Source: Leucobacter chromiisoli
Lineage (GTDB): Bacteria > Actinomycetota > Actinomycetes > Actinomycetales > Microbacteriaceae
DNA length: 64,000 nucleotides
Assembly: GCF_016522505.1 (NCBI RefSeq)
Contig: NZ_JAEHOH010000001.1
Span: forward strand, 434,001 to 498,000
Direction of reading: 5' to 3'
Each line of letters opens with the position of its first letter. Within the stretch, counting starts at the first letter, position 1. Under the pieces are notes generated by a model that was not told the origin of the DNA, did not search any database, and saw only the letters and a program-made list of their open reading frames with translations. Below are positions 1 through 64,000 of the stretch, piece by piece. The position numbers and the translations under genes are program-made.

Positions 1-540
1 GCGGTGCGCGAGCTGCTGAGCGCGATCGGCGTCGACCCCGACAGCCCCGAGCTCGCGCAGACGCCGGCCCGCGTCGCCGAGGCCTACGCCGAGTTCTTCT
101 CGGGGGTGGGGCAGGATCCCGCCGTGCATCTCGCAGACGCCGTGCCCGTCGGGTCGGACACGGGCGAGCTGGTGCTGCTGCGTGACATCGCGCTGCGGTC
201 GGTGTGCGAGCACCATCTGCTCCCCTTCCGCGGCCGGGCGCACATCGCCTACCGCCCGGGCGCCCGGGTCGTGGGGCTGAGCGCGCTGCCCAGAGTGGTG
301 GACGCGCTCGCCGCTCGGCCCCAGGTGCAGGAGCGCCTCGGCGAGCAGATCGCGCAGACCATCGAGGACGCGCTCGCGCCGGAGGGGGTGCTCGTGGTGC
401 TCGAGGCGAGCCACGGGTGCGTGACCGATCGCGGGGTGCAGCAGCGGGAGGCGCTCACCGTGACGGTCGCCTCCCGCGGCGCGCTCGCGAACCCGGCCGA
501 GCGGGCCGAGGTGATGGCCCTGATCGGTGCCGCGCAGTGA
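1..540 (+). CDS. folE: GTP cyclohydrolase I (5' end outside window)
   Basis: Converts GTP to 7,8-dihydroneopterin triphosphate, the first step of folate synthesis in the cytosol. The frame is open to the window edge, so about 10-20 N-terminal residues are probably missing; the first internal start is the GTG at base 4. Counting from that GTG, the zinc ligands of the CEHH motif (C68, H71) and of SHGC (C139) are present, as is the RPQVQERL block. One oddity: the usual GLSK lysine, which in the E. coli enzyme lies in the GTP triphosphate site, is alanine here (GLSALPR, A94), while the arginine three residues later is kept. The gene overlaps folP by four bases (GTGA), so it is the first visible gene of a folate operon. 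Confidence 0.95.
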   Translation, partial: AVRELLSAIGVDPDSPELAQTPARVAEAYAEFFSGVGQDPAVHLADAVPVGSDTGELVLLRDIALRSVCEHHLLPFRGRAHIAYRPGARVVGLSALPRVVDALAARPQVQERLGEQIAQTIEDALAPEGVLVVLEASHGCVTDRGVQQREALTVTVASRGALANPAERAEVMALIGAAQ

Positions 541-1415
541 CGCTCGTGATGGGCGTGCTCAACGTCACGCCCGACTCGTTCAGCGACGGCGGGCGGTTCG
601 AGAGCGCGGCGGCGGCCGTGAGGCGCGGACGGGAGCTCTTCGCGCTGGGCGCCGACATCGTCGACGTCGGCGGAGAGTCGACACGGCCCGGAGCGGTCGC
701 CGTTCCCCTCGAGGAGGAGCTGCGGCGCGTGACGCCCGTCATCGGCGAGCTCGCCGCCGAGGGCCGGCGCATCTCGATCGACACGATCCACGCCGCGACG
801 GCGCGTGCGGCCGTCGCAGCCGGCGCCGCGATCGTCAACGACGTCTCGGGCGGCACCCACGACCCCGCGATGCTCGATGCGGCGGCGTGGGCGAGCGCCG
901 AACACGGTGCGACCTTCGCGATCGGCCACTGGCGCGGAGTGCCGGATCCCGGCCACCGCCGGTCCGACTACGCGGACGTCGTGGTCGAGGTGCGCGACGC
1001 CCTCGCCGTCCAGGCGGAGGCCGCGATCGGGGCCGGCGTCGATCCCGGGCGCATCGTGCTCGATCCGGGCCTCGGCTTCGACAAGACGGGCGCGCAGTGC
1101 TGGCAGCTGCTCGCCCGTCTCGGCGAGCTGCTCGAGCTCGGCTACCCGGTGCTCGTCGGCGCCTCGCGCAAGCGCATGATCGCGGAGGCGCTGGCCTCGG
1201 CGGGCGGCGACGGATCCGCGTCGACGCCCGCCGAGCGCGATCTCGCGACCTCGGTGGTGAGCGCCCTGGCGGCCAGGGCCGGCGCGTGGGGGGTGCGCGT
1301 CCACGACGTCGCGGGCAGCGTCCAGGCACTGGCCGTCGCGGCGGCTTGGTCGGCGGGTGGCCGACAGGTAGCCTCGGAGACGGAGGCGACGACCGAGGCC
1401 GGAGGTGCGGAATGA
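537..1415 (+). CDS. folP: Dihydropteroate synthase
   Basis: Condenses 6-hydroxymethyl-7,8-dihydropterin diphosphate with p-aminobenzoate; this is the sulfonamide target. The 292-residue product has the expected length. It begins VTLVMGVLNVTPDSFSDGG and carries the diagnostic DVGGESTRPGA loop near residues 43-53, ISIDT near 80, NDVSGG, LDPGLGFDK near 175-183 and GASRKR near 208-213. I chose the GTG at 537 because it makes the GTGA overlap with the folE stop and puts the TPDSF motif at the usual distance from the N-terminus. The stop overlaps the folB start (ATGA), which implies translational coupling. Confidence 0.96.
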   Translation: MTLVMGVLNVTPDSFSDGGRFESAAAAVRRGRELFALGADIVDVGGESTRPGAVAVPLEEELRRVTPVIGELAAEGRRISIDTIHAATARAAVAAGAAIVNDVSGGTHDPAMLDAAAWASAEHGATFAIGHWRGVPDPGHRRSDYADVVVEVRDALAVQAEAAIGAGVDPGRIVLDPGLGFDKTGAQCWQLLARLGELLELGYPVLVGASRKRMIAEALASAGGDGSASTPAERDLATSVVSALAARAGAWGVRVHDVAGSVQALAVAAAWSAGGRQVASETEATTEAGGAE

Positions 1416-1810
1416 GCGCGCGCGCAGAGGATCCCGCTGCGGACCGGATCACCCTGACCGGGCTCGAGGTGTTCGCGCACCACGGCGTCTTCGACTTCGA
1501 GCGCGAGCGGGGGCAGCGCTTCCTCGTCGACGCTGAGCTGACCGTCGATCTGCGCGCCGCCGCGTCCGGCGACTCGCTCGAGCGGACGGTGCACTACGGC
1601 GAGCTGGCGGAGGCGATCGTGCGCGCCGTCTCCGAGGACCCCGTCGACCTCATCGAGACCGTGGCCGAGCGCGTCGCCGGCGTGGCCCTGGGCTTCGCCG
1701 GGGTGCAGGCCGCCAGGATCACCGTGCACAAGCCCGACGCGCCGATCGCGGCGACCTTCCGGGACGTGTCGGTGACGGTCGTCAGGCGGGCAGGGGAGAC
1801 GGCGGGATGA
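1412..1810 (+). CDS. folB: Dihydroneopterin aldolase
   Basis: Cleaves 7,8-dihydroneopterin to 6-hydroxymethyl-7,8-dihydropterin and glycolaldehyde. The 132-residue product is typical for the single-domain family. It shows the AHHGVFDFERERGQRF strand-helix block with the active-site glutamate region, TVHYGELA, the DLIETVAERVA helix and a C-terminal KPDAPI motif. The ATG at 1412 overlaps the folP stop and the gene's own stop overlaps the folK start, so folP-folB-folK read as one coupled unit. Confidence 0.95.
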   Translation: MSARAEDPAADRITLTGLEVFAHHGVFDFERERGQRFLVDAELTVDLRAAASGDSLERTVHYGELAEAIVRAVSEDPVDLIETVAERVAGVALGFAGVQAARITVHKPDAPIAATFRDVSVTVVRRAGETAG

Positions 1811-2364
1811 TCGCCCAGGTGGTGCCCGTGCTCTTCGCGTTCGGCGCGAATCTGGGGGATCGCGGCGAGACGATCCTGGCGGCGCAGGCCGAGCTGGCCG
1901 CCACGCCCGGAATCAGCGATCTGCGCGCCTCGCCGATGCGCGAAACCGTCGCGCTCACGCTGGAGGGTCCGGATCCCGACGCCCCGCGCTACCTCAACGC
2001 GGTCGCCGCGGCCGAGACCGTGCTGAGTCCCCACGAGCTGCTCGACGTGATGCAGGGGATCGAGCAGCGCCACGGTCGCACCCGCGACCTGCGGTGGGGG
2101 GATCGGACCCTCGACATCGACCTCATCCTGTACGGGGGGCGCGTCGTGCAGGACGATCGGCTCACGGTGCCGCACCCGCGCGCGCACGAGCGCGACTTCG
2201 TGCTCGCCCCGTGGCTCGACCTCGATCCCGACGCCGTGCTCATGGGCCACGGCCGGGTCGACCGTCTGCTCGCCGCGCTCGGCGACACGACCTCCCCCTT
2301 CGATCCGGGGGTCTCAGACGCCGGAGCGGACCGATGCGCCGACGGGGGAGCCGCTCGTGCGTAG
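1807..2364 (+). CDS. folK: 6-hydroxymethyl-7,8-dihydropterin pyrophosphokinase
   Basis: Transfers diphosphate from ATP to 6-hydroxymethyl-7,8-dihydropterin, supplying the FolP substrate. The 185-residue product has FGANLGDR near residue 13, the signature RWGDRTLDIDLILYG at 96-110 (its aspartates bind the two Mg ions) and VPHPRAHERDFVLAPW. After about residue 160 the chain becomes an unconserved Ala/Asp/Gly-rich tail that overlaps the next gene by eight bases. It starts with an ATGA overlap on the folB stop. Confidence 0.95.
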   Translation: MIAQVVPVLFAFGANLGDRGETILAAQAELAATPGISDLRASPMRETVALTLEGPDPDAPRYLNAVAAAETVLSPHELLDVMQGIEQRHGRTRDLRWGDRTLDIDLILYGGRVVQDDRLTVPHPRAHERDFVLAPWLDLDPDAVLMGHGRVDRLLAALGDTTSPFDPGVSDAGADRCADGGAARA

Positions 2365-2842
2365 GGTCGACCGCACCTCCCCGCTCACCGTGCTCGCCTT
2401 CGCCGCCGCGGGAGTCGCGACCGGCCTGCTCGTCCAGTTCTTCCTCTCCTCGAGGGGCCGGCCCCCGCTGGTCCCGCCGATCCCCCTGCCGGTCACGATC
2501 CTGATCCTGGCGGTGGGCATCCTCGCCCTGGGGCTGGTGCTGCGGCGCGCCACCACCCGGGACACCGGCGGCAACGTCAACCCGTTCACGGCGGTGCGCA
2601 TCCTGGCGGCGGCGCGAGCCGGGCAGTTCGCCGGGGCCCTGCTCGGAGGATTCGGAGGCGGGCTCGCGCTCTCGCTGCTCACCCGCAGCGTGCCCGCGCC
2701 CACGGAGACCTGGCTGCCCATGCTGCTCGTGCTCGCCTCGGGCGTCGCGCTGGTCGTGTGCGGTGTGATTGCCGAGCACCTCTGCCGGATCCCTCCGGAC
2801 GACGAGGAGCGCGACGCGGACGCCGCCGACCAGCCCGCCTGA
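2357..2842 (+). CDS. DUF3180 membrane protein
   Basis: A 161-residue integral membrane protein with about four hydrophobic segments (near residues 10-30, 44-62, 88-108 and 116-140) and an acidic C-terminal tail. Function unknown. Family DUF3180 is known as the gene following folK in actinobacteria, and that position holds here. The GTG start at 2357 lies eight bases inside folK, so the gene is the last member of the folate operon. The tandem repeat that follows begins inside its stop codon. Confidence 0.85.
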   Translation: MRRVDRTSPLTVLAFAAAGVATGLLVQFFLSSRGRPPLVPPIPLPVTILILAVGILALGLVLRRATTRDTGGNVNPFTAVRILAAARAGQFAGALLGGFGGGLALSLLTRSVPAPTETWLPMLLVLASGVALVVCGVIAEHLCRIPPDDEERDADAADQPA

Positions 2843-2908
2843 GCGGTTCGCCTTGAGCGGTTCGGGTGAGCAGTTTGCCTGAGTGGTTCGCCTGGAGCGG
2901 TTCGCCTT
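2841..2908. repeat. 13-14 bp tandem repeat, five degenerate units
   Basis: Five head-to-tail units of about 13-14 bp (consensus GAGCGGTTCGCCTT) start at 2841, 2855, 2868, 2881 and 2895. The first unit begins inside the TGA stop of the DUF3180 gene. Units differ at one to four bases and change length by one base, as expected from slippage followed by drift. No frame is kept and no gene uses it. Similar post-stop repeats recur elsewhere in the window. Confidence 0.85.
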
Positions 2909-2944
2909 GAGCGCACCGCCCGTGGCGATGTCGGCGCCCGCCAG

Positions 2945-2950
2945 TAGGGT
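2945..2950 (+). promoter_or_regulatory. Leaderless-type -10 element (TAGGGT)
   Basis: TAGGGT ends six bases before the GTG at 2957, the spacing expected if transcription starts at the start codon. The same TANNNT spacing is seen before purM, the SCP gene and the gene at 58478. Weak GGAGG-like bases (2951-2955) overlap this spacer, so a short leader cannot be excluded. Confidence 0.5.
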
Positions 2951-2956
2951 GGAGGC

Positions 2957-3547
2957 GTGAACACACAGGCGAGCGGAGCAGAGCAGGGCGCGGTTCGAGC
3001 GGAGGCCCCGGCCGCGATGGACCCGCCCGCGGCGGGCCCCGGCGACGCCGCGGGCGGCTCCGGGTGGCCGGCGGGCGCGGGGCAGTGGCACCGCGTCTCG
3101 CCGAAGTACGCCTGGGCCGACCTCGCGCTGAACCTCCTGTTCGACCTGATCCTGGTGGCGGTCTTCTTCGTGATCATGCTGAGCACCGGCGCCGAGCCGC
3201 CGCTCTGGGTGGTCATCGTCTTCCCCATCGGCGTCGTGGGGCTGCTCGTGAACTCCGTGCTCGCGTTCCGGCGGGTGAAGGCCATCGGCTACGTGCTGCG
3301 CGACGACGACCTGCTCTTCCGGCGCGGCATCATGTTCGAGCGGGTGATCGCGGTGCCGTACGGGCGGCTGCAGCTCGTCGATGTGACGCGCGGCCCGCTG
3401 CTGCGCGCCCTCGGGCTCTCGACGCTCAAGTTCGTGACGGCCTCGGCGGCGACCGGCGTGAACCTCCCGGGGCTGCCGGCCGAGGAGGCGGAGGCGCTGC
3501 GGGATCGCCTGATCGACCTCGCCGAGACGCGGCGGTCGGGGCTGTGA
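2957..3547 (+). CDS. PH-domain membrane protein (YdbS-like)
   Basis: A 196-residue protein with an Ala/Gly/Pro-rich cytoplasmic N-terminus (1-45), two membrane helices (near 58-77 and 82-100) and one bacterial PH-like (bPH2) domain. The domain is seen as the LRDDDLLFRRGIMFERVIAVPYGRLQLVDV block near 112-142. This is the small partner of the YdbS/YdbT pair; the role is unproven, though the B. subtilis homologues have been linked to membrane stress resistance. The GTG stop/start overlap at 3544-3547 couples it to the larger partner. Confidence 0.85.
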   Translation: MNTQASGAEQGAVRAEAPAAMDPPAAGPGDAAGGSGWPAGAGQWHRVSPKYAWADLALNLLFDLILVAVFFVIMLSTGAEPPLWVVIVFPIGVVGLLVNSVLAFRRVKAIGYVLRDDDLLFRRGIMFERVIAVPYGRLQLVDVTRGPLLRALGLSTLKFVTASAATGVNLPGLPAEEAEALRDRLIDLAETRRSGL

Positions 3548-5277
3548 ACGAGCGGCCGGTCGACGGCACCGACGCCCCTGCGATCCCGCGGGCGGAGACG
3601 CTGCCGGGCACACCCGACGCCGAGGGGTGGCGGCGCCTGCACCCGCTCTCGCCGCTGCTGCAGGGCGGGCTCATCTTCGTCGTCATCGTGGGCGTCATCA
3701 TCGCCAACCTCCGCGACAGCATCATCGGGCTGTTCGTGGGCGGCGAGGCCGCCTCCGAGAACGGCGGCGATGTGCTCGACCTCTTCTCCACGATCCTCGA
3801 GCGGGGCCTCCTGCTCGCTGTGATCGGCGGGCTGCTCGGCTTCGTGGCGCTCGTGGTCTTCTTCGCGTGGCTGAGCTGGCGGTTCCACACCTACCGCGTC
3901 GGCGACGACGCGGTCGAGGCGCGCAAGGGCATCCTGTTCCGCCAGCACCGGCGGGCGCCGCTCGAGCGGATCCAGAGCGTCAACCTGAAGCGTCCCCTGC
4001 TCGCCCGGGCGCTCGGCCTCACGCAGATCGAGATCCAGACCGCGGGGCAGGGCGGCAAGGTCGACCTGAACTACCTCGGCCACAAGGACGCCAAGACCGT
4101 GCGCGAGCAGATCATCCGCCGGGCCGCGATCTCGAAGCGCGGCGGGCGGCCCGCGCCCGGCGCCGACTCCGCGTTCGCGGTGAGCGCCGACTCGGCGGCA
4201 GCGGTGAGCGCCGACGGCACGCCGTACGCGCAGGCCCACGGCGCCTTCGAGCAGCGCGTCAGCGACTTCGCCGACTTCGACATCGACCCCAGCGCCCGAG
4301 AGCGGGGCGCGCTCGTCTCGGTTCCCGTCGGCAGGCTCGTCGGCAGCATCCTTCTCAGCTGGGAGGTGATCTTCGCGGTCGTGCTCATCGTGGCCGTGCC
4401 GATCGCCGCGGCTGTCTGGGAGTGGGCGATCCTGGCGGGCCTCATCCCGCTCCTGGTCGTGATGGTCGGCGTCGCGTTCGGTCAGTTCAACAAGGGCTTC
4501 AACTTCACCCTCTCCCACTCCGAGGACGGGGTGCGCACGAGTGCGGGCCTCACCTCGACCAGCACCGAGACCATCCCCTTCGGCCGCATCCACGCCGTCG
4601 AGGCGCGCCAGCCGCTCCTCTGGCGCAGGTTCGGCTGGTGGAAGGTGCGCATCACGAGAGCCGGGCAGAAGGCGTCCGAGAGCGGCCAGAGCCAGGCGGG
4701 CGGCGTCGTGCTGCCGGTCGGGTTCGAGGCCGACGTGATCCGGGTGCTCGAGACGCTGCTGCCCGGCATCGGCGACGAGGCACACGAGGCCGAGGGGCTG
4801 CGGGACGGCCTCGTCGGTTCCGCAGACGGCTACCTCGGCGCGGGACCGCGGGCCGGTTGGGTGCTGTGGTGGGGCCGGCGGCGCGCCGGCATCCGCGTGG
4901 ACGGCGTCGACGGCGCGCGCGGCGGCGCCGGCGTCCGCGGCGTCGACGGCGCGCGCGGCGACCACGGGGCGGACGAGGGCGCGACCCTCCGCATCCGCCG
5001 CGGTGCGCTCACCCGCTCCTTCACGGTGGCCCCGATCCTGCGGGCGCAGTCCGTGCAGCTCCACCGGCCGCTCGTGCATCGCGTGCTCGGTCTCGCGACG
5101 ATCCAGTTCGACACCGTCCTCGGTCCGGTGAACACGAAGATGCGCGGCCTCGAGCTCGAGCGCGCGAGGCAGGTGTTCGATCTGCTGGCCGACGCCGTCG
5201 TGCGGGTGCAGAGCGGCGAGGCCGAGCGGCGGGCCGCCGCGCAGCCAGCGCCTCGCGTCGATCCGGAGCAGCGATGA
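3544..5277 (+). CDS. Multi-PH-domain membrane protein (YdbT-like)
   Basis: A 577-residue partner of the preceding gene. It has paired membrane helices near residues 38-58 and 85-108, and again near 258-305, interleaved with three bPH2 domains. Each is marked by a strand-turn block such as RKGILFRQHRRAPLERIQSV, ETIPFGRIHAVEARQPLLWR or TLRIRRGALTRSFTVAPILR. A linker (about residues 447-478) contains a 12-residue repeat rich in VDGARG, encoded by two identical 23-bp stretches 36 bp apart. GTG 3544 was chosen for the GTGA overlap; longer upstream readings run antisense-like through the small PH gene. Confidence 0.85.
   Translation: MNERPVDGTDAPAIPRAETLPGTPDAEGWRRLHPLSPLLQGGLIFVVIVGVIIANLRDSIIGLFVGGEAASENGGDVLDLFSTILERGLLLAVIGGLLGFVALVVFFAWLSWRFHTYRVGDDAVEARKGILFRQHRRAPLERIQSVNLKRPLLARALGLTQIEIQTAGQGGKVDLNYLGHKDAKTVREQIIRRAAISKRGGRPAPGADSAFAVSADSAAAVSADGTPYAQAHGAFEQRVSDFADFDIDPSARERGALVSVPVGRLVGSILLSWEVIFAVVLIVAVPIAAAVWEWAILAGLIPLLVVMVGVAFGQFNKGFNFTLSHSEDGVRTSAGLTSTSTETIPFGRIHAVEARQPLLWRRFGWWKVRITRAGQKASESGQSQAGGVVLPVGFEADVIRVLETLLPGIGDEAHEAEGLRDGLVGSADGYLGAGPRAGWVLWWGRRRAGIRVDGVDGARGGAGVRGVDGARGDHGADEGATLRIRRGALTRSFTVAPILRAQSVQLHRPLVHRVLGLATIQFDTVLGPVNTKMRGLELERARQVFDLLADAVVRVQSGEAERRAAAQPAPRVDPEQR
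4902..4960 (+). repeat. In-frame 36-bp duplication inside the PH-protein gene
   Basis: Two identical 23-base stretches (4902-4924 and 4938-4960) lie 36 bp apart and encode a repeated VDGARG-type linker. The reading frame is preserved, so the duplication adds 12 residues of flexible linker between PH domains 2 and 3. Confidence 0.8.
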
Positions 5278-6002
5278 GCGGCGCCGCGCAGGCGAGTCGA
5301 CTGGGCATCGGCGTCATCGGCGCGGGCCGGGTCGGGCCCGTGCTCGCCCGGGCGCTCGCGGGGGCCGGTCACGCCATCACCGGCATCAGCGCGCTCGGCG
5401 AGGAGAGCCGGGAGCGCGCCGAATCGATGCTTCCCGGAGTGCCCGTCCTCGAGGTGCCCGAGATCGTGCGGCGCTCCGAGCTCGTGCTCTTCGCGATCCC
5501 CGGAGCGGAACTCCCCGGGCTGGTGCACGGCCTCACCGAGACCGCCGCCTGGCAGCCGGGGCAGATCGCCATCCACACCTCCGCCGAGCACGGATACGGC
5601 GTCTTCGCCCCGGCGCTCTCGGTCGGCGTGATCCCGCTCGCGCTGCACCCGGCGATGGTCTTCACCGGCACGAGCCTCGACCTCGCCCGCCTGGCCGAGA
5701 GCACGGTCGCGGTCACCGCGCCCGGGCCCGTGCTGCCGATCGGGCAGGCGCTCGCGGTCGAGATGGGGGCGGAGCCCGTGATCGTCTCCGAGCAGGATCG
5801 CCCGGCCTACGCCGAGGCGGTGTCGGCGGCGGTCGAGTTCTCCCGCGCCGTCGTCCGGCAGGCCGCGGAGACGCTGCGCGGGCTCGGGATCGAGCGGCCC
5901 GACCGCGTCGTCGGCGGCCTCGCCCGAGCCGCGATCGACGAGGAACTGCTCGCGGTCGCGGGGGGAGCGCCCGCCGAGCCCGACGCCGACGAGGCGCTGT
6001 AG
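5274..6002 (+). CDS. Rossmann-fold DUF2520 protein
   Basis: A 242-residue protein. It has an N-terminal NAD(P)-type Rossmann domain (GIGVIGAGRVGPVLARALAGAG near residues 10-31) and a helical DUF2520-type C-terminal domain starting around the ALHPAMVFTG block near residue 122. Members are usually annotated as NADP-oxidoreductase-coenzyme-F420-like or 6PGDH-like, with no proven reaction. In many actinobacteria this gene precedes panC; here lysS follows directly and no panC is visible. ATG 5274 overlaps the preceding stop. Confidence 0.8.
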   Translation: MSGAAQASRLGIGVIGAGRVGPVLARALAGAGHAITGISALGEESRERAESMLPGVPVLEVPEIVRRSELVLFAIPGAELPGLVHGLTETAAWQPGQIAIHTSAEHGYGVFAPALSVGVIPLALHPAMVFTGTSLDLARLAESTVAVTAPGPVLPIGQALAVEMGAEPVIVSEQDRPAYAEAVSAAVEFSRAVVRQAAETLRGLGIERPDRVVGGLARAAIDEELLAVAGGAPAEPDADEAL

Positions 6003-6027
6003 GCGGCTCGCGGCCCGCCCCCGCGCA

Positions 6028-6042
6028 CATCCGTGACGGATG
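6028..6042. promoter_or_regulatory. 15-bp perfect palindrome upstream of lysS
   Basis: CATCCGTGACGGATG has seven-base arms around one base. It sits just after the DUF2520 stop and about 50 bp upstream of the lysS -10-like hexamer. It could be a protein-binding site or a chance structure in GC-rich DNA. Confidence 0.35.
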
Positions 6043-6059
6043 AACCGGGCGTCCGGCCG

Positions 6060-6096
6060 CGATCCCGACTCGGCGCACGCTCGGGATCGGTAGACT
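6060..6096 (+). promoter_or_regulatory. lysS promoter region with inverted repeat
   Basis: A perfect nine-base inverted repeat (CGATCCCGA at 6060-6068, TCGGGATCG at 6081-6089) is followed at once by the -10-like TAGACT (6091-6096). The arms would cover the -35 region, so a DNA-binding regulator could act here. The resulting leader of about 30 nt is too short for a T-box. Confidence 0.45.
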
Positions 6097-6133
6097 TGTC
6101 CGGCACGCCGAGACAACGGAGGATCCCGCCCAG

Positions 6134-7669
6134 ATGAGCGACCACACCGCGCCCGACACCACCGCGTACGAAGAAGAGGTCTTCGAGCAGAAGCAGGTGC
6201 GGCTCGACAAGCGCGCGAAGCTGAACGACCTCGGCGGCCTCGGCGGCGGCGCATATCCCGTCGAGGTGCCCGTCACCGCCACGATCCCGGCCGTGCGCGA
6301 GAGGTGGGAGCACCTCACGGAGACCCCCGACAGCGCCTCGGGCGAGACCGTCGGGATCGCCGGCCGCGTGGTCTTCCAGCGCAACACGGGCAAGCTGTGC
6401 TTCGCCAGCCTGCAGTCCGGCGACGGCACGCGGATCCAGGTCATGATCAGCCTCGCCGGAGTCGGCGAGGACTCGCTCGCGCAGTACAAGGAGCTCGTCG
6501 ACCTGGGCGATCACCTCTTCGTCCGCGGCGAGGTCATCTCCAGCCGACGCGGGGAGCTCTCGGTCATGGTGGAGGAGTGGCGCATCGCCGCGAAGGCCCT
6601 CGCGCCGCTGCCCAACCTGCACAGCGAGCTGAGCGAGGAGACGCGCGTGCGTCAGCGCTACCTCGACCTCATCGTGCGCGAGCAGGCACGGGTCAACGTG
6701 CTCACCCGCGCCAAGACGATGGCGAGCCTCCGCAGCACCTTCGCGGAGCAGGGCTTCGTCGAGGTCGAGACCCCGATGCTGCAGACCATGCACGGCGGAG
6801 CCTCCGCCCGCCCGTTCGTCACGCACTCGAACGCGTTCGACACGGAGCTCTACCTGCGCATCGCCCCCGAGCTCTTCCTGAAGCGCGCGGCCGTCGGTGG
6901 ACTGGAACGCGTCTTCGAGATCAACCGCAACTTCCGTAACGAGGGCGCCGACTCGACGCACAGCCCCGAGTTCGCGATGCTCGAGGCGTACCAGGCCTAC
7001 ACCGACTACCACGGGATCGCCGACCTGACGCAGACGCTGATCCAGAACGCCGCCCTCGCCGCGAACGCGGGGACCGAGCGCGAGGGGTCGCACACGGTGC
7101 TGTGGGCCGACGGCACCCTCTTCGACCTGGGCGGCGAGTGGGATCGCATCTCGATGTACGGCACCCTCTCCGAGGCCGTCGGCCGTGAGATCACCCCCTC
7201 AACGTCCGTGGAGGAGCTGCAGACGCTCGCCGACGAACAGGGCGTCGAGGTGAGGCTGCCGAACCACGGCAAGCTGGTCGAGGAGCTCTGGGAGCACTTC
7301 GTGAAGGACGGTCTCACGCGTCCGACCTTCGTCATGGATTTCCCCGTCGAGACGAGCCCGCTCACGCGCCACCACCGGTCGATCCCCGGTGTCGTCGAGA
7401 AGTGGGATCTCTACGTGCGCGGCTTCGAGCTGGCGACCGGCTATTCGGAGCTCGTCGACCCAGTCGTGCAGCGCGAGCGCTTCGTCGAGCAGGCCGCCCA
7501 GGCGGCGAAGGGCGACGACGAGGCCATGCGCGTCGACGAGGAGTTCCTGCGGGCCCTCGAGCACGGCATGCCCCCGTCGGGAGGCATGGGCATGGGAATG
7601 GACCGCCTGCTCATGGCGCTCACGGGGCTCGGGATCCGCGAGACGATCCTCTTCCCGCTCGTCAAGTAG
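6134..7669 (+). CDS. lysS: Lysine--tRNA ligase, class II
   Basis: Charges tRNA(Lys). The 511-residue length is normal for the LysS family. An N-terminal OB-fold anticodon-binding domain (about 60-170, with [17 protein letters not shown]) is followed by the class II core. Motif 2 is [20 protein letters not shown] and motif 3 is [15 protein letters not shown] near the C-terminus. A GGAG Shine-Dalgarno lies about 13 bases before the ATG. It ends 13 bp from the convergent purL stop. Confidence 0.97.
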
Positions 7670-7682
7670 GTCTGAGGCGCGG

Positions 7683-10007
7683 CTACGCCTCGTCGCCGAT
7701 GACCGCGCCGAAGCGGGCGGGCAGCGTGCCGCGGTGAGCGTCGCCGAGCTCGGCGAGCGGGATCGAGAAGCGATCCTGCACCTCGAGCGCCGCGGTCTCG
7801 CCGGTGCCGTCCGTCACGCCGATGCGCAGCACGGGGTAGCCCCGCCCCTCGCACAGGCCCCTGAACTTCACGTCCTCCTCGTGGGGCACGGCCACCAGCA
7901 CGCGGCCCTGCGACTCGGAGAAGAGCGCGGTCGTCGCGTCGACGCCGTCGCGCTCCATGATCTCGTCGATCCACACCCGCGCGCCCACGCCGAAGCGCAG
8001 CGTCGCCTCGGCGAGCGCCTGGGCCAGACCGCCGTCCGAGAGATCCTGCGCCGCGGAGAGCAGGCCGCCCTGCGAAGCCGCGTGCAGCAGCTCGGCGAGC
8101 CTGCGCTCGGCGTCGAGGTCGGCGACGGGGGGCAGGCCGCCCAGGTGGTCGTGGACGGTGCCCGCCCAGGCCGAGCCGTCGAGCTCCTCCCGGGTCGTGC
8201 CGAGCAGGTAGAGGTGCTCGCCCTCATCCTGCCAGCCGCTCGGCACCCGGCGCGCGACGTCGTCGATGATGCCGAGCACGCCGACGACGGGGGTCGGATG
8301 GATCGGGGTGTCGCCGGTCTGGTTGTAGAGCGAGACGTTGCCGCCGGTCACGGGAACCTCGAGCGAGAGGCAGGCGTCGGAGAGGCCCTCGACGGCGCGC
8401 GAGAACTGCCACATGACCTCGGGGTTCTCGGGGCTGCCGAAGTTCAGGCAGTCGGTGACCGCGGTGGGCACCGCGCCCGAGGTGGCGACGTTGCGGTACG
8501 CCTCGGCGAGCGCGAGCTGCGCGCCGGCGTAGGGATCGAGCTGGCAGTAGCGGCCGTTCGCGTCGGTCGCGATGGCGACGCCGAGGCCCGATTCCTCGTC
8601 GACGCGGATCATGCCCGCTCCGTCGGGGAAGGAGAGGGCGGTGTTGCCGAGCACGTACTTGTCGTACTGGTTGGTGACCCACTCGGCGGAAGCCTGGTTC
8701 GGCGACGCCGCGACCGCGAGCAGCTGCGCGCGGAGCTCGTCGTCGGAGGCTGCGCGGGGAAGCTTCGCGGCGGAGTCGGCCTGCAGCGCATCGATCCAGC
8801 TCGGGTAGGCGACGGGGCGCTCGTAGACCGGCCCGTCGATCGCGACGGTGCGCGGATCCACGTTCACGATCTCCTCGCCGCGCCAGTTGATGACGAGGCG
8901 GCCGGTGTCGGTGACCTCGCCGAGCACGCTCGTCTCGACGTCCCACTTCTTCGTCACCTCGAGGAAGGCGTCGAGCTTCTCGGGCGCCACGACCGCCATC
9001 ATGCGCTCCTGGCTCTCCGACATGAGGATCTCCTCGGCGGTGAGCGAGGGATCCCGGAGCAGCACGCTGTCGAGCTCGATGAACATGCCGCCGTCGCCGT
9101 TGGAGGCGAGCTCGCTCGTCGCGCAGCTGATGCCCGCCGCGCCGAGATCCTGGATGCCCTCGACCAGCTCGCCCTTGAAGAGCTCGAGGCAGCACTCGAT
9201 GAGCACCTTCTCGGCGAAGGGGTCGCCGACCTGCACCGCCGGGCGCTTCGTCGGGCCGCCCTCGGCGAAGCTGTCGGAGGCGAGGATCGACGCGCCGCCG
9301 ATGCCGTCGCCGCCCGTGCGGGCGCCGAAGAGCACGACCTTGTTGCCCGTACCCGAGGCATTGGCGAGGTGCAGATCCTCGTGGCGCAGCACGCCCACGC
9401 CGAGCGCGTTGACGAGCGGATTCGCCTGGTAGACGCCGTCGAACACGGTCTCGCCGCCGAGGTTCGGCAGGCCGAGGCAGTTCGCGTACGAGCTGATGCC
9501 CGAGACCACGCCGTGCACCACGCGGGCCGTGTCGGGATCGTCGATGTCGCCGAAGCGCAGCTGATCCATGACCGCGACCGGGCGGGCGCCCATCGAGATG
9601 ATGTCGCGGATGATGCCGCCGACGCCGGTCGCCGCGCCCTGGAAGGGCTCGATGTAGGAGGGGTGGTTGTGGCTCTCCACCTTGAAGGTGACGGCCCAGC
9701 CCTCGCCCACGTCGATCACGCCGGCGTTCTCGCCCATGCCGACGAGCAGGCGCTCCCTCATCTTGTCGTTGACCTTCTTGCCGAACTGGCGCAGGTAGAT
9801 CTTCGACGACTTGTAGGAGCAGTGCTCGGACCACATGACGGAGTACATGGCGAGCTCGCCGGAGGTGGGGCGACGGCCGAGGATCTCCTTGATCTTCGCG
9901 TACTCGTCGTCCTTGAGCCCGAGAGCGCCGTACGGCTGCTCCTTGTCGGGGGTCGCGAGGGCGTCGGCTACGGTGTCGGGGGCTGGGACGGCGGTGGTGT
10001 CAGTCAC
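7683..10007 (-). CDS. purL: Phosphoribosylformylglycinamidine synthase subunit II
   Basis: The ATP-dependent amidotransfer subunit that makes FGAM from FGAR, working with PurQ (glutaminase) and PurS; both are encoded at 48-49 kb. The 774-residue length marks the small (multi-subunit) PurL. Motifs include [12 protein letters not shown] near residue 57, [22 protein letters not shown], and DLGAAGIS in the first half. The second AIRS-like half includes [11 protein letters not shown] and the [14 protein letters not shown] block. The start is GTG, with a GGAGC ribosome site upstream. Leader bases near 10060-10075 contain TAGACT/TAGGCT -10-like hexamers on the reverse strand. Confidence 0.96.
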
Positions 10008-10082
10008 GCTCGATGTGCTCCGGGGTCTGAGGGCGAGATCGGCCCGGAGAAAGCCCGAAGCCTACCCTCTAGTCTACGCGTG

Positions 10083-10130
10083 CCGCGCGGCGATGCTGGG
10101 CCCGCGCCGTGCGGCGATGCTGGGCCCGCG
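10083..10130. repeat. 24-bp tandem duplication
   Basis: Two adjacent 24-bp copies (10083-10106, 10107-10130) differ at one base and share the core GCGGCGATGCTGGGCCCGCG. They lie in the 258-bp divergent spacer between purL and the membrane-protein gene. The rest of the spacer shows only possible purL -10 elements near 10060-10075 and no clear promoter for the forward gene. Confidence 0.8.
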
Positions 10131-10265
10131 GGATCACGCCGGGCGGTGAACTGGATCGGATGGCGGGGCAGACGCGGGATCGCTCGGCGCAGTAGGCGCA
10201 CGATGGGATCCGTCGGCGCGAGCCGACCGCTGGCGGTTCACAGCGGAACAGTGGAAACTGGTGGC

Positions 10266-11354
10266 ATGAGCACTCCGAACCAGCACCCGCTGCCCCCGAG
10301 CCCCGACGGCGGCGCCGACCCGGGCGCGGACACCCGGACCGCAGCCCCCGCGGGCGACGGGCAGACCGCGCCCCAGACGCCTCCGGCCCAGGCGCCCCAG
10401 GACAGCCCGGGTCGTCCCGACTCGTCCGCGCCCGTCGGCCCGCAGCCCGCGTACCCGGGTCATCCGGGCCACCCTGGCCCACCCGCCGCACCGGGGCGCC
10501 CCGGACAGCAGGCGCAGGGGCCGGGCCCCAAGCGGCTCTCGAGCTTCCTCAAGATCAGCATCATCCTGCTGGCGGCGCTCTCGATCGCATCGATCTCGCT
10601 GCTCTTCATCGGCGACTTCGAGGGCAAGTTCGAGCGCGTCTTCGCGACCTTCTTCCTCTTCGCGGTGTTCGTGCTGCTCACGGCCTTCGACACCCGGCGC
10701 GAGGTCCGCTCCGAGTGGTACGCGCCGGTCGCGCTGATTGCGAACGCGTACATCCTCGGGCTGCTGCTCATCGTGATCTGGATGAACCCGTACGACCCCT
10801 TCTGGCTGGTCGGCAGCATCTTCTGGAAGTCGGTGCTCGTGATCGTCGTGACGCGGGCGGTGATCCTGTGCTGCCAGCTGCTCATCGGCAGCAGCGGCCG
10901 CTTCCCGCCGGTGGTCGGGCGCTTCGCGTTCGTGACGAGCGTGCTGGCCGTGCTCTCGGGGATCCTCTTCACGGCGCCCGTCGGGATCGACCTCTTCGAC
11001 GTCGACATCCCCGAGCTCTACTGGAAGATCGCCACGGCGACGCTGATCCTCGTGGCGCTCGGGATCGCGATCACCCTGCTGCTGCGCTGGTCGTACGGCG
11101 CGCAGGCGCGGGAGGCCGCGCGCAGTCAGCGGCAGGCCGCGCGAGCGGCGCAGCAGGCCCACCAGGTCCACCAGGTGCAGGCGGTCCAGGCTCCCCAGCA
11201 GCACTCCCAGCAGGCGTATCCGCCGCAGGGTGCACCGGCGCAGCAGGAGCTGCTGCCCTGGCCGACCTTCGCCGATGGCACTCCGCTGCCCGTGGGGCCC
11301 GACGGCCAGCCCGACTTCTCGGTGCTGCAGCAGGGACCGGACCAGCAGCGCTAG
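10266..11354 (+). CDS. Pro/Gln-rich multi-pass membrane protein, unknown function
   Basis: A 362-residue protein I do not recognise. Residues 1-90 are a disordered Pro/Gly/Ala-rich region with PGHPGHPGPP-like repeats. About six hydrophobic helices follow between 95 and 280, with conserved-looking FDTRREVRSEWYAP and WMNPYDPFWLVGSIFWK loops. The C-terminus (285-362) is an Ala/Gln-rich coiled segment (QQAHQVHQVQAVQAPQQ) ending in a LPWPTFADGTPLPVGPDGQPD motif. The ATG at 10266 starts the recognisable protein; the frame is open further upstream, but only as antisense to purL. Confidence 0.7.
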   Translation: MSTPNQHPLPPSPDGGADPGADTRTAAPAGDGQTAPQTPPAQAPQDSPGRPDSSAPVGPQPAYPGHPGHPGPPAAPGRPGQQAQGPGPKRLSSFLKISIILLAALSIASISLLFIGDFEGKFERVFATFFLFAVFVLLTAFDTRREVRSEWYAPVALIANAYILGLLLIVIWMNPYDPFWLVGSIFWKSVLVIVVTRAVILCCQLLIGSSGRFPPVVGRFAFVTSVLAVLSGILFTAPVGIDLFDVDIPELYWKIATATLILVALGIAITLLLRWSYGAQAREAARSQRQAARAAQQAHQVHQVQAVQAPQQHSQQAYPPQGAPAQQELLPWPTFADGTPLPVGPDGQPDFSVLQQGPDQQR

Positions 11355-11373
11355 CGCGGTCCCGGCGTCCGCG

Positions 11374-11437
11374 CGCCGCGCTGTCCGGACGCCGCACTGC
11401 TTGGACGCCGCGCTGCCCGGATGCCGCGCTGCCGGTT
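11374..11437. repeat. 16-bp tandem repeat, four degenerate units
   Basis: Four adjacent 16-bp units (starts 11374, 11390, 11406, 11422) with consensus CGCCGCGCTGCCCGGA begin 20 bp after the membrane-protein stop. They do not encode anything in frame and show no hairpin of terminator type. They belong to the same class as the repeats at 2841 and 53829. Confidence 0.85.
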
Positions 11438-11496
11438 CGGGAGAAACGCCGAACGAACAGGGGGTTTTCGCCATCGCCTTGATCATCAGATGAACT

Positions 11497-11515
11497 TCAG
11501 CTTAGGCTTGCCTCA
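11497..11515. promoter_or_regulatory. DtxR/IdeR-like iron box
   Basis: The 19-mer TCAGCTTAGGCTTGCCTCA matches the DtxR/IdeR operator consensus TWAGGTTAGSCTWACCTWA at 15 of 19 positions and contains the near-palindromic core AGGCTTGCCT. It lies about 100 bp upstream of the siderophore-binding lipoprotein gene, which fits iron-dependent repression of the transporter operon by a DtxR-family protein encoded elsewhere. Confidence 0.6.
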
Positions 11516-11613
11516 GTGGCCCGGAACACGACCGGGCCAGAGCCGCGTCGATGCAGTTCGCACGAATCCATCGGCGTATTTTCATGCCCTGACGACATTT
11601 GAGGAGCACCTCC

Positions 11614-12615
11614 GTGGCCATTCGACTCACGCGCGCAGCCGGAATCACGGCGCTCGCGCTCGGCGCAGCGCTCGCCCTGACCTCCTGCGCCTCCGGCGCA
11701 CCCGCTGAGGAGGCGCCGGCCGAGGAGCAGGCGGGCACCGTCACCATCACCGACAACCACGGCGAGATCGAGGTGCCGGTCAACCCGGAGAAGGTCGTCG
11801 CCCTCGACAACACCGTCTTCGACACGCTCAGCGAGTGGGACATCGAGCTCGTCGCCGCGCCGAAGGACGTGATGGGCTCGGTGTGGCCGGAGTACACCGA
11901 CGACGACGCGATCGCCAACGTGGGCAGCCACCGCGAGCCCGATCTGGAGGCGATCGTCGCCGCGCAGCCCGACCTGATCATCGGGGGATACCGCTTCAGC
12001 GACGCCTACGACCAGATCAAGGAGCAGAACCCCCAGGCCGCGGTCATCGAGATCGCGCCCCGCGAGGGTGAGGACGAGGTCTCCGAGCTCAAGCGTCAGA
12101 CCGAGATCCTCGGCCAGATCTTCGACCGCGAGGAGGACGCCGAGGCGCTGAGCACCGAGCTCGACGAGGCGATCGCCGGAGCGAAGGAGGCGTACAACGG
12201 CACCGACACCGTCATGGCCGTGAACACCTCGGCCGGCCAGATCGGCTACATCGCCCCCGAGGTCGGGCGCGCGCTCGGTCCGGTGTTCCCCGCCCTCGGC
12301 TGGAAGCCCGCGCTCGAGGTCGAGGGTGCGACCGACGACCACCAGGGCGACGACATCTCCGTCGAGGCGATCGCCGACTCGAACCCCGACTGGATCGTCG
12401 CGCTCGACCGCGACGCCGCATTCGCCCCCGAGGACCGCGAGGCCGGCTCCGCCCCCGCCGACGAGCTGATCGCCGGTTCCGAGGCGCTGCAGAACGTCAC
12501 GGCGGTGCAGCAGGATCAGATCGTGATCCTCGACCCGAACTTCTACCTGACCGAGGGCATCCACGCCTACACCGACCTGTTCACCCAGCTGCAGGAGGCG
12601 TTCAGCGCCGCATGA
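11614..12615 (+). CDS. Siderophore-binding lipoprotein
   Basis: Extracytoplasmic iron-chelate receptor of an ABC importer, of the FepB/FhuD/YclQ type. The 333-residue product starts with a lipoprotein signal (VAIRLTRAAGITALALG..., lipobox LTSC, lipidated C25) and an acidic linker. The periplasmic-binding fold begins TVTITDNHGEIEVPVNPEKVVALD, with PDLIIGGYR and the last-lobe SNPDWIVALDRD. GTG 11614 is preferred over the TTG at 11599 because GAGGAG lies eight bases upstream. The stop overlaps the first permease gene (ATGA). Confidence 0.9.
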   Translation: MAIRLTRAAGITALALGAALALTSCASGAPAEEAPAEEQAGTVTITDNHGEIEVPVNPEKVVALDNTVFDTLSEWDIELVAAPKDVMGSVWPEYTDDDAIANVGSHREPDLEAIVAAQPDLIIGGYRFSDAYDQIKEQNPQAAVIEIAPREGEDEVSELKRQTEILGQIFDREEDAEALSTELDEAIAGAKEAYNGTDTVMAVNTSAGQIGYIAPEVGRALGPVFPALGWKPALEVEGATDDHQGDDISVEAIADSNPDWIVALDRDAAFAPEDREAGSAPADELIAGSEALQNVTAVQQDQIVILDPNFYLTEGIHAYTDLFTQLQEAFSAA

Positions 12616-13685
12616 GCATGACGCCCGACGCGGCCCCTGGCCGTGGAAGCGGGGCGTCCGTTCGAGAGAACGGGCGCCCCGCTCGGCGTATCCGCAGCGA
12701 GGGCGGGAACGCCCCCGTGGCCCCCGAGCTCGCGCCGCCGAGGCGTCGTCCGTGGCTGATGCTCGGGGCCTGCGCCGTCGTCGCCGGGCTGCTCGTCGCC
12801 TCGCTGATGACGGGGGTCTACGACGTCGGCGACGGGGAGTTCGGATCCGAGATGTTCTGGATCACGCGCGTGCCCCGCACGATCGCGCTCGTGCTCGCCG
12901 GGGCCGCGATGGCGACCAGCGGTCTCGTGATGCAGATGCTCACGCAGAACCGCTTCGTCGACGCCACGACATCTGGCACGACCGAGTGGGCCGCCCTCGG
13001 CCTGCTGCTCACGGTGCTGCTGCTGCCCGGCGTGGGGCTGTTCGGCAAGATGGTGATCGCCAGCGCCTCCGCCTTCGTCGGCGCCATGCTGTTCATGATC
13101 ATCCTGCGTCGCATCGTCATCCGCACGACGCTCGTGGTGCCGCTCGTCGGCATCATGATCGGGGCCGTCGTCAGCGCCCTCACCACCTTCCTCGCCGCCA
13201 AGTTCAACCTGCTGCAGATGCTCGGCGTCTGGTTCATGGGCAGCTTCACCTCGGTGGTCCGCGGCCGCTACGAGGTGCTGTGGGTCGTCGCCGTCGTCAC
13301 GCTGCTCGTGTTCGTCATGGCCGATCGCATCACCGTGGCGGGCCTCGGCAAGGACATCGCGACGAGCTTCGGCCTCAGCTACGAGGCGATCCTCATCGCC
13401 GGAACGGCGCTCGTCGCGATCGCCGCGGGCGTCACGACCGTCGTCGTCGGCTTCCTGCCCTTCCTCGGCCTCGTGGTGCCCAACATCGTGGCGATGGTGC
13501 GGGGAGACAACGTGCGCAGCAACCTCCCGTGGGTCGTGCTCGGCGGGGTCGCCCTCGTGACCGCGTGCGACCTCGTCGGGCGCACGATCATCATGCCCTT
13601 CGAGATCCCCGTCTCGATGGTGCTCGGGATCGTCGGCTCCGTCGTGTTCATCACTCTGCTCCTCAGGCAGCGGGCACGTGGCTGA
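12612..13685 (+). CDS. Siderophore ABC transporter permease (FecCD family)
   Basis: Inner-membrane permease, 357 residues, with a 50-residue basic/proline N-terminal extension before the first helix. The FecCD core is visible in FWITRVPRTIALVLAGAAMATSGLVMQ near residues 80-106, the ETMVIA-like TTSGTTEWAALGL loop and the C-terminal FLPFLGLVVPNIVAMVRGD coupling region. The partner permease starts eight bases before its stop, as in CeuB/CeuC- or YclN/YclO-type heterodimers. Confidence 0.9.
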   Translation: MSMTPDAAPGRGSGASVRENGRPARRIRSEGGNAPVAPELAPPRRRPWLMLGACAVVAGLLVASLMTGVYDVGDGEFGSEMFWITRVPRTIALVLAGAAMATSGLVMQMLTQNRFVDATTSGTTEWAALGLLLTVLLLPGVGLFGKMVIASASAFVGAMLFMIILRRIVIRTTLVVPLVGIMIGAVVSALTTFLAAKFNLLQMLGVWFMGSFTSVVRGRYEVLWVVAVVTLLVFVMADRITVAGLGKDIATSFGLSYEAILIAGTALVAIAAGVTTVVVGFLPFLGLVVPNIVAMVRGDNVRSNLPWVVLGGVALVTACDLVGRTIIMPFEIPVSMVLGIVGSVVFITLLLRQRARG

Positions 13686-14742
13686 GCGCGAGGGGCAGGC
13701 CGGGCGGCTCGGGCAGCTCGGCATCGTGCGGCTCGGCAGCACGGGGGAGCCGCCGGACTGGTCCGAGCCGGGGCCCTCCTGGCTGTCGCGGCACCGGGCG
13801 CTGCTCGTCGTCTACGCCGTGGCGGCGCTGCTCGCCGTCGCGATCCTCGTCTACCAGAACCCCGCGCCCGTGGGCAGCCCCGGGTTCTGGATCATCGTGC
13901 AGACGCGGCTGACGTCGCTCGGCACGATCGCCTTCGTCGCGGTCGCCCAGGCGCTCGCCACCGTGCTCTTCCACACGGTGACGTCGAACCGGATCCTCAC
14001 GCCCTCGATCCTCGGCTTCGACGCGCTCTACGTGCTCACGCAGACGGCCCTCGTGTTCGTCTTCGGCACCGCAGCGGGCACGATGGAGGGGATCCCGAAG
14101 ATCGTCGCCCAGAGCGCGCTCATGGTGGTGTTCGCGACGGTGCTCTACGGCTGGCTCTTCTCGGGCCGGCGCGCCAACCTGCACCTCATGCTGCTGGTGG
14201 GCGTGGTGCTCGGGATCGGCTTCGGGTCGCTCTCCACGTTCCTGCAGCGCACGCTCACGCCGAGCGAGTTCGACGTGCTGAGCGCGCGCCTCTTCGGCAG
14301 CATCGGGAAGGGGAACCCGGAGTACCTCCCCATCGCGGGGACCATGGTGCTGGCGATCCTGGTCTACGCGTGGCTGCGCCGGCGCACGTACGACGTGGTC
14401 GCGCTCGGGCGCGACGTCGCGGTGGGGCTCGGCGTGCACTACCGGCGCGAGGTCGTCACGACGCTCGTGCTCGTGGCGGTGCTCGTGTCGGTCTCGGCGA
14501 CGATGGTCGGGCCGATGACGTTCTTCGGATTCCTCGTCGCGACCCTCGCGTATCAGTTCGCGCCGGGGGACAGCCACTCCGAGACCGTGCCGCTCGCCAT
14601 CGGCATCGGGCTCGTCACCCTGCTCGGCGCGACGTTCGTGCTGCGCAACGTCTTCTCCGCTGCGGGGCTCGTGACCGTCATCATCGAGTTCGTGGGCGGA
14701 CTCACCTTCCTCGTCGTGCTGCTCAGAAAGGGACTGCGTTGA
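13678..14742 (+). CDS. Second siderophore ABC transporter permease (FecCD family)
   Basis: A 354-residue partner permease. The RLTSLGTIAFVAVAQALATVLFHTVTSNRILTPSILGFDALY block near residues 80-122 is the FecCD signature, and VGPMTFFGFLVATLAYQF near 283-300 is the ATPase-contact helix. The N-terminus (1-45) is an unrelated hydrophilic extension (GRLGQLGIVRLGSTGEPPD). GTG 13678 was chosen; it overlaps the preceding gene by eight bases. Confidence 0.9.
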   Translation: MAEREGQAGRLGQLGIVRLGSTGEPPDWSEPGPSWLSRHRALLVVYAVAALLAVAILVYQNPAPVGSPGFWIIVQTRLTSLGTIAFVAVAQALATVLFHTVTSNRILTPSILGFDALYVLTQTALVFVFGTAAGTMEGIPKIVAQSALMVVFATVLYGWLFSGRRANLHLMLLVGVVLGIGFGSLSTFLQRTLTPSEFDVLSARLFGSIGKGNPEYLPIAGTMVLAILVYAWLRRRTYDVVALGRDVAVGLGVHYRREVVTTLVLVAVLVSVSATMVGPMTFFGFLVATLAYQFAPGDSHSETVPLAIGIGLVTLLGATFVLRNVFSAAGLVTVIIEFVGGLTFLVVLLRKGLR

Positions 14743-14758
14743 CCGAAAGGAGCCTGCG

Positions 14759-15520
14759 ATGATCGAACTGCGCGGGGTCGAGAAGCACTACGCCGGGCGG
14801 CATGTGCTCGGGCCGATCGACCTGACGATCGAGCGCGGCGGGGTGACCGCGCTCATCGGGCCGAACGGCGCCGGCAAGTCGACGATGCTCACCATCATCG
14901 GGCGCCTGCTCGAGGCGGATCGGGGCCGGGTGACGGTGGGCGGGCTCGACGTGCGGGCCGCGAAGCCGAAGGAGCTCGCCCGGACGGTCTCGATCCTGAA
15001 GCAGGAGAACCACTTCCTCGCGCGGTTGACGGTGAGGCAGCTCGTCACCTTCGGCCGCTTCCCGCACTCGTCGGGGCGGCTGACCGAGACCGACCAGCGG
15101 GCGATCCACGCCGCCATCGCCTTCCTCGACCTCGCAGGCATGGAGGATCGCTTCATCGACGAGCTCTCGGGCGGGCAGCGCCAGCGCGCGTTCGTGGCGA
15201 TGGTGCTGGCGCAGGACACGGACTACGTGCTGCTGGACGAACCGCTCACGGGCCTCGACATGCGTCACGCGGTGAGCATGATGGGGCAGGTGCGGGCCGC
15301 GGCCGACGCGCTGGGCAAGACGGTGATCCTCGTGATCCACGACGTGAACTTCGCCTCGGCCTACGCGGATCGCATCGTCGCGCTGGCGAACGGGCGCATC
15401 GTCGCGTCGGGTACTCCCGAGGAGATCATGCGGCCCGAGGTGCTGCAGGACGTGTTCGAGACGCCCGTGCAGGTGATCGACCACTCGGGGAGGCGGGTCG
15501 CGGTCTACTACCGCTCCTGA
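14759..15520 (+). CDS. Siderophore ABC transporter ATP-binding protein
   Basis: FepC/YclP-type ATPase of 253 residues that powers the importer. Walker A is GPNGAGKST (K40), the signature is LSGGQRQRAFVAM, Walker B is YVLLDEPLTGLD and the switch is VIHDVN. AAAGGAG lies seven bases before the ATG. It is the last gene of the 11.6-15.5 kb operon. No siderophore synthesis or reductase gene is adjacent, so the system may import a ferric siderophore made by other organisms or encoded elsewhere. Confidence 0.92.
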   Translation: MIELRGVEKHYAGRHVLGPIDLTIERGGVTALIGPNGAGKSTMLTIIGRLLEADRGRVTVGGLDVRAAKPKELARTVSILKQENHFLARLTVRQLVTFGRFPHSSGRLTETDQRAIHAAIAFLDLAGMEDRFIDELSGGQRQRAFVAMVLAQDTDYVLLDEPLTGLDMRHAVSMMGQVRAAADALGKTVILVIHDVNFASAYADRIVALANGRIVASGTPEEIMRPEVLQDVFETPVQVIDHSGRRVAVYYRS

Positions 15521-15599
15521 CACCGCCGCCGCACCCGGGACCGGCCCCCTGGGGCGCTCTGCTCCCGCTCTTGAACCGCGAATGGGCTCCGGCCGCGGT

Positions 15600-16076
15600 C
15601 TAGCCCCGTCGGCCGGCGGCCTCTTCGAGCAGGCCGGTCACGCGGTAGGGGATGACCTCGCGCAGGAACAGGCTCGTCGAGGTGCGGCGGATGCCGGGGC
15701 AGAGCCGGATCACCTCGCTCACCCGGTAGAGGTCGTCGGGCGTTCTGGCGACGACGCGGAGCAGCAGATCGGTGCTGCCCGCCGGCGCGAAGCACTCGAG
15801 CACCTCCGGGATGTCGGCGAGCGCGGCGATCGCCTCGGAGATCTGATGCTGGTCGAGCTCGACCTGCACGCTCGCGCCGACCGGCCGGCCGAGCGCGGCG
15901 GGGGAGATGCGTGCACTGTGGGCGCGCAGCACTCCGGAGGAGGAGAGCTTCTCCAGCCGCGCCTGGACGGTGCCGCGGGCGAGCCCGAGCCGCTGCGCGA
16001 TCATGGCGGTCGGCATGCGGGCGTCGTGGTCGAGCTCGCGCAGGATGCGCCGGTCCGTGACGTCGAGGTCGGTCAT
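15600..16076 (-). CDS. Lrp/AsnC-family transcriptional regulator
   Basis: A 158-residue regulator. It has an N-terminal winged helix-turn-helix (MTDLDVTDRRILRELDHDAR... MIAQRLGLARGTVQARLEKL) and a C-terminal RAM ligand domain. I chose ATG 16076, where family homology begins. An ATG at 16112 would add 12 residues but would fall inside the palindromic operator. It is divergent from an MFS gene, the usual arrangement of an amino-acid-responsive regulator controlling an exporter. The ligand is unknown. Confidence 0.88.
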   Translation of the reverse strand: MTDLDVTDRRILRELDHDARMPTAMIAQRLGLARGTVQARLEKLSSSGVLRAHSARISPAALGRPVGASVQVELDQHQISEAIAALADIPEVLECFAPAGSTDLLLRVVARTPDDLYRVSEVIRLCPGIRRTSTSLFLREVIPYRVTGLLEEAAGRRG

Positions 16077-16110
16077 AGTGCCCACTTTCTGTGAAGCGAG
16101 AGCGTTCTTC

Positions 16111-16134
16111 ATTGATCATATCGATCAATTGATC
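16111..16134. promoter_or_regulatory. Nested AT-rich palindromes, probable Lrp operator
   Basis: ATTGATC-5 bp-GATCAAT (16111-16129) is a perfect inverted repeat, and it overlaps a second perfect 12-bp palindrome, GATCAATTGATC (16123-16134). The AT-rich block stands out in about 70% GC surroundings and lies between the divergent regulator and MFS genes. This fits an autoregulatory Lrp/AsnC binding site that also controls the transporter. Confidence 0.65.
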
Positions 16135-16277
16135 TCTTGTCGGTTGCGCAGATCGGACAGTACCGCTTGAATCGCTTACGGGACGCGGTCGGCGCGATCC
16201 CGATCGCACCGCCTCGCAGCATCCCGCGAACGGTGCGGAACGCCCCACAAGGGCGACACACCCCAGTCAGGAGCACC

Positions 16278-17606
16278 ATGAGCGCCACCCGCGCCCAGGC
16301 CGTCGAGGCCTCGAGCACACCCCGCCCGGACCCCGCCCGCATCCGCCCGCGACCGCGCGTCGCGCTGACCGCCCTCGCCCTCTTCTCGCTGCTCGTCGGC
16401 GCGAACCTCGGCACCCCGCTCTTCCCGGTGCTCGAGCATCGGCTAGGGGTCGGGCCGCTCGGGATCTCGCTGGCCTTCTCGAGCTACATCGTCGCCCTCA
16501 TCATCGGCCTGCTCGTGTTCCGGTGCTTCGCGGACTCGGTGAACCGCCGCACCGTGCTCGTGGCGGCGCTGACGGTCGCCGCCACGGCGACCGCGGCTCT
16601 CGCCTTCGCCCCCTCGCTCGCCTGGTTCTGCGCGGGCCGAGCGGCGCAGGGTGCGGCGATCGCCTGCGCCACCGGGACGGCATCGGGGGCGCTCCGGATC
16701 CTGATGCCGACGAGACCCGGGTTCGCGGGCCGGCTCACGCTGCTCGCGAGCTCGGGCGGGGTCGCCGCGGGACCGGTCGTCGGGGGAGCACTGTCGCTCG
16801 CGGGCGGTGACGCCGTGGCGGTGCCCTTCCTCGCGGTGGCCGCCCTGCTGGCGGCCCTGATCCCGGCCATCCTGCTGGTGGCGCCGCGCACCGCCTGCCG
16901 CCCGGCGACCGCGACGGAGCCGATCGCGCTCGCGGACGCGCCGCCGGAGCTCGACGCCCGGCCGGAGTCCGGCGATCCCGCCGAGGTGCCGCCCACCCCG
17001 GAGACGCCGCCCGCCCCAGGCCGGCGGTCGGGGCACCGCCCAGGTTCGCCAGCCCTGCGCGCCTTCAGGGTCGCGGCGGCGACGGGCTTCCTGAGCTTCA
17101 CCGTCTTCGGCTTCTGCCTCTCGCTCGCGCCCTCCTACTTCGCCGGCATCGTGCAGACGGAGTCGAGACTCGCGATCGGTCTGCTCTCCGCCGTCACGCT
17201 GGGCGCCTCCGCGCTCACGCAACTCCTCCCGCTGCGAGGGGCGTGGCGCATGCCCGTCGGGCTCTCCGCGCTGGCGGTCGCGCTCCTCGGACTGGGAGCC
17301 GCGGGGTGGATCGGCGGCGCCCCGCTCGTCGTGGCGGCGGGCGTCCTCGCCGGTGCGGGGCAGGGGATCGCCTTCCAGGCCGCCTTCACGGCCGCGACGA
17401 CCTCCGTGGCGCCCCGGCAGCACGCCTCGACCGTCAGCGCGATCTACACGGTCACCTATCTGGGGAGCGCACTGCCCGTGCTGGGGCTCGGCGCGCTCGC
17501 CGAGCTCGTCGGCCTGGGGCCCGCCGTCGCCGCGTTCGCGCTCGTCACCGCCGCCGCCTGCGCGGCCCTCGCGTTCGCGACCGGCGGGCGCCGGGCGGCC
17601 GCATAG
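16278..17606 (+). CDS. MFS transporter
   Basis: A 442-residue, probably 12-helix major facilitator. A 40-residue N-terminal tail precedes helix 1 ([22 protein letters not shown]). The cytoplasmic loop between helices 6 and 7 is long and Pro/Glu-rich (about residues 205-260). The last helices carry [26 protein letters not shown] lies five bases before the ATG. Because it is divergent from an Lrp-type regulator, I infer efflux of an amino acid or related metabolite; the substrate cannot be read from sequence. Confidence 0.85.
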
Positions 17607-17617
17607 CGGAGCGCGCT

Positions 17618-17664
17618 CGCCGAGCGGACGCGCCCGCCGCCCCGCCGAGCGGACGCGCCCGCCG
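17618..17664. repeat. 22-bp direct repeat, 25-bp period
   Basis: Two identical 22-base copies, CGCCGAGCGGACGCGCCCGC plus CG, occupy 17618-17639 and 17643-17664 in the 60-bp gap between the convergent MFS and dehydrogenase genes. No terminator hairpin with a T-run is seen there. Confidence 0.8.
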
Positions 17665-17666
17665 TA

Positions 17667-18518
17667 TCAGCGCTCGATCTTGTCGAGGTGCAGCATGCGC
17701 GCGAGGTTCTTGTCGAGCTCGTCGTCGCGGAAGATCTTCTTCCAGTCCTCCTTGATGATGCTCTCGCGGCCGTAGTCCATGGCGATCAGGCACGCCTCGC
17801 TGAAGGGGTTGTCGCCGCGCAGACCGTTCGCGAGCGCCACCTGCGTGTGGCCGTAGAGGATGCTGCGCGCCGCGGCCTCGGGCACCCCCATGGTGTCGAT
17901 CGCCTCCTGCAGCGCCTCGTTCAGCAGCTCGCCGATCATGCAGGCGACCGTCTCCACGAGCGTCGGCTCGAGCTGCGCGAGCTGCTTGACGGTGACCCAG
18001 TGCACGTCGATGACGGGGGCGTAGATCGCACGGACGGTGGCCTCCACGATCTCCCGCTTCTCGGGATCGTCGGACTCGACCGCGGCGATCGCGTCTTGCG
18101 GGGCGGCGATGCCGCCGAAGGTGTCCGCCCACTCCTCGGGGGTCGTGCGCTCGAGGAACACCGACGGGTGGCACGGGTGGGCGACCGCCTGGATCACGTC
18201 GTCGCGGGTCGTCAGCAGACCGGCGTAGGCTGCCGCGGGATCGAGGGTGAGCAGGATCGCGCCGCTCTTCATCTGCGGCACGAGCTCCGCCGAGACGCTC
18301 GCGAGCGCGAGGTCGGGCACCGCGAGGACGACGATGTCGGCGCCCGCCACGGCGGTCGCGGCGTCGGTCAGCTCGCGACCGGCCGCGACGACCCGCTCCC
18401 GGCCCGCGGGCGAGGTCTCGACGTAGGAGACGCGATGGTCGGTCTTCACGAGGTTGTTCGAGACCCGGGTGCCCATCTTGCCGCCGGCGCCGATGACCGC
18501 GATCGCGTAGTTGTTCAC
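17667..18518 (-). CDS. PGDH_C-type NAD(P) dehydrogenase, probable D-apionate oxidoisomerase (ApnO-like)
   Basis: A 283-residue dehydrogenase. The Rossmann N-terminus (IAVIGAGGKMGTRVSNNL) is followed by a helical C-terminal domain of the phosphogluconate-dehydrogenase-C type (AHPCHPSVF near 113-121, HTQVALANGLRGDNPFSEACLIAMDYG near 224-250). Known ApnO enzymes, which turn D-apionate into 3-oxo-isoapionate with NAD, share this architecture. The neighbours (TIM-barrel enzyme, Dak-type kinase, TIM paralogue) are the remaining steps of that route, so I infer ApnO function, but substrate specificity is unproven. GTG 18518 overlaps the upstream gene's stop; it is the last gene of the reverse operon. 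Confidence 0.65.
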   Translation of the reverse strand: MNNYAIAVIGAGGKMGTRVSNNLVKTDHRVSYVETSPAGRERVVAAGRELTDAATAVAGADIVVLAVPDLALASVSAELVPQMKSGAILLTLDPAAAYAGLLTTRDDVIQAVAHPCHPSVFLERTTPEEWADTFGGIAAPQDAIAAVESDDPEKREIVEATVRAIYAPVIDVHWVTVKQLAQLEPTLVETVACMIGELLNEALQEAIDTMGVPEAAARSILYGHTQVALANGLRGDNPFSEACLIAMDYGRESIIKEDWKKIFRDDELDKNLARMLHLDKIER

Positions 18519-19309
18519 AGTGTGCTCCTTAGATATTCGAGTGTGGTTCGTGTCCAGGCCCGTTCGAGGTCAACGGTGCTCGTGGGATCCCCCTGCCAGG
18601 GGAGCCAGTGCTCGACGACCTCGTTGATCCCGCGCTCGCGGGGACGGGCCGTGTCGAGCAGGTGGCGGTAGTCGTGCAGGCCGCGGCCCATCGGGGCTCC
18701 GCTGTACGTGAAGCCGACCCAGCCGTCCTGCCGGTCGAAGGCGAAGTCCTTGACGTGGACGTTCTTCAGGACGGGGGCCGCGAGCTCCACGCAGTCGCGA
18801 GGGTGCTCGAGCCTCGCGACCACGTTCGCTGGGTCGAGGCAGACGCCGAGCCTCGGCGAACCGACCCGCTCGACCAGGCGCACGAGGTCGGCCGTCGCGA
18901 TCTGCTCGTAGGTCTCGAGCGCGAGGTCGACGCCGGCCCGCTCGAAGGCGGGCGCGGCGTCGCGCAGCCACTCCTCGGCCTGCTGCGGGTTCGGCCGGCT
19001 GTCGGGGCCGAACACCATACTGCGGACGAGCCGTGCGTCGAAGATCTCGGCCAGACGGAGGAAGCGCTCGAGTCGGGGCGCTTCGATGCCCTTGGTGCCG
19101 AGCTCGATCGTGAGGCCCAGATCCCGCGCCGCCCGCGCGGCCTCCCGCAGCTGCTCATCGCTCATCCGCTCCAGAGGCGCGAAATCGCAGATCTGGAACA
19201 GCCGCACGTCCTGCTCCCGGGTGGCTTCGAACGCCCCCACGAGGGAGAGCGGGGCGGGAACCCGGTCCGAGTGCTGCCAGAAGAAGGCGTAGGTGCTGAG
19301 ACCGATCAT
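18515..19309 (-). CDS. Xylose-isomerase-like TIM-barrel enzyme, probable 3-oxo-isoapionate decarboxylase (OiaC-like)
   Basis: A 264-residue protein of the sugar phosphate isomerase/epimerase (AP_endonuc_2) fold. It starts MIGLSTYAFFWQ and has the typical metal-ligand strand ends: LALETYEQ, GVCLDPANV, NVHVKDFAF and INEVVEHW. The family contains isomerases, epimerases and decarboxylases, so fold alone does not set the reaction. Adjacency to an ApnO-like dehydrogenase and to erythrulose-type kinase and isomerase genes suggests the OiaC step, releasing CO2 and L-erythrulose. The gene lies 11 bp after the amidase and overlaps the dehydrogenase by four bases. Confidence 0.6.
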   Translation of the reverse strand: MIGLSTYAFFWQHSDRVPAPLSLVGAFEATREQDVRLFQICDFAPLERMSDEQLREAARAARDLGLTIELGTKGIEAPRLERFLRLAEIFDARLVRSMVFGPDSRPNPQQAEEWLRDAAPAFERAGVDLALETYEQIATADLVRLVERVGSPRLGVCLDPANVVARLEHPRDCVELAAPVLKNVHVKDFAFDRQDGWVGFTYSGAPMGRGLHDYRHLLDTARPRERGINEVVEHWLPWQGDPTSTVDLERAWTRTTLEYLRSTL

Positions 19310-19320
19310 TCCACTGCGCC

Positions 19321-20730
19321 TCAGCGGACGGGGAACTGCGGCGCCGCCTCCGCGGGGCGCGCGGCCTCGTACCAGGACGCCGCCTGCAGCACGCCGAGAT
19401 CGTCGAAGCGGCGCCCCGAGAGCTGGAGGCCGATCGTGCGGCCGTCCGAGGTGAGGCCGCAATTCACGGTGGCGGCGGGCTGGCCCGACATGTTGTAGGG
19501 GAGGGTGAACCCGATGTGGCTCATGCCGCCGTTCTCGAAGCCGAAGGGCATCGGCCACTCCGCGGGGAAGGCGGCGCGGGTCGCGACCGGCGACAGCACG
19601 ATGTCGTAGGGCTGCGTCGCAGCGGTCGTGGCGGCGCGCAGCTCCTGGATGGTCTCGTAGCACTCGAGCACGCGCGACCCGGGAACGTCGGATCCGCCCA
19701 TGCACCAGTCGGCGATGAAGGGCAGCACCCGCATCTGCTTCTCGGCGGGCAGGGCCCGGTAGGTCGCCCACGAGCGCACGCGCCAGAACTGGTCGAGGTC
19801 GGTCAGCATGTCGTCGGTGATGAAGGGATCCACCTCGACGACCTCCGCGCCCGCGGCGGCGAACAGCCGGCCGGCCGCGGCGACGGCGTCGCGCACCTCG
19901 GGATCGAGCTCCAGGCCCGCTCCGGCGTCGAGGTGGAGGCCGACCCTGAGCTTCGACACGTCGGTTCCCAGCTGCGTCCAGTCGATCTCCGCGCCGGGGA
20001 GGGCCGTGTAGTCGCGGGCGTCGGGGCGCGACACGATCTCCATGGTCCAGGCCAGATCCTCGACGGTGCGGGACATCGGGCCCGCCGCGCGACCGAGATA
20101 GGGGTTGTCGAGCGGCACGCGCCCGTCGCTGGGCTTCAGCGTGGCGAGGCCGAGCCAGGTGCCGGGCAGCCGGATCGAGCCGCCGATGTCGGTGCCGATG
20201 TTGGCGACCGCGAAGCCCGCCGCGGCGGCGGCGCCCGCACCGGCGCTCGAGCCGCCGGTGGTCAAGGAGGGATCCCACGGGCTGCGCGAGATGCCGTTGA
20301 TGCTGGAGACGCCGGAGGAGAGCATGCCCCAGTCGGGCATCGTGGTGGATCCGACGATCACGGCGCCCGACTCGAGCGCGCGGTCGACGACGGGCGCGTT
20401 CGCGGTGGAGAGGCTCGGGTCGGTCGCCGCCGTGCCCGAGCGGTAGTCGACGCCCTCGCGGCGCAGGTTCTCCTTGATCGTCCACGGCACGCCGTCGAAG
20501 TCGCTCAGCTGCTCGCCGCGCCGCCAGCGCTCGGCGCTCCGCTCGGCGCTGCTGCGCACGTTCTCGGGGGTGAACTCGGTGAAGGCGTTGAGCTCCGGGT
20601 TGCGCTCCTCCACGGTCTCGATGACCGCTTCGGCGACGTCGACGGGATCGAAGTCGCCGGCCGTGAAGCCGGCGCTCAGCTCCCTGCCCGTCATCGCTCG
20701 GAGTTCGGATCGGCTGGATGCGGTGGACAT
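19321..20730 (-). CDS. Amidase-signature-family hydrolase
   Basis: A 469-residue cytosolic amidase. The Ser-cisSer-Lys triad is intact: K86 in VPWTIKEN, the GGSSAGAG loop (160-166) and nucleophile S185 in GTDIGGSIR. There is no signal peptide. GGGGAG-like bases precede the ATG. It sits between a peptide-type ABC transporter and the two sugar-acid enzymes in the same operon, so it probably hydrolyses an amide bond in the imported compound or in a pathway intermediate. Its substrate is not predictable from sequence; glutamyl-tRNA amidotransferase function is unlikely because no gatC/gatB is near. Confidence 0.8.
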   Translation of the reverse strand: MSTASSRSELRAMTGRELSAGFTAGDFDPVDVAEAVIETVEERNPELNAFTEFTPENVRSSAERSAERWRRGEQLSDFDGVPWTIKENLRREGVDYRSGTAATDPSLSTANAPVVDRALESGAVIVGSTTMPDWGMLSSGVSSINGISRSPWDPSLTTGGSSAGAGAAAAAGFAVANIGTDIGGSIRLPGTWLGLATLKPSDGRVPLDNPYLGRAAGPMSRTVEDLAWTMEIVSRPDARDYTALPGAEIDWTQLGTDVSKLRVGLHLDAGAGLELDPEVRDAVAAAGRLFAAAGAEVVEVDPFITDDMLTDLDQFWRVRSWATYRALPAEKQMRVLPFIADWCMGGSDVPGSRVLECYETIQELRAATTAATQPYDIVLSPVATRAAFPAEWPMPFGFENGGMSHIGFTLPYNMSGQPAATVNCGLTSDGRTIGLQLSGRRFDDLGVLQAASWYEAARPAEAAPQFPVR

Positions 20731-20807
20731 GCTCTCTCCCCTGTCGGTGTGCTGGTCGGAACGTTCGTGAATTCGGCGCTGCCGCCGGTGCGGGCCGCGT
20801 CGGCGGC

Positions 20808-22556
20808 CTACGCGGAGCCGATCGCGTGGTGCAGCGTCGGCGTCGCCTCGATGAGCTGGCGGGTGTAGTCGTCCTGCGGGTTCTCGTAGATCTCGGCGGT
20901 CGTGCCGGTCTCGACGACGTTGCCCGCCCGCATCACGGCGACCGTGTCGCACAGGTGCTTGACCACGCTGAGATCGTGCGACACGAACAGCAGCGTGAGC
21001 GCGTACTCGTCGACGAGGTCGGCGAGCAGGTTGAGCACCTGGGCGCGCACCGAGACGTCGAGGGCGCTGACCGGCTCGTCGGCGACCAGGATCCGGGGCT
21101 TGCACACGAGCGCGCGGGCGATCGAGATGCGCTGCCGCTGACCGCCGGAGAACTGGTGGGGGAAGCGCTCCATGGCATCGGGGCTGAGCCCCACGGCCTC
21201 GAGCATCTCGGCCACGGCGTCCCTGCGGTCGCTCGCGCGCATCGGCTTGCCGTCCTGCAGGTTGGCGGGGTTGAGCAGCGGCTCCTCGACGATGTCGAGC
21301 ACCCGCATGCGCGGATCGAGGGACGCCATCGGATCCTGGAACACGATCTGCAGCTGGCTGCGCAGGGTGCCGAAGTCGCGGTCGCGGGCGCGCATGAGGT
21401 CGATGTCGAGCACGTCGGCCTGCCCGCCGGTGGGCCGCTCGAGGCCCGACAGGATCTTGAGCAGCGTCGACTTGCCCGATCCCGACTCGCCGACGATGCC
21501 GAAACGCTGGCCGGCGTGGACGGTGAAGTCGATTCCGCGCAGGGCCCGCACCTCGGCGGCCTTGCCGAACATCGAGGCGCGAGTGCGCACGTAGGTCTTC
21601 GTGAGATCCCGGGCCCGGATGATCGGCTCGCCGCCGTGCTCGGCCGGCGACTCGCCCACGGGCTCCGGCGCCGGTTCCGCCGCCACTTGCTCCGCGACCT
21701 CGGCCGGCCGGTACGCCGCCGCGGTCGCCACGGTGAACAGGCGCCCGTGCTCGTCGCGGGCGTCGAGGTCGGAGGCCGCCAGCAGCCCTCGGGTGTAGGG
21801 GTGCTGCGGGTTCTGGAAGACCTGCTCGATGGGTCCCTCCTCGACGATGTCGCCCTTGTTGAGCACCACCGCGCGGTCGCAGACGCTCGCCACGACGGCG
21901 AGGTCGTGGGTGATGAAGAGCATGCCCGTGTCGCGCTTCCTGACGAGCTCGACCACGAGATCCAGCACCTGCCGCTGCACCGTGACGTCGAGCGCGGTGG
22001 TCGGTTCGTCGCAGATGAGCAGGGACGGATCGTTGGCGAGCGCCATCGCCAGCATCACGCGCTGGCGCTGCCCGCCCGAGAGCTGGTGCGGGAAGGCCTG
22101 CGCGGCCTCCGCCGGATTGGGCAGGCCCACGTCGTCGAGGAGCGAGACGGCGCGCTTCTCGGCCGCCGCCCGCGAGGGCTGGGTGCCGTGGATCTGCATG
22201 ATCTCCGCGACCTGGCGACCCACCCGCATGAGCGGGTTGAGCGCGGTCATCGGCTCCTGGAACACCATCGACATCGACTTGCCGCGCCGCTGCGCGAGCT
22301 CCCGCTCGGAGAGCTGCAGCAGGTTGACCGAGTCGTCGCCGGCGTGCACCGTCCCGCTCGCGGTCAGCGGCTCGGGGAGCAGGCCCATCACGGCGAGCGA
22401 GGTGAGCGACTTGCCCGATCCCGACTCGCCGATCAGTCCGACCCGCTCGCCCTGGGCGATGTGGAAGGAGATGCCGCTCACGAGAGAGGCGTGCGGCGTC
22501 CTGACCGTGAGGTTCGAGACGTCGAGCGCGAGCTGCGAGTTCACTGGGGTGTTCAT
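20808..22556 (-). CDS. Fused peptide-type ABC transporter ATPase (DppD-DppF)
   Basis: A single 582-residue chain joins two ATPase domains. Domain 1 has Walker A GESGSGKS (K49), LSGGQRQRVMLAM, CDEPTTALDVT and an oligopeptide-family C-terminal end (NPQHPYTRGLL). Domain 2 (from about residue 330) has Walker A near 355-363, FSGGQRQRISIA, ADEPVSALDVS and NPQDDYTRQLIEA. The linker around 300-325 is Ala/Pro/Glu-rich. It energises the two permeases upstream. ATG 22556 gives an ATGA overlap with the permease stop. Confidence 0.92.
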   Translation of the reverse strand: MNTPVNSQLALDVSNLTVRTPHASLVSGISFHIAQGERVGLIGESGSGKSLTSLAVMGLLPEPLTASGTVHAGDDSVNLLQLSERELAQRRGKSMSMVFQEPMTALNPLMRVGRQVAEIMQIHGTQPSRAAAEKRAVSLLDDVGLPNPAEAAQAFPHQLSGGQRQRVMLAMALANDPSLLICDEPTTALDVTVQRQVLDLVVELVRKRDTGMLFITHDLAVVASVCDRAVVLNKGDIVEEGPIEQVFQNPQHPYTRGLLAASDLDARDEHGRLFTVATAAAYRPAEVAEQVAAEPAPEPVGESPAEHGGEPIIRARDLTKTYVRTRASMFGKAAEVRALRGIDFTVHAGQRFGIVGESGSGKSTLLKILSGLERPTGGQADVLDIDLMRARDRDFGTLRSQLQIVFQDPMASLDPRMRVLDIVEEPLLNPANLQDGKPMRASDRRDAVAEMLEAVGLSPDAMERFPHQFSGGQRQRISIARALVCKPRILVADEPVSALDVSVRAQVLNLLADLVDEYALTLLFVSHDLSVVKHLCDTVAVMRAGNVVETGTTAEIYENPQDDYTRQLIEATPTLHHAIGSA

Positions 22557-23446
22557 CGGTTCTCCCGGAGTTTCGGATCGAAACGATCGCGCAGACCGTC
22601 GCCGAGCAGGTTGAATCCCAGGACCGCGATGGCGATCGCGACGCCGGGGAAGATCGCGAGATAGACGTCGGTGGCGAGGAACTGCTGCGACTCCTGCAGC
22701 ATGCGTCCCCACGAGGGCGTCGGAGGGGGAGTGCCCAGACCGAGGAAGGAGAGCCCCGCCTCGGCGAGCACCGCGATCGCGAAGTTCACGGAGGCCTGCA
22801 CGACGAGCATGCCCGAGATGTTGGGGAGCACGTGCCGCAGGGCGATCATGAACATCGGGCGGTTCGCCGCGCGGGCGGCGAAGATGTAGTCGGTCTTCAT
22901 GACCTGCAGGGTCCCGGCCCTCGCGACGCGGGCGAAGGCGGGGATCGCGGCGATGCCGATGGCCGACATCGCGGTGACCGTGCTGCCGCCGAACACCGCG
23001 CCGAAGATGATGGCGAGGAGCAGGTTGGGGAACGCCATCATCACGTCGGTGACCCGCATGAGGAAGCCGTCGAGACGGCCGCCACGCATGCCGGCCACGA
23101 TGCCGAGCGGCACGCCGAACACGACCGCGATGCCGACGGCGACGATGCCGACGAGCAGCGTGATCTGCGACCCGACCATGATGGCCGAGAAGACGTCGCG
23201 GCCGTAGCGGTCGGTGCCCATCCAGTGCTCGGCCCCCGGCGGCTGCAGGCGATCCGCCGGCACGCTCTGCACGGGGTTGTAGGGGGTCCAGAAGAACGAG
23301 ATCAGGGCCGTGACGACGACGATGCCGACGAGGATCCCGCCGGCGATCAGCTGGGCGTTGAGGCGCTCGCGGCGCCGCGGGACGGCCAGCGCCAGCGTGG
23401 CCGGAGGCTGCGCGACGACGCCCGTGGGGGGATGCGATTCGGTCAT
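22553..23446 (-). CDS. Peptide-type ABC transporter permease (DppC family)
   Basis: A 297-residue permease. An N-terminal cytoplasmic segment is followed by a first helix (LIAGGILVGIVVVTALISFF), then the DppC hallmark HWMGTDRYGRDVFSAIMVGSQITL near residues 72-95. The EAA-like loop is RPMFMIALRHVLPNISGMLVVQ, and the C-terminal part has GLGTPPPTPSWGRML. It starts at ATG 23446, two bases after the partner permease stop. Confidence 0.92.
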   Translation of the reverse strand: MTESHPPTGVVAQPPATLALAVPRRRERLNAQLIAGGILVGIVVVTALISFFWTPYNPVQSVPADRLQPPGAEHWMGTDRYGRDVFSAIMVGSQITLLVGIVAVGIAVVFGVPLGIVAGMRGGRLDGFLMRVTDVMMAFPNLLLAIIFGAVFGGSTVTAMSAIGIAAIPAFARVARAGTLQVMKTDYIFAARAANRPMFMIALRHVLPNISGMLVVQASVNFAIAVLAEAGLSFLGLGTPPPTPSWGRMLQESQQFLATDVYLAIFPGVAIAIAVLGFNLLGDGLRDRFDPKLRENR

Positions 23447-23448
23447 GG

Positions 23449-24396
23449 TCAGGCCGCCTTCCGCAGACGAGGATCGAACAGCGAGTACGTGATCTCCACC
23501 AGGAAGTTGATGAGGACCACCAGCAGCACGAGCATCACGCCGACGCCCTGGACGGCGATGAGGTCGCGGTTGCTGACGGAGTCGACGAGCAGGCTGCCGA
23601 GGCCGGGGATGACGAACACCCGCTCGATGACGACGGCGCCGACCAGCATCGTGGCGAGCTGCACGCCCACCACCGTCAGCACCGGGATGCCGGCGTTGCG
23701 CAGGCCGTGCCGCACGAGCGCCGCGTTGCTGGTGAGGCCCTTCGCCCGCGCGGTGCGGAGGAAGTCCTCGCGCATGATCTCGAGCACGGCCGAGCGGACG
23801 TAGCGGGTCATCACCGACGCCTGCACGGAGCCGAGCGCGAGCGCCGGGAGGAAGATCCTGCGCACGAACTCGCCGAAGTCGTCGGCGGGCGCCACCCAGC
23901 CCCCGGACGGGAACCACCCGAGGTTGACGGCGAAGAGCGCGATGAGCAGCACGCCGACGAGGAAGTTCGGCACCGCGACGCCCACCTGGGAGACGCCGGA
24001 GATGATGGCCCCGGAGGCGTTGCGGTGGCGGATCGCGGCGAGGGTGCCGACGGGGATGGCGATGACGAGGGCGAGCACCATCGCCGTGATCACCAGGAGG
24101 AGCGTCACCTGCGTCCGGTCGATGACCAGGGCGGAGATGTTCTCCTGCAGCACGTACGAGTCGCCGAAGTCACCGCGGAGGAGCCCGCCCGCCCAGTCGA
24201 AGTACTGGAGGACGAGCGGCTGATCGATCCCGTATCGCTCGCGCCACTGGTCGAGCGCCTCCGGAGTCGCGTTGACTCCGAGTGCGACGACCGCGGGGTC
24301 TCCCGGCATGACGCGCAGCAGCGCGAACAGGATGACCGTGGCGATGAACAGGGTGATGATCAGCTGTCCCAGACTGCTGAGAAGCCGAAGCGGCAT
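23449..24396 (-). CDS. Peptide-type ABC transporter permease (DppB family)
   Basis: A 315-residue permease of the BPD_transp_1 family. Helix 1 is LGQLIITLFIATVILFALLR followed by VMPGDPAV, as in DppB/OppB. The ATPase-contact loop is MREDFLRTARAKGLTSNAALVRHGLRNA near residues 205-232, and the end is VEITYSLFDPRLRKA. It is preceded by GGAGC and followed closely by the DppC-type gene. Confidence 0.92.
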   Translation of the reverse strand: MPLRLLSSLGQLIITLFIATVILFALLRVMPGDPAVVALGVNATPEALDQWRERYGIDQPLVLQYFDWAGGLLRGDFGDSYVLQENISALVIDRTQVTLLLVITAMVLALVIAIPVGTLAAIRHRNASGAIISGVSQVGVAVPNFLVGVLLIALFAVNLGWFPSGGWVAPADDFGEFVRRIFLPALALGSVQASVMTRYVRSAVLEIMREDFLRTARAKGLTSNAALVRHGLRNAGIPVLTVVGVQLATMLVGAVVIERVFVIPGLGSLLVDSVSNRDLIAVQGVGVMLVLLVVLINFLVEITYSLFDPRLRKAA

Positions 24397-24440
24397 GGGC
24401 GGGCTCCTTTATCCTCGGTGGTGAGCAGCGCGGTCGGGCG

Positions 24441-25961
24441 CTACTCGCTCCAGTGCATGGTCGAGAGCGTGAGCGCCTCGGTGACCTCGTTCTCCTGCAC
24501 GCCCTCGAGACCGGCCTTGGAGACCGAGACGAGCGGGTAGAGGAAGAGGAACTCGGCGGCGGCGTCCTCGGAGATGATGCGTGCGACCTCCTTCATCCCC
24601 TCGACGTACTCCTCCTCGGTGCCCTGGTCCGCTGCCGCGGCGAGGTCCTTGATCTTGGAGTTGTCGTAGCCCGTGTAGAACTCGGGGTCGTTGAAGGTGA
24701 TGAGCATGTCGCGGGCCTCGGCGGTGCCGATGACGGTCATCTCGTAGTCGGCCTGGGTCCAGACCGTGTCGAGCCAGACGGCGGGGAACTCGGTCGACTC
24801 GATGGTCACGTTGATGCCCACGTCGGCGAGCTGCGAGACCACGATGTCGGAGACGGCGGTCGCGTAGGGGAGCGTCGGGACCTTCCAGGTCACGTCGATG
24901 TTCTCGGCTCCCGCCTCCTTGAGCAGGTCGCGGGCCTTGTCGGGATCGTAGGGGTAGAGATCCGTCAGATCCTCGTAGTACGGGTCGTGCGGCGGGACCA
25001 TGCCGCCGATCTCGGTGCCGTAGCCGGCCCACGCGGTGTCGATGACGGCCTGCTCGTCGATCGCGTAGCGGACGGCCTGGCGCACGCGGATGTCGTCGAA
25101 CGGAGCGCGCTTGTTGTTCATGGCGAGCATGATCTCGCGGTTGGTCGAGCCCTCGACGACGCTGAACGCGTCATCGCTCTTGAACCCGTCGATGAGGTCG
25201 GGGGCGCCGAGGTTGTAGACGAGGTCGACGTCGCCCGCGCGCAGCGCGTTCGTGGTGGCCACCGCGTCGGCGAAGTAGCGCATCGTCACGTCCTTGATGG
25301 CCGGCTCCTCGCCCCAGTAGTCGTCGCGGGCCTCGAGGCTGATGCTGTCGCCGCGCTTGACGTCGGTGATGACGTAGGGGCCGGTGCCGATCGGCTCGTT
25401 CGCGAGGTCGCCGACCTCCTTGGGCATCATGGCGCCGACGGAGGTGCCCATGTCGAACAGCCACGCGTTGCTGGGGCGGCTCAGGGTGACGGTGACCTCG
25501 GTCGGGGAGACGACCTCGACCGACTCGACGACATCCATCTTGTTCTTGAGGTCGAGCACCCAGTCGTTCTGCACTCGCTCGATGCTGGCCTTCACGTCAT
25601 CGGCGGTGAACGGCTCGCCGTTCGAGAAGGTCACGTCCTCCTGCAGCGTGAAGGTGTAGGACTTGCGATCGTCGCTGAGCTCCCACGACTCGGCGAGCTG
25701 CGGCTGGGGCGTGCCCTCCTGGTCGATGACGACGAGGCCCTCGTAGACGTTGGTCATCAGCAGCTGCGGGATCGGCGCACCGCCCGTGGTGGTGAAGTCG
25801 AAGTTCTGGGGCTCCGCGGTCAGAGCGACGGTGAGCGAGTCCTGGTCGGCACCGGCGGAGGATCCGCCCGAGTTGCCGGAGCTGCCCGCGCTGCAGGCGC
25901 TGAGGACCATCGCTGCCGCCAGTGCGGCGGCCGCAGCGACGGTGCGGCGAAGTTTTGGCAT
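24441..25961 (-). CDS. Solute-binding lipoprotein, SBP family 5
   Basis: A 506-residue extracytoplasmic receptor. The signal ends in lipobox LSAC (C23), followed by a Gly/Ser linker and the family 5 fold (SLTVALTAEPQNFDFTT, ESWELSDDRKSYTFTLQEDVTFSNGEPFTADDV, EPIGTGPYVI). Family 5 receptors bind peptides but also opines, glutathione, nickel and some sugars. I chose ATG 25961 because AAGGGAG lies eight bases upstream and the lipoprotein signal starts there. It is the first gene of a seven-gene reverse operon ending at 17667. Confidence 0.92.
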   Translation of the reverse strand: MPKLRRTVAAAAALAAAMVLSACSAGSSGNSGGSSAGADQDSLTVALTAEPQNFDFTTTGGAPIPQLLMTNVYEGLVVIDQEGTPQPQLAESWELSDDRKSYTFTLQEDVTFSNGEPFTADDVKASIERVQNDWVLDLKNKMDVVESVEVVSPTEVTVTLSRPSNAWLFDMGTSVGAMMPKEVGDLANEPIGTGPYVITDVKRGDSISLEARDDYWGEEPAIKDVTMRYFADAVATTNALRAGDVDLVYNLGAPDLIDGFKSDDAFSVVEGSTNREIMLAMNNKRAPFDDIRVRQAVRYAIDEQAVIDTAWAGYGTEIGGMVPPHDPYYEDLTDLYPYDPDKARDLLKEAGAENIDVTWKVPTLPYATAVSDIVVSQLADVGINVTIESTEFPAVWLDTVWTQADYEMTVIGTAEARDMLITFNDPEFYTGYDNSKIKDLAAAADQGTEEEYVEGMKEVARIISEDAAAEFLFLYPLVSVSKAGLEGVQENEVTEALTLSTMHWSE

Positions 25962-25990
25962 TGTGATACTCCCTTGTGTTCTCATGCACG

Positions 25991-26013
25991 GTCTACTGGT
26001 TCGACCAGTAGAC
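25991..26013. promoter_or_regulatory. FadR-type GntR operator (23-bp perfect palindrome)
   Basis: Ten-base arms GTCTACTGGT and ACCAGTAGAC flank TCG. The core CTGGTTCGACCAG differs by one base from the classical E. coli FadR half-site pattern CTGGTC-N-GACCAG and fits the FadR-subfamily rule TNGTNNNACNA. It lies 30 bp before the binding-protein gene, next to a FadR-type regulator gene, and directly downstream of a reverse-strand promoter, the position of a repressor roadblock. Confidence 0.8.
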
Positions 26014-26020
26014 TTGCTTT

Positions 26021-26049
26021 AAATTAGCCTATGAGATGCGAACGGTCAA
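26021..26049 (-). promoter_or_regulatory. Promoter of the ABC-amidase-catabolic operon
   Basis: On the reverse strand, TTGACC (26049-26044) and TAATTT (26026-26021) are separated by exactly 17 bp, a strong sigma-70-type promoter. The expected transcription start, near 26014, abuts the FadR-type palindrome. Confidence 0.7.
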
Positions 26050-26101
26050 TGCGAGCCGCTGCGAGCGTTTCGAGCACACTCACCGAGGAGGCGTTGTCAA
26101 C

Positions 26102-26890
26102 ATGTCGGAACCCTTGTTCACCGAGGCGGGGCGCAAGGTCGCGTACGAGTCGATCGTCGAACAGGTGGAGAGCGCCGTCGCGGCGGGCCGGCTGAAGGCC
26201 GGCGACCGGCTGCCGGGGGAGCGGCAGCTCATGGCGGAGTTCGGCGTCAGCCGATCCACCGTGCGCGAGGCGCTGAAGGTGCTGCAGGCCACGGGAAGCA
26301 TCATCACCAAGCCCGGCGACCCCCGGGGCCCGATCATCACGAACTACTCACCCCGTCTCCTCGAGAACTCGATCCAGCGCTTCGCCAGGCTCGAGTCGGT
26401 CTCGCGCGCCGAGCTGCTGCAGTTCCGGCTCTCGCTCGAGAGCACCGCCTGCCGCCTCGCCGCGCAGCTCCACGACGACGCAGATCTCGAGCGCATCGTC
26501 GAGGCCCAGAAGCTCATGGAGGCCGCCGCGCGTGAGGAGGCCGTGAAGTTCCCCGAGGCCACGAACCGCTTCGACGACACGCTGAAGGTGGCCTCGCACA
26601 ACCAGATCATCCGGGTCTGCGGCAACGCGGTGGCCGACGTCATGAGGGAGCTCGTCTACGCGCGCCTCGCCCAGGACCCCGACCGGGACTCCCGGATGCT
26701 GCGGCAGGCGCGCGCCGCGGGGGAGCTGGTCGAGGCGATCCGGAACCGGGACTCGGCGCGCGCCGCGTCGATCGTGCGCCGCAACATCTACCGCTTCTAC
26801 GCCGAGGACCTGACGCCGGAGGAGGACCGCCAGACGAGGGCGCTCGTCTACCTTGAGGAGGACGAGCGCGACGACGCGCCGGCCGATTGA
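26102..26890 (+). CDS. GntR-family regulator, FadR subfamily
   Basis: A 262-residue regulator. The GntR winged helix is at about residues 15-80 (RLPGERQLMAEFGVSRSTVREALKVLQATG), and the helical FCD effector domain follows (LLQFRLSLESTACRLAAQ, NRFDDTLKVASHNQIIRVCGNAV). GAGGAGG lies ten bases before ATG 26102. It is divergent from the ABC-catabolic operon and upstream of the kinase gene, so it probably represses both in the absence of an inducing acid. A FadR-type palindrome lies in the shared intergenic region. Confidence 0.88.
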   Translation: MSEPLFTEAGRKVAYESIVEQVESAVAAGRLKAGDRLPGERQLMAEFGVSRSTVREALKVLQATGSIITKPGDPRGPIITNYSPRLLENSIQRFARLESVSRAELLQFRLSLESTACRLAAQLHDDADLERIVEAQKLMEAAAREEAVKFPEATNRFDDTLKVASHNQIIRVCGNAVADVMRELVYARLAQDPDRDSRMLRQARAAGELVEAIRNRDSARAASIVRRNIYRFYAEDLTPEEDRQTRALVYLEEDERDDAPAD

Positions 26891-26906
26891 CCGGTGCAGA
26901 CCGGTC
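26889..26906. promoter_or_regulatory. 18-bp palindrome upstream of the kinase gene
   Basis: GACCGGT-GCAG-ACCGGTC has perfect seven-base arms and overlaps the regulator's stop codon, about 120 bp before the kinase start. It resembles the FadR-type sites only loosely (GGT/ACC with a 4-bp spacer). Binding is uncertain. Confidence 0.3.
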
Positions 26907-27023
26907 GACCGACGCGGGTTCACCGGCGCCGATCGGCCGGCCGGCCCCCGCCCGGCCCCCCGCACAGCCCACGACGGGGCGGACCGATCCGCCCGCGAGA
27001 CAACGAAAGATCAGGAGGACGCG

Positions 27024-28763
27024 ATGACGCGACTGTTCAACGACCCCGACGAGTTCGCCGCCGAGATGATCGAGGGCTTCGCCGCCGCATCGGCGCGCTG
27101 GGTGCGCGCCGTGCCCGGCGGCGTCGTGCGATCGACCCGGGGCGCTGAGCCCACAGTGGCCCTGGTGATCGGGGGCGGAAGCGGGCACTACCCGGCATTC
27201 GGCGGGCTCGTGGGGCCCGGCCTCGCCCACGGCGCCGCGATGGGCAACCTCTTCGCCTCGCCCTCGGCGCAGCGCGTGCACTCGGTCGCCGCCGCGGCCG
27301 ACGAGGGGCGGGGCGTGCTGCTGAGCTACGGCAACTACGCCGGCGACGTGCTGCACTTCGACCAGGCCCAGGAGCGGCTCCGCGCCGAGGGGGTCGACTG
27401 CCGCACCGTCCGCGTCACCGACGACGTCTCGAGCGCGCCCGCCGAGGAGATCGAGAAGCGCCGCGGCATCGCCGGCGACCTCACGGTGTTCAAGATCGCG
27501 GGGGCCGCCGCCGAGGCGGGGTACGACCTCGACGGCGTGGAGCGCGTCGCGAACCGGGCGAACTCCCGCACCCGGTCGTTCGGCGTCGCCTTCGGGGGGT
27601 GCACCCTGCCCGGGGCTGACGAGCCGCTGTTCGACGTGCCGGAGGGGCGCATGGCCGTGGGGCTCGGCATCCACGGGGAGCCCGGGATCGACGAGGTCGA
27701 CGTGCCGACCGCCGACGGACTCGCCGAGCTGTTCGTGACGAAGCTGCTCGACGAGGTCCCCGAGGGCGTCTCTCGCGACGGCGCTCGGGTGGTCCCGATC
27801 CTCAACGGGCTCGGCAGCGTCAAGTACGAGGAGCTCTACGTCGTCTACGCCTCGGTCGCCCGGCGACTCGAGGAGGCCGGTCTCGTGCTCGTCTCGCCGG
27901 AGGTGGGGGAGTTCTGCACGAGCTTCGACATGGCGGGGGCGTCGCTCACCCTGCTCTGGCTCGACGAGGAGCTCGAGCGGCTCTGGCTGGAGCCGTGCGA
28001 CACGCCGGCCTTCCGGCGCGGCGCGGTCGCCGGGCGCGTGGCGGTGCGCGAGGAGGACCTCGTCGCCGCCGGACCTTCCCGGGAGATCGGCCCGTCGACG
28101 GAGGAGTCCCGCGACGCCGCGGCCACGGCCGCGGCGGTGCTCGACGCCCTCGCGCGGATGCTCGACGAGCAGGCCGAGGAGCTCGGCCGCATCGACCGGA
28201 TCGCGGGCGACGGGGATCACGGCATCGGCATGCAGCGGGGCAGCGCCGCGGCCTCGGCCGCTGCGGCCGCCGCCGCGGAGGCCGGCGCCGGGGCGGGCAC
28301 GCTGCTGCGCTGCGCGGGCGACGCCTGGAGCGACGAGGGCGGCGGAACCTCGGGCGCCATCTGGGGGCGGATGCTCGACGCGCTCGGGGGCGAGCTCGGC
28401 GACGAGCACCCGGTCGATACCGCCGCGGTGGGCGCGGGCGTCACCCGGATGAAGGAGGCGATCATGTCGTTCGGCAAGGCGCAGCCGGGCGACAAGACGA
28501 TGATCGACGCGGTCGTGCCGTTCGCCGACGAGCTCTCCGCGAGGATCGCGGCCGGGGACGGGCTGCTCGAGGCCTGGACGAGCGCGGTCGAGGCCGCCCG
28601 TCGCGGAGCCGAGGAGACCGCCGACATGGTCGCTCGGCTCGGGAGGGCGCGCTCGCACGGCGACAAGAGCCTCGGCACGCCGGATCCCGGAGCCGTCTCC
28701 TTCTCGCTCGCGGCGCGGACCGCGCTCGAGGTGCTGGCGGAGCGCGGGGAGGGCGCGGCGTGA
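27024..28763 (+). CDS. Fused DhaK-DhaL kinase, probable L-erythrulose kinase (LerK-like)
   Basis: An ATP-dependent Dak-family kinase of 579 residues. The DhaK domain (1 to about 330) has IGGGSGHYPAFGGLVG and the substrate-binding histidine H217 in GLGIHGEPG. The DhaL domain (about 365-575) has the Mg/ATP motif GDGDHGIGM (395-403), DEGGGTSGAIWG and HGDKSLGTPDPGA. CAGGAGG precedes the ATG. Single-chain enzymes of this family phosphorylate dihydroxyacetone, L-erythrulose or D-erythrulose. The TIM paralogue translated in overlap with it points to erythrulose, but dihydroxyacetone cannot be excluded. Confidence 0.8.
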   Translation: MTRLFNDPDEFAAEMIEGFAAASARWVRAVPGGVVRSTRGAEPTVALVIGGGSGHYPAFGGLVGPGLAHGAAMGNLFASPSAQRVHSVAAAADEGRGVLLSYGNYAGDVLHFDQAQERLRAEGVDCRTVRVTDDVSSAPAEEIEKRRGIAGDLTVFKIAGAAAEAGYDLDGVERVANRANSRTRSFGVAFGGCTLPGADEPLFDVPEGRMAVGLGIHGEPGIDEVDVPTADGLAELFVTKLLDEVPEGVSRDGARVVPILNGLGSVKYEELYVVYASVARRLEEAGLVLVSPEVGEFCTSFDMAGASLTLLWLDEELERLWLEPCDTPAFRRGAVAGRVAVREEDLVAAGPSREIGPSTEESRDAAATAAAVLDALARMLDEQAEELGRIDRIAGDGDHGIGMQRGSAAASAAAAAAAEAGAGAGTLLRCAGDAWSDEGGGTSGAIWGRMLDALGGELGDEHPVDTAAVGAGVTRMKEAIMSFGKAQPGDKTMIDAVVPFADELSARIAAGDGLLEAWTSAVEAARRGAEETADMVARLGRARSHGDKSLGTPDPGAVSFSLAARTALEVLAERGEGAA

Positions 28764-29563
28764 CCGCGGTCGGAGGGGCGGACGCCGCGGGCCCGGGCAT
28801 GCTCATCGGCACCAGCTTGAAGATGTACTTCTCGCACGCTCGCACGGTGGAGTGGGTGACGGAGGCCGCACGCCTCGCGGGTCGGCACCCCGCCGTCGCG
28901 GACGGGCGCGTCGTGCCCTTCGTCATCCCCCAGTTCCCGTCGATCCCGGCCGCCGTCGAGATCGGCGGCCCCGCCGGGCTGCGGGTGGGCGCGCAGGACG
29001 TGGCCGCGGAGGACGCCGGGGCGTTCACGGGAGAGGTGAGCGCAGCCGTGCTCGCCGAACTCGGCTGCCGCTACGCGGAGGTCGGGCACGCCGAGCGGCG
29101 CAGGCTGTTCGGCGAGACCGAGGAGATCGTCGCCGCGAAGGTGGACGCGGCGCTGCGGAACGGACTCACCCCGCTGCTGTGCCTCGGCGAGCTCGAACGC
29201 GGCGAACCCGCGGCGGCGGTCGCGGAGTGCGTCCGGCAGCTCGACTCGGCCCTCGGCGTCGCGCGCTCGGCGGGCAGGGGCGGGGACATCGTGATCGCCT
29301 ACGAGCCCGTCTGGGCGATCGGGGCCGCCCGGCCGGCCGGCCCCGATCACATCCGAGGGGTCTGCGGCCCGCTGCGCGAACACGCCCGGGCCCGTGTCTC
29401 GCCCTCGGCGCGGGTGATCTACGGCGGCAGCGCGGGACCGGGCCTGCTGGAGGCGATCGGCGACAGCGTCGACGGCCTCTTCCTCGGGCGCTTCGCGCAC
29501 GATCCGGCGTCGTTCGGCAGCGTGCTCGACGAGGCCGCCGCGCTCACTCGGCCAGGAGCCTGA
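28760..29563 (+). CDS. Triosephosphate-isomerase paralogue, probable L-erythrulose-1-phosphate isomerase (LerI-like)
   Basis: A 267-residue TIM-family enzyme. The catalytic lysine (K21 in GTSLKMYF), histidine (H110 in VGHAERR) and glutamate (E182 in AYEPVWAIG) are present, as is the phosphate loop YGGSAGPG. Two signature positions differ from housekeeping TIM: GNWKMN is GTSLKMY, and the serine after the catalytic histidine is alanine. Known LerI/EryH enzymes likewise diverge from TIM at the GNWKMN motif. GTG 28760 overlaps the kinase stop; an internal ATG at 28799 is an alternative start. The 3' end overlaps the next convergent gene by 20 bp. Confidence 0.75.
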   Translation: MTAVGGADAAGPGMLIGTSLKMYFSHARTVEWVTEAARLAGRHPAVADGRVVPFVIPQFPSIPAAVEIGGPAGLRVGAQDVAAEDAGAFTGEVSAAVLAELGCRYAEVGHAERRRLFGETEEIVAAKVDAALRNGLTPLLCLGELERGEPAAAVAECVRQLDSALGVARSAGRGGDIVIAYEPVWAIGAARPAGPDHIRGVCGPLREHARARVSPSARVIYGGSAGPGLLEAIGDSVDGLFLGRFAHDPASFGSVLDEAAALTRPGA

Positions 29564-30296
29564 GCGCGAGTCGGTCGCCCTCGTCCTCGAGCAGGGGCGC
29601 GTAGCGCTCGGCGACCGATCGCCTCGCGATCCCGCCCGCCAGCTGCGCGTCCTGCGCGGCGATCGCCTCGAAGAGCCCCTCGTCGGTCGTGGTCGAGGAG
29701 AGCTTCACGCGGTTGTCGTTCTGATCGTCCGCCTCCTCCTGCCGCATCAGCAGGCGGAGCACGCCCGACACGGCCTGACCGCTCATCTCGAGGATCCCGT
29801 TTCGGCTGGCCGCCCAGATCGCCTCGTGGAACTCCAGGTCGGCGTCGGCGAAGTCGGGGTCGTTCGTCTCCGCTGCGGCGCGCATCCGCTCCACCGCGGC
29901 CCGCATCCGGTCGAGGTCGGCGTCCGTGCGCCTGAGGGCGGCGAGCTTGCTCGTCGAGCCCTCGAGCACCACGCGGAACTGCACGAGCTCGGAGACGTCC
30001 ATCGCGCTGGTGCCGAGCATCGCCCGGAAGGAGCGCCGCAGCGCGCTCGGCGACGGTGCGAGCACCAGGGGGCCGCCGCGCATGCCCGGGCGGGATTCGA
30101 TGAGCCCCATGCTCTGCAGGATGCGCAGGGCCTCGCGCACGGTCGGTCGGCTGACCCCGAACTGGGCCATCAGATCCCGCTCGCTGGCGAGCTGCGATCC
30201 GACGGGAACCTCGCCCGAGACGATCGCCCGCTCGATCTGCTCGACGATGCGCTGGTAGGTGTGGACCGGGGTGACCGGCTCGAACCTGTGCGACAT
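29544..30296 (-). CDS. Second FadR-subfamily GntR regulator
   Basis: A 250-residue regulator. The winged helix (YQRIVEQIERAIVSGEVPVGSQLASERDLMAQFGVSRPTVREAL) lies at residues 14-60. The FCD domain has LVQFRVVLEGSTSKLAA, DADLEFHEAIWAASRN and a C-terminal helix pair. It is distinct from the regulator at 26102 (only the HTH core is clearly alike). It overlaps the TIM paralogue convergently. The 135-bp upstream gap has no obvious TGGTNNNACCA site, so its target is not evident; the SDR/aldehyde dehydrogenase genes or the kinase operon are candidates. Confidence 0.85.
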   Translation of the reverse strand: MSHRFEPVTPVHTYQRIVEQIERAIVSGEVPVGSQLASERDLMAQFGVSRPTVREALRILQSMGLIESRPGMRGGPLVLAPSPSALRRSFRAMLGTSAMDVSELVQFRVVLEGSTSKLAALRRTDADLDRMRAAVERMRAAAETNDPDFADADLEFHEAIWAASRNGILEMSGQAVSGVLRLLMRQEEADDQNDNRVKLSSTTTDEGLFEAIAAQDAQLAGGIARRSVAERYAPLLEDEGDRLALRLLAE

Positions 30297-30431
30297 CTCT
30301 ACCGTGGTTTCTGCTGCGAGGGAGGGGCTGGGGTCCGCATGCGCGGCCGTTCGAAGTGCCTCTCAACTGTAGCGCACCGGGGCTGGGCGGTCCGGACGGG
30401 CGATTCCGGCGCCCTCCTTCGTCGGGAACGC

Positions 30432-31199
30432 TCAGTCTCGCCGCGGGCGTCCGAGCTCGTGGCCGAGGATGACGGCGTGCACCCGATCGCGCAGGTGCAG
30501 CTTCGCAAAGATGGCGTTGACGTGCGACTTCACCGTGGACGGGGCGAGGTGCAGCTCGGCGCCGATCTCGCCGTTCGTGAGACCCCGGACGATGGCGGCG
30601 AAGACGTCGCGCTCGCGCGGGCTCAGACGGTCGAGGGGCGAGGCGGCCGCGGGGGCTCCCGCGCCGCGCACCGGCCTCTCGTCGTCGGCGCGGAGGATAC
30701 GGCCGGTGCGACCGGCGCGGTCGTCGTCGGCGCGGTCGTCGTCGGCGTGGAGGAAGCGGTCGATCAGGCGGGAGGTGAGGCGCGGCGCCACGACCGCCTC
30801 TCCCGAGTGCACCGTCCGCACGGCCTCCACGAGCGCCTCGGGGCGGGCGCTCTTCAGGAGGAAGCCGCTCGCTCCGGCCCGCAGGCTGCCGAAGGCGTAC
30901 TCGTCGAGGTCGAAGGTGGTGAGCACGATCACCCTGGCGGCGGACCGCCCGGCGACGATCCGCCGCGTCGCCTCGATGCCCCCGAAGCCCGGCATGCGCA
31001 CGTCCATCAGCACGACGTCGGGCTGCTCGCGCAGCACCAGTTCGACGGCGTCCTCGCCGGTGCCGGCCTCGCCGACCACCTCGATGCCGTCGGCGGAGTC
31101 GAGGATCAGCGCGTGGCCGGCCCTCGCCAGTGGCTGGTCGTCGACCACGACGACGCGGATCGCCCCGCCCGCCGTTCCCGCGCCGCCGCCCGCGCTCAC
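30432..31199 (-). CDS. LuxR/NarL-family response regulator
   Basis: A 255-residue response regulator. The receiver domain has the acidic pair DD (20-21), phospho-acceptor D66 in VVLMDVRMPG, T94 and K116. A degenerate Asp/Arg-rich linker (HADDDRADDDRAGRTGR) leads to the LuxR helix-turn-helix (LSPRERDVFAAIVRGLTNGEIGAELHLAPSTVKSHV) at about 190-235. GTG 31199 overlaps the kinase stop (GTGA). Partner of the adjacent kinase; the probable target is the divergent ABC operon. Confidence 0.9.
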   Translation of the reverse strand: MSAGGGAGTAGGAIRVVVVDDQPLARAGHALILDSADGIEVVGEAGTGEDAVELVLREQPDVVLMDVRMPGFGGIEATRRIVAGRSAARVIVLTTFDLDEYAFGSLRAGASGFLLKSARPEALVEAVRTVHSGEAVVAPRLTSRLIDRFLHADDDRADDDRAGRTGRILRADDERPVRGAGAPAAASPLDRLSPRERDVFAAIVRGLTNGEIGAELHLAPSTVKSHVNAIFAKLHLRDRVHAVILGHELGRPRRD

Positions 31200-32461
31200 G
31201 CGCCGGCCCCCGCCTCGGCAACCGACGGCGCCTCCAGACGCAGCGTCGCCCGCGTGCGCCACCCCGGACCCCTGTCGAGGCGCCCCGCCTCGAGGCTGCC
31301 GCCGAACACCGCGACGCGCTCGCGCATCGCCGCGAGACCGACGCCGGCCCCGACCCCGGCCCCGACCCTGCCTGCGATGCCGGCCCCGGCGACGGCGCCG
31401 CGTCCGCTCGCCGCGCCGTCGTCGGAGACGGAGATGACGAGCTCGTCCTCGCGGTGGACCACCTCGACCTCCACTCGGCTCGCGCCCGCCGCGTGGCGCA
31501 GGGCGTTCGTGAGCGACTCCTGCACGATCCGGTACACCGTGGTCAGCAGGGCGGGGTCGGTCGGGGCCTCACCGCGGCGCACGAGCGAGACCGGCAGCCC
31601 GGCCGCCCGGAACACCTCGACGAGCTCCTCGAGGGGCGGCAGGTCGTGCCCCGAGGCGGTGATCCCGCGATCCGGCCCCTCGCCGTCCGTGCGCAGCACG
31701 CGCAGGATCCGCTGCATCTCGCCGAGCGCCTCCGCCCCGACCGCTCCCAGCTGCTCGAGCGCCCGCCGGGCCCGCTCGGGGTGCTTCTCCCACCCGGCCC
31801 GAGCGCCGCCCGCGAGCGCGATCATCACGGTCACGGAGTGGGCGACCACGTCGTGCATCTCGGCGGTGATCCTCGCCCGCTCGGCGCGCGCGGCCTGCGC
31901 CTCCCGCACCGCGACGAGCTCCTCGAGGGCGGCCCTGCGGGCGGAGTTCGCGCGCACCGCCACGCCGAGCGCGAGCGCGATGAGGGCGGCCGGGTCGAGC
32001 ATCACGGGCGGAAGCTCCTCGCGCGCGCCGAGCAGGATCCCGGCGCCGGAGACGACGAGGATCACGACCTCGCTCGCGGCGTAGCCGAGCAGCGCGACCC
32101 GCAGGGAAGTCCGGGCGGCCAGGGCGAAGGCGCCGAACACGCTCTCGAAGAAGACGCCCCCGACGGTGTGCTCGTAGATCGGGTTCACCGAGGCGATGCC
32201 GACCGCGATCAGCAGCACCGCGAGCGGATGCGACCGTCGCCACCAGAACACGATCGCGACCGCCGCCGCGCACAGGTATCCGAGCCACGCGTGCGCCGGC
32301 GGCGAGAGGATCAGGGCCGCGACGGTGGGCGCCGTGCAGGCGAGGATCACCGCGACATCGGCGATGCGGGGCCGCCCGGCGAGCCAGGCCCCGGCGCGGG
32401 ATCGAGGCAGCAGCGGGACGGCGGCGGACGCCTCCTCCGGTGCCCCTGCCGCGCTCGTCAT
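31196..32461 (-). CDS. Sensor histidine kinase (HisKA_3/DesK-like)
   Basis: A 421-residue membrane kinase. Five or so hydrophobic segments occupy residues 33-170. They are followed by the dimerisation helix with phospho-acceptor H203 (ITAEMHDVVAHS) and a HATPase domain (VQESLTNALRHAAG near 320, VSDDG, GLAAMRERV). A Gly/Ala/Val repeat (GAGVGAGVG) sits between the ATPase boxes. There is no large extracellular sensor domain, so it probably senses a membrane or envelope signal, as in antibiotic- or lipid-responsive systems. The start codon is ATG 32461. Confidence 0.9.
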   Translation of the reverse strand: MTSAAGAPEEASAAVPLLPRSRAGAWLAGRPRIADVAVILACTAPTVAALILSPPAHAWLGYLCAAAVAIVFWWRRSHPLAVLLIAVGIASVNPIYEHTVGGVFFESVFGAFALAARTSLRVALLGYAASEVVILVVSGAGILLGAREELPPVMLDPAALIALALGVAVRANSARRAALEELVAVREAQAARAERARITAEMHDVVAHSVTVMIALAGGARAGWEKHPERARRALEQLGAVGAEALGEMQRILRVLRTDGEGPDRGITASGHDLPPLEELVEVFRAAGLPVSLVRRGEAPTDPALLTTVYRIVQESLTNALRHAAGASRVEVEVVHREDELVISVSDDGAASGRGAVAGAGIAGRVGAGVGAGVGLAAMRERVAVFGGSLEAGRLDRGPGWRTRATLRLEAPSVAEAGAGA

Positions 32462-32496
32462 GAGCCCAGGCTACGGACTCGGCGCGGAGCCGACCA

Positions 32497-32542
32497 CCAC
32501 CCACGGGTGGATCCGCCCGTCCAGGGTTCCACCCCCGGGTGG
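32497..32542. promoter_or_regulatory. Twin 14-bp palindromes between two-component and ABC operons
   Basis: CCACCCACGGGTGG (32497-32510) and CCACCCCCGGGTGG (32529-32542) are perfect six-base-arm palindromes with centres 32 bp apart, about three helical turns. They lie in the divergent promoter region, consistent with cooperative binding of a dimeric response regulator that drives the ABC operon and perhaps its own. Confidence 0.75.
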
Positions 32543-32626
32543 TGTCCGACCGGGGGCTGCGATTCCTAGCGTGGATGCATCGCCCCGGTGACCGCCGGGG
32601 AGGGAGGCGAACGGGACGGGAGCGAC

Positions 32627-33490
32627 ATGCGCACGGCGATGCGGAGCGGACCGCGCGAAGCGGTCGGAACGGAGGCGCCCTGGGTGCTGCGCGCCGAGGG
32701 GCTGGGCAAGCGGTACGGCTCGACGGACGCATCCGTCACGGCGCTCGCGGACGCGCATCTCGAGATCGGCCAGGGGGAGGCCGTGGCGATCATGGGGCCG
32801 AGCGGATCGGGCAAGTCGACGCTGCTGCACGCGATCGCCGGGATCATCGCCCCGGACGAGGGGCGCGTGCTGCTGCGGACGAGGGCGGGCACGGACGGAG
32901 GGGGAGCGGTCGGCGCGGACGACGCGGGAGCCGGCGTCGCGACGGGCACCGCCGGAGCCCGCAGCGTCGACCTCGCCGCGCTCTCCGACGACGAGCGCTC
33001 AGCGCTGCGCCTGCGCCGGTTCGGCTTCGTGTTCCAGCAGGGGATGCTGCTGCCCGAGCTCACCGCCTCCGAGAACGTGGAGCTGCCGCTGCTGCTGGCG
33101 GGCTTCGCGCGCTCCGAGGCCCGGCAGCGCTCGGCCGAGACGATGAGCGCCCTGGGCATCGGCTCGCTCGGCGGCAGGCGGATCGGCCGGCTCTCGGGCG
33201 GGCAGGCGCAGCGCATCGCCATCGCGAGGGCGCTCATCGCCGATCCTCAGCTGATCTTCGCCGACGAGCCGACCGGCGCGCTCGACTCGCGCACCGCCAA
33301 CGAGGTGCTCGACGCGCTGCTTCAGACGGGCCGCGAGCCGGGAGCGCGGGCCCTCGTGGTGGTCACGCACGACGAGCGGGTCGCCGCTCGCTGCGATCGC
33401 ACCGTCCGCCTGCGCGACGGCCGGATCGAGGGACCCGGGGCCGGTCGCGCGGGGTCCGGGGAAGCCGTCCGCCCCGGGGGCGCACGGTGA
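32627..33490 (+). CDS. ABC transporter ATPase (MacB/LolD-like)
   Basis: A 287-residue ATPase. Walker A is GPSGSGKST (K63), the Q-loop region FGFVFQQGMLLPELT, the signature RLSGGQAQRIAIARAL, Walker B LIFADEPTGALD and the switch VVTHDE. A Gly/Ala/Asp-rich insert (about 85-113) lies before the Q-loop and looks like lineage-specific padding. ATG 32627 has GGGAG upstream; GTG 32588 is an in-frame alternative without a ribosome site. Coupled (GTGA) to the permease. Confidence 0.9.
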   Translation: MRTAMRSGPREAVGTEAPWVLRAEGLGKRYGSTDASVTALADAHLEIGQGEAVAIMGPSGSGKSTLLHAIAGIIAPDEGRVLLRTRAGTDGGGAVGADDAGAGVATGTAGARSVDLAALSDDERSALRLRRFGFVFQQGMLLPELTASENVELPLLLAGFARSEARQRSAETMSALGIGSLGGRRIGRLSGGQAQRIAIARALIADPQLIFADEPTGALDSRTANEVLDALLQTGREPGARALVVVTHDERVAARCDRTVRLRDGRIEGPGAGRAGSGEAVRPGGAR

Positions 33491-34827
33491 GCGCACTGCG
33501 CCTCCTCGTGCTCCCGAGGCGGGGATCCTCGGTCCTCGCGTGGCTGCAGCTGTCGGCGTCGGCGGTCGCGACGCTGCTCGCGTTCGCGGCGACGCTGCTC
33601 GCGGCCGCGTTCTGGCGCGTTCCGACGGAGGAGGCCGGCTATCGCGTGCTCGCGATCGGGCTCGTGAGCGTGCTCCTCGTGCCGCTCGTCACCCTCGGTG
33701 CCGCCACGGCGCGCCTCGCGGCCCGCAGCCGCGACGACCGGCTGGCGACCCTGCGGCTGCTGGGGGCGAGCGCGAGACGGGTGCGCGGGATCGCGGTCGC
33801 CGAGGCCGCCCTGCTCGCGGGCGGCGGTGTGCTGCTCGGCACGGCCGCGGCGCTGCTCGTCCTTCCGGTCGCGCTCGGCGCCCTCTCGGTGCACGGCGAG
33901 CGGCTCGGCGCCCAGCAGGTGTGGCTGCCGTGGTGGGGCGCTGCGGCGATCCCGCCCGCCCTCGTCGCGATCGCCGCCCTCAGCGCGCTGCTCGGCCTGC
34001 GGCGGGTCGTGCTGTCGCCGCTCGGCGTCCGCACCCGTCAGGACGCCCCGCGGATGGGTCGGATGCGCCTCATCGCCGGCCTGCTCGTCGTCGGCGGAGC
34101 GGTCCTCGTCACCCAGCTGGCGTCTCCCGGCTGGGGCGTCGCGGCGCTCGTGATCGCATTCTCGCTCGCGGTGCTCGCCGTCATGGGCGTGCTCGGCGTC
34201 GTGGGGCCGTTCGTCATCGCGGCGGTGGCGCGGGCGCGGATCGCGCGCACGGACGACCCCGCGAGGCTGGTCGCGGCGAGAGGGGTCCTCGACGACCCGA
34301 AGGCGGCGTGGCGGCAGGTCTCGGCGGTGGCGCTGACGAGCTTCATCCTGCTGCCGGCCGGCAGTCTGCTCGGGTACCTGGAGGCGATCAGCGCCAGCGC
34401 CAGCCGGACGATCATGACGCCGGACCAGCTGCTGCTCTTCGTCGATGCCCGCACGATGCTCGTCGCGCTCGTCGCGATCGCCTTCGTCGTGGTCGCGTGC
34501 CAGATCGGGATCACGCAGACGGCGGCCGTGCTGGAGCGCCGCGAGCTGTACGTCGCGCTCGACCGGCTGGGGATGCCGCGCGCGGCTCTGGACCGCGCGC
34601 GCAGGCTGAGGGTCGGCATGCCAGCGGTCGTCGCGATCGCGGGCTCCGCGCTCGCGGCGACGGCGCTCGCCGGCATGCTCGTCGCGGTGGCCGCGGTGAC
34701 GGCGCCGCTCTTCGTAGCGGGCTCGGCGCTGCTGCTGGTGCTCGGCTTCGCGATGATCCGGATCGGCGTCGCCGCGACCGCCCCGACGGTGCGCCGCGTG
34801 CTCGACGCGCCGGGGAGAGGGGAGTGA
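33487..34827 (+). CDS. FtsX-like ABC transporter permease
   Basis: A 446-residue permease with two FtsX-type four-helix blocks: RLATLRLLGASARRVRGIAVAEAALLAGGGVLLG near residues 85-118, and a second near 345-400 (RRELYVALDRLGMPRAALDRARRLR). The gene pair with a divergent DesK-like two-component system is the usual layout of a signal-induced exporter for peptide antibiotics or lipids. Substrate unknown. GTG 33487 overlaps the ATPase stop. Confidence 0.87.
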   Translation: MSALRLLVLPRRGSSVLAWLQLSASAVATLLAFAATLLAAAFWRVPTEEAGYRVLAIGLVSVLLVPLVTLGAATARLAARSRDDRLATLRLLGASARRVRGIAVAEAALLAGGGVLLGTAAALLVLPVALGALSVHGERLGAQQVWLPWWGAAAIPPALVAIAALSALLGLRRVVLSPLGVRTRQDAPRMGRMRLIAGLLVVGGAVLVTQLASPGWGVAALVIAFSLAVLAVMGVLGVVGPFVIAAVARARIARTDDPARLVAARGVLDDPKAAWRQVSAVALTSFILLPAGSLLGYLEAISASASRTIMTPDQLLLFVDARTMLVALVAIAFVVVACQIGITQTAAVLERRELYVALDRLGMPRAALDRARRLRVGMPAVVAIAGSALAATALAGMLVAVAAVTAPLFVAGSALLLVLGFAMIRIGVAATAPTVRRVLDAPGRGE

Positions 34828-34849
34828 CGTCGGGTGGCGCGACGGCGCC

Positions 34850-35653
34850 CTATGACGCGGGCGGGGTGAAGCGCCCGTCGATCGCGGTCCAGCCGCCGTC
34901 GACCGTGAGCGTCGATCCCGTGACGAACGAGGAGGCGTCGGAGGCGAGGTAGACGACCGCTCCGGCGAGCTCGTCGGGGCGCGCCCAGCGGCCGAGCGCG
35001 GCCTTCTGCGAGTAGGCGTCGTACCAGGCGTCGTTCGCCTTGATCTGGGCGGTGAGCGGCGTCTCGACGACACCCGGAGCGACGACGTTGACGCGCACGC
35101 CCTGCGCTCCGTACTCGGCGGCGGCGGTCTTGGCGAGCTGCACGAGACCGGCCTTGGTGGCGGCGTAGACGCCCTGGCCGGGCTCGACGACCTGGGCGCG
35201 GATCGAGGCGAAGCCGACGATCGAGCCGCCGCCGTTCGCGGCGAAGCGCGCGCCGAAGGTGCGGATCAGCTGGAACGAGGATCGCAGGTTCAGGTTGACG
35301 ACGCGGTCGAACTCCTCGAGCGAGTAGTCCTCCATGCGCTTGCGCACGTTCGTCGCCGCGGTGAAGACCAGGGCGGCGGCATCGCCGAAGCGCTCGGCCG
35401 CGTCCTCGACGGCGCCGTCGTCGAGGACGTCGATCTCGAAGGCCTCGGCCGAGCCGCCGCGCTCGCGGATCAGCTCGGTCGTCGCCGCAGCCTGCTCCGA
35501 TGCGCGATCGGCCGCCACCACGTGCGCGCCCTGTGCGGCGAGCGCTTGCGCCGCCTCGCGGCCGATGCCGCCTCCCGCGCCGACCACGACGACGGTGCGG
35601 TCGTCGAGGCGGAAGAGACGGGAGTAGTCGGGGGAGGGGAGGGCGTCGGTCAT
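34850..35653 (-). CDS. Short-chain dehydrogenase/reductase
   Basis: A classical SDR of 267 residues. The cofactor motif is VVVVGAGGGIG (21-31), with D49 after the second strand (VVAADR) favouring NAD. The catalytic set is S150, Y163 and K167 (GVYAATKAG), and the end has GSTLTVDGGW. It is most like sugar or polyol/gluconate dehydrogenases by overall pattern, but specificity is not readable. AAGGAAG precedes the ATG. The SDR and the aldehyde dehydrogenase upstream are co-directional, with a 131-bp gap that shows nothing clear. Confidence 0.85.
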   Translation of the reverse strand: MTDALPSPDYSRLFRLDDRTVVVVGAGGGIGREAAQALAAQGAHVVAADRASEQAAATTELIRERGGSAEAFEIDVLDDGAVEDAAERFGDAAALVFTAATNVRKRMEDYSLEEFDRVVNLNLRSSFQLIRTFGARFAANGGGSIVGFASIRAQVVEPGQGVYAATKAGLVQLAKTAAAEYGAQGVRVNVVAPGVVETPLTAQIKANDAWYDAYSQKAALGRWARPDELAGAVVYLASDASSFVTGSTLTVDGGWTAIDGRFTPPAS

Positions 35654-35784
35654 GGGGCTTCCTTCTGATGCGGCGAGGTCGAGGGCGGAGAGGGTCTGGT
35701 GCGGTGAGACGGATGCGCCGGGGCGGGCTGCGGCGAGCGAGGCGAGGTCCGGCTGCAGAGGAGCCGGGTGCGGACGGTGCCGGG

Positions 35785-37296
35785 CTACCGTGCTCGGGGG
35801 CGGATCATCGCCATGCGGGTGACGGTGTACTCCTCGATGGCGTAGCGGGGGCCTTCGCGCCCGACACCCGAGTCCTTCACGCCGCCGTAGGGCATGATGT
35901 CGGAGCGGAAGCCGGGGATCTCGTTGACCACGACTCCGCCGACCTCGAGCCGCTCGACGGCCGCGAAGGCGCTCTCGAGCGAGGAGGTGAAGATCGCCGC
36001 CTGGAGGCCGTAGCGGGAATCGTTGACCAGGTCGATGGCCTCGTCGACCGAGTCGACCGTCGTGAGGCATACGACGGGGCCGAAGATCTCCTCGGCCCAG
36101 ACGTCGACGTCGGCCGGCACGTCGCCGAGCACCGTGGGCCGGATCATCGCGGGGCCCGCGGCGCCTGCGGAACCGGGGTCCGCCTCCCGCGACTCTCCCG
36201 GTCCGACGAGGACCCGCGCGCCTGCGGAGACGGCGCGGTCGATCATGGCCCGGATCCGCTCGCCCGATGCGGCGTTGATGACCGGGGCGACGTTCGTCGC
36301 GGCGTCTCGGGGATCGCCGACGACCAGCTCGGCGACGCGTTCGGCGAGGTGCGCCGCGAAGCGATCCGCGACGGGGCGCTCGAGCAGGATCCGCTGCACC
36401 GAGATGCACGCCTGCCCGTTCGCGTAGAAGCCGCCCGCCACCACGGCGTCGACCGCGGCCTCGACGTCGGCATCCGCCGCGACGATGAACCCGGTGTTCG
36501 ACCCGAGCTCGAGCAGGGTCTTGCGGGGGGCGGCCTGCTGCGCGATCAGGTGGCCGATCTTCGCGGAGCCGGTGAAGGAGACGACCTGCGCGCGCGGATC
36601 CCGCACCAGCGTCTCTCCGACGCTCGGGCCGCCGTTCACGAGCTGCACGGCGGCGGGGGTGACGTCGTGATCGGCGAGCACCTCGCGCACGATCGCGATG
36701 AGCTCGAGCGTGGCGAGCGGGGTGTTCGGCGCGGGCTTGACGATCACGGGGCAGCCGGCCGCGATGGCGGGCGCGAGCTTGTGGGTCGCGAGCAGCAGCG
36801 GGTAGTTGAAACCCGCGATCGCGACGACGACGCCGGCCGGTTTGCGCGTGTAGTAGCCGATCATGCCGCGGCCGAGCTCCTGCAGGTCGAGGGGCACGGT
36901 CTCGCCGTGGATTCGCGAGGCCTCCTCCGCGGTGGCCTGCAGGGTGACGATCGTGCGGCTCACCTCGGTGCGGCAGTCGACGCGAGGCTTGCCGGTCTCG
37001 AGGATCAGCAGATCCTCGATACGCTCCGCCTCGGCCCGGAGCCGGTCGTGGACGGCGGTGAGGATGGACTTGCGCTGAGCGGTGGTCAGCGCGGCGACCT
37101 CGGCTCGTGCGGCCTCGGCCGCGTCGAGGGCGTCCGCGGAATCGGCGGCGGTACCGACGGGCGCCTGCGCCACTACGCCGCCGTCGAAGGGGAAGACGAC
37201 GGGGGACGTCTCGGCCGCGGGCCGCCAGCCGTCGCCGATGGGCAGAGCGCCGGCGGGAGCGAGCAGCGGCTGGGCGAGCGGGCGGGTGTCGGTCAC
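35785..37296 (-). CDS. NAD(P)-dependent aldehyde dehydrogenase
   Basis: A 503-residue ALDH superfamily enzyme. The oxyanion asparagine is N164 (GFNYPLL), the cofactor loop SFTGSAKIG, the general base E263 and the nucleophile C297 (YANGQACISVQR). The usual LELGG motif is LELGS here, a mild deviation. Resembles lactaldehyde/glyceraldehyde-type dehydrogenases with a VDKxxxR-free C-terminus. GTG 37296 has AAGGAG upstream. The promoter region carries a FadR-like operator, so it may oxidise an aldehyde from the neighbouring catabolic route. Confidence 0.88.
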   Translation of the reverse strand: MTDTRPLAQPLLAPAGALPIGDGWRPAAETSPVVFPFDGGVVAQAPVGTAADSADALDAAEAARAEVAALTTAQRKSILTAVHDRLRAEAERIEDLLILETGKPRVDCRTEVSRTIVTLQATAEEASRIHGETVPLDLQELGRGMIGYYTRKPAGVVVAIAGFNYPLLLATHKLAPAIAAGCPVIVKPAPNTPLATLELIAIVREVLADHDVTPAAVQLVNGGPSVGETLVRDPRAQVVSFTGSAKIGHLIAQQAAPRKTLLELGSNTGFIVAADADVEAAVDAVVAGGFYANGQACISVQRILLERPVADRFAAHLAERVAELVVGDPRDAATNVAPVINAASGERIRAMIDRAVSAGARVLVGPGESREADPGSAGAAGPAMIRPTVLGDVPADVDVWAEEIFGPVVCLTTVDSVDEAIDLVNDSRYGLQAAIFTSSLESAFAAVERLEVGGVVVNEIPGFRSDIMPYGGVKDSGVGREGPRYAIEEYTVTRMAMIRPRAR

Positions 37297-37410
37297 GAGG
37301 TCTCCTTGCGGCTGGGGCGGCTGGGCGGTGGGGCGGGCGTGGGCCCGGCGTCGGTGCCCGTCAGAACCGCCTCTGCAGCGGGATCGGGTCGCGAACATCC
37401 GGTCGCGCTG

Positions 37411-37425
37411 AGTGGTCTTACCACT
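37411..37425. promoter_or_regulatory. Second FadR-like operator
   Basis: AGTGGTCTTACCACT has six-base arms around CTT and shares the TGGTNNNACCA core with the site at 25991-26013. It lies in the divergent region between the aldehyde dehydrogenase and the isopropylmalate-type dehydrogenase, directly downstream of a reverse-strand -10 element, the same geometry as the first site. Confidence 0.7.
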
Positions 37426-37426
37426 T

Positions 37427-37455
37427 AATATAGATCACCAAGATCGGTTCTCCAA
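37427..37455 (-). promoter_or_regulatory. Promoter of the aldehyde dehydrogenase-SDR unit
   Basis: On the reverse strand, TTGGAG (37455-37450) and TATATT (37432-37427) are spaced by 17 bp. The predicted start falls within the FadR-like palindrome. Confidence 0.55.
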
Positions 37456-37514
37456 CGGGATGTGCCGATTCGTGCGCGATCCGGCGCGGACGCCGAGCCG
37501 ATGGAAGGACCACC

Positions 37515-38645
37515 ATGACCCAGCCCTACTCGATTGCAGTGCTGCCCGGCGACGGCATCGGACCGGAGGTCGTGGGCTGCGCCCTCGAGGTGCTCGACGC
37601 GGCGGAGGCCCGCTACGGGTTCCGCACCGAGCGCAGCGAGGTCGCGGCCGGCGCGAACCGCTACCTGGAGACGGGCGAGCTGTTCGACGCCGTCGACGCG
37701 CGCCTGCGCGACAAGGACGCGATCCTGTTCGGCTCGATGGGGGATCCGCGGGTCGCGCCCGGGATCCTGGAGCGCGGCTTCATCCTCGAGATGCGCCAGC
37801 GCTTCCAGCAGGCGGCGAACGTGCGCCCCGTGCGCCTCTACCCCGGCGTGCCGACGCCGATCGCGGGCCTCACCCCCGAGCGCTGCGAGATGGTGATCGT
37901 GCGCGAGAACACCGAGGGCGCCTACGTGGGACGCGGCTCCACGGTGCACGCGGGCACCCCGAACGCCGTCGCCATGCAGGAGTCGCTCAACACGCGGGCC
38001 GGGATCGAGCGGGTCGTCGACTTCTCGTTCAGGCTCGCGCTCGGCCGCCGCCGCCGCCTCACGCTCTGCCACAAGACGAACATCCTGGTCGCCGCCGGGC
38101 AGCTGTGGCAGGAGGTGGTGGAGGACCTCGCCTCGCTCTACCCCGAGGTGGAGGTCGACTACGTGCACGTCGATGCGATGTGCTTCCACCTGCCGCTCGC
38201 GCCCGAGCGCTTCGACGTCGTCGTCACCGACAACCTGTTCGGAGACATCATCACCGACCTCGGCGCCGTGATCCAGGGCGGCCTCGGAGTCGCCACCAGT
38301 GCGAATCTGAACCTCGACGGCTCCGCGCCGAGCATGTTCGAGGCGATCCACGGCTCCGCGCCCGATATCGCCGGCAAGGGATGGGCGAACCCCTCGGGCG
38401 CGGTCCTGTCGCTCGCGCTGATGCTCGGACACCTCGGCGAGGGGGAGGCCGCGCGCGCCGTCGAGGCGGCCACCGTCGAGGTGCTCGGCGGGCTGCCGGC
38501 GCTCGCCGGCGCCGAGATGGGCGCGACGACGGCCGAGGTGGGTACGCGGATCGCCGAGCTGGTGCGCAGCGGCGAGGCCGACGCCTCGCTCGTTCCCGAC
38601 TCACTGCTCGGCACCCTCGCCGCGCTGCCCGACTCGCGGCGGTGA
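37515..38645 (+). CDS. Isocitrate/isopropylmalate-family dehydrogenase
   Basis: A 376-residue NAD-linked beta-decarboxylating hydroxyacid dehydrogenase. It starts IAVLPGDGIGPEVVG and has VRENTEGAYVGRG, the catalytic-lysine region CHKTNIL, the metal aspartates in VTDNLFGDIITDLGA, and IHGSAPDIAGKGWANP. The VRENTEG motif is closer to homoisocitrate, tartrate or D-malate dehydrogenases than to LeuB (VRELTGG). It is divergent from the aldehyde dehydrogenase, so a role in hydroxyacid catabolism is more likely than leucine synthesis. The substrate is open. Confidence 0.8.
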   Translation: MTQPYSIAVLPGDGIGPEVVGCALEVLDAAEARYGFRTERSEVAAGANRYLETGELFDAVDARLRDKDAILFGSMGDPRVAPGILERGFILEMRQRFQQAANVRPVRLYPGVPTPIAGLTPERCEMVIVRENTEGAYVGRGSTVHAGTPNAVAMQESLNTRAGIERVVDFSFRLALGRRRRLTLCHKTNILVAAGQLWQEVVEDLASLYPEVEVDYVHVDAMCFHLPLAPERFDVVVTDNLFGDIITDLGAVIQGGLGVATSANLNLDGSAPSMFEAIHGSAPDIAGKGWANPSGAVLSLALMLGHLGEGEAARAVEAATVEVLGGLPALAGAEMGATTAEVGTRIAELVRSGEADASLVPDSLLGTLAALPDSRR

Positions 38646-39868
38646 CCCGCCGGCCCGGCTCCCTCCTCCTGGCGCTGACCGCGATCCTGCTCTGCGCCCT
38701 CACCCTGCGCGCACCGCTCGGCGCGCTCTCGCCGATCGCCCGCGAGATCGGCGAGAGCACCGGCGCGACCATCGCGGACATCGGGCTCATTGGAAGCCTC
38801 GGGCCGTTCCTCATGGCGGCGGTGACGCTCGGCACGGGACTCCGGGCGCGCACGGCCTCGATCCGCTGGCTGTCGCACGTCGCCTGCCTGACGCTGGTGC
38901 TGTCGCTCTTCGCGCGGAGCCTCGCCTGGAGCACCCCGAGCCTCGTGGCGTTCGCGCTGCTCGCGTATCTCGCGATCGGCGTGCTCAACACCGCGATCCC
39001 GCTCTTCATCGGCAGGAGGTTCCCCGCGAGCGAGCTGCGCGGGGTCACCGCCGTCTACGCGACGATGATCACGATCGGCACCGCGGCCGCGCCCCTCGCC
39101 TCGCGCTGGGGCACCGACCTCGTCTCGTGGCAGGTCGCGACCGGTGCCTGGGGCGTCGTCGCGGCCGCGGGCGTCGTGCTCTTCGTGCCGCTCACCCACT
39201 CGGCGCTGCGCCCGCTCGCGCCCCGCGCGCCGATGCCCCCGCGCGCGCCGCACGCACGGGGTCGCGTTCGGAAGCGTCGCCCCGCCCCTGCCTGCGGAAC
39301 GCGCCCCGATGCGTCCCGGCGGGACTTCGCCGCGCGCTCGACGGCGCTCATCGCCGCGAACTCCTTCTTCGCCTTCGCCATGTTCGCGTGGCTGCCCGAG
39401 CTGGTCTCGGCCAGGGTCGGCCTCGACGCCTCGGCGGGCGCCCTGCTGCTCACGCTGTACGCGGTCTGCGCGATCCCCGCCGCCCCGATCGTCGCGGCGC
39501 TCACGCGCACGCCGCGCTCCTACCGCACCCTGACCCTCGTCGCGCTCGCGTCGATCGCGCTCGGGTTCGGGTGCCTGCTGGCTGGGTCGGCGACGCTCGC
39601 GGTTCCCGGGGTGCTGCTCGTGGGGCTCGGACAGTTCATCTACCCGGCCGTGCTGCTGCAGCTGGCCGCCGCCGAACGCGGCGAGGGGGCGGCCGGCATC
39701 GCGGGGCGCGTGCAGGGCCTCGCCTTCGCGATCGCAGCCCTCGGCCCCATCTGCGTCGGCTGGCTCTTCGCCGCCGACCCGAGCGGGAGGCTGACCTGCG
39801 TCGTGCTCGCCGGCCTGGCGCTCGCGACGGGCGCCGTGTGGCTGCGGCCGGATCGGCCGCGGGTCTGA
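38642..39868 (+). CDS. CynX/NimT-type MFS transporter
   Basis: A 408-residue, 12-helix major facilitator. The TLRAPLGALSPIAREIGESTG segment after helix 1 is typical of the CynX/NimT (cyanate/2-nitroimidazole) subfamily. The middle loop (about 190-225) is Arg/Pro-rich. GTG 38642 overlaps the dehydrogenase stop by four bases, so the two are co-translated and the protein may move the dehydrogenase substrate or a related acid. The 79 bp to the convergent hemA stop hold a weak GC hairpin only. Confidence 0.83.
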   Translation: MTRRPGSLLLALTAILLCALTLRAPLGALSPIAREIGESTGATIADIGLIGSLGPFLMAAVTLGTGLRARTASIRWLSHVACLTLVLSLFARSLAWSTPSLVAFALLAYLAIGVLNTAIPLFIGRRFPASELRGVTAVYATMITIGTAAAPLASRWGTDLVSWQVATGAWGVVAAAGVVLFVPLTHSALRPLAPRAPMPPRAPHARGRVRKRRPAPACGTRPDASRRDFAARSTALIAANSFFAFAMFAWLPELVSARVGLDASAGALLLTLYAVCAIPAAPIVAALTRTPRSYRTLTLVALASIALGFGCLLAGSATLAVPGVLLVGLGQFIYPAVLLQLAAAERGEGAAGIAGRVQGLAFAIAALGPICVGWLFAADPSGRLTCVVLAGLALATGAVWLRPDRPRV

Positions 39869-39947
39869 TCGCGATGGATCGCGCCGCCGGAGAGGCTCTG
39901 GGCGGCGGGATCGAACGGAGGCGCGGCCCGGACGCGGGCCGGCCGGC

Positions 39948-41348
39948 TCAGTGCCCGATTCCGAAGAGCGCGTCGACCGCGCGCTCGGCCTCGGACGCGC
40001 GCCCCTCGCGGCCGAGCGCGCGGATCCGCGTCGTCGGCTCGTGCAGCAGCCGCCCCGCGAAGCGGCGCAGCGCCGCCTCGAGGTCGTGCGAGCCGCGCTC
40101 GGGAGAGGTCGAGTCGTCACCGCCATGAGGCCCGCGACCGGCGGGCCCCCCGGCGCCGGCCCGGGCCCCGGCATCCGTGCCGGCACCCGGCTCCGTGGCG
40201 GCACCCGACTCCGCGCCCGCGCCCGGCGCGTCCCCGGCCCCGCGCCCGGGCCGCGCCCGGCACAGCTCCTCCTCGAGGATCCCGAGCACGCGGCTGCGCA
40301 GCGCCACGAGTGCGGGCACGGCCTCGCGCTCGGCCTGGGACGCCGCGAACTCGGCGGCGGCCTCGCGGACGATGTCGAGAGCCTCCGCCTCGGCGCGGAG
40401 CTCGGGCACGGGGGCGTGCTTCGCGATCGTCTCGAGGTCGAGCAGCTCGACGCCCGGCAGCCCCGCGACCGCCGGGTCGATGTTGCGCGGCATGCCGAGG
40501 TCGATCAGCAGCCGCGGGCCGCCGTCGGCGGAGGGGGCGGCTCGGAGATCCTCGACGGAGAGCAGCGGATCCTCCACCGAACTGCAGGCGATCACGAGCT
40601 CGGCATCGGCCAGCGCGGCGTCCAGCTCTCCCGGCGCGACGGCTTCGAGGCCGCGGCTCGCCGCGAACTCCGCGGCGCGCCCCGACGGTGAGTGCACGCG
40701 GATGCTCCCAGCGCCCCTGCGCCCGTCCGACCCGCCCCTGGCGGGTGCCGCCCCGCGTGCGCGCAGGGCGGCGACGGTGGCGCCCGCGTAGGCCCCGGTG
40801 CCGATGAGCAGCACGCGCGCGTCGGCCCACGACGCGACGCGGCTCTCGGCCAGGACGAGTGCGAGCCGCACCAGCGAGCGGCCCGTCGACTGGATGCCGG
40901 TGCGGTGCTTGATCGCGCGCGAGGTGCGGGCCGCGGTCTGGAAGAGCCGTTCGAGCCGGTGCGTGAGGGTGCCCGACTCGCGGGCGCGGGTGTGGGCGCG
41001 GCGCACCTGCCCCGCGATCTCGCCCTCGCCCAGGACGGCCGACTCGAGCCCGCCGGCCACGGCGAAGAGGTGCTCGGCCGCCCGGTCGTCGGCGAGCACC
41101 TCGGTGGCGGCGACGATCTGGTCCCTCGGCACCGCGCTCGCGGCGGCGAGGCGATCGAGGATCGCGTCGTGCGATTCGGCGGGGGAGTCGAGGTACACCT
41201 CGAAGCGGTTGCACGTCGCCAGCACCACCGAGCCGTCAGCGGCCGCGGGGTCCGCGAACGCGCGGGTGACCGCTCGGCCGTTGCGCTCGATGCGCTCGAG
41301 CAGCGGGAGCGGGGCCCCGCGGTGGTCGATGGAAAGGCAGATCAGCAT
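39948..41348 (-). CDS. hemA: Glutamyl-tRNA reductase
   Basis: First step of C5-pathway tetrapyrrole synthesis: reduces glutamyl-tRNA(Glu) to glutamate-1-semialdehyde, the HemL substrate. The 466-residue product carries nucleophile C46 in LATCNRFEVY and the NADPH domain (ARVLLIGTGAYAG). LIDLGMPRNIDP and a C-terminal dimerisation helix are also present. A Gly/Ala/Pro-rich low-complexity insert (about 361-412) breaks the dimerisation domain. ATG 41348 fits the family N-terminus (MLICLSIDHRGAPLPLLE). It is transcribed away from hemE. Confidence 0.94.
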   Translation of the reverse strand: MLICLSIDHRGAPLPLLERIERNGRAVTRAFADPAAADGSVVLATCNRFEVYLDSPAESHDAILDRLAAASAVPRDQIVAATEVLADDRAAEHLFAVAGGLESAVLGEGEIAGQVRRAHTRARESGTLTHRLERLFQTAARTSRAIKHRTGIQSTGRSLVRLALVLAESRVASWADARVLLIGTGAYAGATVAALRARGAAPARGGSDGRRGAGSIRVHSPSGRAAEFAASRGLEAVAPGELDAALADAELVIACSSVEDPLLSVEDLRAAPSADGGPRLLIDLGMPRNIDPAVAGLPGVELLDLETIAKHAPVPELRAEAEALDIVREAAAEFAASQAEREAVPALVALRSRVLGILEEELCRARPGRGAGDAPGAGAESGAATEPGAGTDAGARAGAGGPAGRGPHGGDDSTSPERGSHDLEAALRRFAGRLLHEPTTRIRALGREGRASEAERAVDALFGIGH

Positions 41349-41422
41349 GCGGAAATTCTCGATTATGTGTGTGATCGGGGGATCATGTGGGAGGATCGAG
41401 GCCGGAGGGGCCCCTGGGGGCC

Positions 41423-41459
41423 ACATCAGATGTGTTTCATCAGATGTATAAGTTAGCAT
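41423..41459 (+). promoter_or_regulatory. hemE promoter with tandem CATCAGATG palindromes
   Basis: ACATCAGATGT (41423-41433) and CATCAGATG (41439-41447) are near-identical palindromes with a 15-bp period. They flank the expected -35 region of a -10-like TAGCAT (41454-41459), which lies eight bases before the hemE ATG. A regulator binding here would control hemE and the six-gene haem operon, and possibly hemA. Confidence 0.6.
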
Positions 41460-41467
41460 TTCGAGCG

Positions 41468-42544
41468 ATGAACACGCTCACAGCTTCCCACCCCCTCGTC
41501 GACGGGCGCACGAGCGCCGCTCCGCTCGTCCGTGCACTTCGGGGCGATCGTCCCGAGCGGATGCCGGTCTGGTTCATGCGCCAGGCCGGACGGTCGCTCC
41601 CCGAGTACCGGGCGATCCGTGCGGACACCCGCATGCTCGACGCCTGCCTCGACCCCGCGCTCGCGAGCGAGATCACGCTGCAGCCCGTCCGCCGCCACGG
41701 CGTCGACGCCGCCGTCTTCTTCAGCGACATCGTCGTGCCCCTGCTGCTCGCGGGCGTGGAGGTCGACCTGGTGGCCGGCCGCGGGCCGGTCTTCCCGCAC
41801 CCGGTGCGCACTGCGGCGGACGTCGCCCGCTGCCGCGCGGAGTTCGGCGCGGATCGGCTGAGCGAGGCGCTGGAACCGGTGCGCGAGGCGGTGCGGCTCA
41901 CGGTGGCCGAGCTGGGGGCGACGCCCCTGATCGGATTCGCGGGCGCCCCGTTTACGCTCGCCGCCTACCTCGTGGAGGGCGGTCCGTCGCGTGATCACCT
42001 GCGCGCCCGCACGCTGATGCACGCCGACCCCGAGACCTGGCGGGAACTGCTCGACTGGGCGGCCGAACTCAGCGGCGCCTTCCTGGAAGCGCAGGTGCAG
42101 GCGGGGGCGAGCGCTGTGCAGCTCTTCGACTCGTGGGCCGGCTCGCTGAGCGTCGCCGACTACCGCGAGCGCGTGGCGCCGGCCTCGCGCCGCGCCCTGG
42201 AGCCGGTGCAGCGGATCGGCACCGTGCCCTCGATCCACTTCGCGGTCGGCTCCGGTCACCTGCTCGAAGAGCTCGCGGCGGTGGGCACGAGCGCCGTGGG
42301 CGTCGATTGGCGCACGCCGCTCGACGAGGCGAGCCGCCGGCTCGGCGACGCGGTGCCGCTGCAGGGCAACCTCGACCCCGCCTATCTGGGCGCGCCCGAG
42401 GACACCCTGAAGGCGCACCTCGAGGACGTGCTCCAGCGCGGTTCCCGTGCGCCGGCCCACGTGCTGAACCTCGGGCACGGCGTGCCGCCCGAGACCGATC
42501 CGGCGGTGCTGACGCGCATCGTCGAGCTCGCGCATGAGCGCTGA
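41468..42544 (+). CDS. hemE: Uroporphyrinogen decarboxylase
   Basis: Decarboxylates uroporphyrinogen III to coproporphyrinogen III. The 358-residue product has MPVWFMRQAGRSLPEYR near residue 32, FFSDIVVPL, GFAGAPFTLAAYLVEGG, DSWAG and LNLGHGVPPETDP. ATG 41468 starts the family homology; the upstream palindromes and -10 element leave only a very short or no leader. First gene of the hemE-G-C-D-B-L operon. Confidence 0.95.
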   Translation: MNTLTASHPLVDGRTSAAPLVRALRGDRPERMPVWFMRQAGRSLPEYRAIRADTRMLDACLDPALASEITLQPVRRHGVDAAVFFSDIVVPLLLAGVEVDLVAGRGPVFPHPVRTAADVARCRAEFGADRLSEALEPVREAVRLTVAELGATPLIGFAGAPFTLAAYLVEGGPSRDHLRARTLMHADPETWRELLDWAAELSGAFLEAQVQAGASAVQLFDSWAGSLSVADYRERVAPASRRALEPVQRIGTVPSIHFAVGSGHLLEELAAVGTSAVGVDWRTPLDEASRRLGDAVPLQGNLDPAYLGAPEDTLKAHLEDVLQRGSRAPAHVLNLGHGVPPETDPAVLTRIVELAHER

Positions 42545-43955
42545 ACGGTCTCGTCGTATCGCCGTGATCGGCGGAGGGGTCTCCGGGCTCACCGCGGCCC
42601 GAGAGGCCGCGCTGATCGGGGGATCCGGGACCGAGGTCTCGCTGCTCGAGGCGGCGGATCGTCTGGGCGGCCGGATCCGGCGCGAGACCCTCGCGGGCGT
42701 GCCGATCGACATCGGGGCCGAGGCGTTCGCGACCCGCGGCGGCGGTGTGGCCGAGCTCCTCGCCGAGCTCGGGATCGAGGCGGAGATCGTGCCGCCGGCG
42801 AAGCTCGGCTCATGGGTGATCGCCGGCGCACGGGCCGTGCGGCTTCCCGCGGCCGGCACGGCGGGGATCCCGGCCGAGCCGCTCTCCCGGGAATCGCGTC
42901 GCGCGCTCGGCCTCCCGGGCTCCGTGCGGGCCGCCGCCGAGCGCCTGCTGCCGCGGCGCGTCGGAGCGAGGAGCGAGAGCCTCGCCGAACTGGTCCGCGT
43001 CCGCCTCGGCCGCCGCGTGCTCGAGCGGCTGGTGGGACCCGTGGTGCTCGGCGTGCACTCCACCGACCCGTCCCGGCTCACGCTCTCATCGATCCCCGGC
43101 CTCGCCCAGGCTTACGCCCGACGGGGCTCGCTCGTGGTCGCGGCCCGCGAGCTGCGCGACGGCGCATCCGCTGCCGGAGGCGCGGTCGCGGGCCTGCGCG
43201 ACGGGATGACGACGCTCACCGACGCCCTCGCCGCCGAGCTCGGGCGCCTCGGGGTGAAGGCGCGCACGGGCGTCGCCGTCGAGCGGATCGAGCGCCGCGC
43301 CGGAGCCTGGGCGCTGCTGGACGCCGAGGGGCGGGAGCTCGACCGCGCCGAGGGGGTCGTCCTCGCGGTGCCCGAGGAGGCCGCTCGGACCGTGCTCGGA
43401 GCCCCGGCCGCGGAGGAGGCCTCCTCCCGGGTCGAGGTCGTGGCGCTCGCGCTCGAGGAGCCGCTGCTCGACAGCGCTCCCCGCGGCACGGGAGCCCTCG
43501 TCGCGGGCACCGGCGACGGCGTCCGGCGCGGGATCGCCGCCAAGGCGCTCACCCACGTGACCGCGAAGTGGCCGGAGCGGGCGCGCCGCGCGGGAAGCGG
43601 CCTGCACCTGCTCAGAGTCTCCTACGGACGCGCCGGGAGCCCCCCGGAGACCGCGGGCCTCGGCGACGCCGCCGTGCAGCGCATCGCGCTGAACGACGCC
43701 TCCCGGATCCTCGGCGTGGAGCTGCGCGCGGAGTCGCTGCGCGGCATGGTGCGGAGGGAGTGGCGCACGAACGCGCCGCCGGGAGCGCGCGGGCGCGAGG
43801 GTTCGGTCGACCCGCCGCTCGCCGCCCCTCCGGGCACCGTGCTCATCGGCGACTGGGTGAGCGGCACCGGCCTCGCGTCGGTGATCCCCGCCGCCCGCGC
43901 CGCCGCCAGACAGCTGCTCCACGCCCCGAACGACGAAGGAACATCACGGACATGA
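42534..43955 (+). CDS. hemG: Coproporphyrinogen/protoporphyrinogen oxidase (HemY/CgoX type)
   Basis: FAD-dependent oxidase of 473 residues. The dinucleotide motif IAVIGGGVSGLTAAREA is at 9-25, with DRLGGRIRRE and the C-terminal FAD contact IGDWVSGTGLASVIPAARAAA. In actinobacteria this family oxidises coproporphyrinogen III to coproporphyrin III (CgoX) for the HemH/HemQ route. Sequence alone does not separate the two activities; lineage favours CgoX. ATG 42534 lies 11 bases inside hemE. Confidence 0.88.
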   Translation: MSAERSRRIAVIGGGVSGLTAAREAALIGGSGTEVSLLEAADRLGGRIRRETLAGVPIDIGAEAFATRGGGVAELLAELGIEAEIVPPAKLGSWVIAGARAVRLPAAGTAGIPAEPLSRESRRALGLPGSVRAAAERLLPRRVGARSESLAELVRVRLGRRVLERLVGPVVLGVHSTDPSRLTLSSIPGLAQAYARRGSLVVAARELRDGASAAGGAVAGLRDGMTTLTDALAAELGRLGVKARTGVAVERIERRAGAWALLDAEGRELDRAEGVVLAVPEEAARTVLGAPAAEEASSRVEVVALALEEPLLDSAPRGTGALVAGTGDGVRRGIAAKALTHVTAKWPERARRAGSGLHLLRVSYGRAGSPPETAGLGDAAVQRIALNDASRILGVELRAESLRGMVRREWRTNAPPGARGREGSVDPPLAAPPGTVLIGDWVSGTGLASVIPAARAAARQLLHAPNDEGTSRT

Positions 43956-44992
43956 CCCACCACGAACGCTCTGCAGACACCGCCGGACGGGTGTTCCGGG
44001 CCACGGGACCGACCCCCGCCAGGCCGGGTCTCATCCGGATCGGCACGCGCGGCAGTGCTCTCGCGGTCGCGCAGACGACGACCGTCGGGGAGGCGATCGC
44101 CGCCGCGACCGGTGCCGAGGTGGCCCTCGTCATCGTGACGACGCAGGGCGACACGTCGCGTGCGCCGCTCTCGCAGCTCGGCGGCACCGGCGTGTTCGTC
44201 AGCGCGCTGCGCGACGCCCTGCTCGCGGGGGAGTGCGACGTCGCCGTGCACTCGCTCAAGGATCTGCCGACGACGCCCTGTCCCGGCATCGCGCTCGGCG
44301 CCGTCCCCGTGCGCGCGGACGCCCGCGACGCGCTCTGCGCGCGGGACGGACTGACGCTCGCGGAGCTGCCCGAGGGCGCCCGCGTCGGCACGGGCTCGCC
44401 GAGGCGCGCGGCGCAGCTCCTCGCCCGCCGGCCCGACCTCGACGTGCAGGATCTGCGGGGCAACGTCGACACGCGCCTCGGGCGCGTGGGAGCCGACCTC
44501 GATGCCGTCGTCCTCGCCGCCGCCGGCCTCGACCGGATCGGCCGGGAGCACGCGATCACCGAGCGCTTCTCGCTCGCCGACGCCCCCGCTGCCCCGGGCC
44601 AGGGCGCGCTCGCGATCGAGGTGCGCGAGGAGGACGCCGCGCTGCCGCCCTACGCCGAGGCGCTCGCCGCGCTCGACGATCCGGAGGCCCGCGCGTGCGC
44701 GCTCGCGGAGCGCGCACTGCTCGCCGCGCTCGAGGCGGGCTGCGCGGCTCCCGTGGGCGCCTGCGCCGAGGTGTCCGGCGACGTGCTGCGGCTGCGGGGA
44801 GCGGTGTACCGCCTGGACGGTTCCGGGCGGCTCACCGCGGAGGGCGAGACCCTCTGGGGCCCCGGATCGGACGCGGAGACCGACGGGAGCGCCGGCGGAG
44901 CGGGATCCGAGCCCCTCGCGCTCGGCCGCGCCGTCGCCGCCGAGCTGCTCGAACGGGGCGCCGCCCGGCTCGCGCCGCTCGGGGGCGCCTGA
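43952..44992 (+). CDS. hemC: Hydroxymethylbilane synthase
   Basis: Polymerises four porphobilinogens on a dipyrromethane cofactor. The 346-residue product has [13 protein letters not shown] near residue 31, [29 protein letters not shown] and the cofactor cysteine C264 in GCAAPVGA. The N-terminus has about 28 extra residues before the fold, and the C-terminal domain carries a Gly/Ser insert. ATG 43952 overlaps the hemG stop (ATGA). Confidence 0.95.
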
Positions 44993-45882
44993 TGGGCGCG
45001 CTCGCCGACGCCGCGGAGGATCCCGGGCCCCTCCGGGGGGTCCGGATCCTCGTCCCCCGCGGTGGGGGCGCCGGAGCGCGCGCCTCGGCGTCGATCCGCG
45101 CGCTCGGCGGCGTCCCCCTGGAGGCGCCCCTGATCGAGATCGTCCCGCCCTCGGAGCCGGGGCCCCTGATCGCCGCCGCCGAGCGGTGGAACCTCGGCGA
45201 GTACGACTGGCTCGCCGTCACGAGCGCCAACGGCGCCGCGGCCGCGGCCGACGCCGGCGCTCGTCCGCGGCCGGATCGACGCGTCGCCGCGGTCGGCCCG
45301 GCGACGGCCGAGGCGCTGCGGGCTCGGAGCTTCGAGGTCGCCGCGGCGCCCGAACGGGACTACTCGGGCTCCGGCCTCGCCGCCGCCCTGCTCGACGTGA
45401 TCGGTCCCGCCTCCGGGCGTCCCTCCCGGATCCTGCTGCCGCTGTCCGAGATCGCCGACGACACCCTCGAGCGCGCGCTGCGCGACGCCGGGCACTGCCC
45501 CGAGCGCGTCACCGCCTACCGCACGATCCCCGCGCCGCCCGCGACCGAGGCGGAGGCCGCCGTGGCCGACGGCGTCGTCGACGCGATCCTGGTCACCAGC
45601 GGCTCCGTCGCGCGCGAGGTCGCCCGACGCTTCCCCGCGCTCCCGGCCGCCGTCGTGCTCGCGGCGATCGGCGAGCCGACGGCCCGAGCGCTCGAGCGCT
45701 GCGGGATCCCCGCCCACGTCGTCGCCGACGAGCACACCGTCCCGGGCCTGCTCGCCGCGCTCGCGGCGGCGCTGAAGCCCGCGAGCACGGATCCCGCGGC
45801 GACCGCCCGCGACGCCCCCGGCCCCGCAGGCCGGCACTCCGCTCCTCAGACCTCCGAACCCGCAGAAGGGAACGACCCATGA
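44992..45882 (+). CDS. hemD: Uroporphyrinogen-III synthase
   Basis: Closes and inverts ring D to give uroporphyrinogen III. A 296-residue, poorly conserved family member with two Rossmann-like lobes ([10 protein letters not shown]..., [10 protein letters not shown] near residue 72, [10 protein letters not shown], then [17 protein letters not shown] near 200 and [11 protein letters not shown]). The last 40 residues are an unconserved Pro/Ala tail. The start overlaps the hemC stop by one base (TGATG). No fused methyltransferase domain is present. Confidence 0.9.
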
Positions 45883-46856
45883 TCCACACCCCGACCGTCC
45901 GCCCGCGCCGTCTGCGCGCCACGCCCGCCATGCGCCGCCTGGTCGCGGAGACCAGGCTGCACCCGGCCGAGCTGATCCTGCCCCTGTTCGTGCGCGAGGG
46001 GATCGCCGAGCCGCGGCCCATCTCCTCCATGCCCGGTGTGCATCAGCACACCCTCGACTCGCTGCGTCGCGCAGCGGCGGAGGCCGCCGAGGCCGGCCTC
46101 GGCGGGGTGATGCTCTTCGGCGTGCCCGAGCGGCGCGACGCCAGCGGCAGCGCCGCCGACGACCCCGACGGGATCCTGAACGCCGCGACCCGCGCGGTCG
46201 TCGACGAGGTCGGTGACGCGCTCGTCGTGCAGACCGACCTCTGCCTGGACGAGTTCACCGACCACGGCCACTGCGGCGTGCTCGGCGGTTCGGGCGAGGT
46301 CGACAACGACGCGACGCTTGTGCGCTACCGCTCCATGGCGCTGGCCCAGGCGCGCGCCGGTTCGGCGATGCTCGGGCTCTCGGGCATGATGGACGGCCAG
46401 GTCGCGGCGGTGCGCGACGCCCTCGACGAGGCCGGCCACCGCGAGACCGCGCTCCTCGCGTACGCGGCGAAGTACGCGTCGGCGTTTTACGGCCCCTTCC
46501 GAGAAGCCGTCGACTCGCAGCTGAGCGGAGACCGCCGCGGCTACCAGCAGGATCCCGCGAACCGCAGGGAGGGGCTCCGGGAGGCCGAGCTCGACCTCGC
46601 GGAGGGCGCGGACGTGCTCATGGTGAAGCCGGCGATGAGCTACCTCGACGTGCTCGCCGACGTCGCCGCGACGAGCCCGGTGCCGGTGTGGGCCTACCAG
46701 GTGTCGGGTGAGGCGGCGATGATCGAGGCGGCCGCCGCGAACGGGTGGATCGACCGCCGGCGCGCGATCGAGGAGTCCGTGCTCGGCATCAAGCGGGCGG
46801 GGGCCGATGCCGTCCTGAGCTACTTCGCGACGGAGATCGCGGGGTGGATCCGATGA
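45879..46856 (+). CDS. hemB: Delta-aminolevulinic acid dehydratase (porphobilinogen synthase)
   Basis: Condenses two 5-aminolevulinates. The 325-residue product has both Schiff-base lysines (K198 in [13 protein letters not shown]250 in [11 protein letters not shown]). The metal loop is C122-L-D124-EFTDHGH-C132: the middle cysteine of the classical zinc triad is aspartate, a mixed site. The usual APSDMMDGR allosteric/active-site block reads GLSGMMDGQ. Both are worth checking against other actinobacterial HemB. ATG 45879 overlaps the hemD stop. Confidence 0.95.
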
Positions 46857-48241
46857 GCGCGGCCGTGTCCACCGCCCGCAGCGCCCGGCTCGCCGAGCGC
46901 GCGGGCCGCGTCATCCCCGGCGGGGTGAACTCGCCCGTTCGCGCCTACGGCTCGGTGGGCGGCACGCCGCGCTTCCTCGTGTCCGGTCGCGGCCCCCTCG
47001 TCACCGACGTCGACGGCAACGAGTACGTCGACCTCGTCGCCTCCTGGGGCCCCGCCCTGCTCGGGCACGCCCACCCGGCGGTCGTCGACGCCGTGCAGGC
47101 CGCCGCGGGCCGGGGGCTCGGCTTCGGCGCCTCGGTGCCGGAGGAGGCCGAGCTCGCCGAGGAGATCATCGCGCGCGTCCCGGTCGTCGAGCGCCTCCGT
47201 CTCGTCTCCACCGGCACCGAGGCCACGATGACGGCGATCCGGCTCGCCCGCGGCGCTACCGGGCGCCCGCTGCTCATCAAGTTCGCCGGGCACTACCACG
47301 GCCACTCGGACGGACTGCTCGCGGAGGCGGGCTCGGGCCTCGCCACGCTCGCGATGCCCGGTTCCGCGGGCGTCACCGCCGAGACCGCCGCGCAGACCCT
47401 CGTGCTGCCCTACAACGATCTGCCGGCGCTCGAGGCTGCCTTCGCGGAGCACGGCGACCGGATCGCCGCCGTCATCGCCGAGGCCGCGGCCGCCAACATG
47501 GGCGTGCTGCCGCCCGCGCCCGGGTTCACCCGGGCCATGATCGAGCTCGCGCACCGTCACGGCGCGCTGGTGATCCTCGACGAGGTGCTCACGGGCTTCC
47601 GCGCCGGGCCTTCCGGCTATTGGGGCATCGAGTCCGCTGCAGCGTCTGCCGGCCGCGACGCGTCCGGCGGTATCGTCTCGGGGGGCGCCGGGGATGGGGA
47701 TGTCGGTCACGGGGGCGCCGCTCCCGATCTCCTGACCTTCGGCAAGGTCGTCGGAGGCGGGCTGCCGCTCGCCGCGCTCGGCGGACGCGCCGAGCTGATG
47801 GAGATGCTCGCCCCCCTGGGGCCGGTGTACCAGGCCGGAACCCTCTCGGGGAACCCGCTCGCGGTGACCGCTGGCCTCACGACCCTGCGGCACGCCGACG
47901 CCGCGGCCTACCGGAGCCTCGGGCACGCCGCTGACGCGATCGCGGGAGCGGTCGCCTCCGAGCTGAGCGCGGCGGGCGTGCCGCACCGCGTGCAGCGCGC
48001 CGGAACCCTGTTCAGCGTGCTCTTCGGCGAGTTCGCCGAGGTGCCGCGCACCTACGCCGACGTGCAGCGGCAGAACACGGCCGCGCACCGGGCGTTCTTC
48101 CACGCGATGCTGGACGGCGGCGTCAACCTGCCGCCGAGCGCCTTCGAGGCCTGGTTCGCGACGGCGGCGCACGACGACGCCGCGATCGCGCGGGTGGTCG
48201 AGGCTCTGCCGGCGGCCGCCCGCGCCGCGGCGACGGTCTAG
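46853..48241 (+). CDS. hemL: Glutamate-1-semialdehyde 2,1-aminomutase
   Basis: PLP enzyme that makes 5-aminolevulinate from the HemA product. The 462-residue chain starts with [19 protein letters not shown], has [11 protein letters not shown] and [10 protein letters not shown], and the PLP lysine is K298 in [14 protein letters not shown] 25-residue Gly/Asp-rich insert (about 262-288) precedes the lysine loop. The stop of hemB overlaps its ATG, making it the last gene of the haem operon. Confidence 0.95.
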
Positions 48242-48270
48242 CGGCGGCGCTGCGGCATTCCGGGGACGTC

Positions 48271-48294
48271 GCGCCCCGCGGCATAGCGGGGCGC
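48271..48294 (+). terminator. Possible terminator hairpin after hemL
   Basis: Perfect nine-base stem GCGCCCCGC / GCGGGGCGC with a six-base loop, 30 bp after the hemL stop and in the gap before convergent purQ. There is no T-run, so intrinsic termination is uncertain, as is common in high-GC actinobacteria. Confidence 0.45.
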
Positions 48295-48343
48295 GGTCGA
48301 GGATCGTGCCCCGCGTCCCCGAGAACGCGGCGCGTTCCCCCTC

Positions 48344-49047
<704 letters not shown>

Positions 49048-49048
<1 letters not shown>

Positions 49049-49305
49049 CACTCGGCCTCGCCGTCGACGGTGATGGCGACGACGTCCTCGATGACCGAGT
49101 TCGAGAGGATCTCGTCGGCGACCTGACGGGCCTCGGCGAGCACCTCGTCGGTGACGGGGCCGTCGACGCTCAGTTCGAAGCGCTTGCCGATGCGGACGTC
49201 GTGGAACTTGCCGTGCCCGAGACGGTCCAGTGCGCCCGAGGTGGCCTTCCCCTGCGGGTCCAGCAGCTCGGCCTTGGGCATGACATCAACAACAATCGTG
49301 GGCAC
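49048..49305 (-). CDS. purS: Phosphoribosylformylglycinamidine synthase subunit PurS
   Basis: Small structural subunit of 85 residues that bridges PurL and Pur[22 protein letters not shown] at the start and [11 protein letters not shown] in the middle are diagnostic. GTG 49305 was chosen because CGGAG lies nine bases upstream and the family N-terminus begins there; a longer reading would add 15 unrelated residues. Confidence 0.93.
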
Positions 49306-49396
49306 CCGGGATCTCCGTTTCTCGTGTGAGGATCTCTCCAATTCTCGCACACGGAACCGCGCGGGCAGGAGGGCCGCGAGATCCCTCGCCGCTCTC

Positions 49397-49759
49397 TCAG
49401 TCGAGCCGGGCGAGCAGCGCCCCCGCGGCGATCGCGATGACCGCGGCCACCGCGATCGCCGCAGCGGTGAAGAGGAGCACTCGGGCCGCCGGCCCGCGCC
49501 GCGACGGCGCCGACGGAGGGGCGGGCACGGGCTCGGTATCCGGCCCGAGGGCGATCTCCAGGCCGGGATCCTGGCGCCGGGCGATCGCCGCGTGCTCCGT
49601 CATCCAGGCGATCAGATGGGGATAGGCGCTCGGATGCTCGGCGATGCGGTCCCAGAGCGCGGGGTGCTGCTGAGCGATCTCGGCGAGCCACGCCGCCGAG
49701 GTGGCGGGATCGCCGAGCATCGCCGAAGCGGCCTGCTCGTCGATGGGGGAGAGGATCAT
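49397..49759 (-). CDS. Variant-leucine-rich-repeat protein with C-terminal membrane anchor
   Basis: A 120-residue protein. Residues 8-55 (ATSAAWLAEIAQQHPALWDRIAEHPSAYPHLIAWM) match the short variant leucine-rich repeat (LRV-type) often seen in Microbacteriaceae. A Pro/Ser linker and one hydrophobic helix (LLFTAAAIAVAAVIAIAAGALLA) end the chain. CAGGAG precedes the ATG. No function is assigned; it may present a small helical repeat at the cytoplasmic face of the membrane. Confidence 0.7.
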   Translation of the reverse strand: MILSPIDEQAASAMLGDPATSAAWLAEIAQQHPALWDRIAEHPSAYPHLIAWMTEHAAIARRQDPGLEIALGPDTEPVPAPPSAPSRRGPAARVLLFTAAAIAVAAVIAIAAGALLARLD

Positions 49760-49818
49760 GGAGCTCCTGGGGCGCCTGCGGGCGCGGGTGGCGGGGGGTG
49801 ACGCGGGGAATCCGGCGC

Positions 49819-50718
49819 TCAGCGCTCGAGGCCGGTGAGGCGCGTGTAGAGCTCGCGGTAGCGCGCGTAGGTGCGCTCGACGATCTCGTCGGGCAGAGCG
49901 GGCGGCTCGCCGGTCCCGTCCCAGTGCGCCCGCAGCCAGTTCCGCACGATCTGCTTGTCGAAGCTCGCGAGACGCTCGGCGCGGTCCCTGCTCGTGTCGG
50001 CGTACGCCTCCGCGTCCCAGTAGCGGCTGGAATCGCTGGTCAGCACCTCGTCGGCGAGCACCAGTGCGCCCGTCTCGGGATCCCGGCCGAACTCGAACTT
50101 CGTGTCGGCCAGGATCACGCCGCGCTCGGCCGCGAGATCCCGAGCCGCGGTGAAGATGCGCAGCGAAGCGTCGCGCAGAGCGGTGGCGACCTCGACGCCG
50201 ACGAGCTCGACGCTCCGCTCGAAGGTGATGTTCTCGTCGTGCTCGCCCAGCGGAGCCTTGTACGCCGGAGTGTAGATCGGCGTCTCCAGCAGGTCGCCGT
50301 CCTCGATGCCGGAGGGGAGCTCGATGCCGCACACCGCGCCCGTGCGCTGGTACTCGGCGAAGCCCGAGCCGGTCAGCGCTCCGCGCACCACGCACTCGAT
50401 GGGGTGCATGTCGAGGCGGCGGGTGACCATCGCGCGGTCGGCCACCTCCTCCGGCACGGCGGGCGCCCCGGATCCCTCACCCGCGAGGTGGTTCGGCAGG
50501 TCGATGCGCTCGAACCACCAGTTCGACAGCGCGGTGAGCAGCGCGCCCTTGCCCGGGATCGGCGGTTCGAGCACGTGGTCGAACGCACTCACCCGGTTGC
50601 TCGCGACCACGAGCAGGTGGGCGTCCGATCCGTCGGCAGGCACGTACAGATCGCGCACCTTGCCGGAGTAGCGGTGCAGCCAGCCGTCGAGCTGCGGGGG
50701 CGTCGTCGAGTTCGTCAC
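49819..50718 (-). CDS. purC: Phosphoribosylaminoimidazole-succinocarboxamide synthase
   Basis: SAICAR synthetase of 299 residues. It has SGKVRDLYVP near residue 18, ASNRVSAFDHVLEPPIPGKG, ECVVRGALTGSG near 109, LADTKFEFGR and LADEVLTSDSSRYW. It is of the eukaryote/actinobacterial length class. GTG 50718 follows a -10-like GAGAAT (on the reverse strand) by six bases, suggesting leaderless translation. Confidence 0.96.
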   Translation of the reverse strand: MTNSTTPPQLDGWLHRYSGKVRDLYVPADGSDAHLLVVASNRVSAFDHVLEPPIPGKGALLTALSNWWFERIDLPNHLAGEGSGAPAVPEEVADRAMVTRRLDMHPIECVVRGALTGSGFAEYQRTGAVCGIELPSGIEDGDLLETPIYTPAYKAPLGEHDENITFERSVELVGVEVATALRDASLRIFTAARDLAAERGVILADTKFEFGRDPETGALVLADEVLTSDSSRYWDAEAYADTSRDRAERLASFDKQIVRNWLRAHWDGTGEPPALPDEIVERTYARYRELYTRLTGLER

Positions 50719-50724
50719 CGGACC

Positions 50725-50730
50725 ATTCTC
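50725..50730 (-). promoter_or_regulatory. Leaderless-type -10 element of purC
   Basis: GAGAAT on the reverse strand ends six bases before the GTG start of purC. Weaker than the TANNNT examples but with the same spacing. Confidence 0.35.
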
Positions 50731-50844
50731 GCATCCGGGGAGGGAAGGGTGGGATCGCGGGTGAAAGGATGCTGACGAGTCCGTGTCCTGAGGCTGGTTG
50801 TCAGTGCCGAGCACTAAGCTGAAAGCGAGAATCATGGGAGGGCT

Positions 50845-51849
50845 ATGATCCCGCTGGGACCGGTGGTAGCGCGGAAGCGGATGGCCGCAACGCGCTCCTC
50901 TGTGTGGTCGCTGATCGTCGACGCGGAACGACGCGAGGCATGGTGGCCCGAGTTGGAGCTCGAGCCGCGCCTCGGCGGATCCGTGGCCGAGCGCTGGTCG
51001 GAGGGCGAGGGCCCCGATCGCGTCGCCCGCGACGCCTCGGGCGAGGTCGACGTGTTCGTCGACGGGCACGCCATCGGTTTCCGGTGGTCGGAAGCCGGCG
51101 ACGAGCGCCCCACCGCCGTGCTGATCACGCTCCGCTCGCTCGAGGAGGGCACGGCCGTCGTCGTGACCGAGACCGGGTTCGACGCGCTGCCGGGAGCCTC
51201 GGCGCGGGCCGCCGCCTCCGCTGAGGGGTGGCAGGTGCTGATGCAGGATCTGGAGACCGCCGCCGAGGCCGCCTCCGGGCAGCAGGAGGATCCGGAACCC
51301 CGAGAGGATCGAGGCTCGGAGGCGGTGGCGGAGGAGTCCGCTGGCGTGGGGCCCTCCGTCGAGGAGCCCGCCGCCGAGGAGCCCTCTGTCGAGGATCCCG
51401 CCGAAGGACCGGGCGCCGAGGAACTCGCTCCTGAAGGGCCGGGCGCCGAGGAACTCGCTCCTGAGGGCCCGGGCACCGAGGTGCCCGAAGCCGAAGAGCG
51501 GAGCGCCGACGTTCCCGACGCCATGGAATCCTCCACGGAAGCCCCTGCCGCCGGGGAATCGACGGAGCCCGCCGTGGAACCGGGGGAATCGACGGAATCC
51601 GGAACCGTGAGCGACGGGACGCCCCCGACGCCCGCCGATGCCGTCGACCCCGAGGAGGCCCGGCCCACGGTCGAGGCCGGCTCCGAGGGGTCCGCATCGG
51701 ACAGCGGTGGCTCGGCGGGTTCCGCGTCGGACGCCGGTGGCTCGGCGGGGTCCGCGACGGACGCCGGTGACGGCTTGGACGGCGACGCCTGGGACGAACT
51801 GGGATTCGACGATCTCATCCGCGGGAGCGGGGACGATCGAGGGCGGTAG
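50845..51849 (+). CDS. SRPBCC-fold protein with long acidic repetitive tail
   Basis: A 334-residue protein. Residues 5-140 resemble an SRPBCC/AHSA1-like lipid- or ligand-binding fold (SSVWSLIVDAERREAWWPELELEPRLGGSVAERW, RWSEAGDERPTAVLITL, EGWQVLMQDLE). Residues 145-320 are a disordered Glu/Pro/Ser/Gly-rich tail with two 10-residue repeat tracts (EELAPEGPGA-type and GGSAGSASDA-type). The chain ends in a short conserved-looking WDELGFDDLIRG motif. The role is unknown; the terminal motif after a long linker suggests a docking peptide. Confidence 0.65.
   Translation: MIPLGPVVARKRMAATRSSVWSLIVDAERREAWWPELELEPRLGGSVAERWSEGEGPDRVARDASGEVDVFVDGHAIGFRWSEAGDERPTAVLITLRSLEEGTAVVVTETGFDALPGASARAAASAEGWQVLMQDLETAAEAASGQQEDPEPREDRGSEAVAEESAGVGPSVEEPAAEEPSVEDPAEGPGAEELAPEGPGAEELAPEGPGTEVPEAEERSADVPDAMESSTEAPAAGESTEPAVEPGESTESGTVSDGTPPTPADAVDPEEARPTVEAGSEGSASDSGGSAGSASDAGGSAGSATDAGDGLDGDAWDELGFDDLIRGSGDDRGR
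51403..51480 (+). repeat. In-frame 30-bp tandem repeat in the acidic tail
   Basis: Two full 30-bp units (51403-51432, 51433-51462) and a partial third encode EGPGAEELAP-type decapeptides. Units are nearly identical at DNA level, so the expansion is recent. Confidence 0.85.
51691..51771 (+). repeat. Second in-frame 30-bp tandem repeat in the same gene
   Basis: Units at 51691-51720 and 51721-51750 plus 21 bases of a third encode SASDAGGSAG-type decapeptides. It is unrelated in sequence to the 51403 repeat but has the same 30-bp period. Confidence 0.85.
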
Positions 51850-51875
51850 TCGCCGACCGCACTCGGGGGCTCGTT

Positions 51876-51938
51876 GCGCTCATCCGTTCGAGCGACGCGC
51901 TCAGCCGCTCGAACGAGGTGATCGGCCGCTCAGGCGAC
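51876..51938. repeat. 21-bp degenerate tandem repeat
   Basis: Three loosely similar 21-bp units (51876, 51897, 51918; GCGCTCAGCCGCTCGAACGA-like) lie between the SRPBCC and purD stops and run nine bases into the purD 3' end. Similarity is moderate, so part may be chance. Confidence 0.5.
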
Positions 51939-53183
51939 GCGCGCGGCGATATCGGTGCGGTGTTGCCCGCCCTCGAGCCCGATGAGATCGACGGCCCGAT
52001 AGGCGCGCTCCCGGGCCTCCGCGAAGTCCGTTCCCCGCGCGACGACGCCCAGCACGCGCCCGCCCGTCGCGATCCAGCGCCCCTCGGCGTCGCGCTGGGT
52101 CGCGGCGTGGACCAGGTGCACACCCGGCACCTCGGCGGCGGCGTCGAGCCCGGTGATCTCGCGTCCGGTCACCACCTCGCCCGGATACCCCTCGCTCGCG
52201 ACCACCACGATCACGGCCGCGTCGTCGGAGAACCTGGGCGCCGGCTGCGCCTGCAGCGTGCCCGAGGCCGCCGCGAAGAGGTAGCTGCTGAGCGGGGATT
52301 CGAGGCGCGGCAGCACGACCTGCGTCTCGGGATCGCCGAAGCGGGCGTTGAACTCGATGACGCGCACGCCCTTCGAGGTCACGATGAGGCCGCAGTAGAG
52401 CAGCCCGATGAAGGGAGTGCCCTCCGACTCGAGCTGGCGCACGGTCGGCAGCGCCACGGTGTCGGTGATCTGCTCCACGAAGTCGTCGGCGACCCAGGGC
52501 AGCGGCGAGTAGGCGCCCATGCCGCCGGTGTTGGGGCCTTCGTCACCGTCGAAGATGCGCTTGTAGTCCTGCGCGGGGCTGAGGGCGACGACGTCGTGAC
52601 CGTCCGCGAAGAAGAAGAGGGAGACCTCCTGGCCGTCGAGGAACTCCTCGACGAGCACGTCGCCGTGCGGAGCCCACGTGGCGACGTGCTCGAGGGCGGC
52701 GTCGCGGTCCTCGGTGACGAGCACCCCCTTGCCGGCGGCGAGCCCGTCGGCCTTCACCACGTACGGGGCGCCGAACTCGTCGAGCACGTCGCCGGCGGCC
52801 TCAACCGTCTCGACGCGCACCGCGCGGCCGGTGGGAACGTCCGCCTCCGCCATGATGCGTTTGGCGAACGCCTTCGACCCCTCGAGTTCGGCCGCCGCCT
52901 TCCCCGGGCCGAACACCGGCACTCCGCGCTCGCGGAGGGGATCGGCGACACCCGCGACCAGCGGGGCCTCGGGGCCGATGACCACGAGGTCGAAGCCCCG
53001 CTGCTGCACGAAGTTCGCGACGGCCACGGGATCGGTGAACGCCAGCTCGGGCGTCTCCACGCCCTCCGCGGCGACACCTGCGTTTCCCGGCGCGCAGACG
53101 ATCTCGTGCCCCGCCTCCTCGGCGAGGAGCGCGCGGACGATGGCATGTTCACGGGCTCCCGGGCCCAGCACGAGGATCTTCAC
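51930..53183 (-). CDS. purD: Phosphoribosylamine--glycine ligase
   Basis: GAR synthetase of 417 residues with the ATP-grasp fold. It starts VKILVLGPGAREHAI and has VIGPEAPLVAG, KADGLAAGKGVLV, QDYKRIFDGDEGPNTGGMGAYSP and EFNARFGDPETQ. GTG 53183 is seven bases from a reverse-strand TAGGCT -10 element, so the mRNA is probably leaderless. Confidence 0.96.
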   Translation of the reverse strand: MKILVLGPGAREHAIVRALLAEEAGHEIVCAPGNAGVAAEGVETPELAFTDPVAVANFVQQRGFDLVVIGPEAPLVAGVADPLRERGVPVFGPGKAAAELEGSKAFAKRIMAEADVPTGRAVRVETVEAAGDVLDEFGAPYVVKADGLAAGKGVLVTEDRDAALEHVATWAPHGDVLVEEFLDGQEVSLFFFADGHDVVALSPAQDYKRIFDGDEGPNTGGMGAYSPLPWVADDFVEQITDTVALPTVRQLESEGTPFIGLLYCGLIVTSKGVRVIEFNARFGDPETQVVLPRLESPLSSYLFAAASGTLQAQPAPRFSDDAAVIVVVASEGYPGEVVTGREITGLDAAAEVPGVHLVHAATQRDAEGRWIATGGRVLGVVARGTDFAEARERAYRAVDLIGLEGGQHRTDIAARVA

Positions 53184-53190
53184 GATTCCC

Positions 53191-53196
53191 AGCCTA
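53191..53196 (-). promoter_or_regulatory. Leaderless-type -10 element of purD
   Basis: TAGGCT on the reverse strand, seven bases before the purD GTG. This spacing matches the other leaderless candidates in the window. Confidence 0.45.
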
Positions 53197-53236
53197 CCTT
53201 TCCGGCGTTCGCCGCGTCCCTCCGCGTCCTCCAGGT

Positions 53237-53287
53237 GCATCGAACCTCCACGGTCGCATCGAAACCCCCGCAGTTGTGATGCGACCG
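53237..53287. repeat. Inverted and direct repeat cluster between purD and the SCP gene
   Basis: CGGTCGCATC (53251-53260) and GATGCGACCG (53278-53287) form a perfect ten-base inverted repeat with a 17-nt spacer. A partial direct copy, GCATCGAACC (53237-53246), precedes GCATCGAAACC (53256-53266). Next come three GGCGAC and two GGCGGCA micro-repeats (about 53325-53358). The block has no coding sense and resembles a small REP-like palindromic unit. Confidence 0.55.
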
Positions 53288-53371
53288 CGGAGCAAGCATG
53301 CTTTCTCGACGGACGGCGACGGCGACGGCGACGGGCGGGCGGCAGGCGGCAGGCGGCGCCGAGCCCGGCGG

Positions 53372-53377
53372 TAGGGT
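53372..53377 (+). promoter_or_regulatory. Leaderless-type -10 element (TAGGGT)
   Basis: TAGGGT ends six bases before ATG 53384; identical hexamer and spacing to the element at 2945. Confidence 0.5.
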
Positions 53378-53383
53378 GGTGGC

Positions 53384-53839
53384 ATGGCGAAGCGCAGGAT
53401 CTCCGAGGAGGACGGCAGAGCGGCGCTCGCCGCCGCGCTGGGGGGAGACACCGGCCGCCCCGTGATGGCCGCCGCCGTGCGCTACCTGCTCGAGGAGCTC
53501 GCGGAGCGGGCGCCCGGCAACTCCGTCGAGGTGCGCGTGCCGCCGTTCGGGGCCACCCAGTGCGTGACCGGTCCGCGTCACACGCGCGGCACGCCGCCGA
53601 ACGTGATCGAGACCGATCCGGCGACCTGGATCGCGCTCGCCTCGGGCGATCTCGACTGGGAACGGGCGCTGCGCGACGGCCGGGTGATCGCCTCGGGATC
53701 ACGGGCCGATCTCGACGGCCTGCTCCCGCTGGTGCGATCTCGCCCGAGCGCGGGAACCCCGAGCGCGGGAACTGCGGACGGAACGGTGGATCTCGGATTC
53801 GCCGGTCCCGACGGCGATGACCGCGGCCCGGCGCGGTGA
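53384..53839 (+). CDS. Sterol-carrier-family (SCP2-like) protein
   Basis: A 151-residue protein matching the actinobacterial SCP/MSCP-type family. It has the N-terminal [15 protein letters not shown] helix, [24 protein letters not shown] and a [33 protein letters not shown] core. The family binds hydrophobic ligands in other members, but the native role of this small version next to purine genes is unknown. The last 30 residues are low-complexity. Confidence 0.75.
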
Positions 53840-53906
53840 CATCGGACCGCGCTGGCGCCGAACCGCGGTGGTGCCGCACCGCGGTGACGTCGCGACGCTG
53901 ACGTCG
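53829..53906. repeat. 16-bp tandem repeat, about five degenerate units
   Basis: Units start at 53829, 53845, 53861, 53877 and 53893 (last one 14 bp), with consensus close to CACCGCGGTGACGTCG. The array starts at the SCP stop codon and ends about 50 bp before the next gene. Same 16-bp period and post-stop position as the array at 11374. Confidence 0.75.
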
Positions 53907-53954
53907 CACGGCGGTCGGGCGGAACCTCAGCGTGGGCCTGCGAGAATAGGGGGC

Positions 53955-54344
53955 ATGAGCATCTCCGATCCCGCCGGTCGTCACGAACCGGCAACCGCGC
54001 CCGAAGCCGAGGTTCCCGAGCAGGCGCCACTCGCGGCCGAGGTCGGGGATCCCGATCCCGTGATCGAGGAGACCGAGCTCCAGGTCGGGCTGCAGCGGTC
54101 CGTCAGGTATTCACGGGTGATTCTCGGCGGGGCCGTCGTCGGAGCCCTGATCGCCGCGCTGATCAGCCTTTTGTTCCCCATCGAAGAGGGAGCCGAGTAC
54201 ACGATGGGGCAGGTCGTCGGCTTCATGCTCCTCATCGGGGCCGCTCTCGGTCTCGCGGTGGGGGGTGTTTTCTCGCTGATCCTGGGTATGATCGCGAAGC
54301 GGCAACGCGGCACGGGCGTCGCGATCCAGGCCGACATGCGGTGA
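53955..54344 (+). CDS. Small two-helix membrane protein, unknown
   Basis: A 129-residue protein. An acidic hydrophilic N-terminus (1-45, Glu/Pro-rich, ending DPVIEETELQVGLQRSVRYSR) is followed by two hydrophobic helices (about 50-72 and 80-108) and a short basic tail. The length and topology are those of a conserved small membrane protein found near purF in related genomes, but I cannot name a family. A GAGAAT hexamer seven bases before the ATG may be its -10. Confidence 0.65.
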   Translation: MSISDPAGRHEPATAPEAEVPEQAPLAAEVGDPDPVIEETELQVGLQRSVRYSRVILGGAVVGALIAALISLLFPIEEGAEYTMGQVVGFMLLIGAALGLAVGGVFSLILGMIAKRQRGTGVAIQADMR

Positions 54345-54384
54345 GCGAGAAGCTCGCCGAATCTATCGAACGGAGTCTGCTCCC

Positions 54385-54684
54385 ATGATCCAGGGACTGA
54401 GCGGTGCGCACCTCATCGTCATCGTTTTCATCATCGTCCTGCTGTTCGGTGCCCCGAAGCTCCCCGCGCTTGCGAAGAGTCTCGGCCAGTCGCTGAAGAT
54501 CCTCAAGAAGGAGGTCGGCGGAGACGAGTCGGGCGAGACCCCGGCGGCTCCCGCGGCCGCCGCCCCGGCCTCCGCGACCACCGCCCCCGCGACCTCGGCC
54601 GGCACGGCCGCTCCCGCCGCCGCGAGCGCCGCTGCCGCGGATGCGGACCTTCCGACGACCGGCCGCCCGGGTGACGTGCGATAA
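54385..54684 (+). CDS. tatA: TatA/E-family translocase subunit (copy 1)
   Basis: A 99-residue twin-arginine translocase pore-forming type subunit. One N-terminal helix (HLIVIVFIIVLLFG) is followed by the conserved FG hinge, the amphipathic helix (APKLPALAKSLGQSLKILKKEV) and an Ala/Pro-rich tail. CGGAG lies nine bases before the ATG. tatB and tatC are not in the window. It is followed 33 bp later by a close paralogue. Confidence 0.88.
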   Translation: MIQGLSGAHLIVIVFIIVLLFGAPKLPALAKSLGQSLKILKKEVGGDESGETPAAPAAAAPASATTAPATSAGTAAPAAASAAAADADLPTTGRPGDVR

Positions 54685-54717
54685 TGGCCGGACATCAATG
54701 ATGGGAGCGTTCTAGCT

Positions 54718-55008
54718 ATGTTCGGAAATATGACGGGGCCAACCCTCATTGTCATCGTCTTCATCGTGCTGCTGCTGTTCGGCGCGCCGAAGCTGCCGGG
54801 GCTCGCGAAGAGCCTGGGGCAGTCGATGAAGATCCTGAAGAAGGAGGTCGGCGGCAGCGACGCCGATGCGAAGGGCGATCAGGGCGGCGAGGGTGTCGCG
54901 AACTCCTCGGACGGTTCCGGCGATGCCACTCCCGGCGGCACCGCTCCCGGCGGCACCGCCACCGGCAACCCGCCCCGGAACGATCAGGGCAACTCCGACA
55001 GGCCGTAG
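54718..55008 (+). CDS. tatA: TatA/E-family translocase subunit (copy 2)
   Basis: A 96-residue paralogue of the preceding gene. Its helix and FG hinge (LIVIVFIVLLLFGAPKLPGLAKSLGQSMKILKKEVGG) are almost identical, while its tail is Gly/Asn/Asp-rich rather than Ala/Pro-rich. Tails thus diverged while the membrane part was held. GGGAG precedes the ATG. A strong terminator follows. Confidence 0.88.
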   Translation: MFGNMTGPTLIVIVFIVLLLFGAPKLPGLAKSLGQSMKILKKEVGGSDADAKGDQGGEGVANSSDGSGDATPGGTAPGGTATGNPPRNDQGNSDRP

Positions 55009-55020
55009 CGCTCCGATAGC

Positions 55021-55062
55021 CGCGAAGAAGGCCCCCGACCTCGGTCGGGGGCCTTCTTCGCG
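55021..55062. terminator. Strong bidirectional terminator
   Basis: A perfect 20-bp stem (left arm 55021-55040, CGCGAAGAAGGCCCCCGACC; right arm 55043-55062) has GAAGAAGG at its left foot and CCTTCTTC at its right foot. It lies between the tatA copies and the convergent purF, serving both. Confidence 0.9.
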
Positions 55063-55144
55063 CGCCCGGGAGGGAGTCCCGAGGCTTCTCCCGATCCCGA
55101 TCCCGACCCCGATCCCCGCCTCGCCGGCGCCTCCGGCGCGGACC

Positions 55145-56605
55145 CTAGCTCTCCTGCGTCGCCTCGACCCAGGAGAGGTACTCCTCGTCGACGTTGCCGG
55201 CGATGTACTCACCGGTGAAGCAGCTCTGCTCGAGCTCCGTGACGTGATCCTGCCCCTCGAGAATGGCGCGGTTCATGCCCTCGACGCTCAGGTAGATCAG
55301 GTGATCGGCGCCCAGGCCCTCGGCGATCTCGGCCGGGGTGCGGCCGTGCGCGATCAGCTCGGAGCGGGTCGGCATGTTGATGCCGTAGACGTGCGGGTAG
55401 ATCACCGGCGGGGCGGCGGAGGCGAAGATCACGGACTTCGCGCCGGCGGTACGGGCCATCTCGACGATCTCGCGCGAGGTCGTGCCGCGCACGATCGAGT
55501 CGTCGACGATCAGCACGTTCTTGCCCGCGAATTCGGTGCTCATGGCATTGAGCTTCTGGCGCACGCTCTTCTTGCGCACGGCCTGGCCGGGCATGATGAA
55601 GGTGCGGCCGACGTAGCGGTTCTTGAAGAAGCCCTCGCGGTACTCGATGCCGAGCTTCTGCGCGACCTGCATGGCGCTGGGCCGCGCTGAATCGGGGATC
55701 GGCATCACGACGTCGACGTCGACGCCCTGCAGCTGCTCGGCGATCTCCTCGGCGAGCACGTCGCCGAGGCGCAGCCGGGCGTCGTACACCGAGATGCCGT
55801 CGAGCACCGAGTCGGGGCGCGCGAGGTAGATGTACTCGAAGGCGCAGGGCACGAGTTTCCGGGCCGCGGCGCACTGGCGCGACTTCATCGAGCCGTCGGG
55901 GGAGATCATGATCGCCTCGCCGGGCTCGACGTCGCGCACGATCTCGTAGCCGCCCGATTCGAGCACGAGCGACTCCGAGGCGACGACCCACTCGTCCTGG
56001 CCGTTCTCGGCCTTGCGGCGCCCCAGCACGAGCGGCCTGATCCCGAACGGATCGCGGAACGCGAGCAGACCGTAGCCGGCGATCATCGCGATCGCCGCGT
56101 AGGAACCCTCGACCCGCTCGTGGACCCTGGCGACCGCGTCGAAGACCTGCTCGTCGTCGAGCTGCAGCCCGGTGATGCCCGCCTGCAGCTCGTTCGCGAG
56201 CACGTTCAGCAGGAGCTCCGTGTCGGAGTGGGTGTTCAGGTGGCGGCGATCCACGTTGAACAGCTCGGCGGTGAGCTCGCGCGTGTTCGTGAGGTTGCCG
56301 TTGTGCACCAGAATGATGCCGTAGGGGGCGCCGACGTAGAAGGGCTGCGCCTCCTCCTCGCGGGCGGCCGAGCCGCGGGTGGCGTAGCGGACGTGCCCGA
56401 GGCCGACGTTGCCGAGCAGCTGGCGCATGTCGCGGGTGCGGTAGGCCTCGCGCACCTGGCCGTTCGCCTTCACCATGTGGAAGCGGTCGCCGTCGACGGT
56501 GGCGATGCCGGTGGAGTCCTGGCCTCGGTGCTGAAGCAGGAGCAGGCTGTCGTAGACCTGCTGGTTGACGGGCTCGGACGAGACGATGCCGACGATGCCG
56601 CACAT
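55145..56605 (-). CDS. purF: Amidophosphoribosyltransferase
   Basis: First committed enzyme of purine synthesis: PRPP + glutamine to phosphoribosylamine. The 486-residue product begins MCGIVGI, and C2 is the catalytic N-terminal cysteine after Met removal, which fixes the start at 56605 and shows no propeptide. It has QHRGQDSTGIA, VRYATRG, LVHNGNLTNT and the PRPP loop NVLIVDDSIVRGTTS. GGGAGC precedes the ATG. Confidence 0.97.
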   Translation of the reverse strand: MCGIVGIVSSEPVNQQVYDSLLLLQHRGQDSTGIATVDGDRFHMVKANGQVREAYRTRDMRQLLGNVGLGHVRYATRGSAAREEEAQPFYVGAPYGIILVHNGNLTNTRELTAELFNVDRRHLNTHSDTELLLNVLANELQAGITGLQLDDEQVFDAVARVHERVEGSYAAIAMIAGYGLLAFRDPFGIRPLVLGRRKAENGQDEWVVASESLVLESGGYEIVRDVEPGEAIMISPDGSMKSRQCAAARKLVPCAFEYIYLARPDSVLDGISVYDARLRLGDVLAEEIAEQLQGVDVDVVMPIPDSARPSAMQVAQKLGIEYREGFFKNRYVGRTFIMPGQAVRKKSVRQKLNAMSTEFAGKNVLIVDDSIVRGTTSREIVEMARTAGAKSVIFASAAPPVIYPHVYGINMPTRSELIAHGRTPAEIAEGLGADHLIYLSVEGMNRAILEGQDHVTELEQSCFTGEYIAGNVDEEYLSWVEATQES

Positions 56606-56778
56606 GCTGTGTGTTTGCTCCCTGAGAAGTCGGGTGTGCCCGGGGAAACGGGCCTCTCCAAGTCTCCCACACCCCCGGCCGCTTCGCGCACGTGCAGGGG
56701 CCTGCGATGGTCGCTCCGCAGCCCGCACTCAGGCAGGGCGCTCGGGAGGCAGCCGCGGGTCGCCGTGTGGCGGCCCTG

Positions 56779-56784
56779 TAGACT
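56779..56784 (+). promoter_or_regulatory. Leaderless-type -10 element of purM
   Basis: TAGACT ends six bases before the purM GTG. The intergenic bases form the divergent purF-purM region; a PurR-type palindrome is not obvious there. Confidence 0.5.
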
Positions 56785-56790
56785 GTCGGA

Positions 56791-57900
56791 GTGAGCGAGA
56801 ACTCGTCGATCTATGCCCAGGCCGGGGTGGACACCGCCGCCGGCGACGTTGCCGTCGAGCTGATGAAGTCGGCTGTGGCGCGCACTCAGGGGCCCGAGGT
56901 GCTCGGCGGGGTGGGCGGCTTCGCCGGGCTCTTCGACGCCTCCGCGCTGCTGGGCTACCGACGGCCGCTGCTGGCCTCCTCGACCGACGGCGTCGGCACG
57001 AAGGTCGCGATCGCGCAGGCGATCGACAAGCACGACACGATCGGGCAGGATCTCGTCGCCATGGTGGTGGACGACATCGTGGTGGTCGGCGCGAAGCCGC
57101 TCTTCATGACCGACTACATCGCCTGCGGCAAGCTGGTGCCCGAGCGCATCGCCGACATCGTGCGCGGGATCGCCGGGGCGTGCGAGGCCACGGGCACGGC
57201 GCTCGTCGGCGGCGAGACCGCCGAGCACCCGGGTCTGCTCGGCCCCGATGAGTACGATGTGGCCGGCGCGGCGACGGGCGTGGTCGAGGCGGAGAGGATG
57301 CTCGGCCCGCAGCGCGTGCAGCACGGCGACGTCGTGCTGGCGATGGCGGCCTCCGGCCTGCACTCCAACGGGTTCTCGCTGGTGCGCCACATCCTCGCCG
57401 AGCGGGGCGTCGGCTACTCCGATCGCACTGCCGAGCTCGGCACGAGCTACGGCGAGGCGCTGCTCGAACCGACCGCGCTGTACACCGCTCCGCTGCTCCG
57501 CGTGCTCGAGGACGCCGAGCTCGACGGCGCGGTGCACTCCCTCAGCCACGTGACCGGCGGCGGGATCGCCGCGAACCTCGCCCGCGTGCTGCCCGTCGGC
57601 GCGTGGACCGAGATCGACCGCTCCACCTGGTCGCCGCTGCCCGTCTTCCGCCACCTCGCGGAGCTCGGCGGGCACAGCCTCGGCAGCCTCGAGGACGCCT
57701 GGAACCTCGGCGTCGGCATGTTCGCGGTGGTCGAGGAGCGACGCGCGGACCGCGTCGCCGAGAAGCTGCGCGCCGAGGGTCTCGAGACGTGGCAGGTCGG
57801 CGCCGTCTCCACCGGCGCACGCGATCTCGCGGGGTTCGAGCAGGGCGCCAAGGGGGTCGACGGCGGCGCGGTGCGTCTCGTCGGCGACTACGCGGCCTAG
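56791..57900 (+). CDS. purM: Phosphoribosylformylglycinamidine cyclo-ligase
   Basis: AIR synthetase of 369 residues. It has the ATP-binding/ring-closure fold: SSTDGVGTKVAIA near residue 63, VDDIVVVGAKPLFMTDYIACG, GGETAEHPG, ASGLHSNGFSLVR and a C-terminal GGGIAANLARVLP. The GTG start follows a TAGACT -10 element. It is divergent from purF. Confidence 0.96.
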   Translation: MSENSSIYAQAGVDTAAGDVAVELMKSAVARTQGPEVLGGVGGFAGLFDASALLGYRRPLLASSTDGVGTKVAIAQAIDKHDTIGQDLVAMVVDDIVVVGAKPLFMTDYIACGKLVPERIADIVRGIAGACEATGTALVGGETAEHPGLLGPDEYDVAGAATGVVEAERMLGPQRVQHGDVVLAMAASGLHSNGFSLVRHILAERGVGYSDRTAELGTSYGEALLEPTALYTAPLLRVLEDAELDGAVHSLSHVTGGGIAANLARVLPVGAWTEIDRSTWSPLPVFRHLAELGGHSLGSLEDAWNLGVGMFAVVEERRADRVAEKLRAEGLETWQVGAVSTGARDLAGFEQGAKGVDGGAVRLVGDYAA

Positions 57901-57905
57901 ATCCC

Positions 57906-58418
57906 ATGGCTGAAGAGATCGGGATCAGACCCGCTCGCACGGCCGACGTGCCGCGCATCGTCGAGCTGATGGCACCGCTCGTCGAGCGCCGGATCCTGCT
58001 GGGCAAGGATCTGGTGGTGCTCTACGGCTCGGTCCCGGAGTTCCTCGTCGCCGTCGACGCCGAGGATCGCGTCGTCGGGTACGGAGCGGTGCACGTGATG
58101 TGGGAGCAGTTGGGCGAGGTGCGCACGCTGGGCGTGGCCGAGGAGTGGCTCGGACGCGGGGTGGGCCACCGCCTGCTCGCCGCGCTCGAGGATCGGGCGC
58201 GCGAGCTCGGCCTGACCCAGCTGTTCTGCCTGACCTTCGAGGTCGACTTCTTCGGCCGGCACGGCTTCGACGCCGTGAGCGAGAACGCCGAGCTCGTCGC
58301 GGCGGACGTCTACGCCGAGCTGCTGCGCTCGACCGACGAGGGCGTGGCCGAGTTCCTCGACCTGGCGCGGGTGAAGCCCAACACCCTCGGCAACACCCGC
58401 ATGCTGAAGCGCCTCTAG
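57906..58418 (+). CDS. argA: Amino-acid N-acetyltransferase (short ArgA type)
   Basis: GNAT enzyme of 170 residues, predicted to acetylate glutamate for arginine synthesis as the short actinobacterial ArgA does. Visible are IRPARTADVPRIVELM at the start, the acetyl-CoA loop VAEEWLGRGVGHRLLAAL near residues 76-93, FFGRHGFDAV and a C-terminal LARVKPNTLGNTRMLKRL helix. It lies five bases after purM and is probably co-transcribed with it. Confidence 0.85.
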   Translation: MAEEIGIRPARTADVPRIVELMAPLVERRILLGKDLVVLYGSVPEFLVAVDAEDRVVGYGAVHVMWEQLGEVRTLGVAEEWLGRGVGHRLLAALEDRARELGLTQLFCLTFEVDFFGRHGFDAVSENAELVAADVYAELLRSTDEGVAEFLDLARVKPNTLGNTRMLKRL

Positions 58419-58440
58419 CTTCGCGCGGGTGCGCGAGTCT

Positions 58441-58459
58441 GCCGCCGATCGTCGGCGGC
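58441..58459. promoter_or_regulatory. 19-bp perfect palindrome
   Basis: GCCGCCGATCGTCGGCGGC has eight-base arms around TCG. It lies 23 bp after the acetyltransferase stop and directly upstream of the -10 element of the next gene, so it may be a terminator stem or an operator. Confidence 0.4.
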
Positions 58460-58465
58460 GAGCGT

Positions 58466-58471
58466 TACGCT
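58466..58471 (+). promoter_or_regulatory. Leaderless-type -10 element (TACGCT)
   Basis: TACGCT ends six bases before ATG 58478; same spacing as purM and the SCP gene. Confidence 0.45.
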
Positions 58472-58477
58472 GTCGCC

Positions 58478-59104
58478 ATGTCGACGCTGCGTAACCCGGT
58501 GGGGCCGAAGGATCGGAAGGTGTACATCCGGCGGCGCCTGTTCGTGCTGCTCGGTCTGCTCGCGCTGATCGCGGTGGTCGTGCTCATCGTGGTGAAGCCG
58601 GGCTCCAGCGGCGGGGCGCGAGGCGCGGGCGAGGTCTCCGTGCCCGGCGACATCGCCGCCTCGGAGGAGCAGCCGGACGAGGAGGAGGACGCCGACGAGC
58701 CGCCCGCCTGCTCCGCGGGTCAGCTCGCCGTGACCCCGATGACGGACGCGCAGAGCTACGCCGAGGGCGTGCAGCCGCAGCTCTCGCTGAGCGTCGAGAA
58801 CACGGGCGACGCCGCCTGCTCGACCGACCTCGGCACAGCCGGCATGCAGTTCGCGATCTCGAGCGGCGACGACGAGGTGTGGCGCGCGAGCGACTGCATG
58901 GAGGAGCCCGACCATCGCAACGTGATCCTGGAACCGGGCCAGCCGCTCGAGACCGAGCCCCTCACCTGGAACCGAGAGCGCAGCAGCCCCGATACCTGCG
59001 GGATTACGCGTGAGCCCGTCACTGCGGGCGGCGCCTCCTACCATCTGCGGGTCGCCGTCGGCGAGGTACAGGGCGCGGGAACGGCGCAGTTCCTGCTGTA
59101 CTGA
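58478..59104 (+). CDS. Membrane-anchored extracytoplasmic protein, unknown
   Basis: A 208-residue protein. A basic N-terminus and a single helix (RLFVLLGLLALIAVVVLIVV, about 21-40) are followed by an acidic linker (EEQPDEEEDADEPP). The beta-rich outer domain has five cysteines (near 78, 113, 139, 151 and 171). The immunoglobulin-like pattern (LSLSVENTGDAAC, LEPGQPLETEPLTW, SYHLRVAVGEV) resembles small secreted actinobacterial domains such as DUF4232, but I do not assign a family. Confidence 0.65.
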   Translation: MSTLRNPVGPKDRKVYIRRRLFVLLGLLALIAVVVLIVVKPGSSGGARGAGEVSVPGDIAASEEQPDEEEDADEPPACSAGQLAVTPMTDAQSYAEGVQPQLSLSVENTGDAACSTDLGTAGMQFAISSGDDEVWRASDCMEEPDHRNVILEPGQPLETEPLTWNRERSSPDTCGITREPVTAGGASYHLRVAVGEVQGAGTAQFLLY

Positions 59105-59197
59105 TCGAACGGTCCGCACGACGGCGCGGCGCGGCCCGCCGGCGCAAAGCCACTTAACCCGGCCCCACGGGAGAGGAAAGAGTGCCACCATGTGCCC

Positions 59198-59512
59198 ATG
59201 GGCCACTTGGTATACGACGGCGCAGCCGAGTACGAGATCGAGGACCGCATGCTCGCCCACCTGAAGGCGGCGGTGGGGATCAAGCTCCGGCGGCAGGAGT
59301 GCTTCTTCATCAGCTGGGCGAACCCCGTCGAGAGGGGAAGCGGCCGGATATCGGTGTGGGTCTCCCCGCACATCCCGCTCGTGTTCCGGTTCTCCGGCAG
59401 CCGGCCTCCCGAGCTCAATCCCGCGTGGATCGACGTGATGAACCGCCTCGCCAACACGCCGCGCGGGCTCATCATGATCTCCGAGCAGGACGCGGAGCGG
59501 ATCGCCGCGTAG
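59198..59512 (+). CDS. DUF7882-type small protein
   Basis: A 104-residue soluble protein starting MGHLVYDGAAEYEIEDRMLAHL, with KAAVGIKLRRQECFFISW and HIPLVFRFSG. This pattern is characteristic of a small family common in Microbacteriaceae, frequently mislabelled ATP-dependent DNA ligase. No ligase motif is present. Function unknown. I chose ATG 59198 because the family starts MGxLxY; a GTG two codons upstream is possible. Confidence 0.75.
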   Translation: MGHLVYDGAAEYEIEDRMLAHLKAAVGIKLRRQECFFISWANPVERGSGRISVWVSPHIPLVFRFSGSRPPELNPAWIDVMNRLANTPRGLIMISEQDAERIAA

Positions 59513-59673
59513 GATCCGACAGGGGAGGTCGAGGCCGCGCGGGCGCGCGCTGCTCGCCGCTGCGGCTCACCCCCTAACATGGTGGGAGGGCCCCGTCCTG
59601 CCGCGTCGAGCCGGCGTACCGGGGAACTCGGGCGTGAGCCGCCGCAGTCGTCGTGGACCGTGATGGGAGCAGC

Positions 59674-61035
59674 ATGGGTGAGAACCCCTCGCAGGGTGAT
59701 TCCGGCCGGGGTGAGGGGGCGCACGCGAGCGCAGCAGTGCCCGAGAGCGCAGCAGCGCCCGACGCTGCCACCGGCCCGCTCGCCGGGATCCGCGTCGCCG
59801 ACTTCTCGCGCGTGCTCGCCGGCCCGCACGCGACGATGATCCTCGCCGATCTCGGAGCCGACGTCATCAAGATCGAGAGCCCCGAGGGCGACGGCACCCG
59901 GCAGTGGCGCCCGCCGGTGAACGCGGTGGGGCAGAGCACCTACTTCGCGGGTGTCAACCGCGGGAAGCGCTCGGTGGTGTGCGACCTGCGATCCGAGGAC
60001 GGACTGGCTCGCGCGCGGCGGCTCGCCCGCTCCGCCGACGTGGTCGTCGAGAACTTCAAACCCGGCACGATGGATCGCTTCGGCCTCGGGTACGCCGAGG
60101 TGTCGGCGGTCAATCCGGGCGTCGTGTACTGCTCGATCTCGGGCTTCGGCGACGCGGCGGGGGCCGAGCTTCCCGGCTACGACCTGCTCGTGCAGGCGGT
60201 CGGAGGGCTCATGAGCATCACGGGGGCGAGCGACGACGACGGCGGGGAGCCGACCAAGGTGGGCGTCGCGCTCGTCGACGTGCTCACGGGGCTGAACGCG
60301 GTGATCGGGATCCAGGCCGCGTTGCGTGCGCGGGATCTGCCGCCTGCCGAGCCGCGCGGGAGCGGCGAGGCCGGGGCGACCCCCACCGAGCCGCGCGGGA
60401 GCGAGGCGAGGGGCCGGGGTCAGCACGTCAAGGTGACGCTGCTCGGCTCGCTGCTCTCCGCGCTCGCGAACCAGGCGTCCTCGACGCTCGAGACGGGGAC
60501 GTCCCCGGGGCGGATGGGCAACGCGCACCCGTCGATCGCGCCGTACGAGACGCTCGCCGCCCGCGACCAGGCGATCGCGCTGGCCGTGGGCACGGACGGT
60601 CAGTTCTCGCGGCTGTGCGAGGCGCTCGGGATCCCCGACCTCGCCGAGGATCCGCGGTTCGCCGACAACCCCTCGCGCGTGGCGCATCGCGCCGAGCTCC
60701 GCGCCCTGCTCGAGGAGCGCCTGGGGGAACGGCCCGCGGACGAGTGGATCGGCGAGTTCACCGCGCGGAGCATCCCTGCCGGGCGGGTGAACACGATCGG
60801 GCAGGCGTTCGAGCTCGCCGATTCGCTCGGTCTCGGTGCGGTCGCCGAGACCGCCGCCGTGGGGCCGGACGGCGAACGGCGCACCCTGCGCTCGGTCGCG
60901 ACCCCCATCTCGCTCTCCGAGACGCCGGTCGGCACGCGGCTGCCCCCGCCGGCGCTCGGCGCCCACGACGACGCGGACTGGCTGCCGCGCCCCGAGCCGT
61001 CCCCATCCCGAACCGCCCAGAAGGAGCAGGAATGA
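59674..61035 (+). CDS. Class III (CaiB/FRC) CoA-transferase, probable glutarate CoA-transferase
   Basis: A 453-residue CoA-transferase. The fold begins LAGIRVADFSRVLAGPHATMILADLGADVIKIE after a 34-residue disordered N-terminus. The catalytic aspartate is D170 in LPGYDLLVQAVGG. FRVLC-type end motifs and a Gly/Pro insert (about 230-248) follow. It overlaps a glutaryl-CoA dehydrogenase gene by four bases, so activation of glutarate (as by human SUGCT) is the best guess; other dicarboxylates are possible. A GTG at 59653 is an alternative start. Confidence 0.8.
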   Translation: MGENPSQGDSGRGEGAHASAAVPESAAAPDAATGPLAGIRVADFSRVLAGPHATMILADLGADVIKIESPEGDGTRQWRPPVNAVGQSTYFAGVNRGKRSVVCDLRSEDGLARARRLARSADVVVENFKPGTMDRFGLGYAEVSAVNPGVVYCSISGFGDAAGAELPGYDLLVQAVGGLMSITGASDDDGGEPTKVGVALVDVLTGLNAVIGIQAALRARDLPPAEPRGSGEAGATPTEPRGSEARGRGQHVKVTLLGSLLSALANQASSTLETGTSPGRMGNAHPSIAPYETLAARDQAIALAVGTDGQFSRLCEALGIPDLAEDPRFADNPSRVAHRAELRALLEERLGERPADEWIGEFTARSIPAGRVNTIGQAFELADSLGLGAVAETAAVGPDGERRTLRSVATPISLSETPVGTRLPPPALGAHDDADWLPRPEPSPSRTAQKEQE

Positions 61036-62195
61036 CCACCACCATCGACCAGCTGTTCGACGTCGCGGATCTCGTCTCCGCCGAGGAGCGCGAGTGGCAG
61101 CTGCGGGCGCGCGAGTTCGCGCAGACCCGCATCCGGCCGATCATCGACCGGGCGTTCGAGGAGCGGCGCCTGCCGGCGGAGCTGCTGCCCGAGGTGGGCG
61201 CATTCGGCGCCTTCGGCATGTACATGGAGGGCTACGGCCTCCGAGGCGCCTCCTCCGTGGCGTACGGCCTGGTGGCGATGGAGTTCGAGGCGGTCGACTC
61301 GGGGTTCCGCACAGCGCTCTCGGTGCAGGGATCCCTCGCCATGGGGGCGATCTACAAGTTCGGCTCCGATGAGCAGAAGGAGCGCTGGCTGCCCGCGATG
61401 GGCCGGGGCGAGGCGATCGGCTTCTTCGGGCTGACGGAGCCGCAGGGCGGATCCGACCCGAACACGATGGTCACGACGGCCCGTCGCGACGGCGGCGAGT
61501 GGGTGCTGAACGGCCGCAAGCGCTGGATCGGCCTCGCCACGATCGCGCAGGTGGGCGTGATCTGGGCGAAGGATGACGAGGGCGTCGTGCGCGGCTTCGT
61601 CGTGCCGACGGATACGCCGGGCTTCCGCGCGACCGCGATCGAGAACAAGCTGTCGATGCGAGCCTCGCTGCAGACCGAGATCGAGCTGAACGACGTGCGC
61701 CTGCCCGCCGACGCGATCCTGCCGGGTTCGCGGGGGCTCTCCTCGCCGTTCAAGTGCCTCAACGAGGCTCGTTACGGCATCGCCTGGGGCGTCATGGGCG
61801 CGGCGCGATCCTGCCTCGAGGTCGCCGTGCGACGGGCCCAGACCCGCGAGGTGTTCGGGGCGCCCATCGGCGGGAAGCAGATCATCCAGGCCAAGCTCGC
61901 CGACATGTTCGTCGAGTACGAGAAAGGGCTGCTGCTCGCGCTGCACCTCGGCCGCCTCAAGGACGCGGGCAGACTCACCCATGGCCAGATCTCGGTGGGC
62001 AAGCTCAACAACGTGCGCGAGGCGATCAAGATCGCGGGCACGAGTCGCGCGATCCTCGGCGGCGACGGCATCACCGACGACTTCCCCGTGATGCGGCACA
62101 TGGCGAACCTCGAGTCGGTGCGCACCTACGAGGGCACCGACGAGGTGCACCAGCTGGTCATCGGGCGCGAACTCACGGGGATCGCCGCGTTCTAA
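61032..62195 (+). CDS. gcdH: Glutaryl-CoA dehydrogenase
   Basis: FAD acyl-CoA dehydrogenase of 387 residues that oxidises and decarboxylates glutaryl-CoA to crotonyl-CoA. The glutarate-specific arginine is R93 in SGFRTALSVQGSLAM and the catalytic base E367 in RTYEGTDEVHQLVIGREL; both align with human GCDH R94 and E370. FAD motifs GFFGLTEPQGGSDP and IGLATIA are present. The ATGA overlap with the CoA-transferase makes a two-gene glutarate module. Confidence 0.92.
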   Translation: MTTTIDQLFDVADLVSAEEREWQLRAREFAQTRIRPIIDRAFEERRLPAELLPEVGAFGAFGMYMEGYGLRGASSVAYGLVAMEFEAVDSGFRTALSVQGSLAMGAIYKFGSDEQKERWLPAMGRGEAIGFFGLTEPQGGSDPNTMVTTARRDGGEWVLNGRKRWIGLATIAQVGVIWAKDDEGVVRGFVVPTDTPGFRATAIENKLSMRASLQTEIELNDVRLPADAILPGSRGLSSPFKCLNEARYGIAWGVMGAARSCLEVAVRRAQTREVFGAPIGGKQIIQAKLADMFVEYEKGLLLALHLGRLKDAGRLTHGQISVGKLNNVREAIKIAGTSRAILGGDGITDDFPVMRHMANLESVRTYEGTDEVHQLVIGRELTGIAAF

Positions 62196-62234
62196 TGTGC
62201 AGGAGGGGCGTGCGCGGGGCGTGCGCTCAGGACG

Positions 62235-62885
62235 ATGCGTGCGCCCAGCACGCTGGCCGCCGCCGCCATGCCGCCCCTCGGGCTGCTGGTCGCCCTGCAG
62301 ATCGCCGCGATCCCCCTCAACGCGCTCGTCGGGTCGATCGCCGCATTCGGCGAGGAGATCGGCTGGCGCGGCTGGCTGCTCCCGGCGCTGCGGCCGCTCG
62401 GAGCGTGGCCCGCGCTGCTGCTGAGCGGAGCGATCTGGGGGCTGTGGCACACGCCGGTGATCCTGCTCGGATACAACTTCAATCGCACCGACTGGAGCGG
62501 CGTCGCGCTCATGACCGTCGGCGCCGTCGTCTGGGGCGTGCTGTTCGGCTGGGTGCGTCTGCGGAGCGGGTCCGTCTGGCCCGCGGTGCTCGGTCACGCC
62601 GCGCTCAACGCCTCGGCGGGATTGCTCATCTGGCTGCCGGCCGCCGGCGAGCCGATGGAGATGGCGCTCGTGAACCCGCTCGGCGTCTCGGGGTGGATCG
62701 TGGTGGCGGCCGTCGTGCTGATCCTCCTGCTCACCCGGCAGTTCGGGCCCGAGCCCGAGCTCGCTCCGAAGCGCGTCGCAGGCCGACGCCCCTCGGCGCC
62801 GTCCGCGACCCCCGGTGCTCCGGACGATCCCCGGGCCGCTGAGAGCGGCTCGGGGCTACCGCCCGGGGAACCAGAAGCCCGGTAG
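62235..62885 (+). CDS. CPBP-family intramembrane protease, N-terminally truncated
   Basis: A 216-residue protein with the CPBP/Abi catalytic core: E40-E41 and R45 in FGEEIGWRG, H72 in WGLWHTP and H121/N125 in GHAALNAS. Family members normally carry 100-180 residues (three to four helices) before the EExxxR motif; here only about 40 are possible, because the gcdH stop codon is the next in-frame stop upstream. The remaining helices and a 45-residue Pro-rich tail are intact. This looks like a gene whose 5' half was lost at the gcdH junction. It may be inactive. Confidence 0.7.
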   Translation: MRAPSTLAAAAMPPLGLLVALQIAAIPLNALVGSIAAFGEEIGWRGWLLPALRPLGAWPALLLSGAIWGLWHTPVILLGYNFNRTDWSGVALMTVGAVVWGVLFGWVRLRSGSVWPAVLGHAALNASAGLLIWLPAAGEPMEMALVNPLGVSGWIVVAAVVLILLLTRQFGPEPELAPKRVAGRRPSAPSATPGAPDDPRAAESGSGLPPGEPEAR

Positions 62886-63431
62886 TACGGCGAGCATCGC
62901 CTCGCGCAGCATCTCGCGACTGCAGTCCTCGCGCCGCAGCCACACCCCGATCGCCCCGACCAGGCCGGAGGCGATGAAGCTCGCGACGACATCCCGGTCG
63001 ATGGTCGGATCGAGCGGTCCGCCGCCCTCCGGCTCGCCGAGGAACGCCCGCGCCGACTCGGCGAAGTGGGCGGCCAGCACGTGGCCCGCCGTGCTGTCGT
63101 GAGGGCTCGCGAAGGCCGTCTCGTAGATGTCGCGGAACCGCTCGATGTGGTCGAGCACCTCGGTCATCGTCGACTGGAACACCGCGCGGGGATCGCTGCC
63201 GGGCGTCGCGTAGCCCTGCAGCCGCTCCCGCACCGGATCCAGCTCCTGCGCGAGCAGCGCCTCGAGGGCCTCGGCGGGCGAGGTGAAGTGCTTGTAGAAG
63301 GTGGCGCGGTTGATGCCGGCCGTCTCGGTGAGCTGCGAGACCGTGATCTCGGACACCGAGGCCTCGGAGGCCAGCTCGGCGATGGCGCGATCCAGCGCCG
63401 CGCGCGTGCGCACCACTCGTGCGTCGGTCAT
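62856..63431 (-). CDS. TetR-family regulator (copy 1)
   Basis: A 191-residue regulator. The DNA-binding domain is at residues 8-52 (VRTRAALDRAIAELASEASVSEITVSQLTETAGINRATFYKHF). A ligand domain follows, ending FIASGLVGAIGVWLRRE. It overlaps the truncated CPBP gene by 30 bp tail to tail and is paralogous to the partial gene next to it. The target may be the glutarate module, but no palindrome near 59.6 kb supports this. Confidence 0.88.
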   Translation of the reverse strand: MTDARVVRTRAALDRAIAELASEASVSEITVSQLTETAGINRATFYKHFTSPAEALEALLAQELDPVRERLQGYATPGSDPRAVFQSTMTEVLDHIERFRDIYETAFASPHDSTAGHVLAAHFAESARAFLGEPEGGGPLDPTIDRDVVASFIASGLVGAIGVWLRREDCSREMLREAMLAVLPGFWFPGR

Positions 63432-63445
63432 GCGATGTCCGCCTT

Positions 63446-63463
63446 ACTCTCTGAACTCTCTGA
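63446..63463. repeat. 9-bp tandem duplication
   Basis: ACTCTCTGA occurs twice head to tail (63446-63454, 63455-63463), 15 bp upstream of the first TetR gene on its promoter side. Small, possibly a half-site pair. Confidence 0.5.
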
Positions 63464-63511
63464 ACTCCCGGGCTTCGGGGCTCCCGGTTCGGTCGCAGTC
63501 CGCCTCCGCCG

Positions 63512-64000
63512 TCACGTCGTGCGCGGTCGGAGCCACCAGTCGGGGGCGCAGCCGACCAGCGTACGGACGAAGTACTCCCGGTCGGGATCTCCGTTCAGCA
63601 CCCACGACTTGATCGCCCCGACGATGCCGTGGGCGAAGAAGCGCGCCGCGGTGTTCGGCTCCAGCTCGAGCACGCGCGGGTCGACCTTCGAGCGGCTCTC
63701 GAGGAACGGGTGCACCGTGTCCGTGAAGAAGTCGCACAGCAGGTTCTGGGCGACGCCGTCGTGAGGCGTGGCGATCGCCATCGCGTACACGTCGCGGAAG
63801 CGCTCCACGTGATCGAGCACCCCCTGCACGCAGTTGCGGTACGCGTCGACCGGGTCGACGTCGGGCGACGAGAAGTCGGCCGAGAAGCGGTCGCGGACCG
63901 GCCCCAGCTCGGCCTGCAGGAAGGATGCGAGCGTCTCGGAGGGGGAATCGAAGTGCTTGTAGAAGGTGGCGCGGTTGATGCCCGCGTCCTCGGCGAGCTG
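63512..64000 (-). CDS. TetR-family regulator (copy 2, 5' end outside window)
   Basis: The open frame enters from the right edge with LAEDAGINRATFYKHF, the end of a TetR helix-turn-helix, and runs to 63512. Visible length is 162 residues. It is close to copy 1 in both HTH (ETAGINRATFYKHF) and ligand domain (HVERFRDVYAMAIATPHDG versus HIERFRDIYETAFASPHDS), so the two arose by tandem duplication. The first part of the DNA-binding domain is missing only because the window ends. Confidence 0.87.
   Translation of the reverse strand, partial: QLAEDAGINRATFYKHFDSPSETLASFLQAELGPVRDRFSADFSSPDVDPVDAYRNCVQGVLDHVERFRDVYAMAIATPHDGVAQNLLCDFFTDTVHPFLESRSKVDPRVLELEPNTAARFFAHGIVGAIKSWVLNGDPDREYFVRTLVGCAPDWWLRPRTT

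Follow-up and report, generated by a model that had tools for sequence, protein, structure and literature searches.

Regulators of the FadR subfamily, a branch of the GntR-type transcription factors, offer the closest described parallels to the locus considered here. Single-site divergons of such regulators are described in the available excerpts of PMC4494728, where regulator position 39 is also said to correlate with the central operator bases, in a numbering in which position 0 is Ser-7 and position 60 is Lys-67 of Escherichia coli FadR; by this offset, position 39 is FadR residue 46. The consensus site of E. coli FadR is printed as AACTGGTCNGACCAGTT in PMC3626644, the box of E. coli LldR appears as AAnTGGTCnGACCAnTT in PMC10272880, and TNGTNNNACNA is a consensus quoted in PMC2230225.

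The present analysis concerns a 64,000-nucleotide stretch of the Leucobacter chromiisoli genome, referred to throughout as the window, in which a single inverted repeat faces two transcripts, that of a FadR-subfamily regulator (regulator A) with the genes behind it and that of a transporter operon. Judged from comparative sequence evidence, the palindrome is likely the operator through which regulator A represses the operon, within a module that was acquired and displaced a homologue run by a second regulator (regulator B), a composite reading held with good confidence. The features on which the argument draws are as follows.

25991..26013, no strand assigned: predicted operator of regulator A, a 10-bp inverted repeat with a 3-bp centre and the core CTGGTTCGACCAG, called from site conservation
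26044..26049, minus strand: -35 box TTGACC of the leftward promoter, its TTGAC conserved in relatives
26021..26026, minus strand: -10 box TAATTT at 17-bp spacing, read by eye against relatives
24441..25961, minus strand: SBP_bac_5 substrate-binding lipoprotein (SBP), first operon gene, its start placed by eye at a ribosome site within an ORF that opens at 25985
23449..24396, minus strand: ABC permease B, placed in a tree
22553..23446, minus strand: ABC permease C
20808..22556, minus strand: double ABC ATPase, oligopeptide type
19321..20730, minus strand: amidase, placed in a tree
18515..19309, minus strand: xylose-isomerase-like TIM barrel protein
17667..18518, minus strand: PGDH_C oxidoreductase, taken here to be ApnO-like, at the end of the leftward gene run
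26102..26890, plus strand: regulator A, with a GntR-type helix-turn-helix and an FCD domain (FadR subfamily); its specificity residue is Ser52
27024..28763, plus strand: dihydroxyacetone-kinase-type kinase, downstream of regulator A
28760..29563, plus strand: triosephosphate-isomerase-like protein
29544..30296, minus strand: regulator B, a FadR-subfamily paralogue, Pro51 at the specificity position
34850..35653, minus strand: SDR oxidoreductase
35785..37296, minus strand: aldehyde dehydrogenase (ALDH)
37411..37425, no strand assigned: predicted operator of regulator B, AGTGGTCTTACCACT, between the ALDH and IMDH-like genes
37515..38645, plus strand: isopropylmalate/tartrate-type dehydrogenase (IMDH-like), second copy

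The element GTCTACTGGTTCGACCAGTAGAC occupies positions 25991-26013 and reads GTCTACTGGT-TCG-ACCAGTAGAC. An earlier sequence-only reading of this DNA had called it a 23-bp perfect palindrome; the inverted repeat is indeed present at that place, but perfection is limited to its two 10-bp arms, because the 3-bp centre TCG is asymmetric and without self-complementarity. Dinucleotide shuffling of the 116-bp intergenic stretch gave no 10-bp arm in 3000 trials, the 19-bp form at up to three mismatches occurs once in the window against 0.03 expected, and the 17-bp form is found at one place in the 3.35-Mb genome, with none other at 0 or 1 mismatch. At up to three mismatches, the same 17-mer has 43 places in the genome versus 170 for its reversed control. 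The operator fits TNGTNNNACNA, with the 3 bp between GT and AC that characterize the FadR subfamily. This short core is itself no rarer than chance (2 found versus 3.45 expected), TGGTNNNACCA has 19 sites genome-wide versus 20 for the reversed control, and the 11-bp core, being without enrichment, was ruled out as a genome-wide signal. Across the order and the phylum, the 17-mer was present in 4 of 396 and 4 of 396 genomes, respectively, the window's own being counted in both, versus 11 and 8 genomes (counted from tables) for its reversed control, so that the motif is meaningful only in context. Among the six other 17-mer matches, that in G161 falls within the IMDH/ALDH gap of a related cluster and that in G456 (L170) is upstream of a distant GntR gene (28% identity); for the remaining four, nothing in their 3-kb loci matched the 14 cluster proteins at E 1e-4.

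That context is provided by the regulators beside which the site occurs. Regulators were classed as A-type if they fell outside the B clade and lay beside or near a related transporter operon. A family scan covered 299 genomes, 18 of which (the window's own included) held a match at E 1e-34 or better, and an A-type regulator was present in 10 of the other 17, from five other genera, standing beside the transporter operon in eight and near it in two (g405). An eleventh A-type relative, with 43% identity, lies beside an IMDH-SBP-permease-ATPase operon in Phytoactinopolyspora limicola, with GGCTACTGGTCGGACCAGTAGCC between regulator and operon; of a further 71 loci, only L041 entered the A set, the rest showing weaker or partial matches when screened for cluster genes. 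The site is found in the gap upstream of the regulator in all 12 A-type loci examined (seven genera, window included). Relative to TACTGGTCNGRCCAGTA, the A sites show 0-2 mismatches in 10 loci and 3 in G161 and G997, with the window site at 1, a score that is not independent because TACTGGTCNGRCCAGTA is a consensus built from the very loci it scores; 798 of 800 base-shuffled gaps, taken from both regulator types, were at least four mismatches off. The window's TCG centre deviates from the CNG of the other A sites. Upstream of the operator core, a TTGAC stands in 10 of 10 divergent loci, at 38-50 bp. With the site beside 12 of 12 A-type regulators and the upstream TTGAC conserved in every divergent locus, the regulator-operator pair proposed from the sequence alone is supported, and the palindrome is very probably the operator of regulator A. 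In the regulator tree, window A groups with seven regulators from three other genera (G924, four g369, two g405) at 98/98, a placement that may be unsure, window A being marked as a long branch by the tree program; the A-type rows of G161, G997, G1042 and Phytoactinopolyspora stand at an unresolved fork.

Regulator A itself is a FadR-type protein, as had been claimed for the gene beside the site: the 26102-26890 product exceeds the cutoffs for both the GntR helix-turn-helix (PF00392; 65.1 bits, cutoff 27) and the C-terminal helical effector domain FCD (PF07729; 56.5 bits, cutoff 24.3). It reaches the cutoff of none of the 25 NCBIfam models listed for it, including those for LldR (64.1 of 311), GlcC (74.8 of 301), PdhR (70.2 of 330) and NanR (79.2 of 260), and its 31.2 bits of the 249.2 needed for TIGR02812, with 30.6 of 189 for NF003444, agree with the earlier view that the regulator is not FadR itself. 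Its FCD domain reads RFDD where the 24 other alignment rows read F-H; the histidine that thereby lacks a counterpart is presumably a metal ligand of FCD domains, and the effector chemistry of regulator A may differ. Regulators A and B are 39% identical. The best PDB match of regulator A is 2di3 (E 8.8e-18), the LldR of Corynebacterium glutamicum according to the excerpted PMC4494728. It was also correctly noted that the core of the palindrome lies one base from the classical E. coli FadR site, here AACTGGTCNGACCAGTT. The core is common to the FadR subfamily, recurring in the E. coli LldR box, and its closeness to a FadR site therefore says nothing about acyl-CoA; fatty-acid regulation, considered as a function on the strength of that core, was rejected because the core is generic for the subfamily and regulator A fails the FadR models.

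Regulator B and its sites show a different distribution. Among 36 genomes of the same genus, 24 carry a regulator that shares 57-75% identity with B and is divergent from an SBP gene that is 60-65% identical to the window's, and all 24 have a ATGGTAAGRCCACT element in the SBP/regulator gap. Each of these 24 contains precisely two copies of the 13-mer TGGTAAGRCCACT, which is absent from 11 of the other 12 same-genus genomes and present once in the twelfth; of 23 genomes from outside the genus, one (G039) contains it, in what reads like coding sequence. Among nine same-genus 20-kb stretches, the first B site is located at SBP/regulator in all nine and the second at IMDH/ALDH in all seven that reach that gap. 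The window's genome holds TGGTAAGRCCACT once, at 37411-37423 in the IMDH/ALDH gap, and no second regulator-B site within three mismatches of the 20-mer was found in the window, the SBP gene included. Window B falls in a 100/100 clade of B regulators, which extends to G860 and G928, from two other genera, where B sites are likewise present; two same-genus GntR matches (G033:C86 and G035:C49, 31-34% identity) were left out of the tree. The sequence-only reading had treated binding by either FadR-type protein as sufficient, which is too loose, since a separate operator of different sequence, at 37411-37425, is predicted for B.

The genes assigned to the two regulators likewise differ in their affinities. 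Compared with the nine same-genus stretches, the window shows 76-89% identity for IMDH, ALDH and SDR but 45-74% for the SBP, permease, ATPase and amidase genes, and the latter are closer to the operons of g369 and G924 (59-79%). In the trees, the same-genus clade excludes the window's SBP (100/100), permease B (100/99) and amidase (100/100), which stand next to G924 plus g369 (92/90, 100/99 and 92/94). Regulator A goes the same way as these genes (98/98), whereas regulator B belongs to the B clade (100/100). The GC content of the operon (0.66-0.71) is only slightly below that of its surroundings (0.69-0.78). These comparisons are most simply read as transfer, from another genus, of the regulator-operator-operon module, and this is probably correct, although the swap could instead reflect an ancient duplication with differential loss.

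The recognition helices align as SR[SA]T in all 12 A rows and as SRPT in all 29 B rows. FadR residue 46 is taken here to be the residue following Arg-45, which makes position 39 the residue that differs between A and B. The two kinds of site differ in the central triplet (CNG versus AAG) and in the base before TGGT, and the Ser/Ala or Pro residue tracks these two predicted site types. In G161 and G997, both with A-type regulators, the IMDH/ALDH gap holds the A-type site TTACTGGTCAGACCAGTA, suggesting that operator type follows regulator type at IMDH/ALDH as well, at least in the two genomes where this is visible. The SBP site of the same two genomes is a hybrid, with 3 mismatches to A and 2 to B, so that the A and B specificities may overlap; G1089 has a B-type site with a CAG centre, and this, like the TCG centre of the window's own site, also speaks against a clean separation. 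An arrangement in which regulator B, or both regulators, bind the palindrome as part of a common site set would draw on these hybrids, on the shared FadR-subfamily membership and identity of the two proteins and on the TGGTNNNRCCA present in both site types; it is nevertheless unlikely, given that in all 28 B loci scored the B site differs from ACATGGTAAGRCCACT by 0-1 mismatch, as against 6 for the window palindrome, and that the specificity residue separates all A rows from all B rows.

Similar sites were also seen near other GntR genes. In L184, a palindrome at 2235-2245 stands just downstream of a GntR gene that is outside the A and B groups and carries Pro at the specificity position; its reverse strand shows the B-type AAG centre. 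At G000:C13:376269-376279 (L004), TGGTCTGACCA is located approximately 60 bp past the 3' end of a GntR-type match (376338-377018, minus strand), and L038 and L039 have similar TGGTNNNACCA sites beyond the 3' ends of GntR genes.

The position of the palindrome relative to the leftward promoter bears on how regulator A might act. The sequence-only reading had described a strong reverse promoter, TTGACC-17-TAATTT; both boxes are present on the minus strand, 17 bp apart, but "strong" was an overstatement, since TAATTT matches TATAAT at only 3 of 6 positions and a promoter scan returned no promoter-like site at its threshold for the TTGACC/TAATTT pair. The +1 position would fall near 26013. The distance from TTGAC to the core is 38-41 bp in six divergent loci and 48-50 bp in four. 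Read by eye, G924 has TTGACC-18-TACCGT and the four g369 genomes have TTGACG-18-TAGCGT, both of which set the operator on the predicted start, as in the window; in the four loci with the longer distance, the operator would, on a by-eye reading, sit further in, which confines the operator-on-start layout to the window and five relatives. This layout also weighs upon the possibility that regulator A activates the operon through the palindrome. E. coli FadR acts in both directions, by activation and by repression. GntR1/2 of C. glutamicum do likewise at ptsG, as described in the available part of PMC2230225, giving activation some precedent. It is nonetheless quite doubtful here, because the operator comes after the by-eye -10 box and sits on the predicted start in the window, in G924 and in the four g369 loci, a position at which a bound protein normally blocks polymerase. 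Finally, action of the inverted repeat in RNA, as a 5' hairpin that stabilizes the mRNA or attenuates transcription rather than as a protein site, is very improbable: a start near 26013 would put the fold at the extreme 5' end (-18.1 kcal/mol, 65 nt, z -2.68), but no terminator-like site or known RNA element above threshold was found, Rfam gave two matches below E 1, at 17.6 and 15.7 where the gathering score is 40, the spacing to the -35 box ranges between 38 and 50 bp, and conservation follows the GntR-type half-site, with A-type sites also at IMDH/ALDH in two genomes.

Under repression by regulator A, a dimer would bind the palindrome with one winged helix per ACTGGT half-site and, positioned on the start of the leftward promoter or immediately beyond it, would keep the transporter-amidase operon (24441-25961 on to 17667) switched off. 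Located between divergent genes, the same dimer would probably also limit transcription of regulator A together with the downstream kinase and isomerase genes, which may be co-transcribed with it. The releasing effector is presumed to be a small acid or amide formed from the imported substrate. The module itself, comprising regulator A, the operator and the genes from SBP to amidase, most likely came from another genus of the family and would have displaced the homologous operon under regulator B; regulator B itself was retained, with its predicted control restricted to the IMDH-like and ALDH-SDR genes by way of 37411-37425.

Several gene associations hint at the chemistry involved. The PGDH_C protein is present in 53 genomes (own included); among the best 11 other loci, which were examined together with four 20-kb stretches, the TIM barrel gene adjoins the ApnO-like gene in 11 of 11. 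The order kinase, isomerase, TIM barrel, PGDH_C is found in three of the four stretches, all from other genera, and the fourth has the TIM barrel and PGDH_C only. The window splits these genes around the divergon, with 17667-19309 on the minus strand and 27024-29563 on the plus strand, so one operator may control both halves. As a set, they presumably resemble the route from D-apionate to L-erythrulose. The IMDH-like gene appears to be spare, in that a better LeuB candidate exists elsewhere in the genome (539.2 versus 432.4 bits on the same model), adjoining an apparent branched-chain aminotransferase gene as read from its translation, and amidase, SDR, ALDH and the spare isopropylmalate-type dehydrogenase recur together in the genus. 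Pantothenate degradation, as worked out by enzymology in the 1960s, proceeds through pantothenase, pantoate 4-dehydrogenase, aldopantoate dehydrogenase and 3,3-dimethylmalate dehydrogenase. The genus-wide set of oligopeptide-type importer, amidase, SDR, ALDH and spare IMDH would, by our assumption, fit these steps one by one. It is tempting to suggest that the regulon serves the degradation of pantothenate (vitamin B5), with the importer-amidase module swapped together with its regulator and operator and with two repressors in charge, although we hold this to be a rather long shot. The protein behind pantothenase activity is stated to be currently unknown in the portion of PMC10393543 (2023) at hand. 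No description of such a system was recognised among the papers found in searches on pantothenate or apionate catabolism and on GntR operon replacement.

Taken as a whole, the regulator-operator pair is an ordinary kind of object, and the interest lies in the apparent exchange of a module and in the presence, within one cluster, of two regulators with distinguishable sites. If the reading is correct, a catabolic operon was exchanged with its own switch and not put under the resident one, leaving a two-site regulon split. One palindrome becomes a testable pair of pairs, in which two related repressors in one cluster each have their own predicted sites, and both inducer and regulon would offer a concrete handle on an amide-catabolism pathway.

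Compared with known systems, the locus shares with E. coli FadR a winged-helix GntR domain, the operator core CTGGTYNGACCAG and the spacing of GT and AC 3 bp apart, but regulator A differs in having an FCD effector domain and in scoring far below the FadR models, and no fatty-acid gene was recognised in its operon. The E. coli LldR box AAnTGGTCnGACCAnTT, as given in the excerpted PMC10272880, has an identical TGGTCnGACCA core, whereas its outer half-site letters differ from those of the window site and regulator A reaches only 64.1 bits on the LldR model, with a cutoff of 311. A further parallel is given by the single-site divergons of FadR-subfamily regulators outlined in PMC4494728, which likewise have one palindrome between the regulator gene and its divergent target operon, and to which the window conforms further in that its palindrome is somewhat nearer the target operon. 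The difference from those divergons, so far as they are outlined there, is that here an otherwise conserved two-site regulon is apparently served by two diverged regulators with different operators.
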